The position numbers and the translations under genes are program-made. A DNA stretch of 64,000 nucleotides from Apostichopus japonicus. Taxonomy: Eukaryota; Echinodermata; Holothuroidea; Aspidochirotida; Stichopodidae. This document shows positions 1 through 64,000 of this stretch, in pieces (position 1 is the first letter of the stretch; each line of letters opens with the position of its first letter). The notes beneath the pieces are model-generated. The model worked only from the letters and a program-made list of their open reading frames with translations. It was not told the origin of the DNA and searched no databases. The stretch is from NCBI RefSeq assembly GCF_037975245.1, contig NC_092577.1:21884898-21948897 (forward strand), given 5' to 3'.

Positions 1-589
1 TGCAATGCACTTTCTCTTCAAACCCCCTTTTCATCAGCCCGTACATACACAGTGATTAAGTTGTAGAATTTTGTTTCCATGCACTAACTAGTAAACACTT
101 GTGTTTGCACCATGTATCAAAATAAGAAAGATTTAGTTGGTAGATAGGAGGATTAAACGTACAGTAGAAACAAAAAGCAGCCATGATATTTACAGCTAAA
201 TTTGAAAATACTCACAACTCACTTGATTTCAATTGCTTATTTCTCGGGGGGGGGGGGGTATGGTGCCTGTTAGGCCTACAGTGATACTTCAATAACAAGT
301 TGTATACTGTGCTTAATTAACACATACTGTAGGTGAAAAAATATACTATATAAAATATGCATAAACAATTGTGTAAAGCTTGGTTTTGTTTGTACAAAGA
401 TGACCATATTTCATCCATGTCACGTTCAAACAAAACCCCCCGCCCTCCACACCATGGAACGCGTACTCGAAAAGTCATTTTGAAAGTTCTTTACGCAAAT
501 TTTGTTCTCCCTTTTTGGACACTTCACGTTCCTTCTGTTTTCTTATCATTATGTCAACGCATCTTCAAAAAGTTCTTCACCACCGCTTG
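1..589. other. No gene recognised
   Basis: AT-rich sequence with no convincing exon on either strand. It holds a 13-base poly-G tract at 246-258. The short open frames here have no recognisable motif. Confidence 0.5.
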
Positions 590-932
590 AAAAAGTTTCT
601 CCTTCTTTCCAATGTAAGTGCTTTTGATATCTGCTCCCACTTTTGTGTGACCTCTCCACTTTCACAAATGTAGTGCTATCTGTATGTTGAGATGCTGGAA
701 AAGGGCAATATTATCATGTTGCAAATTTGCTCTTACAATCAGCTCCATTGCTTTGAAAAAACAAGTAAACATTATCTTTGACAAGAAAGAGTCCGCCTCT
801 GTTTTGTTTCTCCAGCCAGACTTTTGTATAGGCCACAAATTCTGGTGCATCCTCCACACTATTTTCTCCCCAAGACTTGAGTACTTTTACAAGTGCAGCT
901 GCCGTCTGATTGTTTTTTTTATACACTTGTAA
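590..932 (-). pseudogene. Unrecognised coding-like fragment, transposase-like flavour
   Basis: On the minus strand a reading frame from about 926 to 714 encodes a hydrophilic stretch with the motif NRGGLFLVKDNVYLFF. After a one-base shift the frame continues with MELIVRANLQHDN. The run of conserved-looking residues and the shift suggest the remnant of a real protein. The GG-L-V-D-Y-FF pattern reminds me of uncharacterised transposon-associated proteins, but I cannot name the family. It lies downstream of the decayed SET/recombinase gene on the same strand, so it could also be a degraded 3' exon of that gene. Confidence 0.3.
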
Positions 933-1042
933 CGTTAAGGAACTTGGCTGGAATATATCCAGAACAGTAGCGGAGAGGTTGCTCTTCGTTTTTGTCCATT
1001 GTTACATCCTTTGACAGCTGCACCTGTGCAGGGTGAAGTAAA

Positions 1043-1131
1043 AACCAAGTCCACTGCTGTTTTTCCATAATGTTCAGCTGTTAATGCTGCCTCTTCTTTT
1101 CCATATCTCCTTTTTGGGTACTTCATCCCAC
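1043..1131 (-). pseudogene. Possible Myb/SANT-like 3' exon of the decayed SET/recombinase gene
   Basis: On the minus strand a good acceptor (ttcttctattgcag) is followed by an open stretch with KYPKRRYGKEEAALTAEHYGK. It resembles the exon at 58430-58525 of the intact-looking paralogue (KYCKWTPKQTAIVRDYFKDY) in spacing of basic, aromatic and acidic residues, and it starts in the same phase. A plausible donor lies near 1043. The similarity is short, so this is a tentative homology call. The exon is cut off from the recombinase exon by the LINE fragment at 2126-2632. Confidence 0.35.
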
Positions 1132-1159
1132 CTGCAATAGAAGAAACTTGGAACATATG

Positions 1160-2125
1160 AAATTTGTCGAGTGACCATTAAAGTTAGCATACTTCAATTC
1201 GGGGCACTGCGGCACTTTAACTTTCGAATTTAGTGAACAATCTTGCCTGAGTTAGGACATAGTCTGTCTGAAAGGCGGGTGGGAGGGGGAGCCGCCTGCC
1301 TTGTACGCCCATGCCAAACAGATCAAGAGATGAGCATTTTACAAAATCCTCCGTACTGAAGTTGAACACTACTAAAAAAAAAACCTGTGTATGTAAGCAT
1401 TGCTTCATACCAGATAGCTGCTACTCTAACAGCTACATGTTTCTACTGAGTTAACTTATAGGATTAGGCCTAGCAGTAGCACTTAGTGTAGGTCTCAGGG
1501 TTGCATTGTTCTACCTAACTTTTTTTAAACGAAATAGTGTAGGTGTAGATAAGGTTTGAAAGATCATACTTCGTCTGAGAATGGCTTCTGTGTTAGCTAC
1601 CGAACGAAAATTACAACTAACCTGCAACTTGTTGATTTGTTGTAACATCTGTTCGTGAGAAAAGTCGTATGCAACTCTCGCAAAACCAGTCCCCACGTAC
1701 ATCAATGAAGTTTACACAGTTCATGTGAAAGTATTTGATAGTGCAAGTTGGCTCAGAGCAAACTATTATGTCTTCTAGGGAAGGCAGTCTGCAAATACAT
1801 ACACTACAACTTTCGTCATTGTTTATGACCCTATGACGTACTCAATCGCCAGCAAAAAATCTTCAAAATCGCTTAAGTCATGTGCAAAATGATCAAATCC
1901 TACACCGCTTTCGCTACTTTTCATGGACGCCATTCTCAATGTTCGTTGTTTGGCGTCGCGTCTTTCACTATTACGTAACAAACAACCGAAAATTCACGAA
2001 GGCATTCCGAAGAGTTCCGATGCCCAAATATGGTCACGGTAGGTCCTGCTGATAGGTTGAAAGATTTAACGACCGACACACGCTAACCTCACTTCAAAGG
2101 CGGCACCTTCGAGCTCTCTCCAGTT
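1160..2125. other. No gene recognised
   Basis: I see no exon with supported splice sites and no clear repeat structure between the SANT-like exon and the LINE fragment. It may be intron or decayed 3' sequence of the minus-strand pseudogene. Confidence 0.4.
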
Positions 2126-2632
2126 AGAGTAGCAGCTCCCTGATCGGGCGCTTGTTTTGAGGATCAAAGGGGTCCCCAGACTTGGGCAGCAAAGTAATCA
2201 TGACTTTGGTTTACCAGTCCGTTTTGGAAGGCGTCTTCGAAGACGGCTCTGATGTCGGGTCCGATTATTGCCCACAAGGATCGGTAGAACTCTCTCGGAA
2301 GCCCGTCCGAACCCGGGGACTTGCCATTCTTCATCTTCGAAAGCGTCTTCCAGAGCTCAACAGTGGTTATACCGCCCCTCCCCAAATATCATTGACCTCG
2401 TGTGGAACAGTTTTTGAGTCGAATAATCATCTTTGTACCCTCGGACAATGCCGTGAGGGTCACTAACCACGGTCCCATCAGTAGCGCGCATCCGCCGATG
2501 AGCTAACGGACTGGTAAAACCTCAGTGAAGGGCGCTCCTCAGCCTCCGCCGCTTCGTCGCGTGCACTGTGGTACTTTTCATCTAGATAAGTCTGCAAAGC
2601 GAAGACAGCCGCGCACCTCCGCGCACATTGAT
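2126..2632 (-). mobile_element. Internal fragment of an L1/Tx1-like LINE (RT N-terminal region)
   Basis: The minus strand encodes a reverse-transcriptase block with KNGKSPGSDGLPREFY, nearly identical to the same region of the large LINE at 24.8-25.4 kb. It spans the end of the endonuclease-RT linker to the early RT palm, with small internal deletions. Neither the LINE 3' terminus nor its 5' end is present, so it is an internal piece, not a normal 5'-truncated insertion. It replaces the C-terminal half of the recombinase domain of the minus-strand pseudogene: the host frame ends in EMEESM just at its right edge. Confidence 0.85.
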
Positions 2633-4162
2633 TCCTCCATTTCTTTAGTTAGCAGAACAGGAACTGTTCCTTTTTTCCCAACAATTTCTTCTCTTTTGAA
2701 TGTCCTGCACAACTCTTTCTGGAAGTCACTAAGAGAATCATAAAGGCATCTACTATTGAAGTCATCAACACTAATTTTTGAGATCTCACCTTGTCTTCTC
2801 CTGTTGAAGAGCATCACTAGTGTCAGAGTAATTTCATTCAGAGATTTCCAAGCTGTGAAACTGTCACATGTTACTTCCTTCACAAGCTTCCTTTGTACTT
2901 CTGATGTTTCTTTCAGGTAGGATGTGAGACAAAGAACATCTTCTGCTAGAGGCTATGCCTTTGCTTTGTTTCTTTTGTTCTCCGTGAGTGTACGATGGAC
3001 AGAAATATCCTCTGTCCATTTCATCTCGCATAATTCATGAAACTGTGTGGATTTATTAACATCATTTTCATCACCAGATTTCAATCCTTCAGCTTTTACT
3101 ATAAGAGCACACTTCTTAAGGGAATGGCCGAGTTTTAATGCAAGACTGGGTACTTTGTATGCATGCGTGCTGCTATCAAATCCTGCTAAATTTCGCGCAG
3201 CAGTCACAACGATGTCATATTTTGCAGGATGAATTAGTACAGTTAAGGTTTGGTTTTCATCTTTACTAACAATTCGGGCGTCAATTAAGAGTTGCAACTT
3301 AGCTTTGTGCGCGTGTAGTTTTCTTGTTCAGGATCTTGGCCTAGTTTTCAGATTCTCCTTCTTGGCAAACTGAAGAATCAGCTCATCACTCTTAATCGCT
3401 CTTGACACATTGTCATTTTTTAGAGTAGACAAAAGTTCTCCAACTTCTGAATTTGATGGGCTTGGTAACAGCATGTTACCATTTCTGGCTCGATCTCCTC
3501 TTTTCTTCTTTCCAGCATCACTCTGCTTATTTTGTAATGGACAGGTGTGCTTCCAGAGAAATTTCCTGGTCAAATATCCGTAGCAGGTTGTGCATGGAAC
3601 AAACTCTGCTGGATCTACACTTCCCACAGGTCTATACTTCACAAGTAGTTCTCCCCTGCCTTCTTCCAAAACTTTGCAGTTGTTGATGTCATTTCCGAAG
3701 TTTCTGATTTTTGTAAGCTTGGCGTTTTTCAACTTAATATTAGTTTCTCCCATCCAATCTCTGACAGCAGACTCATCTGAATGTGCACTTTGCAAGTCGC
3801 GTGGCAACTTTGCTTGGGATATCTCAGAGTAAAAGCAGACATGTTTTTTATTATACTTTCTACCATCTGAGTTGCTAGTGGTTTTAACATGTATTAATTA
3901 GAGCCAGGACTATCTTCTTCGTTGAACTTTGCAGTCTCCTGTGACTCTGTAGTATCCACATCAGATCCACGCAGTAGGTTAAGGTTCGGATATCTTGGGA
4001 ATTAATCATTTGATGCATCTGATGGTGGTACCAATTCTTCCTCTTCAGATGGTAAATATTCATTTCCTTCATCTGAAGAACTTGATGAGTCTTGATCGCT
4101 CTCACCATCATCTTCGCCTTCTTCAATACCACATGCCATCAGCAAACTGACATCTTTCATTT
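2633..4162 (-). pseudogene. Acidic, zinc-finger and tyrosine-recombinase exon of the decayed gene
   Basis: From the acceptor cttttcag the exon encodes an acidic, Ser-rich stretch (GEDDGESDQDSSSSSDEGN), a zinc finger read as HVCFYSEISQAKLPRHLQSAH, in which the second Cys is Ser, and a second finger, CTTCYGYLTRKFLWKHTC. The recombinase N-terminal domain follows (SLALKLGHSLKKCALIVKAE), then the first catalytic arginine block FNRRRQGEISKI. Frame changes in the acidic part, a TGA at 3328-3330 and a TAG at 2953-2955 break it. The remainder of the catalytic domain, with the second Arg, His and Tyr, is missing because the LINE fragment at 2126-2632 begins here. Confidence 0.75.
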
Positions 4163-4249
4163 CTGAAAAGATCAGTGATTGTCACATTTAATTATGAAGT
4201 AATAATCAACTATGGAACACCTGCAATAGCCAGAAGAAGCACATATTTT

Positions 4250-4672
4250 ATCTCATTGACTCGAGTGGCCCTTCCACCCTGGCCGCTTCCGCTATACCGG
4301 ACACGATGGTCGCTAGTGGACCCAGAACTCTGCTCCCTCGTAAGAAAAGGGGGAATACTGTTAGGGGCTTGAAAAGACCCGTATTGGGAAAATTTCGCAG
4401 GTAATGCGCAAGCCTGTCGTCTGCTATCGGGACGGCGTACCCCCGGTTGGGGGTTTTCTGTTTGTGGTTTGGTGTTGGCTTTTTGGGGCTTTATTGTTTT
4501 GGTTCTCTTAGCCTTTGGGTCCGTGTCCTTTTCACGTCACGTTAAACGCTATATTTTATACATTTGTGGGTTACTGAGAGATTTCTGTTTGGTTTTTGAT
4601 GGTTGTTAAACAGACTGGGATTGTTTTTGGTTTTGTTGACCTTTGGTACGTGTCCGTTTCTTTGCACGTAAA
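4250..4672 (+). mobile_element. 5'-truncated copy of the ORF1-only LINE
   Basis: The sequence matches the last part of ORF1 and the 3' UTR of the copies at 4922-6741 and 29125-30966, with a small internal deletion near 4322. It ends in the family terminus GCACGTAAAAAGCA. The 13 bases aagcacatatttt occur on both sides (4237-4249 and 4673-4685), a target-site duplication. Its first five bases equal the element's own last five, so the exact 3' edge is ambiguous. Confidence 0.85.
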
Positions 4673-4921
4673 AAGCACATATTTTTGCTTACAAATTTCA
4701 CAAAAAGTAACACATTGTATATTAAAGAGAACACTTGGTGTTAGGCTCTTAGCTATCCATCTTGGGAATTATTACTCTGAGCAAACAGACATGTATTTCT
4801 TACGAGGATTATGACTAGTTGCTTTCCACATAGCATATGCAAACAAATAAAATACAGAATCACTTGTATCTGCACATTTAACATGATATGTTGATCATTG
4901 TTCATGATATGGTTATTACTT

Positions 4922-6741
4922 CAGTTTCAGTTCAGTTCTCGTGGAGTGCGGACGTGTTTTCGGCTGCTCTCCACCTTTCGTTGACCACACCTTTATTGTG
5001 TGTTTACGTTGGCCCTTCATTAGTTTACAGTTTGTTTTAGTGTAGTTTGTGTGTTTTGGGTTTCTTTCGTTTTGGTTTGTGTATAGGTGCGTGGCTTTGC
5101 CACACCCCTAGCTGTCATGGCGGCTCGCCGTGACAGCAAAATCGTATTGTTGAGTTTTTCGGGGGAAGCTAAGGTCGTCCCCGTACAAGTTTTTCAGTTT
5201 CGCGTTCTGTTGGTTTAAAGGTCCCTGGAGAGGTTGACGCGCTTCAGCGTAAACCTCTCCGGGGTATGAATTGTTTTCATGTACGGTTTACCTCGGAGGC
5301 TGCCCGCGTCCGAGGCGTCCATGTGTTGGAGGGAGTTGAGGGACTGAAGGTCACACCGTATGACCAGTTCGGTGTGGGTGACAGTCCTCCATCTCCCTCT
5401 GGACATGTCTGAACAGGTTGTTGTGCGGACACTGGGGCGTTTTGGAAAAGTGACCGGCTACGAGGAGCCGGAATTCCTTGAATGTAAAGGTGTCAAGACC
5501 GGGACTAGACGAGTTAGAATCGAACTCAAGTCCGATATCCCCTCTACCTTGTGGGCTAATGGGCACAGGGCCCACATTGCATACCCGGGACAGCCTCGCA
5601 CTTGTTGGAGGTGTGGGCTGGAAGGGCATGAGGCCAGGTTGTGCCCGAACAAGCGGTGTAGCCGCTGTTTACAGGTTGGGCATACCCTGGCCGAGTGTAC
5701 AGGGGATATCGTTTGCAACTCGTGTGGGAAAACGGGCCATCTCGCCCGTTTATGCCCAGACCGCTCATACGCCGCGAGAGTGGCTACGGGCGTGGTTGAA
5801 GCGGTCCCTGTCCCGGCCTCTGACACCGTACCACATGATGCTCCTGTCATCGCCCCAGTGTCCGACACTAGCGCCCCGATGGAGGCTTTGTTCCCCTTTC
5901 GTGTCCGACCTCTCCCCTGATCGAACTTGCCGAGACTGCCAGCCTGCCCGCTGAGGCAGAGCAGGACAAAACGGCGGAGATTGTACTAGCGGAGTGGCAC
6001 GCGGCGCAGGATGCCGCTTGTACTGGTTCACCGGTAGCTACGCCCGCTATCGGTGATACTAGTCGGGCCCCGAGTCAACCGGCCCAAGAGACATTAAGTG
6101 GCCCAGATTCTGACTCGCCAATGGAGGACTGCACTACAGCCTTATTAGTTGTGGCTAAGGAGTCCTCCGATTGGTTTGATGAGACAAAACAGGCCACTGA
6201 TCTCATTGACTCGAGTGGCCCTTCCACCCTACCCGCAGCCGCTTCCGCTATACCGGACACGATGGTCGCTAGTGGACCTCCTGTCCCTGACAGGGAGGTC
6301 CACTCGATCAAGGTTGACGAGGAGTTAAGAACTCTGCTCCCTCGTAATACTGTTAGGGGCTTGAAAAGACCCGTATTGGGAAAATTTCGCAGGTAATGCG
6401 CAAGCCTGTCCCCCGGATGAATTTTGGAGTTAGTTAGTTGTTATATGTGGGGTGGGGGGTTTGTGTGGTCCTTACATAATATGGGTTGGGGGTTTTCTGT
6501 TTGTGGTTTGGTGTTGGCTTTTGGGGGCTGGTTTGTGGAGCTTTGTTTTGGTTCTGTTAGCCTTTGGGTCCGTGTCCTTTTCACGTCACGTTAAACGCTA
6601 TATTTTATACATTTGTGGGTTAGTGAGAGATTTCTGTTTGTGGGTTTTCAGTTGGGTTTTTGGTGGTTGTTAAACAGACTGGGATTGTTTTTGGTTTTGT
6701 TGACCTTTGGTCCGTGTCCGTTTCTTTGCACGTAAAAAGCA
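4922..6741 (+). mobile_element. ORF1-only LINE, full-length copy 1
   Basis: A 1.8 kb element with a 5' leader (gtggagtgcggacgtgtttt near 4951), one gag-like ORF1 and a 3' UTR ending in GCACGTAAAAAGCA. It is flanked by a perfect 11-base duplication, ggttattactt (4911-4921 and 6742-6752), so both ends are intact. No endonuclease or reverse-transcriptase sequence lies between ORF1 and the terminus. It is inserted in an exon of the minus-strand SET/recombinase pseudogene. With no RT of its own it must have moved with proteins supplied in trans, most simply by the related LINE at 21.3-28.0 kb. Confidence 0.9.
5117..6396 (+). pseudogene. LINE ORF1 (CCHC gag-like), frameshifted
   Basis: ORF1 starts MAARRDSKIVLLSFSGEAK and contains three CCHC knuckles (CWRCGLEGHEARLC, CSRCLQVGHTLAEC, CNSCGKTGHLARLC). 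This is the nucleic-acid-binding ORF1 type of L1/Tx1-clade LINEs, which coats the RNA. Compared with copy 2 it has lost one T in a T run near 5190, closing the frame early, and it shifts frame again after about 5880. The last stop is at 6394-6396. The protein is not expected to be made intact. Confidence 0.85.
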
Positions 6742-6752
6742 GGTTATTACTT

Positions 6753-7092
6753 GTTTCAAGAACTTTGTATCCTCTCACTTGGTCTGCTACTTTCAATTCT
6801 TGGTTAAGTTCAATATCTGTTGGCTGGACCTGTTGTGCTACTTTCGGTTCCTTTGTAGATTCTACATCAGCCTCTCTTTCTACATCTGATGGTCGCTTGT
6901 GTTCTGCTGCTTGTAATTCTTGCCCAATTACTGCAGGGTGTTTTGCTTCTGTATCTGTTTTTTGGTCATGGTCTGCCATTTCCTGATATTGCTCAGATCC
7001 TGTATGAGTTTCTCCAAACACCTCTGTAGGTTGTTTATTGTCGTTTACCGCTAGTTTTTGCTAAATTACTGCAGAGGCTTTTGGTTCCCCAT
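6753..7092 (-). pseudogene. Linker exon of the decayed gene, split by an ORF1-only LINE
   Basis: An acceptor (ttttaaccaacag) opens a charged, Gln/Glu-rich exon with internally repeated motifs such as PAVIGQELQAAEHKRPSD and QPTDIELNQELKVADQ. One in-frame TAG interrupts an otherwise open reading of about 110 codons (SAVI-stop-QKL against PAVIGQEL in the next repeat). The reading frame runs straight into the LINE inserted at 4922-6741. The other flank resumes at 4921 with the duplicated target site. Confidence 0.55.
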
Positions 7093-7270
7093 CTGTTGGT
7101 TAAAACAATTTAAAATAACATAATAATAAATATCAAATATCAAATATCAAAACAAATAAGGCAACATTAAACACCATGTATACACCTTTATATTTATGCT
7201 GAGTGCTGTGGAAAATGGAAACACATTTTAAAATTTACATTTACACATTAGCTACAATCAAAGTACATAC

Positions 7271-8399
7271 CAACTGGGGACTCTGTGCATCAGTGCCTAG
7301 AAAGTACTCATTTCTATACTCACACACACCAAATGGAGAAACAATGTACTTTGTACATTAAAGATGGAATAATGTATCGATGCAACCATTGGATTTATCT
7401 ACATTCTATTTATCTTGAAAGTGAATCCTTTTCAATGGAAAATATTAAGCATACCAAGTGGGGACACTCTGTGCCAGTAACCAGATACATGTTCTACTGT
7501 GGCATTACAGTATACACATACATGTAATGCACGTTGATGGTGTGTCACATACCAAACGTATGTGGATGCTATGCTCTTCTACATAAGATCTTCCACATAT
7601 TAGATACAGCTAAATGGCATACCAACTGAGGACTCTGTGCATCCGTGCACAGAAATAACATACATAAGAAGGGTACCCTTAAACCAACCTTTGTATAAGT
7701 TAGTAATAAACAGATTAATTAAATAGGAAAAAATATATTCATAAATACCAGATATTAGAACAAATGAGGCAACATTGCGCAACATGTCTACACCTTTAAA
7801 GTTATGCCTAGCACTTTATACTGGGGAAATACATTTGCAAAAACCAATGGCATTATTATGTCAACACTGTAGCAGCTACAATGATGAATTAAATACAAAC
7901 CATTGACATCTTACAGTAGCACACAGAAAATGATGACACCAATAACATACCTGGTGGTCAAATCTATGATAGAACCTAAGAACATCATAACTTGTACTGA
8001 TACAATACAGCACATTCATGGAAAGATAGATGAGTCACATAACAAATGTTTGTAGATGCTATGTTCTACTACAAAAAAAAACATTTACACGTAGCTACAA
8101 TCAAAGTACATACCAACTGGGGACTCTGTGCATCAGAGCCTAAGAAAGTACTAATTTCTATACTCACACACACGAAATGGAGAGACAATGTACTTTTTTG
8201 ATCTACATTCACCATTAAGATGGAGAGGTGTACCACATACCATTTAAATATGAATGGATGATATATTGTACTATTTTATACCTTGAAACATTAGCTACAA
8301 ACCAAGTACATACCAACTGGGGACTCTGTGCATCAGATCCTTTCACAATACAAGTAGCTACAAGAAAATGACATACCAATTGAGGACTTGTCTCACTGC
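7271..8399 (-). repeat. Array of microexon-like units inside the decayed SET/recombinase gene
   Basis: At least four copies of a 23-26 base unit are bounded by splice-like signals on the minus strand: 8399-8377, 8339-8314, 8139-8114 and 7296-7271. Each has an AG before it and GTATGT or a close variant after it. In one frame they encode G-S/T-DAQSPQL (or GSETSPQL). Two further copies near 7649-7624 and 7480-7450 have lost the AG. The flanking intron sequence is duplicated too (compare 7210-7340 with 8080-8190), so the array grew by segmental duplication of about 0.85 kb. The unit length is not a multiple of three, so the copies cannot simply be chained in frame. Confidence 0.6.
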
Positions 8400-9555
8400 C
8401 TATAAACAATATTTGTTTAGTTTTACACTGTACACTGATGGAGACACTGTATTGTGCCTAATGAAGAAGATCAGTGTTTAGATAAAATATTCTATCTTTT
8501 AGAAAATTAACAAATTTAACAAATTTGCAATAGAAATATTACATAACAAATGTGATCACTCTATGTTATTACATAAGTACAGCATTAATATTGCATTAAT
8601 ATTGGAACCTTGTGTACCAGTGGCTAGGAACAATAGTTGTGGTACATGCAATGAACTATGCACATTACAAAATGTTGTAAATAAACACCACTGAAAACTC
8701 CATGCTAGAACCTATGCTAAAGCAGCAACTTAAGACAATGCATGTCTTAGAATTAAACCTGCAGTGGCCCTTGGGACAATGGAGAATGTTTAATGAACAT
8801 TTAAAGAAGGATGATGTATCACATATGACATGTGGATTCTATGGTATATAATGATTACAAACTAAGATGTAGAAAAAAAGGATTTGGACGTTATGAACTG
8901 GTACCAAAAGTAAAACATTTTTCCCATTAGCGTTAGGAGGGCAACTAATGTCAATTTAATCTAGATATGGCACATTTCACACCAACTGTAGATAATAAAT
9001 TTGTCTACTTGGCAATGTAGAAATTATGTACCAAGTAGTGACACTGCACACTGGTACAGGTAACAACATATTTCTAATACATGCACTACATCATATGCCA
9101 TATGTTGTAAACTATGTGTTGATGTTCGGTAAGGATTGATATGTGATGCACCAACATTGCTGCTATTTTCTATTAATTCGTAACTTAATCAACTAAGTAT
9201 TTCTCTATTTCTTGCATAACAGTGATTAGTGATGGACTTGTTACACAATGAAATTTTTTTTTCCAACAATGAATGTACAGTAATGCATTCTATTCCAATG
9301 GGAACATTTAGCTAGTGATGGCCTACTTCATCATTCCTGGTGCATGTTGGCAGACATAAGTACCATAATGATGCCAAGTAAACGATCTCACCTTCAGTCT
9401 GTACTCTGTATACAACCAAATAAGTGAGAAATTAAACACCCAAGAGACTACAACGGGCCTGTAAGTCAGCTATGAAATATACAAATCAATATACACTGAG
9501 GATACAATATCCAAACTTATCGTGTACAAAATAAAACATTCAATTACTGCTGTAC
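8400..9555. other. Intron-like sequence with degraded microexon units
   Basis: Lies between the SET exon and the microexon array on the minus strand. Weak relatives of the array unit are visible near 8990 and 9020-9060 (cactacttg followed by gtacat on the minus strand). No other coding or repeat structure is evident. Confidence 0.4.
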
Positions 9556-9766
9556 CTTCTTCATCCATTGCATATCCTTCTCGTCAAGGCCGTAATCATA
9601 CAAAATTTATACTCCTGGGGTAAGTCTTTCTTTGCTTAACAAGCACAGAATGGGCAAATTGTTCAGAGCCTTCACTACCATTTTTGCATTGGCCTGATCT
9701 CCTCTTCCGTGGTTTACGAGACGGCCAAGCTTTGGACCATGAGTGGGTTCATTTCTAGCATCAACA
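9556..9766 (-). pseudogene. SET domain C-terminal exon (stop before YDYG)
   Basis: A strong acceptor (ttttttcttgcag) precedes VDARNEPTHGPKLGRLVNHG, the SET pseudoknot segment, and the exon ends with LYDYGLDEKDMQWMKK before a GTACAG donor. The paralogue reads DIQKGEELLYDYG here. In this copy the two codons before ILYDYG are GTA TAA, a premature stop exactly where the family has acidic residues. The NHG triplet (canonical KMT5A has NHS) is shared by both copies in this window. Confidence 0.8.
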
Positions 9767-10357
9767 CTGCAAGAAAAAAGACACCAGTCACAAACACATG
9801 TAGTATACAATATTCCTAATTAATGGTGCTGATAAACACAACCATTTTAATTGCAATATCTACAACAATGTGCAACATAAATATATTGTAAACATTTATG
9901 GTTTATAATATTGATAATCAAAAGAATAAACAAATGCAGTCAATAAATTGTTAGGAAAACTTTCTTTTCAAATGGAAAGCCATCAGATTGTATATTGAAT
10001 ATGAATTATCTGTCTCCTCTCTCAATCATAACTGCAACTTTCAGTGATGGTGAGAAAGTTATTTAATGTGCTTTTGTATGCTTGAGAAAAGAATGGTGGA
10101 AAAAATAGAGCGATCATTCATATACCCTCGAACATTCTCTTGCCTGAGGTCCTAGGCTTTGCAATTAATTTTAAGTCAAGAATAGTCCAGAATTGGATAG
10201 ATTGAGAATCAGACAAGAACTTCTTAGGCTGTAAGTACATACTGTTGTGGATAATGTGTCTCATGTATATAGTGAAGCAAGTAAAGTGCACTATGGCTGT
10301 AAACCATTTTGGGCTGTAAATGGACTGTTTACTTCATGACAATTACATATCGCTTAG

Positions 10358-10511
10358 CACCATTTCTTGTCTTGATATTTGAAGAAATATCTGAATACAC
10401 TGGTGGTATGTTCCTCTCTAGTCTCCCCATCTCTCCCAGAAATGAGTTCACCATGATAGGAGAAAAGGAATTCCCCTTTCTCAACTATGTAGTCTGTATA
10501 GACACCTCTCC
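10358..10511 (-). pseudogene. SET domain N-terminal exon (broken splice donor)
   Basis: The exon starts after attaaag and encodes GRGVYTDYIVEKGEFLFSYH, then RYFFKYQDKKWC. These are the GRG loop and first strands of a KMT5A/PR-Set7-type SET domain, which binds S-adenosylmethionine. It has the same length (154 bases), phase and end (TG of a split Cys codon) as the plus-gene exon at 48651-48804. The donor reads CTAAGC instead of GTAAGC or GTAAGT, so normal splicing to the next SET exon should fail. Confidence 0.8.
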
Positions 10512-10854
10512 CTTTAATAATGAAAACGTATAGAATACATTCCTGCATCACAGCTAATGAAAAGAAAAGTTTAACAGTACAGAATTACATTTTGTGTGAG
10601 GAGATACCTTGCCAGTATAAGGCCAACCACCTGCTTTGTCACTCCACACTAATATGGTAAAAAAGTTGGTAAATTGGATCTATTTCACAACTGAAGTGAA
10701 CCAAATTAACTAAACAATGCTTCTACATTTGAACAAAAGTCTCAAGTATTACAGTAAGCATATGAAAGAGATTTGTTCAGCACAGTAATTGGTTTACAGT
10801 GGTGAAAGTCCATCCATCCATTTTGCAAGAAAGCATGCTGAATATGTTATTCAA

Positions 10855-10928
10855 AGAATCCAGGGGGTCCTCTTCTGTACATAGTTCTGTAACAGATGTA
10901 CGTCTTTTTCTTGTTCTTCTTTGCATGT
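10855..10928 (-). pseudogene. Candidate basic exon upstream of the SET domain
   Basis: After a weak acceptor (cctag) the minus strand reads HAKKNKKKTYICYRTMYRRG, which resembles the start of the plus-gene exon at 44765-44884 (RHSARRKKRD). The frame hits a stop soon after, and no donor is evident. It is probably the degraded equivalent of that exon. Confidence 0.35.
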
Positions 10929-11899
10929 CTAGGTGTTAAAATGAAGATTAATAAACACAAGGTTAGATTTTGTACATTTTGTTACATTTGTGTTGCTCTA
11001 TAGAAGATTTTCACATGACATCATTGACCTTCAACAAACCAAAATTATACAAGTCTAATATTAGGCTTAGTTATAGTTATTTAAACATAAAAATGGTAGA
11101 CAACCATTGCACGACAGCATGTATCTGTTTGGATGGTGAAAAACCTTATTAGAACTTGGCTGTAAGGATTCATGATATAAACATTTACTGACAATGTAAA
11201 TAAGCACAGTAGCCTAACATACAGTAGCCTATAATGCAGTCAAAGACTAACCGATGCACTGGTAATATTTGTCTAAATCTGTTGGAGTGATAAACTATGA
11301 AAATTTTCAGTGTGGAATAAAGATTACAATGTTTTCATGACACTTTCATGAACAAGTAACTGTCACTTAAGCAAAAGAAGGGGTCAGTGAAATAACAGAC
11401 TAAAGTCAAGAACTAAGACACATTTTGTTTGGTTCTTTACATCCTTTCTTGGCCTTTTTACTATTTCTACTACCTAAGCCTATGGATAGATCTTCCAACA
11501 AGTAAGAACGCCAACATAGGCCTACATATTCACATTTTGGGACAATATCTTACAGCATAGTTTTGAATGTTCACTTGTTCTTAAATATGTGCTACTTCAC
11601 AATTAAGATGGTTGTTTAACACATGTAGTTGTATAACATCAAAATCACAAATATGCACCAAGCCTTGAGAAAGTCACAAAAGGAAACTGATAGTCTTGTT
11701 ATCCCAAAGCGAAAACAGAGTGAAACTCGTGGTAAACTGAATCTCGTGGTAAACTGAAACTGCAGCTGTAATAAAATGTCCAAATACAGTATTTCGATCT
11801 ATAGGAAAACCAGAAGAAGCCATATCATAGCACTAACAATGGTACTAGCCTACTGATAATAATTGACAAACCCACATGACCAACACTTAGGGTAGCCGG
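10929..11899. other. No gene recognised
   Basis: AT-rich sequence upstream of the minus-strand pseudogene. I searched for a first exon like the one at 35659 and did not find one. Confidence 0.4.
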
Positions 11900-12115
11900 T
11901 TGCCGGACAAATACCCCCCGGACATACACCACCGAGGACAAATACCCCCCAGACAACTACCCCCGGACAGACACCCACGAGGACAAATACCCCCGAGGAC
12001 AATTAACCCCACCCCCAGCAATTACCTCCGGGAAAACTCTACCCGCACAAATACACCGGCACAGATACCTCACCCAGGTTACTACCCGAACTAAACCAGA
12101 ATACGCCCCAGCCCC
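11900..12115. repeat. GGACAAATACCCCC minisatellite-like tract
   Basis: Imperfect repeats of a motif close to ccggacaaatacccccc run through this stretch in short, irregular spacing. The open frame through it is low complexity (Pro, Thr and His rich) and not a gene. Confidence 0.7.
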
Positions 12116-12189
12116 CCACCCCCCCCCCGTTAACCAAGCGGACCTTTAGCTGGTGAACTCCGTAGTACGAAAGCCCATTAGGGCCATGA

Positions 12190-12266
12190 AAGAAAATTTC
12201 TTAATCTGGTATATCAGATTATTATTCTGATATATCAGATTATTATTCTGATATATCAGATTATTA
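12190..12266. repeat. 21-bp tandem repeat with an AT-rich palindrome
   Basis: Three near-perfect copies of gatatatcagattattattct. Each contains the palindrome tctgatatatcaga. Confidence 0.85.
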
Positions 12267-12356
12267 TTCTGATATGAAACGTTAAAGCATCTGACAATCT
12301 AAAAATGCATGTAGTAATTAGAAATTGACCGGATGTTCCACGTCTTCTATATATCC

Positions 12357-12784
12357 CAGGGTTGTCCAACCTACGGCCCGCGGGCCACAGTTTGGCCCGC
12401 CGCAAGGTCCCGTCCGGCCCGCCAACCTCATTAATTTACAAATGTACTTTTACCCAGGAATTCTTTTTGGATAAATTTCAGAGATCATTATATCTCAATA
12501 TGAAGATTGTTTTGATACAGATCAGAAGGCTTTTGAAGTGTCATTTCCTGCAATCTGGGGGTCTTTTGGGCGATTTTTATTCTTGCACGCCACGCGCCAA
12601 CCTACGGTGGCGCTCCGCTTGTATGGTAACTTCATTTCCCATACAGACCCCTGTCGGGGCCTCTGAAATTTGCCGCTCTGGCACGAAACCCTGGATATGC
12701 CACAGGAGCTTGTAGGCTCATGCGGCCCCTCCTTTATCATAATCATTCGAGGTGGCCCTCCTCATCAAAAGGTTGGACAACCCT
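12357..12784. mobile_element. Non-autonomous hAT element, 428 bp
   Basis: Perfect 16-base terminal inverted repeats, cagggttgtccaacct and aggttggacaaccctg, are flanked by an 8-base target duplication with one mismatch (atatatcc at 12349-12356, atataacc at 12785-12792). An 8-bp duplication and a CAGGG-type end are typical of hAT transposons. There is no transposase; the open frames inside are chance. Confidence 0.9.
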
Positions 12785-12857
12785 GATATAACCAAATTTA
12801 AAAGTAAAATAACGTAGCTGATAAAAACTGCTTATCCACAAAATCACCAAGGTTTAA

Positions 12858-12940
12858 GAATAAGATGTATGAAGTCGGCCTGACGTTTCGACTGTTTTCT
12901 ACAGTCGAAATGTCAGGCCGATTTCTTACACCTTATTTAA
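12858..12940. repeat. Palindromic repeat of about 83 bp
   Basis: The arms gtcggcctgacgtttcgact and acagtcgaaatgtcaggccg pair around a short loop, with weaker pairing outwards to ataagatgtatgaa. It could fold into a hairpin. No target duplication was found. Confidence 0.75.
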
Positions 12941-13530
12941 AAGTATGATAGTTTATAACAATAATACTACTGCTACTGCTCATCATCATCCAATTATTAA
13001 ATCTATATGAGAATTCCTCTTGGTAGTTATTGCAGCTGATAAAACATAACGTAGTGCAGATGAGTTGTAATATACAGTTGCATGTGTCTAGCAGAGATTT
13101 CTTGCTTCCAGGGTGAAGTCCTTCTACTAAAATGGCTGCACATGGTATGTATCCACAAAACTGAGTCATGTGTTTTTTCCAGACTGTCTCTTGATTGGCC
13201 AGGTGTTGCCATGATACAAAAACATCTACTAGGGTACGGTAGTGAAGATATTTCAACAACAGGTGAGCTTGCCTGATTTATTATGTTGAGTCACAATGTT
13301 AAATAGGCTGACCAGCAGTGAACAAAAGAGATGATTTCAAAAGGAATTGCTGGTCTGTTGATGGTGAAAGGCAGTTGATGGTTGTGTAGTAAAATCAACT
13401 GACAATTGTTAACAAACTGTGATGAAGTGCAAATGTTTTTAGAATTGATGATAAATTTCGCTACAGTTCCGACAACCTCTTTAGGCCTACATTTGTCGTT
13501 TAGTTGTACTCCCCCTTTCTCTTTCTCTCA

Positions 13531-13757
13531 GACCGACTGCATGGTCACGTGGTTAGAGCAATCCGACTTGCAGCCGACTTGCAGCAAAGTGGTTAGGGGT
13601 TCGACTCCTGGCTGGGTCATACCGAAGACTGGAACCTACTGCTACTGTGCTTGGTGTTCAAGCAATGGAGTAGGGAAAACAAGCCAGTGCGCCACAACTG
13701 AAAAAAGGCCGTCGTCGGCGCAACTTATACCAATTCGTTAAAACCTTAACAAATCAA
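13531..13757 (+). mobile_element. tRNA-derived SINE, variant head
   Basis: The head has tRNA-like A-box (tggtcacgtggttagagc) and B-box (ggttcgactcc) sequences. The body (aagcaatggagtagggaaaa, gccacaactg, aaaaaaggccgtcgtcgg) is the same as in the SINEs at 44128-44371 and 50386-50625, but the head is clearly different. An 11-base duplication, ccgacttgcag, lies in the anticodon region. It is not a functional tRNA gene. Confidence 0.8.
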
Positions 13758-15328
13758 CAAAACAACCCTCTCTCTGTACCGAGCAGGGTATTGCGAAAGG
13801 GACCACTGGCGTAGCAAGCGGGGGACAGAGGAAATAACACCATCAGAAATGTTGGGATCGCAAAAGCGATTGTGAAAAGAACGAGCGATCAAAAACTATT
13901 TTAGCACATGGATGTGTAACTGATTGCTCCGATTTGCATCCAAGGGCATTTCGGAAAATGAGATATATGCAGGCCCATACGCTGGGGGGGGGGGTCGAAT
14001 GGTTCGGACGACCATCATATAAATATATATTGAAAATTAAGGGGCCACCCCTCCCCTAAGACTCCTCCCACAGGATACAGATCAGTATCGTGAATTCGAC
14101 CTCCATGGCGAAATCATGCGTGCGTGTCTGATTTACAAAGCAGAGTGGAAATGGTGACGGTCGTGGGGAGGGGTATAAGGGAAAAGCGCATTTTGCACAT
14201 AATGCGAAGAACGCGTATTTTATGTACAATGTAGATGTAGATCTCATTTGAGAATCACGTCACATGCCAGTGATATCAAAAAAAGTACACATGACAAAGT
14301 TCTCCTATCCCCAGTCTCTTTTCGGTCCAACAACAGCGAATAATTGTCGAACAGTGGCTCTCCGTGCTTCTGTGAATATTTAGTTTACTTGAGAGTTAAA
14401 GATGAGAGTATGATGTCATGCATGTATTACAAGTTGCAAGTCTGATTTAATGACAACTGATGTCTGTAACTTTGTTTGTTTAGCCTACCTTCTGTTTGTA
14501 TTTCAACATGACGTCATATGACCGTAAGATCGGACACGATAATACGGCTGAAAAAAAAATTCGCGTTTCGTGCGCAATCGAGTTTGTGCCGCAGTCGTAA
14601 TTTATGGGCTTTAAAGACTAACCCTAGTCGATTTTTTTTACCCTACAACCCCAATCCTAGTCATACCAGTCCTATAGGTACGTCCCTGCCTATAAACTGA
14701 TACAGTATCGGTATTCTGTAGCAACTAAGATTAAAAATATAACATTGTTAATAACATAACATCGTCGCGCAAGTAATTTTGTGTGTATACCGAATTTGCA
14801 TATACCAGACTTGCGTGTATACTAATTTTGTGTTTATATACCGGGGCCCCTTGTCGACTTGTCTCGTTCGTGATTTAATCTTCCTTGTAGTTTCGCACAG
14901 TGCTCAGAGTACAAGAGAGGCAGGTTTGTAACTATTACAATCTGATCCTGTGCCCGGGGTCGTCATTTAATGTCCCAATCGGACAGACGTGAGTCAATTC
15001 TCAGCCTTTAGCCACTTTCCGGAATGCTGAGAGAGTAGGTAGCAATCTGTCCGTCGCCACTGCAGGAGAGCCTTGTCGAACCTAACTAATGAACGCAGTT
15101 AACCCGAATCAATTGCTTACCACTACAATGGAATCAACAACAACTGCAGTACAGCTATTGGACTGCACCGAAAAAAAAAAAAAAATAACATTACAGCTTT
15201 CGACAGCCATACTCGAGATCGGAATTGAACCTGTGGGGCCAGCGTCACAAACACACAAAATTGTGAATAATCTTCTAAGCTTGCGAATAATCTTACTGGA
15301 CGAGCTAAAGTTAATCAATTTCCTGATG
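13758..15328. other. Non-coding stretch, possible decayed repeats
   Basis: Contains a hAT-like half end (cactggcgtagc near 13806) with no partner and a poly-G tract near 13984. No supported exon. The part after about 15080 may be the degraded 5' region of the following LINE. Confidence 0.35.
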
Positions 15329-16880
15329 AGAATGCGCACGTTCTTGCATCCAAATTTGGCGATTTCTTCGCGCAGAAAATTGAAGACATCAGGAAAGAAG
15401 TTGCTCAACATATTAGGTATACAAGCCAACTCTTACTTATTGTGGTAAAGCTTTTGATCAATTTGTAAAGTTTCAGAGGACGATATCAGTAAAATGATTA
15501 CACAATCTAAAAATACTCACTGTCGCCTTCATCCTTTTCCAACAAAACTTATAAAGGATAATATGGATTCTTTTGTTCCAGTTATTGCTAAAATTGTGAA
15601 CCTGAGTCTCGCTTCGGGATGCTTCAGTGATCAATGGAAGCATGCTATTGTTTTACCTCTACTTAAAAAACAAGGTCTTGACCTATCGTATGGAAATTAC
15701 CGCCCGGTTAGCAATGTCAGTTTTGTGTCCAAAATCTGTAAAAGAGCTGCCTTATCACAATTTTGCGATCACATGGAACAAAATAATTTACTGCCTTCGT
15801 GTCAATCGGCTTATAGGAAAGACTTCAGCACTGAAACAGCTTTGCTCAAAGTGTGTAATGAAATTTTGTGCAATATGGACAATAACCATGTTCCTGTTAT
15901 GGAGAGTTGTTTGTTGGACGTTAAGGCTTGGATGAATATGTGTCGCTTAAAAATGAACGATACCAAAACTGAATTTCGTTTCTTTGGTTCACGAACAACT
16001 TGCAAAACTTCAAATTGATTGTATTAACGTGGACTCTTGGCGTTTATTTGGGCAACACCTTATCAATGAAAAATCCATATAAATGAAAAATGTTAAATCG
16101 CTAGTTTTAACTTGTATAATATTAGAAAATTACGTAAGCATCTTTCAACTGATTCTACTCGCACTTTAGTTCAGGCACTTGTCACATCACACTTTGATTA
16201 TTGTAACTCTTTGTTTTATGGTGTTCCCAGTTCTTCCCTTAATAAGTTACAGCGTGTACAAAATATGGCTGCCCGTATCATCCTAAATTTGAACAAATAT
16301 GACAGTATATCTTCTGCTTTTAAACTTCTCCACTGGCTTCCGATAAAGGATCGTATCGATTTTAAAACTTTATCACTCACTTATAAGGCGCTTCACGGAA
16401 CTACTCCAGTTTGATTTTAACTAACCCCCGCACTCGCTGCAAGTCCCTTGGTGACCGTTCTTTTTGTGTCTGTGCCCCCAAATTGTGGAATGCACTCCCT
16501 TTTTCTATTCGCAATTCAAGTACTGTAAGTTCATTTAAATCCAGTCTTAAGACTTTCATTTTCACACGTGTTATATAATTAATTAATCTAGTTTTACTCA
16601 TTCATTTTGTATTTATCTCTTACTATTGTTTTATCCTATTTTCTGATTTTGTGGCGTGGTATATACTGTCTCGTTTTCTCCATCGTTATTGGATTTGTTT
16701 AGTCTTTTAGGGTGATCTGTTTTTAAGATTTGTACGTCTTTCTTATGATTATCATGCTTTCTTAATTTTCGTTGAGTTTTATACCTTTACTCTTTTAAGT
16801 TTGTACAGCGCCATAGCTTATGTTTTTACATATATATGTGCGCTTTAGAAATGTTTAAATAATAAATAATATTAATAAAA
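15329..16880 (+). mobile_element. CR1/L2-like LINE with the RT core deleted
   Basis: Frames with typical CR1/L2 blocks appear in order: LASKFGDFFAQKIEDIRKEV before the RT, NYRPVSNVSFVSKICKRA, SCQSAYRKDFSTETALLKV, then a jump to MNMCRLKMNDTKTEF and the C-terminal block SHFDYCNSLFYGVP...LLHWLPIKDRI. The segment that should hold the YADD/FADD active site is missing, so RT activity is impossible. The 3' end is an AT-rich simple repeat (aataaataatattaataaaa), as expected for this group. Confidence 0.85.
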
Positions 16881-17311
16881 TGGAGGCGTGAAGAAGCGAA
16901 CATCTTAGGAGACATTTTTGTAGGGGTGGGGACCTTGAGGTGTAGTTTTTTGATACCTCAATATAAAAACACACGCACAATGCTGATTGTGTATATGTTA
17001 CATGACCATGAATTTGGATGCCCAAAATTTACCCGGAACTCCTGGCGGCGCCAATGATGTTAGTATAGTCTTGCCTTAAAAAGGGCAACATATTACACCA
17101 TTTGGCATCTAAGTACACTTTCCAGTAGAAAATCTCTTAAAGGTGATGGGACACCTCATGAAAAATCACGGGTAAGCGCCAGACGCTACCGGCCTTTGTA
17201 AAAATTATTACAAGAAAAGCCTATTATTCTTTGGCTAATGGGTGGCAATTTGTGGGCAATGTAGCAATCACTAATCTGTTTATAGTTTGAATGTAGAATT
17301 ATTATAACTCG
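16881..17311. other. No gene recognised
   Basis: Short stretch between two LINE copies with no exon or repeat that I can name. Confidence 0.4.
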
Positions 17312-18073
17312 GGCCGGCCCTCGTTCACAGTTCGTTGCGGGATAGGGCCTTCAATGCAATTTTTGTCCAGGGACGTCATTCTGCCGAAGTATGGCGTTCG
17401 GTGCATTCAAGGCTGAATGGTTGCAGGCTCCGTGATCTTGCATGGAGAATTGCACACGGTGCCTTGGTGACCAACCTAAAATGATATCATTGGCGATTGG
17501 GTGATGGACTGTGCCCGAGGACCGGCTGTGACAGCTTAGAGAGTACCGCTCATGTTTTTTTGGCATTGTTGCTTTGTAATAAACTTATGGGAGTGGTTCC
17601 AGACCTAGACCGACCGTGTTACGGGAGACCGTTCATGGTCGGTAGGGCAGGGCTTTATTTTATATGGGGTAGACCCTCCAGTTTGTTCGGTTGCTGTGTT
17701 GCACCGCATTATTTTTGTTTGCTGTATTGTGAAAAAACATGTTTGGCGGAATAGATGTAATGTGGTTTTTAGGGGAAATTTGCCAGTTGGCAGGCAGTCC
17801 TGGAGGCGGTGGAGTCTGACATTCGCCTTCAATTTGAAGGCGATTTTCGCGTGGGGTTGCCTTTTTTGGACGATGGTGTGCTGGGGAGGGGTTTTTCGGT
17901 TCGCTGCGTGCGGGTCGTCCTTTTGTAGTTTTTTTAATGTTTGAGTGGGGGGTTGGGCGTTTTGTCTCTGCAGGTCGGCTCGCTTGACCTGTTTCGTTTC
18001 GTTTGTCAGAATGGGATGGTTCGGTAGTGCCGTTTGGCCGTGACGTTTAGTATCCCGCATGGCGGGTCACGTA
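17312..18073 (+). mobile_element. 5'-truncated L1/Tx1-like LINE copy (3' end)
   Basis: Matches the last 760 bases of the LINE copies at 45698-47158 and 21268-27956, including the CCHC-type tail of ORF2 (GDGLCPRTGCDSLESTAHVF), and ends in GGGTCACGTAAAAAGCA. Frameshifts are visible in the ORF2 tail. A 5-base match (aactc) flanks it, too short to call a target duplication with confidence. Confidence 0.85.
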
Positions 18074-18582
18074 AAAAGCACGAACTCATCAATCGTCTCA
18101 TCATGACGTTGACTACGCTGCCGAAACCGATAACGTTCTGCCACGATATTAGTAGCCGGCACGAAATATTCATATAAAATGGCGACAGCTAAGCCGTATG
18201 CATTAATAACACTAGCTGTGCCTGTATCAGACGACGCTGTCGTTGCTGTGTAGTAGTAGGCGGCGTAATTGTAGTACTCGGGGCGATTGTAGAAGCTGTA
18301 TTAATATTAGCTTGGTCCAGAGAGTAATATATTCTTTGCCCCTCAGTTCCCAAACAATGCAGTAATAATGCTACGATTAAGGCCGGTTCTTGGCCGTATT
18401 TATTAACCGTTCTCAGTAATCTCGGTCAATCAGATAGAGGGCGCTTTAGCCTTTTACATACATAATCATCGGTATACAACACACGCGAGGTCAGTTTAAG
18501 AACCATTTGGTTTGGATCACCGTTTCTTACATATTAGGGAAAGTTACAGATTTGAATCGTTCCAGTTTTCTTTCTTCACAGC
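18074..18582. other. Upstream region of the plus-strand recombinase gene
   Basis: Less AT-rich than its surroundings, with CpG-containing sequence. A pyrimidine tract and AG (tttctttcttcacag) end just before the first ATG at 18583, which looks like a splice acceptor, so an upstream exon may exist here. I could not identify it. Confidence 0.4.
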
Positions 18583-21148
18583 ATGTCAGATTCATCAGAG
18601 GAGAAAGGGGCTAGGGCAAAATGGAGACCCGCCCGAAAAGAATGTCATTTGTTTCATGCATTGTATGCAAAATTGCCTCGACATTTGAGGAAAAAACACA
18701 TAATTAAGGACCCTCGCAAAGAGATGGCCGACTTCAAAAGGAGGGAGAAAGCGGGCGAGCTTTTCTGAAGCAGACAATGCCCGATATGTTTCGAGCATCT
18801 TGGTGATCTGCGGAAGCACTTCTACAGGGTGCATTGCGAAAACACCAAGAGGGAGTGGGCAAGGATATGGAAGAAATGTAATAATCTTCCAATGACATCC
18901 TCATCTTCATCGGATGAAGAAGAACCAGCCCCCTCCCCCCCCCCAAAGAAGGAAGCGAAAGAGAGACATGCCCGCAGTAGTTGATCAATCCTCGTCATCA
19001 TCAGCCCCCGAACAAGACATCGAGGGGGAGAGAAGCAACGAGAAAAGAAAAGTTATAACCCCAGGGATGTAAGTCTTCTGGATTTTTATGGAAATCCGTT
19101 TTTTTTTTAATTCAAATAAAGTTCCACAAAATTGTTCGAATATCAAAGACACAACGCGGCAAAAATGCCTGGCCCGTTGCAGCAAGCTAACTTCAATTTT
19201 CACTCATCGATCACTCAAAATACCATTTCCAGTTTCGCATCATCGCATTGCACTGTACAACATTGTGCCATGTGAATATCGTTGCGTACGTGCGAACTTC
19301 AAATCGCTATAGCTCATTTCTGTCGTTGATTGGACTGCTAATTAATATCTTCGTAACTGCTGGTGCGCGACATAAGTTTTGGAATTAACGCTTGTGATAT
19401 TTGTGAGCGGCGGAAATCTACGGGATACGCATATGAAAGTCGATATTTGTGATCGCATTCGAATGTGAGACTTTTTTATTCCGTAGTTCGCTGCGACGTA
19501 TTCGTAACTTTCAGCTAGCCTAACATAACGATAGTGTGTAAGTAGTAAGAACTAGGGGTAGGATGTGTTAGCGCTAATACTTCTAAGCTAGCCTAACATA
19601 CAGTAACGATAGTGTGTAAGTAGTCAGAGCTAGGAGTAGGATGTGTTAGGACGGCATTCACCTGGGGTCTCCGAATATTTTTCCGGTTTTTTTTTTTGGC
19701 TGCACTTACATCCCTGTGGGGAAGGTGCAGGAGGAGGAAGAGTTTAGGGAAGAGGAAGAGACAGGGCAGGAACAGGAGTCGGAAAGTGATGAAGTGGTGG
19801 AGATGGAACAGGAGGACCCGACCTTCATCAAAAACCACTGTAAAACGTACAGGGAATGACTCCAGAGCCGTGAAGGAGGAGGGTCACTCGATCAGGAAAA
19901 CTCCGCCGAACTGGTTCGTAAGATAACACGTATGAACCAGTACGGCGACGGCATCATCGAACAGTCTATGACAAGAGGTCACATTAACCGCCTGTTCGCA
20001 GAAATGCCAAGCGATCGGGGGCAACAACCGGGGACCGTCGCCGCCTACATCTCGGCATATTTGAAATTCCTCAAGTGGCTTTTACTTGACACGAAGATCA
20101 CGCCTGTCCAGTTCCCAGAAGCAAGTAATTGCCTTTCTGGGAGAGAAAAGAGAAGAAAGAGAAAAGCAGAGAGAGGGGAGATTAGAGGCCGAGGCACACG
20201 AGCTGCTCATAGACAGCCAAGATATCGACGTAAGTAATACAAGAGGGGAAAATATTAATGCGAGTTTTGGGTCTCTCGAAGTGGACAACTGAGTTCATAT
20301 GTTCGTTATGCCATTTACTTCGATGTATTCGATCCTAGCAAACAGGCAGAGGGCATCGGCAGTAGCAAATATGATGGTGGAGAATCAGATGAAGGCTAGG
20401 AGGCAAAGAAATTCAGAAGGAGAGGATATGTGGGCAATGCTGGTCTCCGACCACAAGACGGTCACTACATACGGGGCCTCAACCCTTGCACTTAACAGAG
20501 AGCTGTTCACTGACCTGACATATTACATCCAAGAGATAAGGTAAACTTCTCTCCTATTGTAACATGTCATCGGCACCCCATTAGCTACTTTCGTAACAAA
20601 GTGATAACGCTGACTTTTTCTCACTTTCCCAACAGGAAGAATCCCCCCAAATCAGTGGGAGACGGTCTTCGGGCCAATGTGGTTGGTCTATTGGACAGGA
20701 GAACCCATACATAGTGTTTAAGGTAAGAAAATACTTCTAAATTAAGACAGTGAACGATATATTGATAGTAAGCGTGTTTGTCGTTTCTCTCTTAGCGTTA
20801 ACATTCTAAACCGGTGTAAATTACTTCATATGTTTTACATATTTTCAGTACTTCGAAGAACAACCATCAGCACTGAAAACTCTTGCCAGCCACATGACAC
20901 ATACCGAAAAGGTACAGCAAAAATATTACCTGGTCAGTCACAAGAGGCAAAATGCTGTACAGACTGCTGGGGTGATCAGGAGCGTCACTGAGAAGGTAAA
21001 GAGTTTCAAAATAAGATTTCGTCTTCAATCATACAGGAAGTAATCAAATGTATTAACGGTTTCTTTCTTTGTTATCATACAGAGCCAGACCCCCTACATT
21101 TGGACTAAGACAACCAGAAAAGTATCTGAAGGGAGCAACTCAATGTAA
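18583..21148 (+). pseudogene. Zinc-finger plus tyrosine-recombinase (Crypton-like) gene, probably decayed
   Basis: Exon 1 encodes a finger-like segment (CHLFHALYAKLPRHLRKKH, with Phe where the second Cys is expected) and a normal finger (CPICFEHLGDLRKHFYRVH), then an acidic Ser stretch ending at a GTAAGT donor near 19069. The second part (about 19722-20229) has an acidic start, then a core-binding-like helix region (TVAAYISAYLKFLKWLL) and a GTAAGT donor at 20230. Exon 20299-20541 carries the first catalytic Arg region (ILANRQRASAVANM, then the DHKT block). Exon 20849-20996 carries LASHMTHTEKVQQKYYLVSH, the His and Tyr end. A last short exon (21083 on) stops at 21148. In-frame TGAs at 18766-18768 and near 19857, a frame change at a poly-C run near 18930 and another near 20125 suggest decay. 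Confidence 0.65.
19512..19650. repeat. Tandem duplication, about 76-bp spacing, in an intron
   Basis: Two copies of agctagcctaacat...cgatagtgtgtaagtagt...gtaggatgtgttag lie head to tail with a few differences. They fall in the intron before the recombinase core-binding exon. Confidence 0.75.
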
Positions 21149-21360
21149 ATAACCATTCATCAGAAACTGCAATAAGGAAGAGAGATCGGATGTCTTACAC
21201 TCTTAAAACACCTGGGTCATATTCATGACCCAAACACAGGGTCAATGGTCTTATAACCCAATTTGGGTGCTTTTTACGTGACCCGTCGTACGGGATACAA
21301 AACGTCACGGCCAAACGGCACTACCAAACCACCCCATTCTTATAAACGAAACTCAGGTCA

Positions 21361-22885
21361 AGCTCCTACATGTTCCCATAAAGTAACCAACACTATAGCC
21401 AACACTTGTGATCTAAATATGGCGTCGAAAATGTAAGAAATAAGAGACCTACAAGCGTGTCAACAGATATGATAACAATGGTGACCTCAGATGACATGAC
21501 CTTTAAGTTTCAAAATGTTCCACCACCCCATTCACAACTTGTCCCAAAATATCAACCATGTCACACCTTGGCATTGAGATTTAATTGCATTAAATATCCA
21601 AAAATTAACTTTGAACTTCACACACAAAGGTCACCCGGAGGTCTACCGATTGACATTTTTGATCGGTGAGACCTATATAGAGCATGACTGTAAAAATTAA
21701 AACATTTTTTCTTTCCCCATTTTCTCCCCCCATAATACTACTTTTTTAACATTAGCTGACCTTTGGTGACCTTGTATCACATGACCGTTAAGTTTGAAAA
21801 TATTCCCCTATACCATTTGCAACTTGTCCAAAAAAATCAACCTTGTCACACCTTGGCACTGGGAGTTATTGCATTAAATGTCTGAAAATTAACTTTTTAC
21901 CTCAAATAACTTCGCACACGAAGGTCAAATGGGGGTCAACCCATTGACATTTATGATCGGAAGGTACCTTTGACATCTGAAAATAGCATCGAAACTAAAA
22001 ATCCACAAAACACGAAAAGGTCACCAGAGGTCAAATTGAGGTCAAGGGTCACCCAGATGCGGGTCGACAATTGGATTACATTGAAGCAACTCCCAACCCT
22101 AACGGACAATTTGTTCTCAACTTGTTACAAAAATACTAGTTTTTTATCATTAATTGACCTTTGGTGACCTTGTATCACATGACCGTCAAGTTTGAAAATA
22201 TTCCCCTATACCATTTGCAACTACTCCAAAAATATCAACCTTGTCACACCTTGGAACTGAGTTATTGCATTAAATGTCTGAAAATTAACTTTGACCTCAC
22301 ATAACTTCGCATACGAAGGTCACACGGGGTCAACCTATTGACATTTATGATCAGAAGGTACCTTTAACATCTGAAAATAGCATCGAAACTGTAAAAAATC
22401 CACAAAACACGAAAAGGTCACCAGAGGTCAAATTGAGGTCAAGGGTCACCCACATGCGGGTCGACAATTGGATTACATTGAAGCAACTCCCAACACTAAC
22501 GGACAATTTGTTCTCAAGTTATCGCAAAAATAGTACTTTTTTTTATCATTAATTGACCTTTGGTGACCTCGGATCACGTGACCGTTAAGTTTGAAAATGT
22601 TCCCCTAACCAGTTCACAACTTGTCGCACATTGGCACTGGGAGTTATTGCAGTTTTAATATTTTCTGTTTTTGGACCATAACTGACCTTTGGTGACCTTT
22701 GTGGGCACCAAAAACAATAGGGCACACCTTCACCATATGGGGGATCTATAGTCCAAGTTTGGCCTCAATCCAACAGTCCCTTATTGAGATAGAGCGTACC
22801 CAAGCAAGTGTCACAGACGCACACACACATACACGCATACACACACACGCCAACCTGACTGCATAGGTTCCTTTTGCAAGGAACC
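21361..22885. repeat. AGGTCA-rich tandem repeat inserted in the LINE 3' UTR
   Basis: Three copies of a unit of about 396 bp, marked by tgacctttggtgaccttgta at 21762, 22158 and 22555, with partial copies at both ends. The right end has a CA-rich microsatellite (22820-22855) and the small inverted repeat ggttccttttgcaaggaacc. The same LINE 3' UTR is uninterrupted at 47040-47080, so the boundaries are defined by comparison. No coding sequence is seen. Confidence 0.8.
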
Positions 22886-22894
22886 AAAAAAGGT

Positions 22895-25800
22895 TCATAC
22901 GCCCACCGACCTGTAGAGACAAAACGCCCAACCACCCACTGAAACATTCAAAAAACCACAAAAGGACAACCAGCACGCAGCGAAACAAAACAGCCTTCCC
23001 CAGCACACCCGTCCAAAAAAGGCAGCCCCAGATAAACGGCGAAAGTCGCCTTCAATTTGAAGGCGTATGTCAGACTTCACCGCCTCCAGGACTGCCTGCC
23101 AACTGGCAAATTTCCCCCTAAAAACAACATCACATCTATTCCTCCAAATAAGTTTTTTTAGAACAGAACAAACATAAATAATACGCTGCAACACAGCAAC
23201 GGAACAAACTGGAGGATCTAATCCATATAAAACAAAGCCCTGTCCTACCGACCAGGAACGGTCTCCCGTTAAACGGTCGGTCCAGGACTGAAACCACTCC
23301 CACAAGTTCAAAACAAAGGGGCAATGCCAAAAAACATGGGCAGTACTTTCTAAGCTGTCACAGCCGGTCCTCGGGCACAGTCCATCACCCAATCGCCAGT
23401 GATACCTTTTCAAATTGGTCACCAAGGCACCATGTGCAATTCTCCATGCAAGATCACGGAGCCTGCAACCATTCAGCCTTGAATGCACCGAACGCCATAC
23501 TTCGACAGGATGACGTCCCTGTACCAAAATTGCATTCAAGGCCCTATCCTGCAAGGAACTGAGAACGAGGGCCGGCCGTGACAGGTCAACAGGGGGCAAC
23601 TCAATAAGAGCGGAGCAAATGACACGCACCACTCTGCTTGGTGTGCTACTATGCGGTTCTCTGTTGCTAAACAGCGCCGGAACCCATCGACGCAAGTGCA
23701 ACCCGCCCCAAAAACGTACAAAATATGAACAAGGCAACCCTGGGTCAGTTACCGCTACAAACAATTGCTTAAATAACAAACAAGTTAACTTACTTCCCAG
23801 ATGAACCACCCCTAGCCCCCCCTTCTCCAGTTGTTGGTACAATACCGCCCTCTTGACCAGCTCTGTACCACCAGACCATATGAATGAAAAAATCGCCCTC
23901 TCCAACCGCACCAGGACGCGACGCGGAATAGGGTACACCGCGCCCGGGTACCACAAGATGGGCGAAACGAAACGATTACTAACAGTGACTTTCCCTAGGA
24001 TCGAAAGCCAGTGGGTGCCAAAGGCTTCGAGCCTGCGCTCAAATACCTCAGCCCTCTCGTTCCAGGTGACGTCACAAGGTGCATCGTAGCCGAACCATAT
24101 ACCATTAATGTTGATATTCTGATCCGACCACGACGCACCGAATGGTAAGTCTCTGTATCTCCAGCTACCAAGGCGAAGGCCCTTTGTCTTTTCCGGATTC
24201 AACTTCGCCCCGGTAGCTCTCTCAAAGATAGATAAATCCTGCGAGAGGGCACGAAAGGAGCCCAGACTCGAAACAACACATGTCACGTCATCTGCATATT
24301 GAACGCATTTCACTTTGGCACCCCTTGGCACAACGAATGGAACAAGTTTGGAGTCCCTTTCCAAAAGACGAGAGAGGGACTCGCTAAACAAAACATAAAG
24401 TAATGGAGACAGAGGGCACCCCTGGCGTACCCCCCTCTCTACGTTAAAACCTCCGAACAAAACCCATTTACGATAACAGAACTGAAACTTTGTTCATACA
24501 AAACAGAAATCCATTTACGAAAATTTGGGTGCAACTGAAACGTCTCCAATACATTCATTAAAAAACCGCGATCCACCATGTCAAAGGCCTTCTGCTGGTC
24601 CAGAGACACCAATGCACATGGCAGATCACGCTCAATAACAAAGTCGGTCAAGTCGCGCATCAACCACAAGTTTTGCTGGATGCAATCACCCTTCACTGCA
24701 CAAGTCTGGAGATCACGAACAAGATGCGGCATAGCCAGTGCAAGGCGGTTGCACAAAGCCTTAGCCAGCAACTTGTAGTCCAAATTTAACAAGGTGATCG
24801 GACGCTTGTTATGGGGATCCAAGGGGTCCCCAGACTTTGGCAGCAAAGTAATCATGCCCAGACGTTGACTTTGGTTTAACAGTCCGTTTTGGAAGGCGTC
24901 CTCGAAGACGGCTCTGATGTCGGGTCCTATTATTGCCCAGAAGGTTCGGTAGAACTCCCTCGGAAGCCCGTCCGAACCCGGGGACTTGCCGTTCTTCATT
25001 TTCGAAAGCGCCTTCCAAAGCTCAACTGTGGTTATTCCGCCCCCCCCCCCAAATATCATTGGCATCGTGGGGAACGGTTTTTGAGATTCCCCTCAATAAA
25101 TCAGACTGTGCTGACAAGTCGACATTGCCACGCGTAAACAAACTCGAATAATACTCTTTATATACGCGGACAATGCCATGAGGGTCACTGACCACGGTCC
25201 CATCGGTAGCGCGCACAGACGGGACGCGTCTGTCACCCGCCGATGAGCTAACGGACTGGTAAAACCTCAGTGAAGGGCGCTCCTCGGCTTCCACCGCTTC
25301 GACACGGGCCCTGACGCGGGCACCGTGGTACTTTTCATCGAGATAAGTCTGCAAAGCGATGACTGCCGAAGGGTCACCAAACTTCACCTCCGCGCACAGC
25401 TTCGATAATTTTTCTCTTCGACGCCGTGCGCGGGTCACGCAATACTGAATTGCGTAGCGTTTGACGCGCAACTTGACATCATCCCACCACTGGGATGTAG
25501 AAGCAAAGGCCGGCTTCAATGTTTGCCATCCTTTGTACCTGGTCTCGAAACCCTGGCGGAATTCTGCCTCGCCAAGAATCCGACAGTTAAGCTTCCATAG
25601 GCCCCGCCCGATCGGGAAAATGGAAGGCAAAACAAAACGTGCTACTACAGTGTCTTGGTCAGAGAGCGGACAGCTGAGCGTCACCCACGTATATACCGTA
25701 CTACACGGGTGCATATGCCTCCAGACATCGGCTAAAAAGTGTGCCGAAGTGAATCTGACCAATTCTCTGATCCCAGCGTCGGGACTAGCAGACACAGAAG

Positions 25801-26228
25801 CCCCGAGTCTGGGACACAGTTACCAGGTACCAGGAACAAAGGAAGGCAGTGTGTTAAAAAAATCTCGTCTAGCAGAAGGCCGATTGGGAGCATACACATT
25901 GCAAAGGGAGATGTTACCCTGTGGATACTTGAAAAGAATGCAAACCAATCGGCCTTCGTGATCCGTCTCCACCCTAGTGGCACAACCCGCCTGACGAGGT
26001 GACAGGAGGATGACAGTGCCACAGGATGAAGACGAAGCAAACGAAGCATGCAGCCCACCACCCCACTCATAAGCCCATAGAGGGACATGTTCTTCCAAAA
26101 TATGTGTTTCTTGCAGGCAAACTCAGTCGACTTCCATTGAAATACATTATTGGAAAATGGGACTGCGCTTGCGATAATCCCTCATGCCATTGACGTTGAA
26201 GGTGGCAACTGAAAATGTATGTGCCATG
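22895..26228 (-). pseudogene. LINE ORF2: apurinic-type endonuclease and reverse transcriptase
   Basis: The endonuclease begins near 26228 (ATFNVNGMRDY, CLQETH, NVYAPNRPSARRDFF) and ends with PLSDQDTVVARF, where SDQ replaces the usual SDH. Stops in the first block and a deletion near 25820 inactivate it. The RT follows (KNGKSPGSDGLPREFY, RPITLLNLDYKLLAKAL, DQQKAFDMVDRGFL, GVRQGCPLSPLLYVLFSESL, QYADDVTCVV). A single frame of 521 codons (24460-22895) runs from before the GCPLSP block to the end, including the YADD active site and a C-terminal Cys/His cluster (CPRTGCDSLESTAHVFWHC). A one-frame shift near 24450 separates it from the N-terminal RT. Confidence 0.85.
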
Positions 26229-27832
26229 AGAGGGCAATGGGGCAAAACTCTGCCGACGACGATTCTGTAAGCTTCAAGCGCGCTCTAGACGACATATCGT
26301 CGTCGGAGTCGTCACTTGAGGCCGACCTTTTCAGTGAGGGTTCCCCCCATCTCGTCGTACCAGCTGGTCCTAGTGGCACGTTTCGGCTCGACGATCACAG
26401 CCTCCGGAGTCGCTGTCAGACATAGCCTCCGGAGACCCGACGACCGAGTCGTCGTCAGACAGTCTCCGGATCTGGCGATACCGGCGGCGGACTGGGGACG
26501 GAACTGGACGGGTTGATGGGGGAAGCTGGTGGAGACCCCGTGTCCGCTTCGCTGTGTGGTGGACACGGTGCGGGCACGGGGTTGATGGGGGAAGCTGGTG
26601 GAGACTTTCTCGGTGCGGGCACGGGGTTGGGGTCTGCAACTACGGGGGAGGGTGAAGGAGGTGCGGAGAGTGAATCCTCACCCGGTTCTCCCTCCTTGCG
26701 AGGAGCTTCCTCCGGGGCAGTAGGTGCGCCAGAACTTGGCGCCATGGCTTGACCCCACTCTTTGTCATAAAGACATAAGAGGAGGGACAAGCGCGAAAGA
26801 CATGTCCCTCCTTCCCACAGAGTGAGCACACAACTTCGCTTGGGCAAGCAGAGGTATCATGCCCAAGACGAAGGCAGCGCCCACACTTTTTATTTGGGCA
26901 GCCCTTGGCTTCGTGCCCGGTCTCCCGTCACCTGAAGCAGGTACGGGGTTGACCGGGGTAACGCATGTGAGCTTTATGCCCGGCAATAAAAAGGAAGGAG
27001 GGAATGTCCTGCTTTAGGTCGATCCGAACCTGTCGGTGCCCGTTCAACACCCCGGGGGCCTTTGCGTGGGAGCACATTTTAATAGCCTTCACAGCCCCAA
27101 ACCGACCTAAAACAGTTGCGACAAGTTCCTGACGCACCTCTAATCCTACGTGGATGACAGTTACGGAACGTTCGTATGGAGCAGGCATGAGACTCTTCCG
27201 CGGAAACGCGGATTTCCTAATTTTTTTTGGTGTTCATTTTCGCGTTTTTTCTCGTAATTCGCGTTTTTTATTATTTGTTATTGTTTTGTTTATTTAATTT
27301 TTTTTATTTATTTATTTTTTTTTTGGCCGAACATGCTGGACTGTGAAGGGAAGGAACACCGAATTTGATCAGTGGTGGAATCAAGCAGCACAAAGCAAGC
27401 AAAAAATCCTTTTTTTGGTTCAAAATGGATGTGATAGATTCCATCTAGAGTCCACCATTTTGCATTTAAGCCCTCCTTACCTGACAAAAAAATTCTAAAG
27501 GGGAGGGGGACACCCACTCCCCTTAAACCCCTCCCCCAGGACGGCGATCGATAAATTTCAGATTTTTTTTCCCCGGCTCAGTCTCATCCCTGGTATGGAG
27601 TAACTGTCAAACCTTCAACCCCACTCAGCAACGTCACACCCTTCTGCCGGGTCACGTCACTGGTAAAACGTAGATCATACGTATTACGACCCTGGAGAGC
27701 TTGTAAAGCATCAACCTCTCCAGGCACAACAACACCCTTACTCTTTAAAATACTAAAAACTTGCACCGGTGGAACCGCTTGTTCACCGGTGAAGGTCAAC
27801 TTAACAATTTTCGAATCACGGCGCGATGCCAT
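26228..27832 (-). pseudogene. LINE ORF1 (CCHC gag-like), split by a hAT element
   Basis: Starts MASRRDSKIVKLTFTGEQA, homologous to ORF1 of the ORF1-only LINEs. The frame runs to VEGLTVTPY, is cut by the hAT insertion at 27182-27592, resumes with ERSVTVIHVGLEVRQE, and then has the knuckles CGRCLRLGHDTSAC and CSLCGKEGHVFRAC. A Pro/Ser-rich tail with a repeated SPPASPINP motif and an acidic end follow. Frame changes occur near 26940 and 26455. Confidence 0.8.
27182..27592. mobile_element. Non-autonomous hAT element, 411 bp, in LINE ORF1
   Basis: Terminal inverted repeats caggcatgagac and gtctcatccctg (one mismatch) with a perfect 8-base target duplication, gtatggag, at 27174-27181 and 27593-27600. 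Removing it and one duplicate restores the LINE ORF1 junction VTPY-ERSV. It has no transposase. Confidence 0.95.
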
Positions 27833-28205
27833 GATACCGAAGGTGGCTAGGCCACAGAGGAGTAACAAAAACAAACTTAAGACAGGTTTAAACTTAAAAC
27901 GATATACGATAACTATATACGACAAACGCACACACCCACTCCACGAAAGCCAACTGCCAATTTTTTGGCTTGTACCATACAGGAAGCTTGACCTAATGCT
28001 AAGTCCGAAACTGACTTTCATCAACGAGTGAAATAATATTGCACTAAAATTGGTCAACATTATAGGAATATGGGTGCACCATGTCAGATCAGCCAATTAA
28101 CGAACACACATTGACCGTCTGATAATATTGGCCCTGCTTGCGCGCCATAGACAAAATGGCTGTAGGACAAGTTTGCTGACAGAGCGAACATGATCAGAAG
28201 CACAG

Positions 28206-31200
28206 ATGGATTCCTTTGTGAAAGATAAATTAGAAGAATGGGGCTTGATGGAATGGGCTAATTCACTTCAAGGTATGGTATCATGTGCAAATATCTTTTT
28301 TATATGTAATTAAATTTCAAGAAATGCTGACGTAGCATACGAAGACATAACGTAAGGCTAAGTCGGTGACTGACTTCGTAGTCGTACTAGCCTATGGCCT
28401 AACGTTAAGCCATAACATAGGCTAGGCCTGACGTAGGCTAGGCCTGTAAACAGTACACTATTGCAGTGGGCTATCTGGTTAGGCTATGTAGTTTCATTCA
28501 AATATTGAGATGATGTATACATGTACAGAACCTCTACTAGGCTCTTGTATCTGATATACAAATCCACAATCCTGTATGAATATTAGGCCCCTAATGGTTG
28601 AAATTGTAAAATATGGAGCTAATTAAAGTTCTGTCTAATTAAAGTTCTAATTAAAGTTGTTAAACGGACCCGTTTAGCCTAGTCGCTGCCAGTTAGCCTA
28701 CGTACAAAAATGCAAAGTTTTTCGATAGGCCTAAGAAGTAAGATGTCAATATATCCTATAGGGCCTAGGCCTATTAATAACGTTAGGATTGCCCGGTGTT
28801 AGGACTTGCACGGAGACCAAACATTCCATAGTTTTACATTTGCCGAACTGTATATTTAAAAGAAATATGACGATGCAGAACTGCATAAGTAAGCATTGTT
28901 GACGATGCATAATTAAGCATTGTTGTGCGAAGTTTGCTAAGTAAATATGATTAGGCCCCTAGGCTAGGCCTATTTGCGATCATGAGGATGACGGCTAAAT
29001 TTGGACAGGCTAATGGGGTGTTTTTTTTTACACACAGGGGCAGCAACTGTAGTGTGAAGCATTTGCAATGTGCGTAATGTACGTACGTATGTACGTACGT
29101 AATGTACGTACGTAAGCCTACAGTTGGGTGACGGACGTGGACAAGATATGATGGCATTTTACGTGATTTAGTTTGCTTTCGTGGAGTGCGGACGACGTGT
29201 TTTCGGCTGCTCACCACTTTTTCGTTCACCACACACTTTGTGTTTTTTACGTTGGCCTTTCAATAGTTTGTTTATGGTAGTTTTGGCTTTGTTGCGTGGT
29301 TTTTGTTTTTAGAAGGTGCGTGGCTTGCCACACCCCTAGCTGTCATGGCGGCTCGCCGTGATAGCAAAATCGTATTGTTGAGTTTTTCGGGGGAGGCTAA
29401 GGTCGTCCCCGGACAAGTTTTTTCAGTTTTGCGTTCTCTTGGTTTAAAGGTCCCTGGAGAGGTTGACGCGCTTCAACGTAAACCTCTCCGGGGTATGAAT
29501 GTTTTTGATGTTGGGTTCACCTCGGAGGCTGCCCGCGTCCGAGGTGTCCATGTGTTGGAGGGAGTTGAGGGATTAAAGGTCACACCGTATGACAGTTCGG
29601 TGTGGGTGACAGTCCTCCATCTCCCTCTGGACATGTCTGAACAGGTTGTTGTGCGGACACTGGGGCGTTTTGGGAAGGTGACCGGCTACGAGGAGCCGGA
29701 ATTCCTTGAATGTAAGGGTGTCAAGACCGGGACTAGACGAGTTAGAGTTGAACTCAAGTCCGATATCCCCTCTACCTTGTGGGCTAATGGGCACAGGGCC
29801 CACATTGCATACCCGGGACAGCCTCGCACTTGTTGGAGGTGTAGGCTGGATGAGCATGAGGCCAGGTTGTGCCCGAACAAGCGGTGTAGCCGCTGTTTAC
29901 AGGTTGGGCATACCCTGGCCGAGTGTAAAGGGGATATCGTTTGCAACTCGTGTGGGAAAACGGGCCATCTCGCCCGTTTATGCCCAGACCGCTCATACAC
30001 CGCGAGAGTGGCTACGGGCGTGGTTGAAGCGGTCCCTGTCCCGGCCTCTGAAACCGTATCACATGATGCTCTTGTCATCGCCCCGGTGGAGGCTTTGTTC
30101 CCCCTTTCGTGTCCGACCTCTCCCCTGATCGAACTTGCCGAGACTGCCAGCCTGCCCACTGAGGCAGAGCAGGACAAAACGGCGGAGGTGGTACTAGCGG
30201 AGTGGCACGCGGCGCAGGATGCCGCTTGTACTGGTTCACCGGTAGCTATGCCCGCTATCGGTGATACTAGTTGGGCCCCGAGTCAACCGGCCCAAGAGAC
30301 AATTAAGTGGCCCAGATTCTGACTCGCCAATGGAGGACTGCACTACAGCCTTATTAGTTGTGGCTAAGGAGTCCTCCGATTGGTTTGATGAGACGAAACA
30401 GGCCACTGATCTCATTGACTCGAGTGGCCCTTCCACCCTACCCGCAGCCGCTTCCGCTATACCGGACACGATGGTCGCTAGTGGACCTCCTGTTCCTGAC
30501 AGGGAGGTCCACTCGATCAAGGTTGACGGGGAGTTAAGAACTCTGCTCCCTCGTAAGAAAAGGGGGAATACTTCTAGGGGCTTGAAAAGACCCGTATTGG
30601 GAAAACTTCGCAGGTAATGCGCAAGCCTGTCGTCTGCTATCGGGACGGCGTACCCCGGATGAATTTTGGAGTTAGTTGTGTGGTCGTTACATAATATGGG
30701 TTGGGGGGAGGGGGGTTTCTGTTTGTGGTTTGGACTTGGCTTTTTGGGGCTGGTTTGTGCAGCTTTATTGTTTTGGTTCTGTTAGCCTTTGGGTCCGTGT
30801 TCTTTTCACGTCACGTTAAACGCTACATTTTATACATTTGTGGGTTATTGAGAGATTTCTATTTGTGGGTTTTCAGTTGGGTTTTTGGTGGTTGTTAACA
30901 AACTGGGATTGTTTTTGGTTTTGTTGACCTTTGGTCCGTTTCCGTTTCTTTGCACGTAAAAAGCACACGTAGGCCTACAGTAGCGTTCAGCTACTAATTT
31001 TAGCCTAACGTTAGGCCTAATGTTAGCTATGGAACTAGCACCTGTGAACAAAACTATCATCAGAGTTTTTACCAGAATTTTAGGGTTAGGCCTATATAAC
31101 AAAAATAGTTTAGTTAAATAGCTAATGCTACATCTGATTAAGCAGTAAGTGTACTAACATACTGTAGCTTATCAGACTACCGAACGGAAAGGCAAAGAAG

Positions 31201-34200
31201 ACCAAAAGAGAGGCAGAACTTGGAATAAATTTACAACGATTTCATTTTAAAATTTCTTGGGAATGAAAATTTTGAACTATGACACAAAATTAACATTTAG
31301 GCCTAGCCTACAATGTTAGGCCTCTGCTAGGTCTATTTGGTCAAGATATGAAAAACAGCCTGTTTTGCATATATTATAGTTGAAAATAAGTAGACCTAGC
31401 AGATGCTATTTGTTCATAGCGCTTTTTGAGCGCGTTGCTATACGGTAATATTGGAACGCATTGTTAGGTAGCCTAGGTGTATATGCATTATTCGGGCCCC
31501 CGCAGTATGCCGGCACCTTGAGATACCCTACGATAAATACTTGTATATTAATTCTACAAATTAAGTATGTACAGTTAAGCGGGGGGGGGGGGATGTTGCT
31601 GTAAGAAGTAAGTAGCACGGGGTGCCTGTATACTGTGCACTTTTCAGCTCAATTGCTTCAACATTGATTGAAAATATTCAGATTATGATGCCAGCACCAG
31701 ACAAACCTCAATCTATATAGGCCCTGGCATAATCGTCAGGGTTCGAAATACGTGGTAGTTCAGTAGGCTGTAGCGGAGTGTAGCCCTAGACAACCAAATA
31801 CGCGTTGGACTACCAGAACTGTCAGAACACTGAGTAGCAGTAGTCCGATGGGCTACCAACATTTCCCAACTTGAAAGCTATTATCTGTGATAAATTGTTT
31901 TCACCCACACTCACAATGTGTAAATCTTTTCCATAGCAATATTGTATATTGTATATATCATGAATCATCATTGTGTAAAAAAATTATAGGAAAAAAATGT
32001 TCACAGTCCAAGTCTGGGCACAAAAACTGCTTTCTGTGCAGACTTGTCACATATTTCATCCTTTTTCAGATTAATCTCGACTTTGAAGTCATCAAGCCAA
32101 AGTGTGGGACAAATTGTTCCTGTTATGGACACCTGCACTCGCTAGGAACCTACTGCATTATGCTCACAAGCAAAATGGTTGGTGTCGACACCTGGGGATT
32201 GTTCAAGACATCAGTCAACTATCAGGTAACTAAGTTGCAATAACTTAAACCCATGTAAAATGCATGTGAACTGTTTTCATGTCACACTGCCAGTGATGTG
32301 TCAGTGGGCCCCCGGTTGAGCTTCACCCTCAGTCATTTATTTATTATTTATTATACCAAATTTCTATAGCGCCCTTATCCAATCAGAAATTGCTCTAAGG
32401 CGCTTTACAGTAAAATACAAACAATCATGATATACAAATATATAAATCGATAATGTAAGGTATAAAAAGGGTAGAAAATTTTGTAAATACCAACTGACAA
32501 TAAATTGTATAAAAAATGCAAATGTAAAAGCGAAAATGATACAAACAAATTCTTGAAATTTAAAATATATATAAATGTGAAAAATTTTGAAATTTCAAAG
32601 CGCTATAACCGCAAAAACGCAAAATGGAAAATGCGTTGTAAAATGTGACAATATATAGTATAGAAAACACAGCTAATGGAATGCAGATCTAAATAGAAAG
32701 GTTTTGACTAGTTTTTTAAATTCATCTATATTTTTGGCACACTTAGCTTCCTCCGATAAACTGTTCCATAATGTCGCAGATGAGTAATCGAAACGCCTGT
32801 TTCCGTATGTAGAAGTTTTAATGACAGGTTTGGTAAGTAAGGACTTGGATTCTGAGCGTAGAGATCGAGTAGGCTTGTATTTATGCATTCATTCAGAGAG
32901 GTAGATAGGGGCTAAACCATTAAGTGACTTATATGTATATAACAGAATCTTACAATTGAACCTGCAATGAATCGGCAACCAATGTAAGTCACGTAATACG
33001 GGTGTAATATGCTCATGTCTACGAGTGCGACTTACAAGCCGTGCAGCGCGATTCTGAACTCGCTGAAGGCGATCGGTTAGCTTGTGAGGCAGGCCATATA
33101 GCAGTGCATTGCAGTAGTCCAGTTTTGATGTCACAAGGGCATGTCACAAGGGCACAAGGGCACAAAGTCTTGATGTCACAAGGGCACAAAGTCTTACATG
33201 CATCATCTGAGATATACCTTCTAATTTTGCCAATATTCCGGATCTGCCAATAACAGGACTTACAGATAGAGTCAACTTGATTATCCATGGTAAGGAGGGA
33301 AATAATGAAAATGGTGTGTATTTGGAGGAGGGGGTCAGTCAGGGGATTAAGGTGACCAGTCAGATAACAGAATAGTGTCAAGTATTATGCCTGATTGCCA
33401 TGTGTCAGTACACAGTGCCTCAGGTCTGGCATGGGCACAACCCTGCACAGTCAACATAGATGACATCGGATTTGCTATAAGCTACAAATGTTTTCTATTC
33501 TCGCATCAGAATTCTGGTAATAATGTCTGGCTTCATCGACAAACATTCATTGGCCTGGCATCCACCCAACTTTGAATCACAATCAGAGATGCTGTTGATA
33601 AATTGGTGGATTTGTAGAGCCGTCGGAGATCCTATCCACACTATAATAATGCATATTGTTCCACTGAAAGACATTATTTTAACTGATATATCATCATATA
33701 TTACCATATATTATTACCATATATCATCATATATTACCACAAATGTGTTAGCTTATAACACGGGCATCATCAGTGCCTCCATGAGTGTTAAATCTGTGAA
33801 TCTTTCCCCAAGGTTTTTATTTCCCTGTTTACAGATGATGAAGTATGCAACATTGCACAGCAGTGCATTCCATGCATTCTACCTGTTGGGTCACAGAAGG
33901 TGAAGGGCAAAGGAAAACGGGCTACAATTGAAGATGCCCTAACTTCATTTGTGGATTTGCAAAAGGTGAGCTGAAAGCTAAATTTTAAGTTGAAAAATTA
34001 TTTTTATTAGATCATCGTCGGTGACAGGTTCATCTAGGAAAATTGACAGACGATACAATTATGGATCAATCAGGCAAAGAGCTTGCCTTCTCTTCTCGAG
34101 CAGTGTACATCGATTGGTGAGACAAGACATGCATCAATTACAATCCCACCCTGCTCGTAGAACCACCATTATATGTTCCCATCTAAAAGACATGAACGAT

Positions 34201-35161
34201 GCTTTCAGCATTAAGGCGAATGGTGGAAGGGACTATCAAAGCATCGGTCACTAATGCTCTGCAGCTGTGCCAATCAAATGCCCGAAGAACCTCACCAGCC
34301 CCAGAAATTGTGAAAATATTACCCAATAGCAAGTTCTGACACAGACCACTGCCACCAGGTTGCATTGTACAAACCCTAAACCAAATTTATTACACGTAGA
34401 GTTGTAACAATGATTTCTTCATTCCACTATACACATGATATATGAATACATATATGTATAGAAATGTTAATGCAGAATATGTTGAGTGTGCAGTGGAAGA
34501 GTGTACAATCTAATTGACACCGATCGGATATAGGACATTGTGGTATTCCAGGCAGTATGGTGGGATAGTATAATTGTCTTGTTAACTTGTAGTAAAAAAA
34601 AAATTGTTTTCAGTACAATGCATAAAATACCTGGCACCTCTATAACCCTCTATGAAATTGTGGCACTATTCATCACTGAAGTTGTGAAATGCTAAATATT
34701 GCACATCCTTAATCGAAACAAAGATTGCTTCTATCAATACCCCACCTTCTGGGGAGTACTACAATATATGGTCCTTTCTATATGGAAGGCAGCATTTGAA
34801 TAAATCTAACAAGTTTGCTTCCATAACCTTTTCTTTTTCATTTCAGATTGGAACCAATATTCCACACTACCTTGAAGGGGTGAAACAAAAGCAACCATTC
34901 GTTTTACCTATTGGAAGCAGCAGGGTCAGCCCGGAACAAACGTACATAATCATAGAGAGAGAAGCCATTCCACAGGAGTCGCTGCTTAATGCCAGTGATC
35001 TATGTTTGAAGTTTTTTCATGTTTTGGATATGGATTATCAGTGGCAATCATACAACACCTGGCAGTTCCTCCAGATTGTTGTTTACGACATTGATGTACC
35101 TGGGAAAATGTCATTATCAGTTGTGCCATTCAAGACATATTTGAAAATCAAAAGGAAGTAG
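28206..35161 (+). CDS. Multi-exon gene with SAM-like first exon and conserved C-terminal block (SAMD3-like, uncharacterised)
   Basis: Exon 1 (28206-28272) starts MDSFVKDKLEEWGLMEWANS and ends at a GTATGG donor; its pattern fits the first helices of a SAM domain. Later exons with good splice signals are 32070-32225 (Cys-rich, KPKCGTNCSCYGHLHSLG), 33835-33965 (GKRATIEDALTSFVDLQ) and the last, 34847-35161, ending at TAG 35159-35161 (QPFVLPIGSS, TYIIIEREAIPQESLL, CLKFFHVLDMDYQW). The last block resembles the C-terminus of animal proteins labelled SAM-domain protein 3-like, as I recall. The phases of exons 32070-32225 and 33835-33965 do not join, so at least one exon is missing from my model. Introns contain an ORF1-only LINE and a CR1-like LINE. 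Function is unknown; no catalytic motif is evident. Confidence 0.6.
29125..30966 (+). mobile_element. ORF1-only LINE, full-length copy 2
   Basis: Same structure as the copy at 4922-6741: leader with ctttcgtggagtgcggacg, ORF1, then a 3' UTR ending GCACGTAAAAAGCA. A 15-base duplication with one mismatch flanks it (acgtaagcctacagt at 29110-29124, acgtaggcctacagt at 30967-30981). No endonuclease or RT sequence is present. It sits in the first intron of the SAM-like gene in the sense orientation. Confidence 0.85.
29345..30617 (+). pseudogene. LINE ORF1 (CCHC gag-like), one late frameshift
   Basis: Opens MAARRDSKIVLLSFSGEAK and stays open for about 325 codons, through the three knuckles (CWRCRLDEHEARLC, CSRCLQVGHTLAEC, CNSCGKTGHLARLC), before a TGA at 30320-30322. 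Compared with copy 1 there is one extra A near 30301 that shifts the frame. The remainder (SDSPMEDCTTALLVVAKES onward) is open in the next frame to the stop at 30615-30617. The first knuckle has Arg-Leu-Asp-Glu where copy 1 has Gly-Leu-Glu-Gly. Confidence 0.85.
30967..32069. other. Intron of the SAM-like gene, no further gene seen
   Basis: TAGGCCTA-rich sequence, a poly-G tract near 31580, and a single hAT-like end (cagggttcgaaatac near 31738) without a recognisable partner. Confidence 0.4.
32337..33395 (-). mobile_element. 5'-truncated CR1/L2-like LINE
   Basis: Minus-strand frames encode the C-terminal RT block of CR1/L2 elements (TSKLDYCNALLYGLPHKLTD, DLHWLPIHCRF, SSATLWNSLSEEAK). The 3' end is a TAAATAA-type simple repeat at about 32337-32355. 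Frameshifts and a small tandem expansion of tgtcacaagggca (33125-33190) are present. It lies antisense in an intron of the SAM-like gene. Confidence 0.85.
33966..34846. other. Intron of the SAM-like gene
   Basis: One open stretch at 34201-34340 (EGTIKASVTNALQLCQSN) could be a coding remnant, but it has no supported splice sites. Otherwise AT-rich and without repeats I can name. Confidence 0.35.
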
Positions 35162-35437
35162 GACTGAAAATTTTCAGACCTGGGTCCCATATATATGCTT
35201 CAACAAGAACTTTCAACAAAGTTGAAACAATAGTCGCACAGTTACACTGTTAAAACACTGAGCATTTTTTTCGTTGTGTAATGCCCGTTGCTCAGCGTAT
35301 TGGTTAAGCTTTGCCACAATAATGTTAAAAAGTTTCTTTTGTTGCACGTTTGTTGCATTCTCCAATAATTGGTCAAACTCGTTGTCACGTTTCCCACAAG
35401 GGTTGGGTATCATTTTGACATTACCTAATAGTTAGGT

Positions 35438-35658
35438 ATGTATCGTGCAATTTGCATACTACTTTGCTACAAGTTGGGCAAATCGCACATTCACGTTTTG
35501 GATGGGCCAACTACACGCGATCGTATATACGCAGTACGGTTTGTGCAGTACACTATACTGTACCTACGTACGTGCGCGTTGTGTTGCGACAGAAAAACTT
35601 CTTTGCACGACGTGCCCAGTTTGCTCCACAGTTTTTATTACATATCAGCACATCGAAA
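35438..35658 (+). promoter_or_regulatory. Candidate promoter region upstream of the 35659 exon
   Basis: CpG-containing stretch directly before an ATG, with an octamer-like atttgcat (35449) and a CCAA box-like site near 35503. No TATA box at a firm position. This is inferred from location and composition only. Confidence 0.25.
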
Positions 35659-35731
35659 ATGAGTCGCGAGGCAGTTGATCTGATAAACCATTGGGGAATC
35701 AACTGCCCCGAAGTAGCCCAAACTTTTCGAG
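35659..35731 (+). CDS. Candidate first exon (SAM-like), probably of the SET/recombinase gene
   Basis: Encodes MSREAVDLINHWGINCPEVA then QTFR, and ends at a GTAATG donor after one base of the next codon. It has nearly the same length and the same phase as the first exon of the SAM-like gene at 28206 and a similar WG-hydrophobic pattern. The next good plus-strand exon I find, at 44765, begins in the matching phase, so a join is possible. The 9 kb intron this needs is full of transposable elements. It could instead start a separate gene. Confidence 0.4.
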
Positions 35732-37636
35732 GTAATGAAGTGTAACCAGTGCTAGTTTTGTTTTCTACTTGTTTCATCTGTACCATCAGTGAAGTACGGT
35801 TAAGTAACGGTAGGCTAGATCAGTTGAACGTTACGGTAGTACACTTCAGCCAAGCCAGGCTTCACACGTTGACCGTTGCTCATACCACTAGGTATTAATA
35901 ATGTGATGTTTCAACTTTAACGAATATGAATGTAACAAACGTTAAACAATACATATTGTTTTTCCTTTCACTCAGTGAAATAACAGCCTATGCCGTGGTT
36001 ATGCGTGTAATTGAGGTCTTTGGCGATCAGATCCATCATAGGCTAGGCTACGTAGTTATGGGTCAGCCTAACATACGATTTATATACGACCAATTTTGAT
36101 GCACATAACATAAGGCTCCAAGTTTAATTAATTCGTATATTGACCTCATTATCGAATGAAGTTCTTACTATTATACCTAGTGTAACTGTAGCCGTCAAAA
36201 AAGACCGAGTCTTCTACGGAAGGTTGCTCTTTATTTATTCGTCTTCGTTTCTTTGTTTACCTTCGTGAAAACTACAAATACAAATAATAATGATACAAAC
36301 AACTACAAAGTGCACATTCCATCAAATACATATACAATTGGACAGGAAGAAGCCTTTAGGTCCGGGGTAAACTTATTACATTAAACCATAACATAAATTA
36401 ACGTACCTCTTTGGACTCTTGCAAATATCGGCTTAGTTGGTAGTCTTAAGGTGTGACAAAGATAAATTGATAAATTGTCTTAACAGCATGTATGGTCGGC
36501 CTATCTGTACAAAGACTTTGCAGTATGTGAGGAATATGCCCAGTGAGAGACGTCTCGGCTTCTTACACAAAACAATTTAAAGTAACTATTGTGCGGTACT
36601 GTAATGTTAAGAATGCAAGATTGCACGAGATTGCTGCCGAGCTTACAAATTAAAACTACGAACAGGTTTAAATATCAATGAATATATTTTACGCATAGAA
36701 ATTGTGAATCAACCTTTACATGGTCCCTCAAAATGATACTTTCATTTTTTAACCACGAATCCTGATATTTGATTCACATCACAAATACTATACTACACGT
36801 ATCGTGAATTAAGCTAGTGTCACAATTACTCTTTCACATAACCCAACTATCCATATGTATGTATGTATGTATGTATGTATGAAAAAGTACTAACTACTAG
36901 CGCTAGCCAAATACCTGCAAGTGGGCCTGTGGAAGAACCGAAAAACGACAATGCCAGGTAATAAAACAACGAAGATCTTAAGGTTTCACTCGCATCTTAG
37001 GCTTTAGTCATTAATTAGCTTAGCCTTCCCTTTTATCATTCATCGGCATCGCTGAACTTGCAATACACCGTCACCTTATTATCTAGTATGGTGGTACAGT
37101 AGCTAGGTAGGTTCGAAGTTCGAACACGTAAGAACTGAAGTGCCTCAAATTTAAAACCTTTATTAATAGGTAAATATTGTTGAATTTGCTCAAATAAAAA
37201 AAACCATTAATTGCTTCGTATTTCTAAGTTAAATCAGCCGTCGCTTTGCTTTGACTGGTGAATATATGGGCATTTGTATGAGGTGTTCGAACTTAAAACC
37301 CGTTCGAACTTAGAACCAGTACAGTAGGCCTAGGCCTATGTAGCCTAGTGTAAGTTACAGAGGCCTAGTTACAGTACCATTGTAAGTACGTGCACAATGC
37401 CTGTGGCGAATGACTGTAAATAATGGCAAGCCCAAACGAAACGTACCCTAGCCTTGGCCAAGGTCCTAGGCTAGGACCTTATTGTACTTTATAGTAGTTA
37501 TAGCTACAGCCTTTAAGTTGGAGGCTGTTACTCCATGGACTTCTGGATATAGCCCAAGTTTGTGATACAGTCTAACTGTTAGGGCCTGGGCGATGCCAGT
37601 GAACTTGCCCTTCTCAAAGACGGTCTAAGATAGCTA
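35732..37636. other. Intronic or intergenic sequence
   Basis: No supported exon. Contains an ATGT microsatellite (36855-36881) and many TAGGCCTA and TACTGTA words. Confidence 0.45.
36855..36881. repeat. (ATGT)n microsatellite
   Basis: About six to seven uninterrupted copies of a four-base unit (tatg/atgt). Confidence 0.9.
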
Positions 37637-38237
37637 GGGTTACTTCGGGTGTTGTCGGAAGGTCGGGCAATAATTAAAGATTACTTCCAATGTAAGCCAG
37701 CCAGTGTTGCTGCCTTAGTGAAGAAATAACCCCTAGCTAGTACACAATTATACAAGTAATACTTCAATCATTACGCAGGCCAAAGCTCCCGCTCAAAACA
37801 TTTACCCGATTTGGGTGTTGTCGGACAAGCGTGGGTGTTTTCAGACGGTCGTGATTTTAGTACAAATATGCAAATAAGACCAATAAACAGAGGAGCAATT
37901 TTATATTTTTATCACCAAGTACATAAATTAGACCCAAATGCACATGCAACTTAAGTAAAAACTTATTACAACAATTAACCTTTGCCAGTTGAAATTTAGC
38001 TGGAATCTTGCACGTTATGCCAGCCACCGCATTCTGATAATTCCCTGACCTTAACGTTGACCTTGAATTGCTAATTAATGTCCGACAACTACCGAAGCAC
38101 CTCCGTAATGTAAACTACTGTATATCGTAGCACAAGTTAGAGACCACGCTGCTCAACTTAACATTCACTCTGCTGGTTAGGCTCGCTGCGCCAGCCGTTT
38201 GTTGTACGATTACGTCCGACAACACCCGAAGCTACCC
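37637..38237. mobile_element. Inverted-repeat element with TA target duplication, 601 bp
   Basis: Ends gggttacttcgggtgttgtc and its inverted partner gacaacacccgaagctaccc match over 23 bases with two differences. TA lies directly outside both ends (37635-37636 and 38238-38239), which suggests a Tc1/mariner-type non-autonomous element. The subterminal motif gggtgttgtcgg is repeated inside (37815). No transposase. Confidence 0.7.
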
Positions 38238-38614
38238 TAGGCCTAGCTAGCTAGCACAAGGGCATCCCTTGAGTTGACCCCCTGAGTAATCATGGAAAGT
38301 CCATCCCTGTACAATTACAACGAAGTTTTAGTGGCTGCCAAATATTACAAAAGCATTTCTGTTATATTTTTCATGTAAGATGAACTTCATGGAGACCCAT
38401 GGGCCTATAGCCTAAAGGTTTTTCTTGCACTAATTTCCTTCCACTGTCTTTGACAGCCTCACAGTTTTGCTTTCATCTAGGCTAGGCCAAGGTAACTAGG
38501 TCTAGGCTCATTACTTTTACCTTTTTGTCTAACAGTAGGCCTAGGCTCCAGCAAAAGTATTTGTTCCTTAAAACCACACTTCTACATGCTCTATGTAACT
38601 TACAGTAGGCCTAT

Positions 38615-40142
38615 GGGTATTTCCATAAACTAGGGGTCCAATAGAGTAATATGAGGTCAAAATTTAAAGATCATTTTAACTGGTTGAAATTTGTACTCAT
38701 AAGAGAGTATTATCAGCAGTTATCAAAAATACATGCCAGTAAATTGACCAACATAAGGGGGACACCAAAGCAGTCATTAATCTTCTCTTAAAAGAATAAA
38801 GAAAAAAAAATAAAGAAATGGTTGAAAATTCATAGTCGAGTGTGATTTAGGACCCCTTGTGACAAGAACATGGAAACAGTTTGAAAGAATTCTCCAAAAC
38901 TTAAAAAGAGTCAGTTTCATTTTTATCAACATTTTCAGGTGTCAAAAGGTCTACACTTTTACATATTTTGCACAATATTGACTAATTTTAACCAGTAAAT
39001 CATAAATAGTGTTAAAATTTTCATCTTTGACACCCTTAGACTGTTAGACTTGTTGTCATTTAGTATCTTATTTTACATCATTTTATGGACATGTGTGATA
39101 CTTGGAAGATATTTCACTCCATTTTAGACCCGCATGTAACAGGGACACCAAGAATTGGTGTCCCCATTACACCTAACATGCAAGGTGCCAGTTTAATTTT
39201 TAAAGGTTGAGTTGACCTGGAAACTTTCAAATACAGTATAAACCACTGTTTGTAGTAATAAGATACAGTAGGCCTATTTAATCAAAAGCCTCAGTTTCAT
39301 TGAATTTTTTTTGGTCATGACCAACATAACTAGGTATGACAGCATGGGGGACACCAAAAAATTCAAATGTTCATCACGATAGAATAGTTGGTTCAAAAGA
39401 CATGGGATTATGTATTCTGGTAACATTCTGGGACCTTCTTTTCATGTAACTGAATTCACCCCCAAATTAAGCAGTTTGTGCAAATGGTGAAGCATCAAAT
39501 TTTACCATCATACTGTAACTCACTGAGGGGGACACCAAAATTATGTCGATTATGAATTATACCTTAAACAATGTTTGTTTTCATTTTGGCTTTCAAAATG
39601 TGCTAGTATCTAAAAGAGTTTGACCTTATTCTTATATCTAGAAAACTTCTGCCACCTGAGAATGACCACATTTATTCAATTATGAAAAGTACTTGAGAAA
39701 ACCAACATAACTAGGAGGACAATAAAGAGTCATGTTTGTCAGGTTGTTTTCTATCACCTCGTTTGGAAAATTGGGTGAAGCAATAATACTGATATTCTGG
39801 AAATGTTGACTATTGGTGATATCCTTATCATGATAAATGAGCAAAGTAATTCAATCCATCATAAATAAGCTTTTCAGATAAATCAGATTTGTATGCTTGT
39901 ATGTCACAGGCATTACCCCAAAATCAGGGGGGACACGAAAGGTACGGTAAGTACTGTAGTCTATTTTCTAGAAAATACTACACATTGAATATTCAGTTTA
40001 TATATCATAAGAAAGCCATGTTTGTAAGGTATACTAAAATACCTGAGGCACTGGTTTGTTGTATTCCCTGTTTTTGAAATTTAGCATTATATTGGCAAAG
40101 TCAGGAAAAAGGCCATTGGACCCCTAGTTTATGGAAATACCC
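38615..40142. mobile_element. 1.5 kb element with perfect 28-bp inverted ends
   Basis: The first 28 bases (beginning gggtatttccataaactagg) are repeated exactly in inverted orientation at 40115-40142. The interior is non-coding and contains at least five scattered copies of gggggacaccaaa or a close variant (38756, 39142, 39345, 39525, 39927). I found no target duplication and cannot assign a superfamily. Confidence 0.7.
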
Positions 40143-40695
40143 CAATATTAGATTAAATTTGCCTTGGCACTCGGAGAAGTAGCGCAAAAGATCTGCACAC
40201 GTAAGGACATACTTGTGCCCATGCAAAATCTAGACAGCCATTTTTCTACTTGGCCTTTCTTCTTCTTTTCAATACTGTACAAATGCCTAATGGGCAAGGC
40301 TATCCCGTACAGTTCAAAAACTAGGGCTACAGTAAGTAAGGGAGTCGGATGATGAAAAAAGACTAACCGAGGCAATAACTGTTTAAGTCAAGGGTCAATA
40401 GTTGGCTTTAAAACTATCGACTGATAGGGCACAACGAACATGCTTAGGTAACCGGTTCCAACTGGGTATACTGTAGTCTGGGGATAGAAAGATTTTTGAT
40501 AACAGTTTATTAGTAAGAGGTGGTGGTATAAGTATATACCTACAGTACTGTACCTTTATTGGACCAGTAGCCGGTCGAACATGGTTTAACTTAAAGGGTC
40601 AATAAGGTAATTAGCTACATTATTTGGAAGAAGAACATGACTTTCTTTGTAGATGACACCGAGGCAAGTCCTTAGTCGTCTACAGTAGTCTCAAG

Positions 40696-41103
40696 CAGGG
40701 GCTCAAATCTGTGTTTTTGTTTGGGGGGGGGGGGGCGAGTTCACTGTCTAAGCGGAGCGCCACCAGGTTGGCGCGTAGAGTACCGAGAAAATTTTCGTCC
40801 CTGAAGGCCCCCAGATCGCCGGAAATGGCACTTGCCGGGTCGTTTGATGTCCTTCGAAACAACACCTATATTGTGATGTGGAATAGAACTATTGAAGAAA
40901 CTGGAGTGACTCTAGAGCGCGCCGAAGATTTTGGGTTTTTAGTAGAGAAATTGTCATCTTGGGAGAAAAAACAGGTAGCCTAAACCGTCGGGGAGAGTTG
41001 TCGTCGTCGGAGTTGGGGGGCGAAATGACGGTTTCGCCCTCACTTTTTCACTTGGGGGGCCATGGCCCCCTCTGCCCCCCCCCCCCCGCGATTTGCGCCC
41101 CTG
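40696..41103. mobile_element. Non-autonomous hAT element, 408 bp
   Basis: Inverted ends caggggctcaaatc and gatttgcgcccctg (one mismatch) with a perfect 8-base target duplication, gtctcaag, at 40688-40695 and 41104-41111. Poly-G and poly-C tracts lie near the two ends. The 90-codon open frame inside is probably chance. Confidence 0.95.
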
Positions 41104-41283
41104 GTCTCAAGTCTGTCCTAGCCATACCTGTAGTCTTATGAAAGTCTTAAATTATTCAGCCACAGTATCTGACTCATGTGGCAAGTTATTTGAAGACAGG
41201 GAGATTTTGAGGAGACAACTTTGTCAAGGGGTGATTTTGCTAAGTGAGGAGTTTGTATATGGCCAGGAACAATGTTACTGGGG

Positions 41284-41522
41284 CAGTGGCGGATCCAGGC
41301 GGGGGAAAAACAGGCACGTGCCTCCCCTAATGGCCGTCTTGCATGACAAAAAAGTTGAGGCAAAAAAAAAGAAGCTTCGAAGTGTGTCAAATAATAGCAC
41401 CATTTTGTATCTCAGCCTTCTTCCAAAAGCAAAATTTCCCTTAGAATTCTCCCCAGGACTGATTAATCTTACCTTGCACCCCCTTCATTGAAAACTCTTT
41501 GATATGCCACTGCTGGGGACTG
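41284..41522. mobile_element. Probable hAT-like element, 239 bp
   Basis: Begins cagtggcggatccagg and ends atatgccactg, giving a short inverted repeat (cagtggc/gccactg). The flanks share ctgggg (left 41278-41283, right 41523-41528), a partial target duplication. The CAGTGGC end is common among animal hAT elements; the incomplete duplication lowers confidence. Confidence 0.55.
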
Positions 41523-42301
41523 GTTATATGGGGCCTGTTGACTGGTTCACATAACTCATGCAGTTTATACATGTATACTAATTAACAAGGTACAGTACTG
41601 TATACATAGAACACTTCAAACAAACAAAGATCAGCCTTTTCACCATAAATGCTAGCAGCAATAATTCTTCATTCATTGGTGTAGAAGTGTTCTGCCTTGT
41701 CATGTGTAAATACAATACATCCAATGCATACACTATTACAGTAGGACAAAGATCTCTAGGATAAAAAGCTGGGGATCCCAGTGCGCCAATGCAGCTGCAA
41801 GACTGGCTGTTAGCCTAGGTTCGAAGTACCGCACTGTACAGTACCTCTTACAGTAGGCTAGAATTAGACCCTGACATAGGCCTACAGTACTGTAATCCTG
41901 GAATATGGGTCCGGCCTTTATTGTTGGGCGAATTTGATTTTTCCGTACTGTAAGTTGGGAAATAAAGCAAAAATTATCGCAATAATAAAGATAAGTTTCC
42001 TGTAAAAGCAATTTCCCTTCTAGTTCATTCCTATATTAGAATATTTAAGGTCAAGGATAATCAATTAGTTCCAAATGTATGATTAATGACTACACAACTT
42101 CATTTCACTCTCTCCTGGATGGAAAACTCTGGTGGAGAGAAATGAACTTCCATTGATTTTACACCAGTTCAATGTAAAAACAGAATGTCTTCAATAAAAA
42201 AAAAACAGACAGTAATGAGTAAAAATAAAACAACACAAGGCAAAGTATTTCACATTTTTTCTTCACAAGAAATCATTGTCATTTTTTGGTTTCGATGTTA
42301 A
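41523..42301. other. Intronic or intergenic sequence
   Basis: No supported exon and no repeat I can name. Confidence 0.4.
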
Positions 42302-42910
42302 AGCAGCATTTTGCGTCCTTTTCTGTGATTTTTCTCAACCTCACTGATTCCACTTTGCCATAACGACATACATAACTAGCTAATCTATTTATATTTTACT
42401 TCAAATGGTGGCATAAAAGTCGAAAAATTTGCAACTTTCAACTTTGTTGTTCTCCAAGATATTTTCCGTTGGGAACCCAATAAACCTCGCCCATAATATG
42501 AATATTTAAACACTACGAACGTCATTGACAGATACGTAATATAACACCACGCTTGATTTGTGTACAGTCTATATGGCAGTTGTACCAGGGAGTTGCATAA
42601 CAACTCCCTGGTACGCGAAGTCTTGAATCTATTTTTAGCAACGGCTCATAACTAAACCTGCATCTCTGATTGGTTAAATTCAAACTAGTGGGTTTGGCGG
42701 AATTGTATGCGATTAATTTTAACTGTGAAATTTGTCGAGGACACTCTTCTCATTTATTGACATAAATCGTTAATTACTCGCTAATTAACGCTCTTGGCAG
42801 GGTGAAACTTGGATGGTATCTTAGATTGCTGTTTTATGATTGATACATGTAAAAAAATCGATGCACATGTTAAAAAAGTGGAAAAAAGCGACCCAACGCA
42901 AAATGCTGCT
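42302..42910. mobile_element. Inverted-repeat element in a TTAA site, 609 bp
   Basis: Inverted ends agcagcattttgcgt and acgcaaaatgctgct are each bordered by TTAA (42298-42301 and 42911-42914), as for piggyBac-type insertion; a TA duplication with longer ends is the alternative. In the middle is a perfect hairpin, gtaccagggagttg and caactccctggtac, around 42583-42615. No transposase. Confidence 0.7.
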
Positions 42911-42949
42911 TTAAGAGAAACCTGTGCGATCCGGCATATATGTACAGTA

Positions 42950-43990
42950 TGTGTGTATGTGGGTGTGTGTGTTTGTGACTTTGCTCGTTATCACAATATC
43001 TCAAGAAGGGAAACTCTCCCAGTTCTCAAACTTGGTACATAGATGCCCCATATTGAGAGGAAGAACCCTATTGTTTTGGCGGGGGGTCAAAGGTCATCTA
43101 GGGTCACCGAGATTCAAACTCTGAAAACCTTGTTGACATGATATCTTGAGGTAGGAAGCCTGGATTGATTTCGTACTCAGTATGTAGATGCGTTATGGTA
43201 AGACAAAGAACCCCATCATTTTTGGTGGGGGTCAAAGGTCATCTGGGGTCACGGGGGGTCAAACTCTGAAAACCTTGTTAACATGATATCTTAAGGTAGG
43301 AAGCTTGGATTGATTTTATATCTAGTATGTAGATGCATTATGGTAAGAGGAAGAACCCTCTTGTTTTTGGCAGGCGCCAAAGGTCATCTAGGGTCATCAG
43401 GATTCAAACTCTGAAAACCTTGTTAACATGATATCTTGAGGTAGGAAGCCTGGATTGATTCCATACGTAGTATGTAGATGCGTTATGGTAAGACGAAGAA
43501 CCCCATCATTTTTGGTGGGGGTCAAAGGTCATCTGGGGTTATGGGGGTCAAACTCTGAAAACCTTGTTAACATGATATCTTGAGGTAGAAAGCTTGGATT
43601 GATTTCATTCTTAGTATGTATATGTGCCCCATTATTTTTGGTGGGGGTCAAAGGTCATCTGGGGTCTCTGGGGATCAAACTCTGAAAATCTTGTTAACAC
43701 CATATCTTGATGTAGGAAGCTTGGATAAGTTTCATTTTTTAGCATTCAGATGTGTTTTGGTGAGACTTAGCACCCTCTTGTTTTTGGTGGAGGTCAAAGG
43801 TCACCGGGGTCAGATGCTGAAAACCAAGATCTTTATCTGGGGTCACCAGAGGTCAAAAAGGAAAATTTCCCAAAAATTCCCATGACCTTCATCTTGGGAC
43901 ACCACAGGTCAAAAAACAATTTTTCAAGAATTTACAAGATCGTCACCTGGGGTCTTCAAAGGTCAAAATGCAAAATTTCCCAAGAATTCC
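42950..43990. repeat. AGGTCA-rich tandem array, unit about 146 bp
   Basis: Five to six copies of a unit containing aaaccttgttaacatgatat and gggggtcaaaggtcatctgg. Unit marks lie at about 43122, 43269, 43416, 43557 and 43687. It starts after a GT-rich microsatellite (42935-42975). The sequence ggtcaaaggtca is two hexamers of the nuclear-receptor half-site type spaced by one base. The array is related in style to the insert at 21361-22885. Confidence 0.8.
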
Positions 43991-44127
43991 CAAGATTAAA
44001 TATGAATGCAAAATTTTATTTTGCCAACACCTTAAGATAGCATTTCACCAGTGACTGAAAGAAATGGGATAACATGGCATTATTTGAAATAAAACATATA
44101 TGTCTCATTGAAACCTCAATGAATTAA

Positions 44128-44371
44128 GACCGCGTGTTTGGTCTAATGGTAGAGCATCCGCCTCTCACGCGGGAGGCCCGGGATCGATTCCCAAGTTGAG
44201 TCATACCAAAGACTTTAAAAATGGAACCTACTGCCGTTGTGGGTGATGCTCCGCATAAGCAATGGAGTAAGGGAAAACGAGCCAGTGAGCCACAACTGGA
44301 AAAAAGGCCGTGGCCGGCTCGACTTGAACCAATTGGTTGGAAACTGGGCCGTTAAACCTCATCTAACTAAC
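44128..44371 (+). mobile_element. tRNA(Glu-CTC)-like SINE
   Basis: The head reads ggtctaatggtagagcatcc with a B-box-like gggatcgattcccaag and a loop ctctcac that would give anticodon CTC. The body has gagtcataccaaagac, aagcaatggagtaaggg, gccacaactgg and ggccgtggccggctcgac, ending with cctcatctaac. The acceptor stem is not conserved as a tRNA, so this is a SINE, not a tRNA gene. Confidence 0.85.
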
Positions 44372-44764
44372 TGCATTCTGGTTGAGATCTTGCTATCATA
44401 TCGCGATAACAAGAAACACTAGTAGGCCTTAATATGTGTACAGTAAGTGACAATTGACAGGCTAATGATCTTGTGTTGTAAACTTGTAGCAAAGAAGATG
44501 CACATGTATGTACTAAACCTCATTTATTATCAAAAGTGGTCATCCCACAATGTTACAGTATCTGGAAATGGTTTACTACCTTTATTGTATAATAACATGT
44601 ACTGAAGGTAGTTATGCTACTGTACAGTAGCTAGCCCACTGTACACTGTGCAGTACCTGTAGGCTAGGCAGTACCATAACCGACTATAAGGCCTTTAAAA
44701 AGATAAATATGGCTACAGACATTAGTCCTCATTAATTTTTTCACTTTCTTTTGTTATACTGTAG

Positions 44765-44884
44765 GCACACGGCATTCAGCTAGAAGGAAGAAAAGAGATG
44801 CAAGCCCTGAAACAATAGCAAGACAGGTAGTCACTAGAAACTGTGATGAAAAAAAATTTTCAGTGGGACGCTTCCCTGGCAAAG
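44765..44884 (+). CDS. Basic exon preceding the SET domain
   Basis: Acceptor tatactgtag; encodes TRHSARRKKRDASPETIARQ and ends FSVGRFPGK plus the first base of the Gly codon that joins the next exon to give GKGRGV. The basic cluster could be a nuclear-localisation signal. The first two bases need one base from an upstream exon, so this is not the first exon. Confidence 0.75.
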
Positions 44885-47800
44885 GTACAGTACTGTATGT
44901 CAACTTTCTTTGTTTTGGAAGAATGATCAACTAGCTGTAGGGGATAGGAGGGCATAAAATGGGGAATAAGAAAAGATTTCGAAGACTTTGAAATGCACAT
45001 GATGAGCTGTCAAGTGCCCAGGTTTGAATGGAGAACATATCTGGGCAATTGTTGGTATATTAGCACACAAAGAATACTTGGAAAATCATTCAATTCCTGT
45101 CTAGCCTCTGTAGCCTTAAACTGGCTTGTATTCAGATCAAAACTTGTCATCACATATATATACCTATGTCCAAGCGTTTTGCTGTTCAGCAACTTCAGCT
45201 GCTCCCATAATGCATCCATACATAACAGCTGGAAGCTTGCCCTGGGCATGAAAATGAGTATGTACAGTACAATAAGTACTGCAAATACGAGAGTGCATAA
45301 CAATAGTGGCCAGGGAATTGCTACCTGTCCAAACTACGATATTTGGTGAACCCAGCTGTAAATAAGAATTGTGTGCAATGTACAGTACTTACAGTACAGT
45401 ACATATCACTGTGAGTAACAAGACCACTCAGAGTGACTTGCAGTGTACAGTACAGTATATCCAGAGATAAAATTTAAATGTGACTGCTTCTGTGTCAATC
45501 AAAGTTCTGTGACCAATACAGGCAGATAATCTCAATTTAGCAGTGGTCTGTGTAATTATTTTGGGGTGATGAGTATATGGCTTTAACTCTCATGGGCTTG
45601 ATGAAGAATGTATTTGAAGTGGGCTGTAGACTTCACAGGCAAAACAGCAACAACTACAGTACTGTACAGGCTGTCCCCACCTACATGGCAGTACCACTCT
45701 CGCAGGATTTATCTATTTTTGAGAGAGCTACCGGGGCGAAGTTGAATCCAGAAAAGACAAAGGGCCTTCGTCTTGGTAGCTGGAGATACAGAGACTTACC
45801 ATTCGGTGCGTCGTGGTCGGATCAGAATATCAAAATTAATGGTATATGGTTCGGCTACGATGCACCTGGTGATGTCACCTGGAGCGAGAGGGCTGAGGTA
45901 TTTGAGAGCAGGCTCGAAACCTTTGGCACCCGCTGGCTTTCGATCCTAGGGAAAGTCACCGTAGTTAATCGTTTTGTTTCGCCCATCTTGTGGTACCCGG
46001 GCGCGGTGTATCCAATTCCGCGTCGCGTCCTGGTGCGGTTGGAGAGAGCGATATTTTCATTTATTTGGTCGGGTGGTACAGAGCTTGTCAAAAGGGCGGT
46101 AATGTACCAAAAACTGGAGAAGGGTGGGTTAGGGGTGGTTCATCTGGGAAGTAAGTTAACTTGTTTGTTATTTAAGCAGTTGTTTGTAGCGGTAACTGAC
46201 CCAGGGTTGCCTTGTTCATATTTTCTACGTTTTTGGGGCGGTTTGCACCTGCGTCGATGGGTCCCGGCGCTGTTTAGCAACAGAGAACCGCATAGTAGTA
46301 CTCCAAACAGGGTGGTGCGTGTCATTTGCTCCGCTCTGATTGAGTTGCCCCCTGTTGACCTGTCACAGCCGGCCCTCGTTCACAGTTCGTTGCGGGATAG
46401 GGCCTTGAATGCAATTTTTGTACAGGGACGTCATCCTGTCGAAGTATGGCGTTCGGTGCATTCAAGGCTGAATGGTTGCAGGCTCCGTGACCTTGCATGG
46501 AGAATTGCACACGGTGCCTTGGTGACCAATCTGAAAAGGTATCACTGGCGATTGGGTGATGGACTGTGCCCGAGGACCGGCTGTGACAGCTTAGAGAGTA
46601 CTGCCCATGTTTTTTGGCATTGCCCCTTTGTTTTGAACTTGTGGGAGTGGTTTCAGTCCTGGACCGACCGTTTAACGGGAGACCGTTCATGGTCGGTAGG
46701 ACAGGGTTTTGTTTTGTATGGATTAGATCCTCCAGTTTGTTCCGTTGCTGTGTTGCAGCGTATTATTTATGTTTGTTCTGTTGTAAAAAAACTTATTTGG
46801 AGGAATAGATGTGATGTTGTTTTTAGGGGGAAATTTGCCAGTTGGCAGGCAGTCCTGGAGGCGGTGAAGTCTGACATTCGCCTTCAGGTCGAAGGCGATT
46901 TTCGCCGTTTATCTAGGGCTGCCTTTTTTGGACGGTGGTGTGCTGGGGAAGGGTGTTTTGTTTCGCTGCGTGCTGGTCGTCCTTTTGTAGTTTTTTAATA
47001 TTTCAGTGGGGGGTTGGGCGTTTTGTCTCTGCAGGTCGGTGAGCGTATGTACTTTTTTGGCTCGCTTGACCTGAGGTTCGTTTGTAAGAATGGGATGGTT
47101 TGGTAGTGCCGTTTGGCCGTGACGTTTTGTATCCCGTATGACGGGTCACGTAAAAAGCACATGGCAGTACCACAAAGATACTGTGGTACTGTAATACTGT
47201 ACTGTATATTGTATACAGGTGTACTGCTGTATAGGGCTCGCAGTATGATGAAGCAGTTTTACAGTTTCTCTAAATTTAATTACAGTCATGCACTGACCAC
47301 CCCAAACTACTGTACATCTATCAATGGACAGCCATATAAGGGATTGGTCACAGTACAGTGTACAGTACTTTGACATACACAAAAGAGGCAGTCACATTCA
47401 AGCTGTACCACAAGATTTATGAGTTTCTCTGATTGGTCTGTATGTGAAAATCAGTGAGTTGAACTGTAATGTACTGTACTGTACATTGCATAACATTCCA
47501 TAATTAAAGCAATGTGCACCGTTTTCTTTCAGAAGTGCTGGCAAACTACTGTAGTTGTTATGTGACAGAAATAGCCATGAGGGAATAAAACTCCTGTATG
47601 GGGTGCTTGGGGGAAGAGGGTTTAACAGGGGTTTCATTTTGGGATGATGAGTGTATTGCATTGTGTTGTAAGTTTTGTTATTTAAGTGTACCTCAAGTGT
47701 AAAATTTCAAAAATATCTGTCGCAAAGCTTAAAAAATAAATCCAAATAGTCCAACTCCCATCTTAATAGGACATTCCTAAGCTGAGATAAAATGTTGAAG

Positions 47801-50800
47801 CTAATTCATTAAAATTGTTATGGTATATTGTGTAATAATTTGTGATGTGTAATTTTTCCACTAATCAAATTACCATCTTTGTTTTTCTGTGTTTTTGGGA
47901 AAGTCACTGCACCTTGTGGCAAAATGTGATCACTATCTTTATCTTACTGGGTGACTTGACTATACTGTACAAGCCTCTCCATGTTTACATGCTATAGAAG
48001 AAAACTAAATTGTTTAAGGTTGTATAAATATTTTACTGTAGTTTGAAATGAAACAAAAGGGTCGTTCCATGCCAATTCAGCAAGTGGTTCCAAGGTGACC
48101 ATCTCTGATTTTGAAGATTTTCCCTCATAATGTCACTGCATAGACAAAATGAACACACTGAAATTTTTAAGCCAATACTGTAGAGCAGTTTTGAAGCCTT
48201 GGGATCCAGTGAGTGAGATTCATTTTCCAGCCTCTAAAGTACTGTATTTTCACAATTCCAGACTTAAGGTACACTTAACAGTTTTGACAAACTGAATAAA
48301 AGATATTTAGTCTTTAGTCAGTGGACACATCTCAACAAAAAAACGGATATCAAAGTTCAAGTGGAAATTTCAATTTACAGTATTTGTTTTAACTCAACAT
48401 ACAGGCCTACTTTAAAGCAGGGAAAGTATACTGTTGAAGGAACCGTTGCCATCTCGGTAGACACATTTTGTTGGCATTCCTCTCTGACAACTTACAGTAT
48501 ATTTGAGGAATGTGTTACTGGGATCAAAGTCAATTCAGTACGCACTACCCTATACCTGTAAGTAATAGCAGTATGCAGGTATACCTTAAATTAGGGTTCT
48601 TAATAATAATGTCCTTATAATGAAAATGTGACACTTTGTTTTAATTTTAGGAAGGGGAGTTGTTGCCAATACGTCATTTGAAAAAGGAGACTTCTTAGTC
48701 CATTATGCAGGAACATTAAGAAGTGCTCAGGATGGCAATAAGCTTGAAGAACAAAGTCCATCATGTTACAGATATTTCTTCCAGTATGAAGGCAAAGAAT
48801 GGTGGTAAGTAACATTTTTTTGGTCCCAGATCTGACCTACTGTCTTTTGAATAGAGTGCTGAATTCATTGATCTTACCTGTACTGTACCACAAAATCACC
48901 TGTCCATACAGTATAAAGATCAATATGAGACAGTGAGACAGCATCAAACTTTGGTAAATTGGAATTAAAAATTGCAGGTAGTCACATTGGCAGAAAGACA
49001 TGATACTCTACCAAAACTTAACACATATGGATCAGTGAAAATTATTCATTGGCAGATTTGCAAGAAAACATGCTCTGTCCATTTTGAAAATATTGCACAA
49101 GGAAACGAAATTGAACACATAAATAGTGCAAATTTCATTAAATTTACCACTTGCCCATTTGTACTTTGAGAGAAAATACATTACAATTTCAGAGGCTTCC
49201 TAGACAATAATTTATTAATTTGTTGTAGGCTACTGTATTTGATCATAACCTTTCAGTGCCAAGGGTTTCCTCAGAGTACAGAAAAGTCACATTACTGGGC
49301 AGTGGATTTCCGATATTCCAATAAAATACTAAAACAGTTATTTTCAGTTTTATTCCTGACTTTATTCAGAAAGCATCCTCTTCTCGGTTAAATAGGAAAA
49401 GCACAAAAAGAAAAGTATGAGAGCTGTATTTTACAAAGTGTAACTAGTCCTACTACTCTTCTATTGCTCAAAGTCTCCCTAGCCCAAATCAGCCTTATGT
49501 ATCTCTCGCTCTCTCTCGCTCTCTCTCTCCAAACACATCCTCCTTCCCATCTCTCTATTTTTTGCTCTGCCCAACATTCCAGGGAACCAACTCCCACTTG
49601 AGAGATAACCTGTGACCATATAGACTGGAATGTACATACAGTACTTACTAATCCAGCCAGAATGTGCAAATCCAGCAGCAGGGCAGGAATTAAGCAAGGG
49701 CTCAGGGCGATTAGCCCCTGTAACTTGCAAAATAGCCCCCAAAAGTAGGGTCACAATGGCGATTTTGGCCATATAGTTTGTGCAGGGAAGACCATTTAAA
49801 ACACCACATTCCAGCCAACTAGCCCCAAAAGAGCCCTAGTAAGACAAATGTTAATTCCTGCCCTGTCCAGCAGCCCTCTTGTAGCTGAGAAACACTCAAG
49901 TATCCATCAACATGCCATAGCACCTCCCATTTAGGTCAATACGTCTCCAACAGACTGGAACTTGTGTTTACCAAACTTTTATTTACAGTAGCCTGTAAGG
50001 GGCAACACTTTAATATAGGTTTTGTGACATGGCACCAAAAAGAGCTGTTTCACATGTCAGTTAAAGAATTAAGTCCTCCCATGAAAGACCTATCAGAATT
50101 ATTTCAATATCTCAAAATTTACTGTACATCTTCAAAGTTTGATGGTTTCTGAAGGAACTCATTGCCTATGCAAAAATAATGATGTGGAGTGGTGCAGAGT
50201 GTTAAGATTTCTTTTGTTAACCCTATATAAATTATCTCTTAATTACTTATCAGATAGATTACAGTTTGGTGAGTGATTTCAATATTTCTGAAGGAAAGAA
50301 TTTTAACTTTCATAATAAACCCCTTAGGGGATAACAATGCTACCAGTGTCCTTGAAATTAAGGTTGAAAAAACAAAGGTAGATTTGTTAGATGAGGTTTA
50401 ACGGCCCAGTTTCCAACCAATTGGTTCAAGTCGAGCCGGCCACGGCCTTTTTTCCAGTTGTGGCTCACTGGCTTGTTTTCCCTTACTCCATTGCTTATGC
50501 GGAGCATCACGCACAACGGCAGTAGGTTCCATTTTTAAAGTCTTTGGTATGACTCGACCTGGGAATCGAACCCGGGCCTCCCGCGTGAGAGGCGGATGCT
50601 CTACCACTAGACCAAACACGCGGTCGTAGAACATGAGCCATATAAAGTACTGTATGTCCATCTTTTGATGTCACATATTTGCATACTTAGCTCATGTTTA
50701 TTCACAATACAAGTGTGAAATAGAAATAACCCTGTAAAATGGTCAATGGAATTTAATGGGAATTGCGGCTATTTTTTGGATATAATGCTTTGTACATCAA

Positions 50801-53800
50801 ATATCCAACTATGTAATATTCATGTCACACGACCTTTAAATATGTGATTCAATAGTCAAAACCCTTAAGTGATCTTAGTGTTAAACAGGCTTATTAACAC
50901 ACTATTTAAAGGAACGTGTTTTACACACATTACCTGTATCATGCATTTCTAAGAGTAATAATATAATAAAAAATATTTGAAATATACACCTACTGAACTA
51001 AGTCCTTCTAAACAGGCAGGTCCAAGCTACAGTACTCAGTCCCAAGAAGTGATTTTTGGTTTCTAGTCCTATGCAGTCCTGATGGCATGTGTGTGTACAG
51101 TAGGGTAAACTGGGTAAAAACGCCCATGGGGTAAAAACGCCCGGAAAACTTTTTTCCTCTGCTTGTAAAAAATCATATGATGTTTGATAGAATGGAACAT
51201 AATAAATATTGAGAACAATGTTAGTATATAGTAATGATATAAAGAAAAATATTTATTAACATATTTTAGGGGTATTGAGGAAATTGCAAATGTTGGGTCA
51301 GGACAGTTGAGGAGTCATTTCTGGAAAACATGCAGTGTAAGTCTTTTGTCGTAAATTCATTGAAACCTCAACATTTGCATTTGTCCTTTATGGTTGAGTT
51401 AAAAGTTGGAATTCCTGGTGTATATATATTACATTTTGAATTTATGTGGACAGTAATTAACATACTGGAAAAAAGTTGGAACGACTGCAGTATGCGGTCA
51501 TTCTATGTCAAATCAACAAATCATTTCAAGTGACATATACAAACAGCAAATGAAAAAGGAGTAAAATCATTTCTAGACCTACTGCAACAATTGAAATCTC
51601 TGAGTGTCCTGTATGTCACAGTGCAAATGACTTGGACCTACAGTATATACCCTGATGTATTCCCAACCATCCATTTTTTATGTTCTGGCACAATATGCAT
51701 TCTTCCCTTTGTACTTTATTTGTAGTATGGATGCTACTGAAGAACCTGCAGAGGGACCATGCCTGGGTCGGCTGGTAAATCATGGGACCAGGCGTGAATT
51801 GAATGCAAAGATGAAGGTTATAACTGTCAATCATACTCCTGCTTTGTGCCTTTTTGCCGTACGAGACATTCAGAAAGGTGAAGAACTCCTATACGACTAT
51901 GGCATAAAGGAGTTACCATGGAAAAGTGACAAAAAGGTGAATTTTTAACAGTCATTTAACACACCTACAGCACCATCAGAGCATTAAAAAAAGAAAAAAA
52001 AATGTCAGTGAAATGTACTGTTGTACAGCTACAAGTTTAAAAGGCTTTTGTCAAAGTGGTGGGCAATTAGGTCTGCTCAAAGACTACAGTAAAGTGTTCT
52101 TGTTGTTGTTTCTGCTGCTGTAGCTCTGCTGAACCTACATGTACACGTACATCACCAGTTGTACTTTGTAAAAAAATAGACAAGAGGTGTTAAAGAAACT
52201 GCACACTTCTGGCAGGAAAAGACCTGAGACACAAGTTGTGAAAAGAAAAGATCCTTGACATGATTGAACAAGATTTTTTTTTGTAACAGCAACAACAGGA
52301 GTAAACCATCATGATTCTCAGTAGAGTGACTTCTATAATGCACTGTACTGAGCAGTATGAAAGGAGTAAAACAGTTGGAAAAGCCTCGGAAATTTTTACA
52401 AATTTCATGCTTATTACTTATTGTAGTAATGAAGGCAGTTCAGTATTAAAAACAGGTTCTGTAGGGATATGGACATCCTGTACAAGTATGCTATTATACT
52501 GTATTCAGTGACATGAGACATGAACCACATTGGTTTGTGCCAGTCTGTAATCATGTTTTGAGACCTTACAACAATCAAAATGATGGCAAATAGCAAGAAA
52601 GTTAAAGCTTCTTTGTCCATCTTCTGTGCCTTTTCTAGATCAAACCCCTATGCCAAGACATTCAAAAGGACACACCAGCCAATAAATTGGACAGCTTCAA
52701 CTTAGAAGATATGATTCCTCCCAGCAATACAGAGGGTGTTGCTGAACAGAGACCATCAGATTCAATGGCATTGGAAAGGAAAAAAGGCACAGGTGACGGG
52801 AACAGTTGTGAAGAACAAGAGGCTGAAAATGAACCAGTGGAGCTTAGGAATGATGGACAAGACAAAATGGAGGAAGAACCACCTACAGGAAGGTTGAGGA
52901 ATGATGAAAGAGAATTGAGGTCACAAACAGAATGCCAAGATTCACTCAACGATACACTGCCAGCTAATGGGGATTGTTCCAGCTTAGAACATACAACTCC
53001 TTCGCATGATAAAAGATCGGTTGTAGAAGGGAAACAAGCAGATTTACTGGTCCTCAGACTACCAAAAGTTTCAGGTGAAAGGAGCAGTTGTGAAGAACAA
53101 GAGTCTGCAAATGAACCAATAGAACTTAGGAGTTATGTTGGAAATGAAGAAAAGGAGGAAGAACCATTCCCTAGCCGCTTGAAAATGAAAGAAAGTGAAT
53201 TGAGGTCACATACAGAATGCCAAGATTCACTGAAGGACACACTGCCAGCTAATGCAGATTGTTCCAGCTTAGGAAATATGACACCTCTGCATGATAAAAG
53301 ATCGGTTGTAGAAGGGAAACAAGCAGATTTAATGGTCCTCAAACCACCAGAAGATTCAGGTGAAGGGAGCAGTTGTGAAGAACAATTAGAGTCTGAAAAT
53401 GAACCAATAGAGCTTAGGAGTGATGTCGGAAATGAAGAAAAGGACGAAGAAAAATTCCCTAGCAGCTTCAAGATAAAAGAAAGAGAATTGAGGTCACAGA
53501 CAGAATGCCAAGATTCACTCAAGGACACACTACCAGCTAATGCAGATTGTTCCAGCTTGGGAAATATGACACCTCTGCATGATAAAAGATCGGTTGTAGA
53601 AGGGAAACAAGTAGATGTAATGGTCCTCAAACCACCAGAAGATTCAGGGAAAGGGAGCAGTAGTGAAACACAAAGTGAGCCAGAAGAGGTTCTTAGGAGA
53701 GTTGGTGATGTAAGTGAAGAAAAAGAGATGGAATCATTCATACACAGCATGAGAATTGAAGGAGAGTTGGGGAACCAGACAGAAAGCCAGGGGTTACCTG

Positions 53801-56800
53801 AGGACACACAGTTTCATCAAATGGACTGCTTTGACCCAGAAAATGTAATGCCTAGTGATGAAGAGGATAGTTCATTAAATAGCCAAGGGTATTTGATGCT
53901 CCTTGATATATCCAAAGGTACTGATGAGGATGTCAGCAGTGAAGAAGAAAATTTTAAATTTGCACTTATCCAGGGTGAGGGAAATTGTGACACAACAGGA
54001 AAAACAACAAAAGAAGGAGATGAACAATCCACCATCAGCAGCTCTGAATCTTTCTGTGCACCCCAGTTTGGGAGGAATTGTGACAAAACAAGAAAAAAAA
54101 CAAAAGATGAACAATCCACCACCAGTAGCTCTGATAGTGAAGAAGATCCTTCATATGCACCACACAGTGATGTTGAATCTGATGGTAGTCAAGAAGATCC
54201 TTCCTATGCACCACACAGCGATGTTGAATCTGATGGTAGTCAAGAGTTTCCCTTTTATAATAAAAAGCCAAATTCTCCTTGTCCTGTAACATCCACAAGT
54301 GAAGATACTAAGCCTACAAACCAACCCTCTACATCATCGTACAAGAAACCCTACCGGCTTTGCATCTTTTGTGACAGCATGAAATCCAAACTGTCTGAGC
54401 ACATTGCAAAGCAACATCACAATATTGACAGGGTTGCTTTAGCCCTTAAACTTGCCACAAGGGAAAAAGAGATTTAAGATTTAAGAAAGAAGGTATTCTG
54501 AAGTTTAACAAGCATCAGGCAAAGTGTTCTAAACCTGCATACCACAGGGAGAGGTCTTCAGTCATTGACAACTTGGTAATGTGCAACATCTGCTCAGGAT
54601 TCTATGCCAAAAGATATATCAGAAGACACCTTGAATTTTGTCAGAGTCAGTCAGAAGGTTGTTCTGCATCACTGCCCATCCCTGTCCATCTACTAGCCAA
54701 TGAGGAAATTTGCAGTGAAAGTTTCATGGAAAATGTTCTGAATAGATTCCGTCCTGATGAAGTGGGAACCCTATGCACGAAGGATCCAGTGGTATTGATG
54801 ATCGGAAAGAGACTCTGGGAAAAGCAAAAGCGGAAAATGGATAAGAAGACTGAAGTGCGACGTTCAGTTATGACTGACATGAGACGTCTTTCTGCTCTCT
54901 ATCTAGAAATGAAAACTACTGAAAAAGTGTTGGGCGAATTTCCTTGTAAGAATGGGGATGCAGGTGATATTTTCAAGAGAAACAACTTCAGACACTTAGA
55001 AGAAGCCATTTCATCTTTAACGACTTCAGAATCTAGCAGTGGTAGCGACCTAAAAGCTGGATTGAAGCTCGGAATTTATTACCTCCTGAAATCTGCTGCC
55101 AAAATCTCATTGATGACCAAGATAACCTTGCAGAAGATGTCGATAAATTGGTCCAGGTATTAGAGTTAAGTAACAATTTCCTGTTTGGAGATGCCACGTA
55201 CAAAATCAACCAGCAGAGGCAAGTGAAGTTGAGGAAACCAGATGTATTACCCTTGGAAAGTGATGTGAAAAAACTGAGGGACTACACTGTTACAAGAATG
55301 CACGAGATCACTTCTGATGAACTGGAAGTCTGGGACACCCACAGATTTGTAGAGTTACGAGACCTGGTAGTATGTCGCCTCGCATTATTTAATGCTCGAA
55401 GAGGGGGGGAACCTTCTAGGTTACTAATCAGAGAGTGGACTGATGCTGAAAAAGGCGTCTGGCTGGACAAACAGCAATTGGAAAATCTTCATCCTCTTGA
55501 CAAGGCATTAGCAGATACCCTGAAAATAGCTTATCAGAGTGGAAAGGGCAATAAACACCTTGTTCCAATTCTTTTTCCCCCTGACACAGTTGAAGCGATG
55601 AAGAAATAAGAAGAAATGCAACAGTTGATGACACAAATCCCTTTGTATTTGCAAGTATTAACCAATCAGATAACCATGTGTCAGGATGGCATGCTGTAAG
55701 CAGTGTCTGTGACAATGTCACCCTCACAAACAAAAGTATAGTTACAGCAACGAAGAACCGACATAGAGTTAGCACTATGTTTGCTTTAATGGATGTTCCT
55801 GAAAACGACAGACAGTTTATTTACAAACATCTTGGACATTCAGAAGAGACCAACAAAAATATATATCAGACGCCACTTGCTCTGAAAGAACTGACGGTAG
55901 TGGGCAGTCGACTCCAGACAATTGATGAAGGTAGGAGACTGCACTGTTAGTTTCTCCTTTTCACATTTGTGATTTAAAGCCTTTGGAAATACTCACATAC
56001 TTTGTATTTAGATTTGCAAACAATTAATGGTGTAAAACATTATATGGCCCAGCATAGTTTTTAACCTTATTTCCATTTGTGGATTCAGAAATTCTGTCAC
56101 ATTTGAAAAACTAGTCAATTCTGCTCAATTGCATAGAGCAGCAGTAACACATTGAGTTGAGCATTCATGATATTTCCTGTACTGTACGATAACTTATATT
56201 TTCTTCCACACCAGGTGAAGAAGCTCTTGCCTGCACTCCTGGGACAAGCTATGCAAACACAGGTGAGCATTCTTTTTCATTGTCTTTTTTATGAAACAAG
56301 CTGTAGTCCTGTAGGTTCACAGCTATTGCTTGGTTGTCTTCACTCCACATCATTAAGCTAGAGAGCTTCTCAAAGGGTTGCAATTTCTAAAATGACAGGT
56401 CTCAAATATTTCAAGTAACTGCTTCATCCTTTATTTTAACTTTACCACTGACAAAGACAAAGACACAGAGCCAGGCAACGGAGGAGATAATAGCTTTCTT
56501 ATTTTTCATAGAACTTTTGGTGGTACTAAACTTCTAATAGGTCTGTCTGATAATGTTTTTGGAGTTCATGCAAGCATATATTTGACCTACTTCATTTTAT
56601 GTGGAATTTTGCTACAAGAAGTATTTTGTGATTCTTTTGTTTTCTGTTTTAGAGCCTCCTTTAGAGCTAACTTCGAAAGGTGGGAACGGAATAACTGCCA
56701 TGGAAGAAGAAGAAGAAGAAGAAGAAGAAGGAGAAGAAGAAGAAGTAGAAGAAGCCTGTTGTGTAAATAGCGAAGAAGGTAATAGACATACTTGAATTTA

Positions 56801-59800
56801 TTGAAATGTGAATATCATACACTAGACATGGCACATTTGTACACACATTCCTTGTAGAGCTAGAATATCACATCCCCCATGCTGTAATTATTGAACTTGT
56901 GTCACTTTCTACGTAACCTTACAATGTTTACTTCTTTTTTCAGATTTGCCAGGTGAGCTACCAGAGAATTACAGCACAAAAGAACAGTTGTACAAGCCTG
57001 GTAGGTACTAGCTTTTAAATGCATTTGACATTTACAGTTTTGCTACTTTGATTTATTTTGTAGCTTACTATTCTATCAATGCACTTGTCAATTGTAACCA
57101 CGGCCCCCATACTAGGGCCATAGCGGGGCTGTTGCAACATATTTGCCGGGGATGTGCGGTGTAGTTTGTCCCTTCTATGCAGTAGCGTCAATCTTTACTC
57201 GAATGTGGGGGGGGGGGGGGGACATGGCCACTTCCGTCAAAAATTGACTGTCTAAAAATCTAAAGTCAATGGGTGTAATTTCCAAAAGGTGGGAGGACCT
57301 GTCCCCCAGTCCCCCTAGGATTGACACCCATGCTTCTATGACGGGAATGTGATGGGAATTTTAGCCAGGATGTGTATCGAAAAAAATGGGCTGGGATAGT
57401 TACCCTGGGATTTGCATGAAAAATAGCCGGGTAAATAGCAAGGATCTGGCGGAGGCTTAGCACTGTATGTAGCTACCAATGATATACTAGGTCTACACGA
57501 ACCTTCAGTCTACTGAACCTTTGATCTAATGGGATTGCCCCATCTCCAAAGATCTGTGTAAAATACTGATTTTAATTGGCATATGAGATGACACTTTGTT
57601 TATTTTTTTTTCAATAGCCCTGAAAACTTCTTGCATTCTCTTAAAATAGGGAATGATATATATAGCAACTTTCTTACATCAGATGTTTCACTACAAAACA
57701 ATTTTACATACTAGTGCATACAGATTACAGATGTAGATGACTGAATATAAGCGAACAAACAAATATGTAAAGTATAAATAGGTGCTCTGTTACATGCACG
57801 CCCTGGAGCTCACCAGTGATTAAAATTATTTGTCAAAAAATTGATTCTCAACCTTTCAAGATATTGCACATGAAAAATCCGTAGGATCCTACAGAAGGAG
57901 ATAACCTTTTTAAAGTGCAACCGAAGCAAGGTAGGATTTAAAATGGCATGTTTCCAACGACTGTGCGGCTTTTTGGTAGGTTGTTAATATTATCTAGGCT
58001 ACATCAGCCTATACTTGTTCCAGTTTTATACGATATTTCGCCTGGAGTGAATAGCTTCATGCAATCACAGCTTGCGTGGGGATGTCTGCGCTTGGCCTGC
58101 ATTCACATACACATACATGAGTACGTAGAAGTATGCTTTGTCAAGCAGATTGCATAGACAACAAATATTCAGCATACTCGGTCTACTACAGCCAGGAATA
58201 TACCGGTCATTGCATTAAAGTTCTTGGGGATGTGCAGTTAAAAAATGCCCTGTCCTACTGGGACCTTATTCAGTTGTAGCGGGGAAGGAAACACACTTGT
58301 TACATTTCTGTAAATCACATCCCGGCCTAAGTCCCCGTAATGTCTGGATACGGGGGGTGCATGACTCTTGTTGCTTTATACCCCCTTCATTCACTTTGTA
58401 TGCTTTTAGCATGTCTTTTTTCTTTGTAGCTCGCAAGTATTGCAAGTGGACACCGAAGCAGACGGCAATTGTGCGAGATTATTTCAAAGACTACTTTCAT
58501 GGCAGAGCTGAGAAGAAACTTCCAGGTGGGCTATTTTTTTTCTTTCGTATGAAGCTACTTGTCTGGTCATATATCTGACAACTAAGAACCTTCCTCCACT
58601 CCAGATACTGTCAAACCTACATTTATGGTGACCTTCAGCTGACTTTTGTATTTAATCAGTTGGGTTTAAACTTTATCAAAATATTTTGAAATACGATTAT
58701 TCCCACCATTGCAACTCTCCAGTTTGTTTTACTCTACATTTACAGAACATGCATCTGATCATAGCTGGTATTACATTGTTATAAACCTTTCATACCTAGT
58801 TTGGCCATTAAAGTGGATATGCTGTAAAAGTGTTTTAGTGTACATGACCATCATAATCATGGAAACTGCTTCACATTCTTTTCGGTTTTCCCAGAGGGAA
58901 ACTTAGGAGCCAACCTTGCACAAACTTGAGAGGGACCGCGGATTGCAAAGTCGGAAATGACTACAGTAGCACACAGATTACAATGTACACAAGTTACACA
59001 ACTACTGCCAGTATTGATGAATGAGTCAGCACTGCTCCATATACATCATTTTCTGTAATAAAAGCCAAGGACATAGTTGAACCATAACCTTCATAGCAGG
59101 TGTCAAATATACCTTATTGGGGTTGGACGTAGACATTCTAAGAAGTGAAGCCAATTTAAGTGCAGAGTAATACATGTCAGTCGAGCAGGCAAATTGTGCT
59201 ATAATATTACAGGGTCATTGAATGCTATAAAACTTGCAAAGTCGGAAATGACTACCAAATGCATTGCCATTATTACAGGCAATTACTGTGTGGTATTATT
59301 TGTAAAGCATAAAATGGTAGATATACTGTAAGTGGAAGACGATGGCAGTATTAGTTTTCAGCCGGTCGCTCACCGACTGCTTCGATTTCATGTCTGCAAG
59401 CAGTTACTACGTAATATCATGGAGTGTGCCCTGCTTTTTAGTGCAAGCAAATACTGTCAAGTGAATCATGCTTCTATGTCAAGTTTTATTCTTGTCAAAT
59501 GTCGTACAGAATAGCTTGAAGGAGAACTTCTTGGATTATTTGCATGAAAAATTGTCACAGGTGAAAAAGGTGGCTTCATAGAAAACTTGTGGCAGTAGTT
59601 CTGTGAAGAAAATAGAGGGAACAAAGCTCTCAATCGATACCCTTTACCACCTATGACCTACTTACTTGTACACCTCAACGTGTAGGCCAGCTAGAAACAA
59701 GATTAAAAATTGTCAAAAGAGTAACATGGCAGCTACATGTAGTTTTTGTTAAGACCAAGTTTCTGACAAGTTTTCAACAGTACACCCTTTTGGGAAACAC

Positions 59801-60009
59801 CTCATACTGTAGATTGATTCTACCAGTTAAACACATGAAACGTAGCTCTCTTTGTGCATGTTATTTAAACAGGTCGAAATGACGTCCTAGCATTCCTCAA
59901 GGTCCATGACAACTTCGGGCATGACTGGAAGACTATCAAAACAAAAGTTATGAACGAAGTTAACAAGCTACAGAAGATGTCAAAGCAAAGAGAAAAGGGC
60001 TGGCAGTGA
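44765..60009 (+). CDS. SET methyltransferase - zinc finger - tyrosine recombinase - Myb/SANT gene
   Basis: Nine exons with AG/GT borders: 44765-44884, 48651-48804, 51726-51946, 52639-55930, 56215-56262, 56653-56778, 56944-57000, 58430-58525 and 59873-60009, with a stop at 60007-60009. All phases match. They encode a basic segment, a KMT5A-like SET domain (GRGV, GRLVNHG, YDYG), an acidic linker of repeats, two zinc fingers, a Crypton-type tyrosine-recombinase domain (Arg, Arg, His, Tyr motifs kept), a Glu-rich stretch and a Myb/SANT-like C-terminus. A SET domain of this class methylates lysine, usually on histones; the recombinase fold binds DNA and may cut it. It is probably nuclear. Three one-base deficits in the big exon break the frame. 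The start may be the exon at 35659. Activity is not shown. Confidence 0.8.
44885..45697. other. Intron sequence before the LINE insertion
   Basis: Contains many TACAGTAC words and no supported exon. The last 15 bases (45683-45697) are the left target duplication of the LINE. Confidence 0.5.
45698..47158 (+). mobile_element. 5'-truncated L1/Tx1-like LINE in the intron of the SET/recombinase gene
   Basis: Carries the ORF2 segment after the YADD motif (starting LSQDLSIFERATGAKLNPEK) as a single open frame to 46998, with the C-terminal CCHC-like cluster, then the 3' UTR ending GGGTCACGTAAAAAGC. A perfect 15-base target duplication, acatggcagtaccac, lies at 45683-45697 and 47159-47173. The open frame begins in host sequence, so the predicted N-terminus is an artefact. 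The intact tail and perfect duplication suggest a recent insertion. Confidence 0.95.
47174..48650. other. Intron sequence after the LINE insertion
   Basis: AT-rich with frequent TACTGTAC words. No exon with both splice signals found. Confidence 0.45.
48651..48804 (+). CDS. SET domain N-terminal exon
   Basis: Acceptor gttttaattttag. Encodes (G)RGVVANTSFEKGDFLVHYAG and, after a variable loop, YRYFFQYEGKEW with TG of a split Cys codon before a GTAAGT donor. GKGRGV is the cofactor-binding loop, and the F-x-KGDF-x-V-x-Y-x-G pattern is that of KMT5A/PR-Set7-like SET domains. Confidence 0.85.
48805..49678. other. Intron sequence
   Basis: No exon seen. A CT-rich low-complexity tract lies at 49500-49535. 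Confidence 0.45.
49679..49865. mobile_element. Non-autonomous hAT element, 187 bp
   Basis: Perfect 15-base inverted ends, cagggcaggaattaa and ttaattcctgccctg, with a perfect 8-base target duplication, tccagcag, at 49671-49678 and 49866-49873. Confidence 0.95.
50386..50625 (-). mobile_element. tRNA(Glu-CTC)-like SINE, minus strand
   Basis: Same family as 44128-44371 in inverse orientation. The B-box-like sequence gggttcgattcccagg is closer to the tRNA consensus than in the other copy. It lies in the intron between the two SET exons. Confidence 0.85.
50626..51725. other. Intron sequence
   Basis: A short direct repeat, gggtaaaaacgccc, occurs at about 51113 and 51130. No supported exon. Confidence 0.45.
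51726..51946 (+). CDS. SET domain C-terminal exon
   Basis: Acceptor ctttatttgtag. Completes the split Cys and encodes MDATEEPAEGPCLGRLVNHG, then ALCLFAVRDIQKGEELLYDY and G, and ends at AAG before GTGAAT. NH of the N-H-x motif and the YDYG tyrosine, both near the active site of SET enzymes, are kept. No post-SET cysteines follow, as in KMT5A. Confidence 0.85.
51947..52638. other. Intron sequence
   Basis: No exon or named repeat; the acceptor tgccttttctag ends it. Confidence 0.5.
52639..55930 (+). CDS. Large exon: acidic repeats, two zinc fingers and tyrosine recombinase
   Basis: From the acceptor it reads IKPLCQDIQKDTPANKLDSF. Tandem repeats of about 96 residues (marks ECQDSL, LPAN-DCSSL, DKRSVVEGKQ) run from about 52,780 to 53,710, then Ser/Glu-rich sequence with SYAPHSDVESDGSQ twice. 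Finger 1 is LCIFC...HIAKQHH (54360-54422), finger 2 CNICSGFYAKRYIRRHLEFC (54584-54643). The recombinase has Arg I in FNARRGGEPSRL (55388 on), Arg II in TKNRHRVSTMF (55750 on), His in KHLGHS (55825 on) and Tyr in NIYQ (55858-55869). One-base deficits near 54470, 55085 and 55605 each move the frame the same way; the protein reads through coherently across them. The exon ends GAAG before GTAGGA. Confidence 0.8.
52780..53710 (+). repeat. Coding tandem repeat, unit about 288 bp
   Basis: The DNA marker gttgtagaagggaaacaag recurs at about 53020, 53306 and 53594, with a more diverged fourth unit beyond. The unit encodes about 96 acidic residues with conserved ECQDSL and RSVVEGKQ blocks. Spacing is a multiple of three, so repeat number can change without breaking the frame. 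Confidence 0.85.
56215..56262 (+). CDS. Microexon of the SET/recombinase gene
   Basis: 48 bases, acceptor cttccacaccag, donor GTGAGC, encoding GEEALACTPGTSYANT. It starts and ends in the same phase, so it can be skipped without a frame change. Confidence 0.75.
56653..56778 (+). CDS. Exon with poly-Glu tract
   Basis: Acceptor gttttctgttttag, donor GTAATA. Encodes EPPLELTSKGGNGITAM, a run of Glu with one Gly from a GAA repeat (56704-56755), then ACCVNSEE. The GAA repeat is probably length-variable. Same phase at both ends. Confidence 0.75.
56944..57000 (+). CDS. Small exon of the SET/recombinase gene
   Basis: 57 bases, acceptor acttcttttttcag, donor GTAGGT, encoding DLPGELPENYSTKEQLYKP. Same phase at both ends. 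Confidence 0.75.
57001..58429. other. Intron with a hAT element and a long poly-G tract
   Basis: Holds the hAT element at 57180-57332, which contains a poly-G tract of about 15 bases (57207-57221). Otherwise no exon seen. Confidence 0.5.
57180..57332. mobile_element. Non-autonomous hAT element, 153 bp
   Basis: Ends cagtagcgtcaatc and gattgacacccatg are imperfect inverted repeats (10 of 14), flanked by a perfect 8-base target duplication, cttctatg, at 57172-57179 and 57333-57340. Confidence 0.85.
58430..58525 (+). CDS. Myb/SANT-like exon of the SET/recombinase gene
   Basis: Acceptor ttttttctttgtag, donor GTGGGC. Encodes ARKYCKWTPKQTAIVRDYFK then DYFHGRAEKKLP. The W-T-x-x-Q/E start and helical spacing resemble the first helix of a Myb/SANT-type DNA- or chromatin-binding domain, completed by the last exon. 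Confidence 0.75.
58526..59872. other. Last intron
   Basis: No exon found. The word gcaaagtcggaaatgactac occurs twice (58945 and 59236). Confidence 0.45.
59873..60009 (+). CDS. Terminal exon of the SET/recombinase gene
   Basis: Acceptor ttatttaaacag. Encodes GRNDVLAFLKVHDNFGHDWK, TIKTKVMNEVNKLQK and a basic end, then TGA at 60007-60009. The D-W-K-x-I-K-x-K-V-x-N pattern fits the last helix of a Myb/SANT-like domain. Confidence 0.75.
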
Positions 60010-60439
60010 TTCATTGGTATGAACTTGAATTCTGTAGGGAAAAAATACATAAGCGTCATCAAGTAGCTGCTGAAAAACAATTTGTGGACTAGAGCTTGAA
60101 TTTCTGGACAAGAGCTTGTATGCCTTTCAGAAAGGTATGCATCATTATTACGTACTGGAAAATATACTCTTGAAGGATCACAGAGATTAGAACACTTCAC
60201 CTGTTGGAATAGTTGCCGCATGTATAGTCATTTTTCCATATGAACACAGTCATTAACATGATGAGAAAAATTTTCAAAGCAATTTTCATTGGATTTTTCT
60301 TCAAGTCAGTGCTGCAAATCTATTTATGGAAGCTTTCTGCCCATCCATGGTACCACCATGATTACAGAAATAGTTGGTTTGGTGCATATTATCTACAAAC
60401 TTGGCAGAATTAAGTTGACATAACAATGGAAGAACTTCT
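60010..60439. other. 3' flank of the SET/recombinase gene
   Basis: Presumed 3' UTR followed by AT-rich flank. I did not find a clear AATAAA signal. Confidence 0.35.
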
Positions 60440-63000
60440 GTCTTTTATCCATTGATGCTGACCAGTAGTAGGATTGATTTGAAATATTCATTGTCAGTCC
60501 TTGAATTGTAAATCTTTTGCTAGCAGGCTTCCTGTGTGTGTTGGTCATTCTCATACAGGTATATTTCCCTTTAAAGTACTTCAGGGGAAATATTTTCAGG
60601 GTATTGGGTATGGGTCATTCTCTTAAGGTGAAATATACATAGGTATACTTCCCTTTAAATTGCTTCAGGGAAAATATATACAGGGTATATTTCCCTCTCT
60701 TTAAGTGTTTCAGGGGAAATATGCAGAGTGTATTCCTCTTAAGGATTAACAAAAGGAACTCTACAGTAACCAATAGGTCAGGGTAGGTTGAATAGTTTGA
60801 AAAGATTTAATTTGACCCCATTAAAGCTAGTTTAACTTTAATTTCCCAACATGTATCCCCTATTGTGCCGAACTTGTTTTAAAACCCAAGAAAAAAGTTT
60901 TAAAGGGGAATACTGTGGGCAGGCACTGGATGCATCACATTAAATTTTTGAACTTTCCAAATGCAAAAGGGCACGATGGTCTACTGAGACCTTGAGTATC
61001 AACAAATGCATGCATGTACAAGAGTGTGTACAGTTTGTAAATGTTCTTTGCGACTGATGTAAAGCTACATTGAGGGTTCTATCAGGGTTGTAGCTAGCCA
61101 AATTTGAGTGCAGGGTAATTGTCTGACCGGTGAAAGCGCCTCACCCTACCCCATGGTTTCTACCCCATTTTTCAGCCATTAATTTATGGAGAAAATTTGG
61201 GGCTAGTTTTAGGTCTTGATAGGCAGATTTGTGGTGGGCGGGGAAACGTGTTTGCCTGGGGTGCCGGGCAGGAATATCGAGTGCTGGGTGCGGCCACCAT
61301 CCACCGTAGCTACAACCCTGGGTTCTATACCTGTAGTCTGAATTTATAAAAAAAAAAGACTAAACTAGTAGAGCGTTGTGTGTTTTTTATGATTTCAGTT
61401 TGTTTTATATCATCATTATATTGTTTTATATTTATCTTTTTATTTTCAAGGTACAGTTTATTTCAAGGGTTACACATTCATTTGACAGATTTAAGTGATT
61501 GGATTGACTTGAAATATTCACTGTAAGGTTGTGAATTATGTATCTTTCTTAAGCAGGCTTCATGTGTGTGCGCTGGTCATTCTCGTAAGGGGAAATATAC
61601 AGGTATATTTCCCTTTAAATTCCTCCAGGGGAATATATACAAGGTATATTTCCCCTTAAGGATTACAGTCAAAGGAAAGTTTAACTGTACAGGATTATTG
61701 ATTCCTTGCAGAGTTGCATGCTCACACATTAGAATCAATGAGGTGTTTACAAAGGAGCTCTAATTGTCTACTTTTTGATAACCTTTGCAGTGGAAGTTTA
61801 TGCCTGCATGTGTATTCTTGTACACCATCAGTATCCCTACAATAACCAAAAGATCAGAGTTGATTGAAGAGATTTAATTGAACCTTTGGTTTCCCAACCT
61901 GTATCCCCTATTGTGCTGAACTTGTTTTAAACACAAGAAGAACATGTAATGGGGAAATATACCCTGGGCAGGCACTGGATGCATCTACTAATTTAAGTAA
62001 TTAATCCGTATTTCATTTGTCAATGTAACCAACAATTGGTTTGGTGGCTGGCTTGTACAAACATGCCAGATTTTATTTGGGCGGATTCATTTTTACATAA
62101 ATTGAGAGACATCTTTTGTTTTTATGCAAAGTTGCTGCATAATATACACAGGTTATATTTCCCTTTAAATTGCTTCAGGGGAAATATATACAGGTATATT
62201 TCCTTTTAAAGTACTTCAGGGGAAATATGTTCAGGGTATATTTCCCCTTAAGGATTACAGTCAAAGGAAAGTTTAACTGTACTAATCTGTATTTCACTTG
62301 CCAATGTAGCGTACAGTTGGTTTAGTGGCTGGTATATATGAACTTGGTAGGTTTTATGTGGGAGGGTTGATTTTTCATAAATTGAGAGACCTCTGTTTTT
62401 CCATAGTTGTTGACCTCTCTAAAATGCACACACATTTAAGTTTCAAAGTTTCCAAAAATACAAAAGGATACCTTGATCTGCTGATGTGATGCCTTGAGTA
62501 TGTGAGTACTGTAGGAATTTGTCGAGAAATACATTCATGTATAAGATTAGGCACAGTTTGAAGGTTTTGTTTGTGACTGCTATGAAGGTACATTGAGGGT
62601 CCTGTACCAAGAGTCTGAATTAAAAGATAAGACTGAAGTAGTATATAATTGCTTGTTTTATTTCAGTTGGTTTTATATCACCATTACAATGATTTATATG
62701 TATCTTTTCATTTGCCAGTTAGTTTCAGCAGTTAGTTGGTAAACATCTATATGAAACATTTTCAGTCATAAGGTTGGTTTAAAATAGTGTCAAACTTTGA
62801 ATTGTGTAACCTCTTAAGTAGACTTCATGTGTGTGTAAGTCATACTTTGAAGGGGAAATATACACGGGTATATTTCCCCTTAAAAGATAGTCCAGGGGAA
62901 ATACATACAAATATATTTCCCCTTAATGTACTTCAGGGGAAAAATACAGCGTATATTTGCCTTTGAAGGGTCACAGTCAAGGGAAGGCTAAACTGTATGA
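60440..63000. repeat. Diverged tandem duplication, unit about 1.0-1.3 kb, with GGGGAAATATA motifs
   Basis: Three related blocks: compare ttcccaacatgtatccccta (60842) with 61890, gttttatatcatcattat (61402) with 62670, and the tgtgtgtgttggtcattctc marker (60534) with 61565. Within each block the motif tcaggggaaatata and its inverse tatatttccccttaa recur in clusters (60556-60730, 61580-61660, 62145-62255, 62850-62960). No coding sequence is seen. Confidence 0.7.
61083..61320. mobile_element. Non-autonomous hAT element, 238 bp
   Basis: Inverted ends cagggttgtagcta and tagctacaaccctg match perfectly over 14 bases, with a perfect 8-base target duplication, ggttctat, at 61075-61082 and 61321-61328. 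The tandem copy at 62588-62620 lacks it and shows the empty site. Confidence 0.95.
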
Positions 63001-64000
63001 ATACTGTGTTCTCGTTGGGTTGCATTACAACATACATAAATGAGTAGGATTAGTTTTTTCAAAATGAGAATTTGGTCATGTGGATCCCCCTACATTGTTT
63101 GCAGCAGGATTGTTTGCTTTCCAACGATTTATCTGTCTGTCTATCCAATGGGAGATGGGATTTTGCAGGTATGTTTACTGTTTAAAGTTTTCCGTAATGT
63201 CCGTACCCTGTAGTCACAGTAGAGATAGTTTTCCCATATATTTGATCTTTTCTTTACTAAAAAAATATTTGTGTTATCTTCTTTTCAAGGAGATAATCTG
63301 TTGACCCCTCCAGTATATGATGTATCTGTCAGAAAGATGTAGACATCCATCCATCTTCAACATAAAAATATCCAAAAAAGACCAATCGTTCGAAGATTGT
63401 TTTAGAAAATTATTTATTTCTGATGTAATCAAACCATTTAGAAAACTTAAATATTTGGTCATGATGGCTGCTTGAGTGATTTGGTGAGCATCTCGTTTCA
63501 GCCAAACTTTTATAAGGTGCTTAAACTTAACATTTTGCCACATAAATTTTCATCAGTATCACCAGTGGTTGACTTCTTTGGAAGCTTACATCCCTCAAAC
63601 ATGTTTGGATCAGTCTTTCCCCCTTCTCGATACTTCATGTTTACTTTTTTTTGTAATTAGTTAGGTTGGTAGATACCAAGAATAAACATGTTAGCATCCA
63701 CATTACTGCCCTGTGTGAAAGTGTCTTCCCTTATATGTTTTATGACAGTAGGTTCCCTCCTTAACATAAGTAAGTGTAAAGGAGGAGGAGGGGGGGGGGG
63801 GGGGAGCTGCAGCCCCCATTTGCAAAAATATTGCTGTTACCTTAGGTTCAAGAATCCAAATGTTCTGCAGGCTATTTTGAACATGTCTGAAGTCCTGCTT
63901 AGGTTACAGTGGATGTAGACTACGCGGAGTTAGTTTCCTTTTCAAACGGGACTTCATGTTAATTTATGACATATTTGGAGCTTATGTCATCCCCTACTTG
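63001..64000. other. No gene recognised
   Basis: No exon with supported splice sites. A purine-rich run with a poly-G tract lies at 63780-63805. Confidence 0.4.

Follow-up and report, generated by a model that had tools for sequence, protein, structure and literature searches.

The window, by which we mean the whole 64,000-nucleotide stretch of Apostichopus japonicus DNA that was analysed, contains on its forward strand a set of exons in which a SET domain is followed by a tyrosine recombinase and a short tail. The following features were located, with positions counted from the first letter of the window.

44765-44884, forward strand: exon leading into the SET domain and ending at GKG; AG/GT borders, next exon in frame, no start exon identified upstream
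48651-48804, forward strand: first half of the SET domain (RGVVANTSF...); Pfam SET match on the joined exons, relatives in the genome
51726-51936, forward strand: second half of the SET domain (GRLVNHG, YDYG); AG/GT borders, in-frame join, Pfam SET and PDB matches
52639-54477, forward strand: acidic linker and first zinc-finger-like motif; frame stop at 54475-54477
54450-55163, forward strand: separate frame with the second zinc-finger-like motif and the beginning of the core-binding region of the recombinase
55046-55609, forward strand: recombinase, first catalytic Arg (NARRGGE) and hairpin Lys (GKGNKH), in a third frame
55594-55950, forward strand: recombinase, TxxR box (TKNR), LGHS His and NIYQ Tyr, in a fourth frame
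56215-57000, forward strand: three small putative acidic-linker exons (56215-56262, 56653-56778, 56944-57000), placed by splice borders and phases counted by hand
58430-58525, forward strand: first exon of the Myb/SANT-like tail; relative at L079 2071-2163 (48%, E 2e-5)
59873-60009, forward strand: second exon of the Myb/SANT-like tail, with stop; relatives at L079 4842-4937 (E 6e-4) and in L027 (E 2e-5, internal stop)
2578-10512, reverse strand: second, more decayed SET-recombinase copy; SET at 10512-10354 and 9768-9574, recombinase frames at 3897-2578
36854-36881, unstranded: (TATG)7 microsatellite
60560-62946, both orientations: cluster of the repeat GGGGAAATATA, holding 19 of the 20 matches in the window, where 1.2 would be expected in all

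The three SET exons, all with AG/GT borders, splice in frame, give a Pfam SET match at 7e-19, and contain the motifs GKGRGV, GRLVNHG and YDYG that the first-pass annotation had picked out. That annotation had also proposed nine phase-consistent exons. This holds for the SET exons and for the five tail exons, the phases of which agree with one another and with the last recombinase frame in a hand count. It does not hold for the large recombinase exon at 52639-55930, which is made up of the four overlapping frames listed above. Because of these three frame changes, the window copy as assembled cannot encode one protein. The acidic linker carries three 288-nt repeats (52807-53667). The two zinc fingers said to follow it were recognized by eye; Pfam returned no zinc-finger match for either motif, and the first aligned to a relative in L095 at an E value of 0.003. 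The last two tail exons have relatives at 48 to 50% identity downstream of another recombinase copy, and the name Myb/SANT-like, which is carried over from the first-pass annotation, is putative. For the second copy in the window, the SET was identified from scored matches and the recombinase by eye, from its motifs and its likeness to L066.

Uninterrupted versions of the same arrangement were found in relatives elsewhere in the genome. Single-frame fusions of 1,429 (L005), 1,263 (L006) and 1,022 (L009) codons lead from the second SET half, by way of the acidic repeat linker and a pair of zinc fingers, into the recombinase, and at C9:14168843-14172283 the fusion lies within a frame of 1,167 codons (two overlapping slices combined). 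C2H2/C2HC-like motifs were seen by eye in L005, L006, L007, L008 and L009, with no Pfam zinc-finger match. In at least 12 loci, the SET match and the recombinase match fall in open frames whose lengths are equal; at one of these loci the SET match contains a stop. A search across the genome, the copy-number check suggested at the outset, returned 73 recombinase loci, the best of which is about 55% identical to the recombinase of the window. A SET match lies upstream on the same strand in at least 44 of the 73 (33 within 7 kb and 11 at 10 to 20 kb), and none lies downstream or on the opposite strand, among the best 150 of 280 SET candidates. On these sequence grounds we regard the SET-recombinase fusion as real. 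Among the same 150 candidates, no SET match lay within 25 kb of the other 29 recombinase loci, and group H had none in the 7 kb examined, so the SET domain may be dispensable. The dN/dS ratio was 0.08 to 0.57 in the five copy pairs of recombinases or fused frames for which it could be computed (one of these values rests on three differences) and 0.38 in one SET pair; three saturated recombinase pairs and two SET pairs with one difference each were left out.

The joined SET exons of the window have KMT5A/SETD8 as their best PDB match (5teg, 1.5e-23), and the similarity extends over the entire domain, which by sequence is KMT5A-like. To our knowledge, the host enzyme KMT5A/SETD8 is not joined to a recombinase. 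SET matches were found at no fewer than 123 loci among the best 150 of 280 candidates; at least one of these loci, C20:12732294, is an unrelated host-type SET gene. The window domain has both VNHG and YDYG. Among 17 SET domains compared, the window included, YDYG is kept in 14 and NH in 8, and ND replaces NH in the remaining 9, which makes catalysis doubtful in the ND type. The SET domain could be passive, a nucleosome-binding tether or a hitch-hiker without methyltransferase activity, and both the change to ND and the relatives without a SET match are in keeping with this. The conservation of YDYG, the NH of the window and its fellows, and a likeness to KMT5A that is not confined to part of the domain count against it, and we lean away from a passive role while giving it real weight.

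The recombinase was described beforehand as retaining all four catalytic positions. R, R, H and Y are indeed present (NARRGGE, TKNRHR, LGHS and NIYQ), but the usual histidine of the HxxR box is a threonine here. Threonine also occupies this position in 18 of 19 aligned relatives, with serine in one. Over 22 rows, the first R is found in 20, K in 20, the second R in all 22 and Y in 20, and the HxxR position holds T in 21 rows and S in one. PMC4381057 describes this histidine as less conserved than the arginines, with Tyr or Gln in a small subset. The 19-row alignment comprised 20 fetched loci minus L061, L064 and L071, which were decayed or duplicates, and L076, whose frame was too short, plus L005, L006 and L008. 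An AlphaFold2 model built from it reached a pLDDT of 85 (an earlier four-row model had reached 59, and its fold search was uninformative). Comparison of the model by VIA-align gave XerH at Z 15.4 over 304 residues, an integron recombinase at 14.2 and Cre at 12.8, and the first 48 rows were tyrosine recombinases, topoisomerase IB proteins or two phage regulators, which we take to share the tyrosine recombinase fold. Foldseek returned nothing at an E value of 0.001 or below, its top hits above that value being Cre and XerA. The recombinase of the family is accordingly predicted, from this model, to have the core-binding and catalytic fold of tyrosine recombinases.

Profile searches did not bear out the description of this recombinase as Crypton-type. 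The Crypton-derived DUF3504 model matched none of the 19 aligned members at an E value of 1 or below, and Phage_integrase matched 5 of the 19, at best at 2.7e-5; the label is therefore unproven. Genome-wide, DUF3504 matched at 9 places and Phage_integrase at 16, none of them within 10 kb of a match of the SET-recombinase family. The PHROGs integrase profile matched one member of 19 (2.6e-4), ncbifam matches to the recombinase fell far under the cut-offs, and a sequence search with it against the PDB gave chance-like matches only.

The two halves of the window gene differ in their affinities. In the SET tree the window groups with the NH type (95/93), and in the recombinase tree (19 relatives and the window, with L060, L064, L071 and L076 left out) it falls in a clade whose other SET domains are of the ND type or were not found (100/100). 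The SET-recombinase pairs compared include distant ones, for which the pairing is less sure (C12, 20 kb; C9a, 14.5 kb; C6b, 13 kb; C15a, 10 kb). Such discordance indicates either that SET modules have been swapped or that two elements contribute to the window gene, one its SET exons and the other its recombinase and tail, and happen to share an orientation. Swapping of SET modules through recombination accounts for the trees equally well, the order, strand and splice phases fit a single gene, and the same order recurs in the 44 or more loci counted above; we consider two neighbouring remnants unlikely.

Element ends were found in subfamily E, in which probes placed the 5' end at 8 places and the 3' end at 9. 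Eight copies have both ends and measure 17,117 to 18,987 bp, and all eight contain SET and recombinase matches. (TATG)n adjoins both ends in all eight. Outside the flanks of these copies, 175,884 bases contained one tract of (TATG)5 or longer, the (TATG)7 of the window. The flanks of the C16 copy are the two halves of one dispersed repeat. At 6 places in one alignment a (GTAT)n tract links these halves with no element between them, and at 5 further places both halves lie close together, giving 11 empty counterparts. The flanks of C16 resemble those of C19 over the part of C19 that was read, and one insertion, later duplicated, could account for this pair. Relatives of the window copy thus inserted inside pre-existing (TATG)n microsatellites. 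That the tracts flank every complete copy might instead mean that they belong to the element and grew from its ends. This is highly unlikely given the 11 places with the tract and no element, and the best 40 of 1,208 candidates for the 3' half of the host repeat start in TATG (a ranking that favours tract-bearing copies). Against insertion into pre-existing tracts, no TATG tract follows in 24 of 40 scored copies of the 5' half. Because the ends lie in (TATG)n, any terminal direct repeats and target-site duplication are masked.

Near-identical dispersed copies are present in the genome; in groups A and H identity extends up to, or nearly up to, the limits of the compared flanks, and the ends were not reached. 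Near-identical copies with fixed ends, insertion into TATG and the empty C16 sites together indicate a mobile element rather than a domesticated gene. With the single-frame fusions in relatives, they uphold one of the two original readings, that of a mobile element that captured a methyltransferase. The other, a domesticated host gene in which a Crypton-like recombinase was fused to KMT5A and kept for a chromatin function of the host, would explain the conserved SET and recombinase motifs and the multi-exon structure. It is contradicted by the numbers of recombinase and SET-match loci, by fixed-end copies in different microsatellites and by the broken frame of the window copy, and we give it almost no credence.

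Ends and mobility are established for relatives and not for the window copy, which is broken and has its nearest match at about 55% identity. No provable boundary of its element lies within the 64,000 nucleotides. The GGGGAAATATA cluster may be subterminal repeats of this element, and the (TATG)7 at 36854-36881 might, speculatively, be the insertion site that borders it.

In the C16 copy, the 4.4 kb preceding the gene hold no frame that reaches 120 aa, and the 5 kb following it hold none that reaches 150 aa, the scan covering all but 3.4 kb of the copy. A retroelement of the DIRS/Ngaro type was largely, if not wholly, discounted, the stretches of the E element that were read showing no further large frame. 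A virus also seems improbable from what was read: in a 41-kb tandem unit with a SET remnant (group F) the longest frames do not exceed 215 aa. When viral contigs were scanned with one half of the SET domain, no match came up.

Among known systems, the endogenous nimaviruses of crustaceans (majaniviruses) combine a C2H2 zinc-binding motif, of which the fingers seen by eye here are putative counterparts, with a tyrosine recombinase, and likewise insert into microsatellites; PMC10871703 describes their recombinases as distinct from Cryptons. The nimavirus recombinases belong to viral genomes of 278 to 401 kb and target (TAACC)n (same source), whereas the present element is about 17.5 kb, targets (TATG)n and carries a SET domain. 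Unlike in nimaviruses, no viral gene was noticed in a casual reading of parts of the element, and the likeness is one of description. In animal Cryptons (CryptonA/I), reported from a sea urchin and other animals in PMC3212892, a tyrosine recombinase is likewise the only movement enzyme seen. They are described there as having neither a C-terminal domain nor terminal repeats, and their DUF3504 model fails on the present family. SETMAR also fuses a SET methyltransferase to a transposon enzyme, but according to PMC6326780 it is a single domesticated primate gene with a mariner-type transposase, whereas here the element itself carries the fusion, in many copies.

The window locus is very probably a degraded member of a family of mobile DNA elements whose gene encodes a tyrosine recombinase fused to a KMT5A-like SET domain. 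An acidic repeat linker and a pair of zinc fingers connect the two, and the subfamily of the window adds a putative Myb/SANT-like tail. Movement of the element is proposed to run as follows. The recombinase tyrosine would cut at the element ends, probably by way of a circular form, and a short GTATG-like terminal sequence would be strand-exchanged with a TATG microsatellite. Recognition of repeats near the ends would fall to the fingers and the tail. Least certain is the part of the SET domain, which may dock on nucleosomes and, in copies with an intact active site, methylate a lysine (H4K20 or a non-histone target); this might open donor or target chromatin to recombination or let the element escape silencing. 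The role of the SET domain would then be chromatin licensing or tethering.

No description of a SET-tyrosine recombinase element was found in the open-licence literature, surveyed mainly as titles and abstracts and with Repbase lying outside it. We propose tentatively, at somewhat less than even confidence, that the family may represent an undescribed superfamily of animal tyrosine-recombinase transposons with its own histone lysine methyltransferase, in which SET domains are swapped and a modified nucleosome chooses or opens TATG targets. A KMT5A-like domain is here built into a transposon recombinase, with many open frames, the reverse of SETMAR, where a host SET gene gained a transposase. 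KMT5A-like predicted proteins with similar tails occur in fish, and some annotated KMT5A-like predicted genes may be transposons. The family also offers a microsatellite-targeting recombinase from an animal genome. Histone methylation by the host often keeps transposons silent, and this element makes it testable whether a transposon modifies chromatin in order to move; if so, it would write the chromatin mark that it needs.

The window lies on contig C17 (37.2 Mb) of a genome that totals 671.6 Mb over 35 contigs. The first-pass annotation had described a nine-exon gene joining a KMT5A-like SET domain to a Crypton-type tyrosine recombinase. Its three SET exons hold up: their borders are AG/GT and their phases agree. 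The KMT5A-like assignment was borne out by the window exons (Pfam SET, 7e-19; best solved relatives KMT5A/SETD8, 1.5e-23). The motifs predicted for the large recombinase exon are also present, but the single open frame is not; four overlapping open frames were found instead:

52639-54477, recombinase exon frame 1
54450-55163, recombinase exon frame 2
55046-55609, recombinase exon frame 3, carrying catalytic motifs
55594-55950, recombinase exon frame 4, carrying catalytic motifs

The nine-exon model therefore breaks within this exon, at three frame changes. True decay seems a likelier cause than assembly error, because the exon is otherwise open and long intact relatives exist in the same assembly.

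The window holds further repeats. An inverted pair of tRNA-like repeats (44125-44370 and 50383-50628; 246 nt, 97% complementary) has one member before the first SET exon and the other in an intron. Two long reverse-transcriptase-like (LINE) frames, closely similar by eye, occupy 45556-46998 (+) and 22895-24493 (-), one of them inside the first intron of the SET-recombinase gene. On the opposite strand lies a second SET-recombinase copy (2578-10512, -), adjoined by LINE-like sequence near 2600; its recombinase is split over several frames and by eye is near that of a C15 copy (L066).

The genome was searched with the window SET and two recombinase pieces, giving 150, 57 and 64 matches, respectively; 150 of 280 SET candidates and all recombinase candidates were scored. 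Every contig from C1 to C23 had matches in at least one search. Merging left 73 recombinase loci and at least 123 SET loci, at least one of which is an ordinary host-type SET gene (C20:12732294). At no fewer than 44 of the 73 recombinase loci, a SET match precedes the recombinase on its own strand by up to 25 kb (up to 7 kb at 33 loci, 10-20 kb at 11), and among the 150 scored SET matches none lay downstream of any of the 73 or on the other strand. At three loci read directly, uninterrupted frames of 1,429, 1,263 and 1,022 codons extend from the second half of the SET domain (which in locus L005 contains '...VNHGWKTQVNSKMK...YDYG') as far as the catalytic tyrosine, taking in tandem acidic repeats and a pair of finger motifs on the way. 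A fourth fused frame (C9:14168843, 1,167 codons) was read as two overlapping slices. Frames of such length are not expected by chance. The fusion is real in these relatives of the window gene and, being carried in long single frames, is independent of splice predictions.

Contig C17 carries 27 of the 150 scored SET matches. Tandem giant units were also seen (C13:9228860-9309422 and C2:26931600-26975637; L025-L029), in which SET exons recur at intervals of exactly 40,027 bp (three copies) or 41,028 bp (two copies); the C2 unit lacks a long frame.

In subfamily E, ends were placed by comparing slices between chromosomes. The end probes found 8 places (5') and 9 places (3'), including a 3' end on C15 without a 5' match. 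Eight copies of 17,117 to 18,987 bp have both ends (on C4, C6, C11, C16 and C19, and three on C17), and all eight contain SET and recombinase matches. At the 5' end, GTATGTATGT precedes an element start of TTTCACATTTAGTGCCTTATGGAGAC, the C19 copy differing in about the first dozen bases; at the 3' end, GTCTCCATTAGGCCCACAACATGA is followed by GTATGTATG. Close to each end there is a loose inverted repeat, GCCTwATGGAGAC. The motif GGAGAC/GTCTCC is present 6 times within 601 bp at the 5' end (of which about 410 bp is element) and 11 times within 1,450 bp at the 3' end; inner stretches of 4.5, 7.5 and 5.0 kb hold 2, 2 and 0. All eight copies have (TATG)n on both sides, and in two C17 copies the 3' tract extends to the limit of the sequence seen. 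Elsewhere, 175,884 bases (the window and 16 loci) held one (TATG) tract of at least five units. One alternative in the first-pass annotation had been a mobile element; these copies, with both ends and all in (TATG)n, argue that the element is indeed mobile.

The flanks of individual copies were then compared. The C16 and C19 copies resemble each other in their 5' flanks, as do the C16, C4 and C19 copies in their 3' flanks, and both C16 flanks are parts of one dispersed repeat. When joined, the C16 flanks align end to end, over a (GTAT)n tract, with 6 other places; at 5 further places both repeat halves surround a tract and are separated by no more than a few hundred bases. In this search 40 of 3,131 candidates were scored; 24 of these lack a TATG tract after the 5' half, and the C16 and C19 copies account for two. 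For the 3' half, the best 40 of 1,208 candidates begin in TATG, a ranking that favors tract-bearing copies. Because the tract occurs in places that lack the element, (TATG)n is the element's target. The C16 and C19 flanks match over 207 bp at 98% and 456 bp at 96% (the whole C19 flank stretch read), reflecting either two insertions into two repeat copies or a single insertion later duplicated.

A recombinase model built from an alignment of 19 relatives from this genome had a pLDDT of 85. VIA-align ranked XerH first (Z 15.4, rmsd 4.3, 304 residues), with an integron recombinase at 14.2 and Cre at 12.8; its first 48 rows comprised tyrosine recombinases and topoisomerase IB proteins together with two phage regulators that share the fold. 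With Foldseek, Cre, XerA and lambda integrase came out on top, none with E of 0.001 or below. Across 22 aligned rows, the first Arg, the Lys and the Tyr are each present in 20 rows and the second Arg in all 22, while the HxxR histidine position holds Thr (21/22) or Ser (1/22). Recombinase activity is nevertheless plausible, since this histidine is described as less conserved than the arginines among known enzymes (PMC4381057). The relatives fall into two clades on a midpoint-rooted tree, each at 100/100: type I (NARRGGE), to which the window belongs, and type II, with NRRRxGE or similar motifs. Group H recombinases are 49-54% identical to the two window pieces.

The Crypton assignment was not supported by the profile models. 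DUF3504, a Crypton-derived model, matches none of 19 family members, and none of the 9 DUF3504 or 16 Phage_integrase places in the genome lies within 10 kb of a SET-recombinase family match. Five places match both models (C3:22567926, C2:21424342, C7:15778953, C17:3582640 and C14:16124887) and are possible genuine CryptonA-type copies, separate from this family. Animal Cryptons are reported by Kojima and Jurka (PMC3212892) to have neither a C-terminal domain nor terminal repeats. The nearest published behavior is that of crustacean endogenous nimaviruses, whose C2H2-containing tyrosine recombinases insert into (TAACC)n and are described as distinct from Cryptons (PMC10871703). The nearest fusion is SETMAR, which differs in having another enzyme and being a single host gene (PMC6326780).

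Two SET types, NH and ND, are distinguished by motif residues. Of 17 SETs paired with the recombinase family, 14 have YDYG, 8 (the window included) are NH and 9 are ND; a short tree (68 columns) separates the types at 95/93. In the window the SET is of the NH type, and the clade-mates of its recombinase carry ND SETs or no SET that was found, suggesting either that SET modules were swapped between lineages or that the window is a composite. In group H, the 7 kb preceding the recombinase contains no SET match, so the SET may be dispensable in some lineages. An ND-type SET exon family on C14, C4, C19 and C20 and in locus L094 (two copies about 3.1 kb apart) has no recombinase match nearby in the two-piece search. 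Between copies, dN/dS for the recombinase or fused frame was 0.48 (E, 1,007 codons), 0.11 (H) and 0.41 (C1), with 0.57 for a pair with only three differences and 0.08 for a distant pair (dS 2.5); three further recombinase pairs were saturated. One SET pair gave 0.38, and two others had one difference each. These values suggest constraint on the protein.

It is in relatives of the window gene that the fusion, predicted fold, copies, ends and target are found. In the mechanism we propose, the fingers, the Myb/SANT-like tail and the subterminal repeats would recognize the ends, and the recombinase tyrosine would cleave both. Movement would involve a circular intermediate, with crossover between the terminal GTATG and a TATG tract. 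In the least certain steps, the SET domain would dock on nucleosomes and methylate lysine, which might open chromatin, delay silencing or couple movement to the cell cycle, as would fit the known role of KMT5A. The SET domain is somewhat more likely than not to be catalytic in at least some copies; more tentatively, it may serve target choice or licensing.
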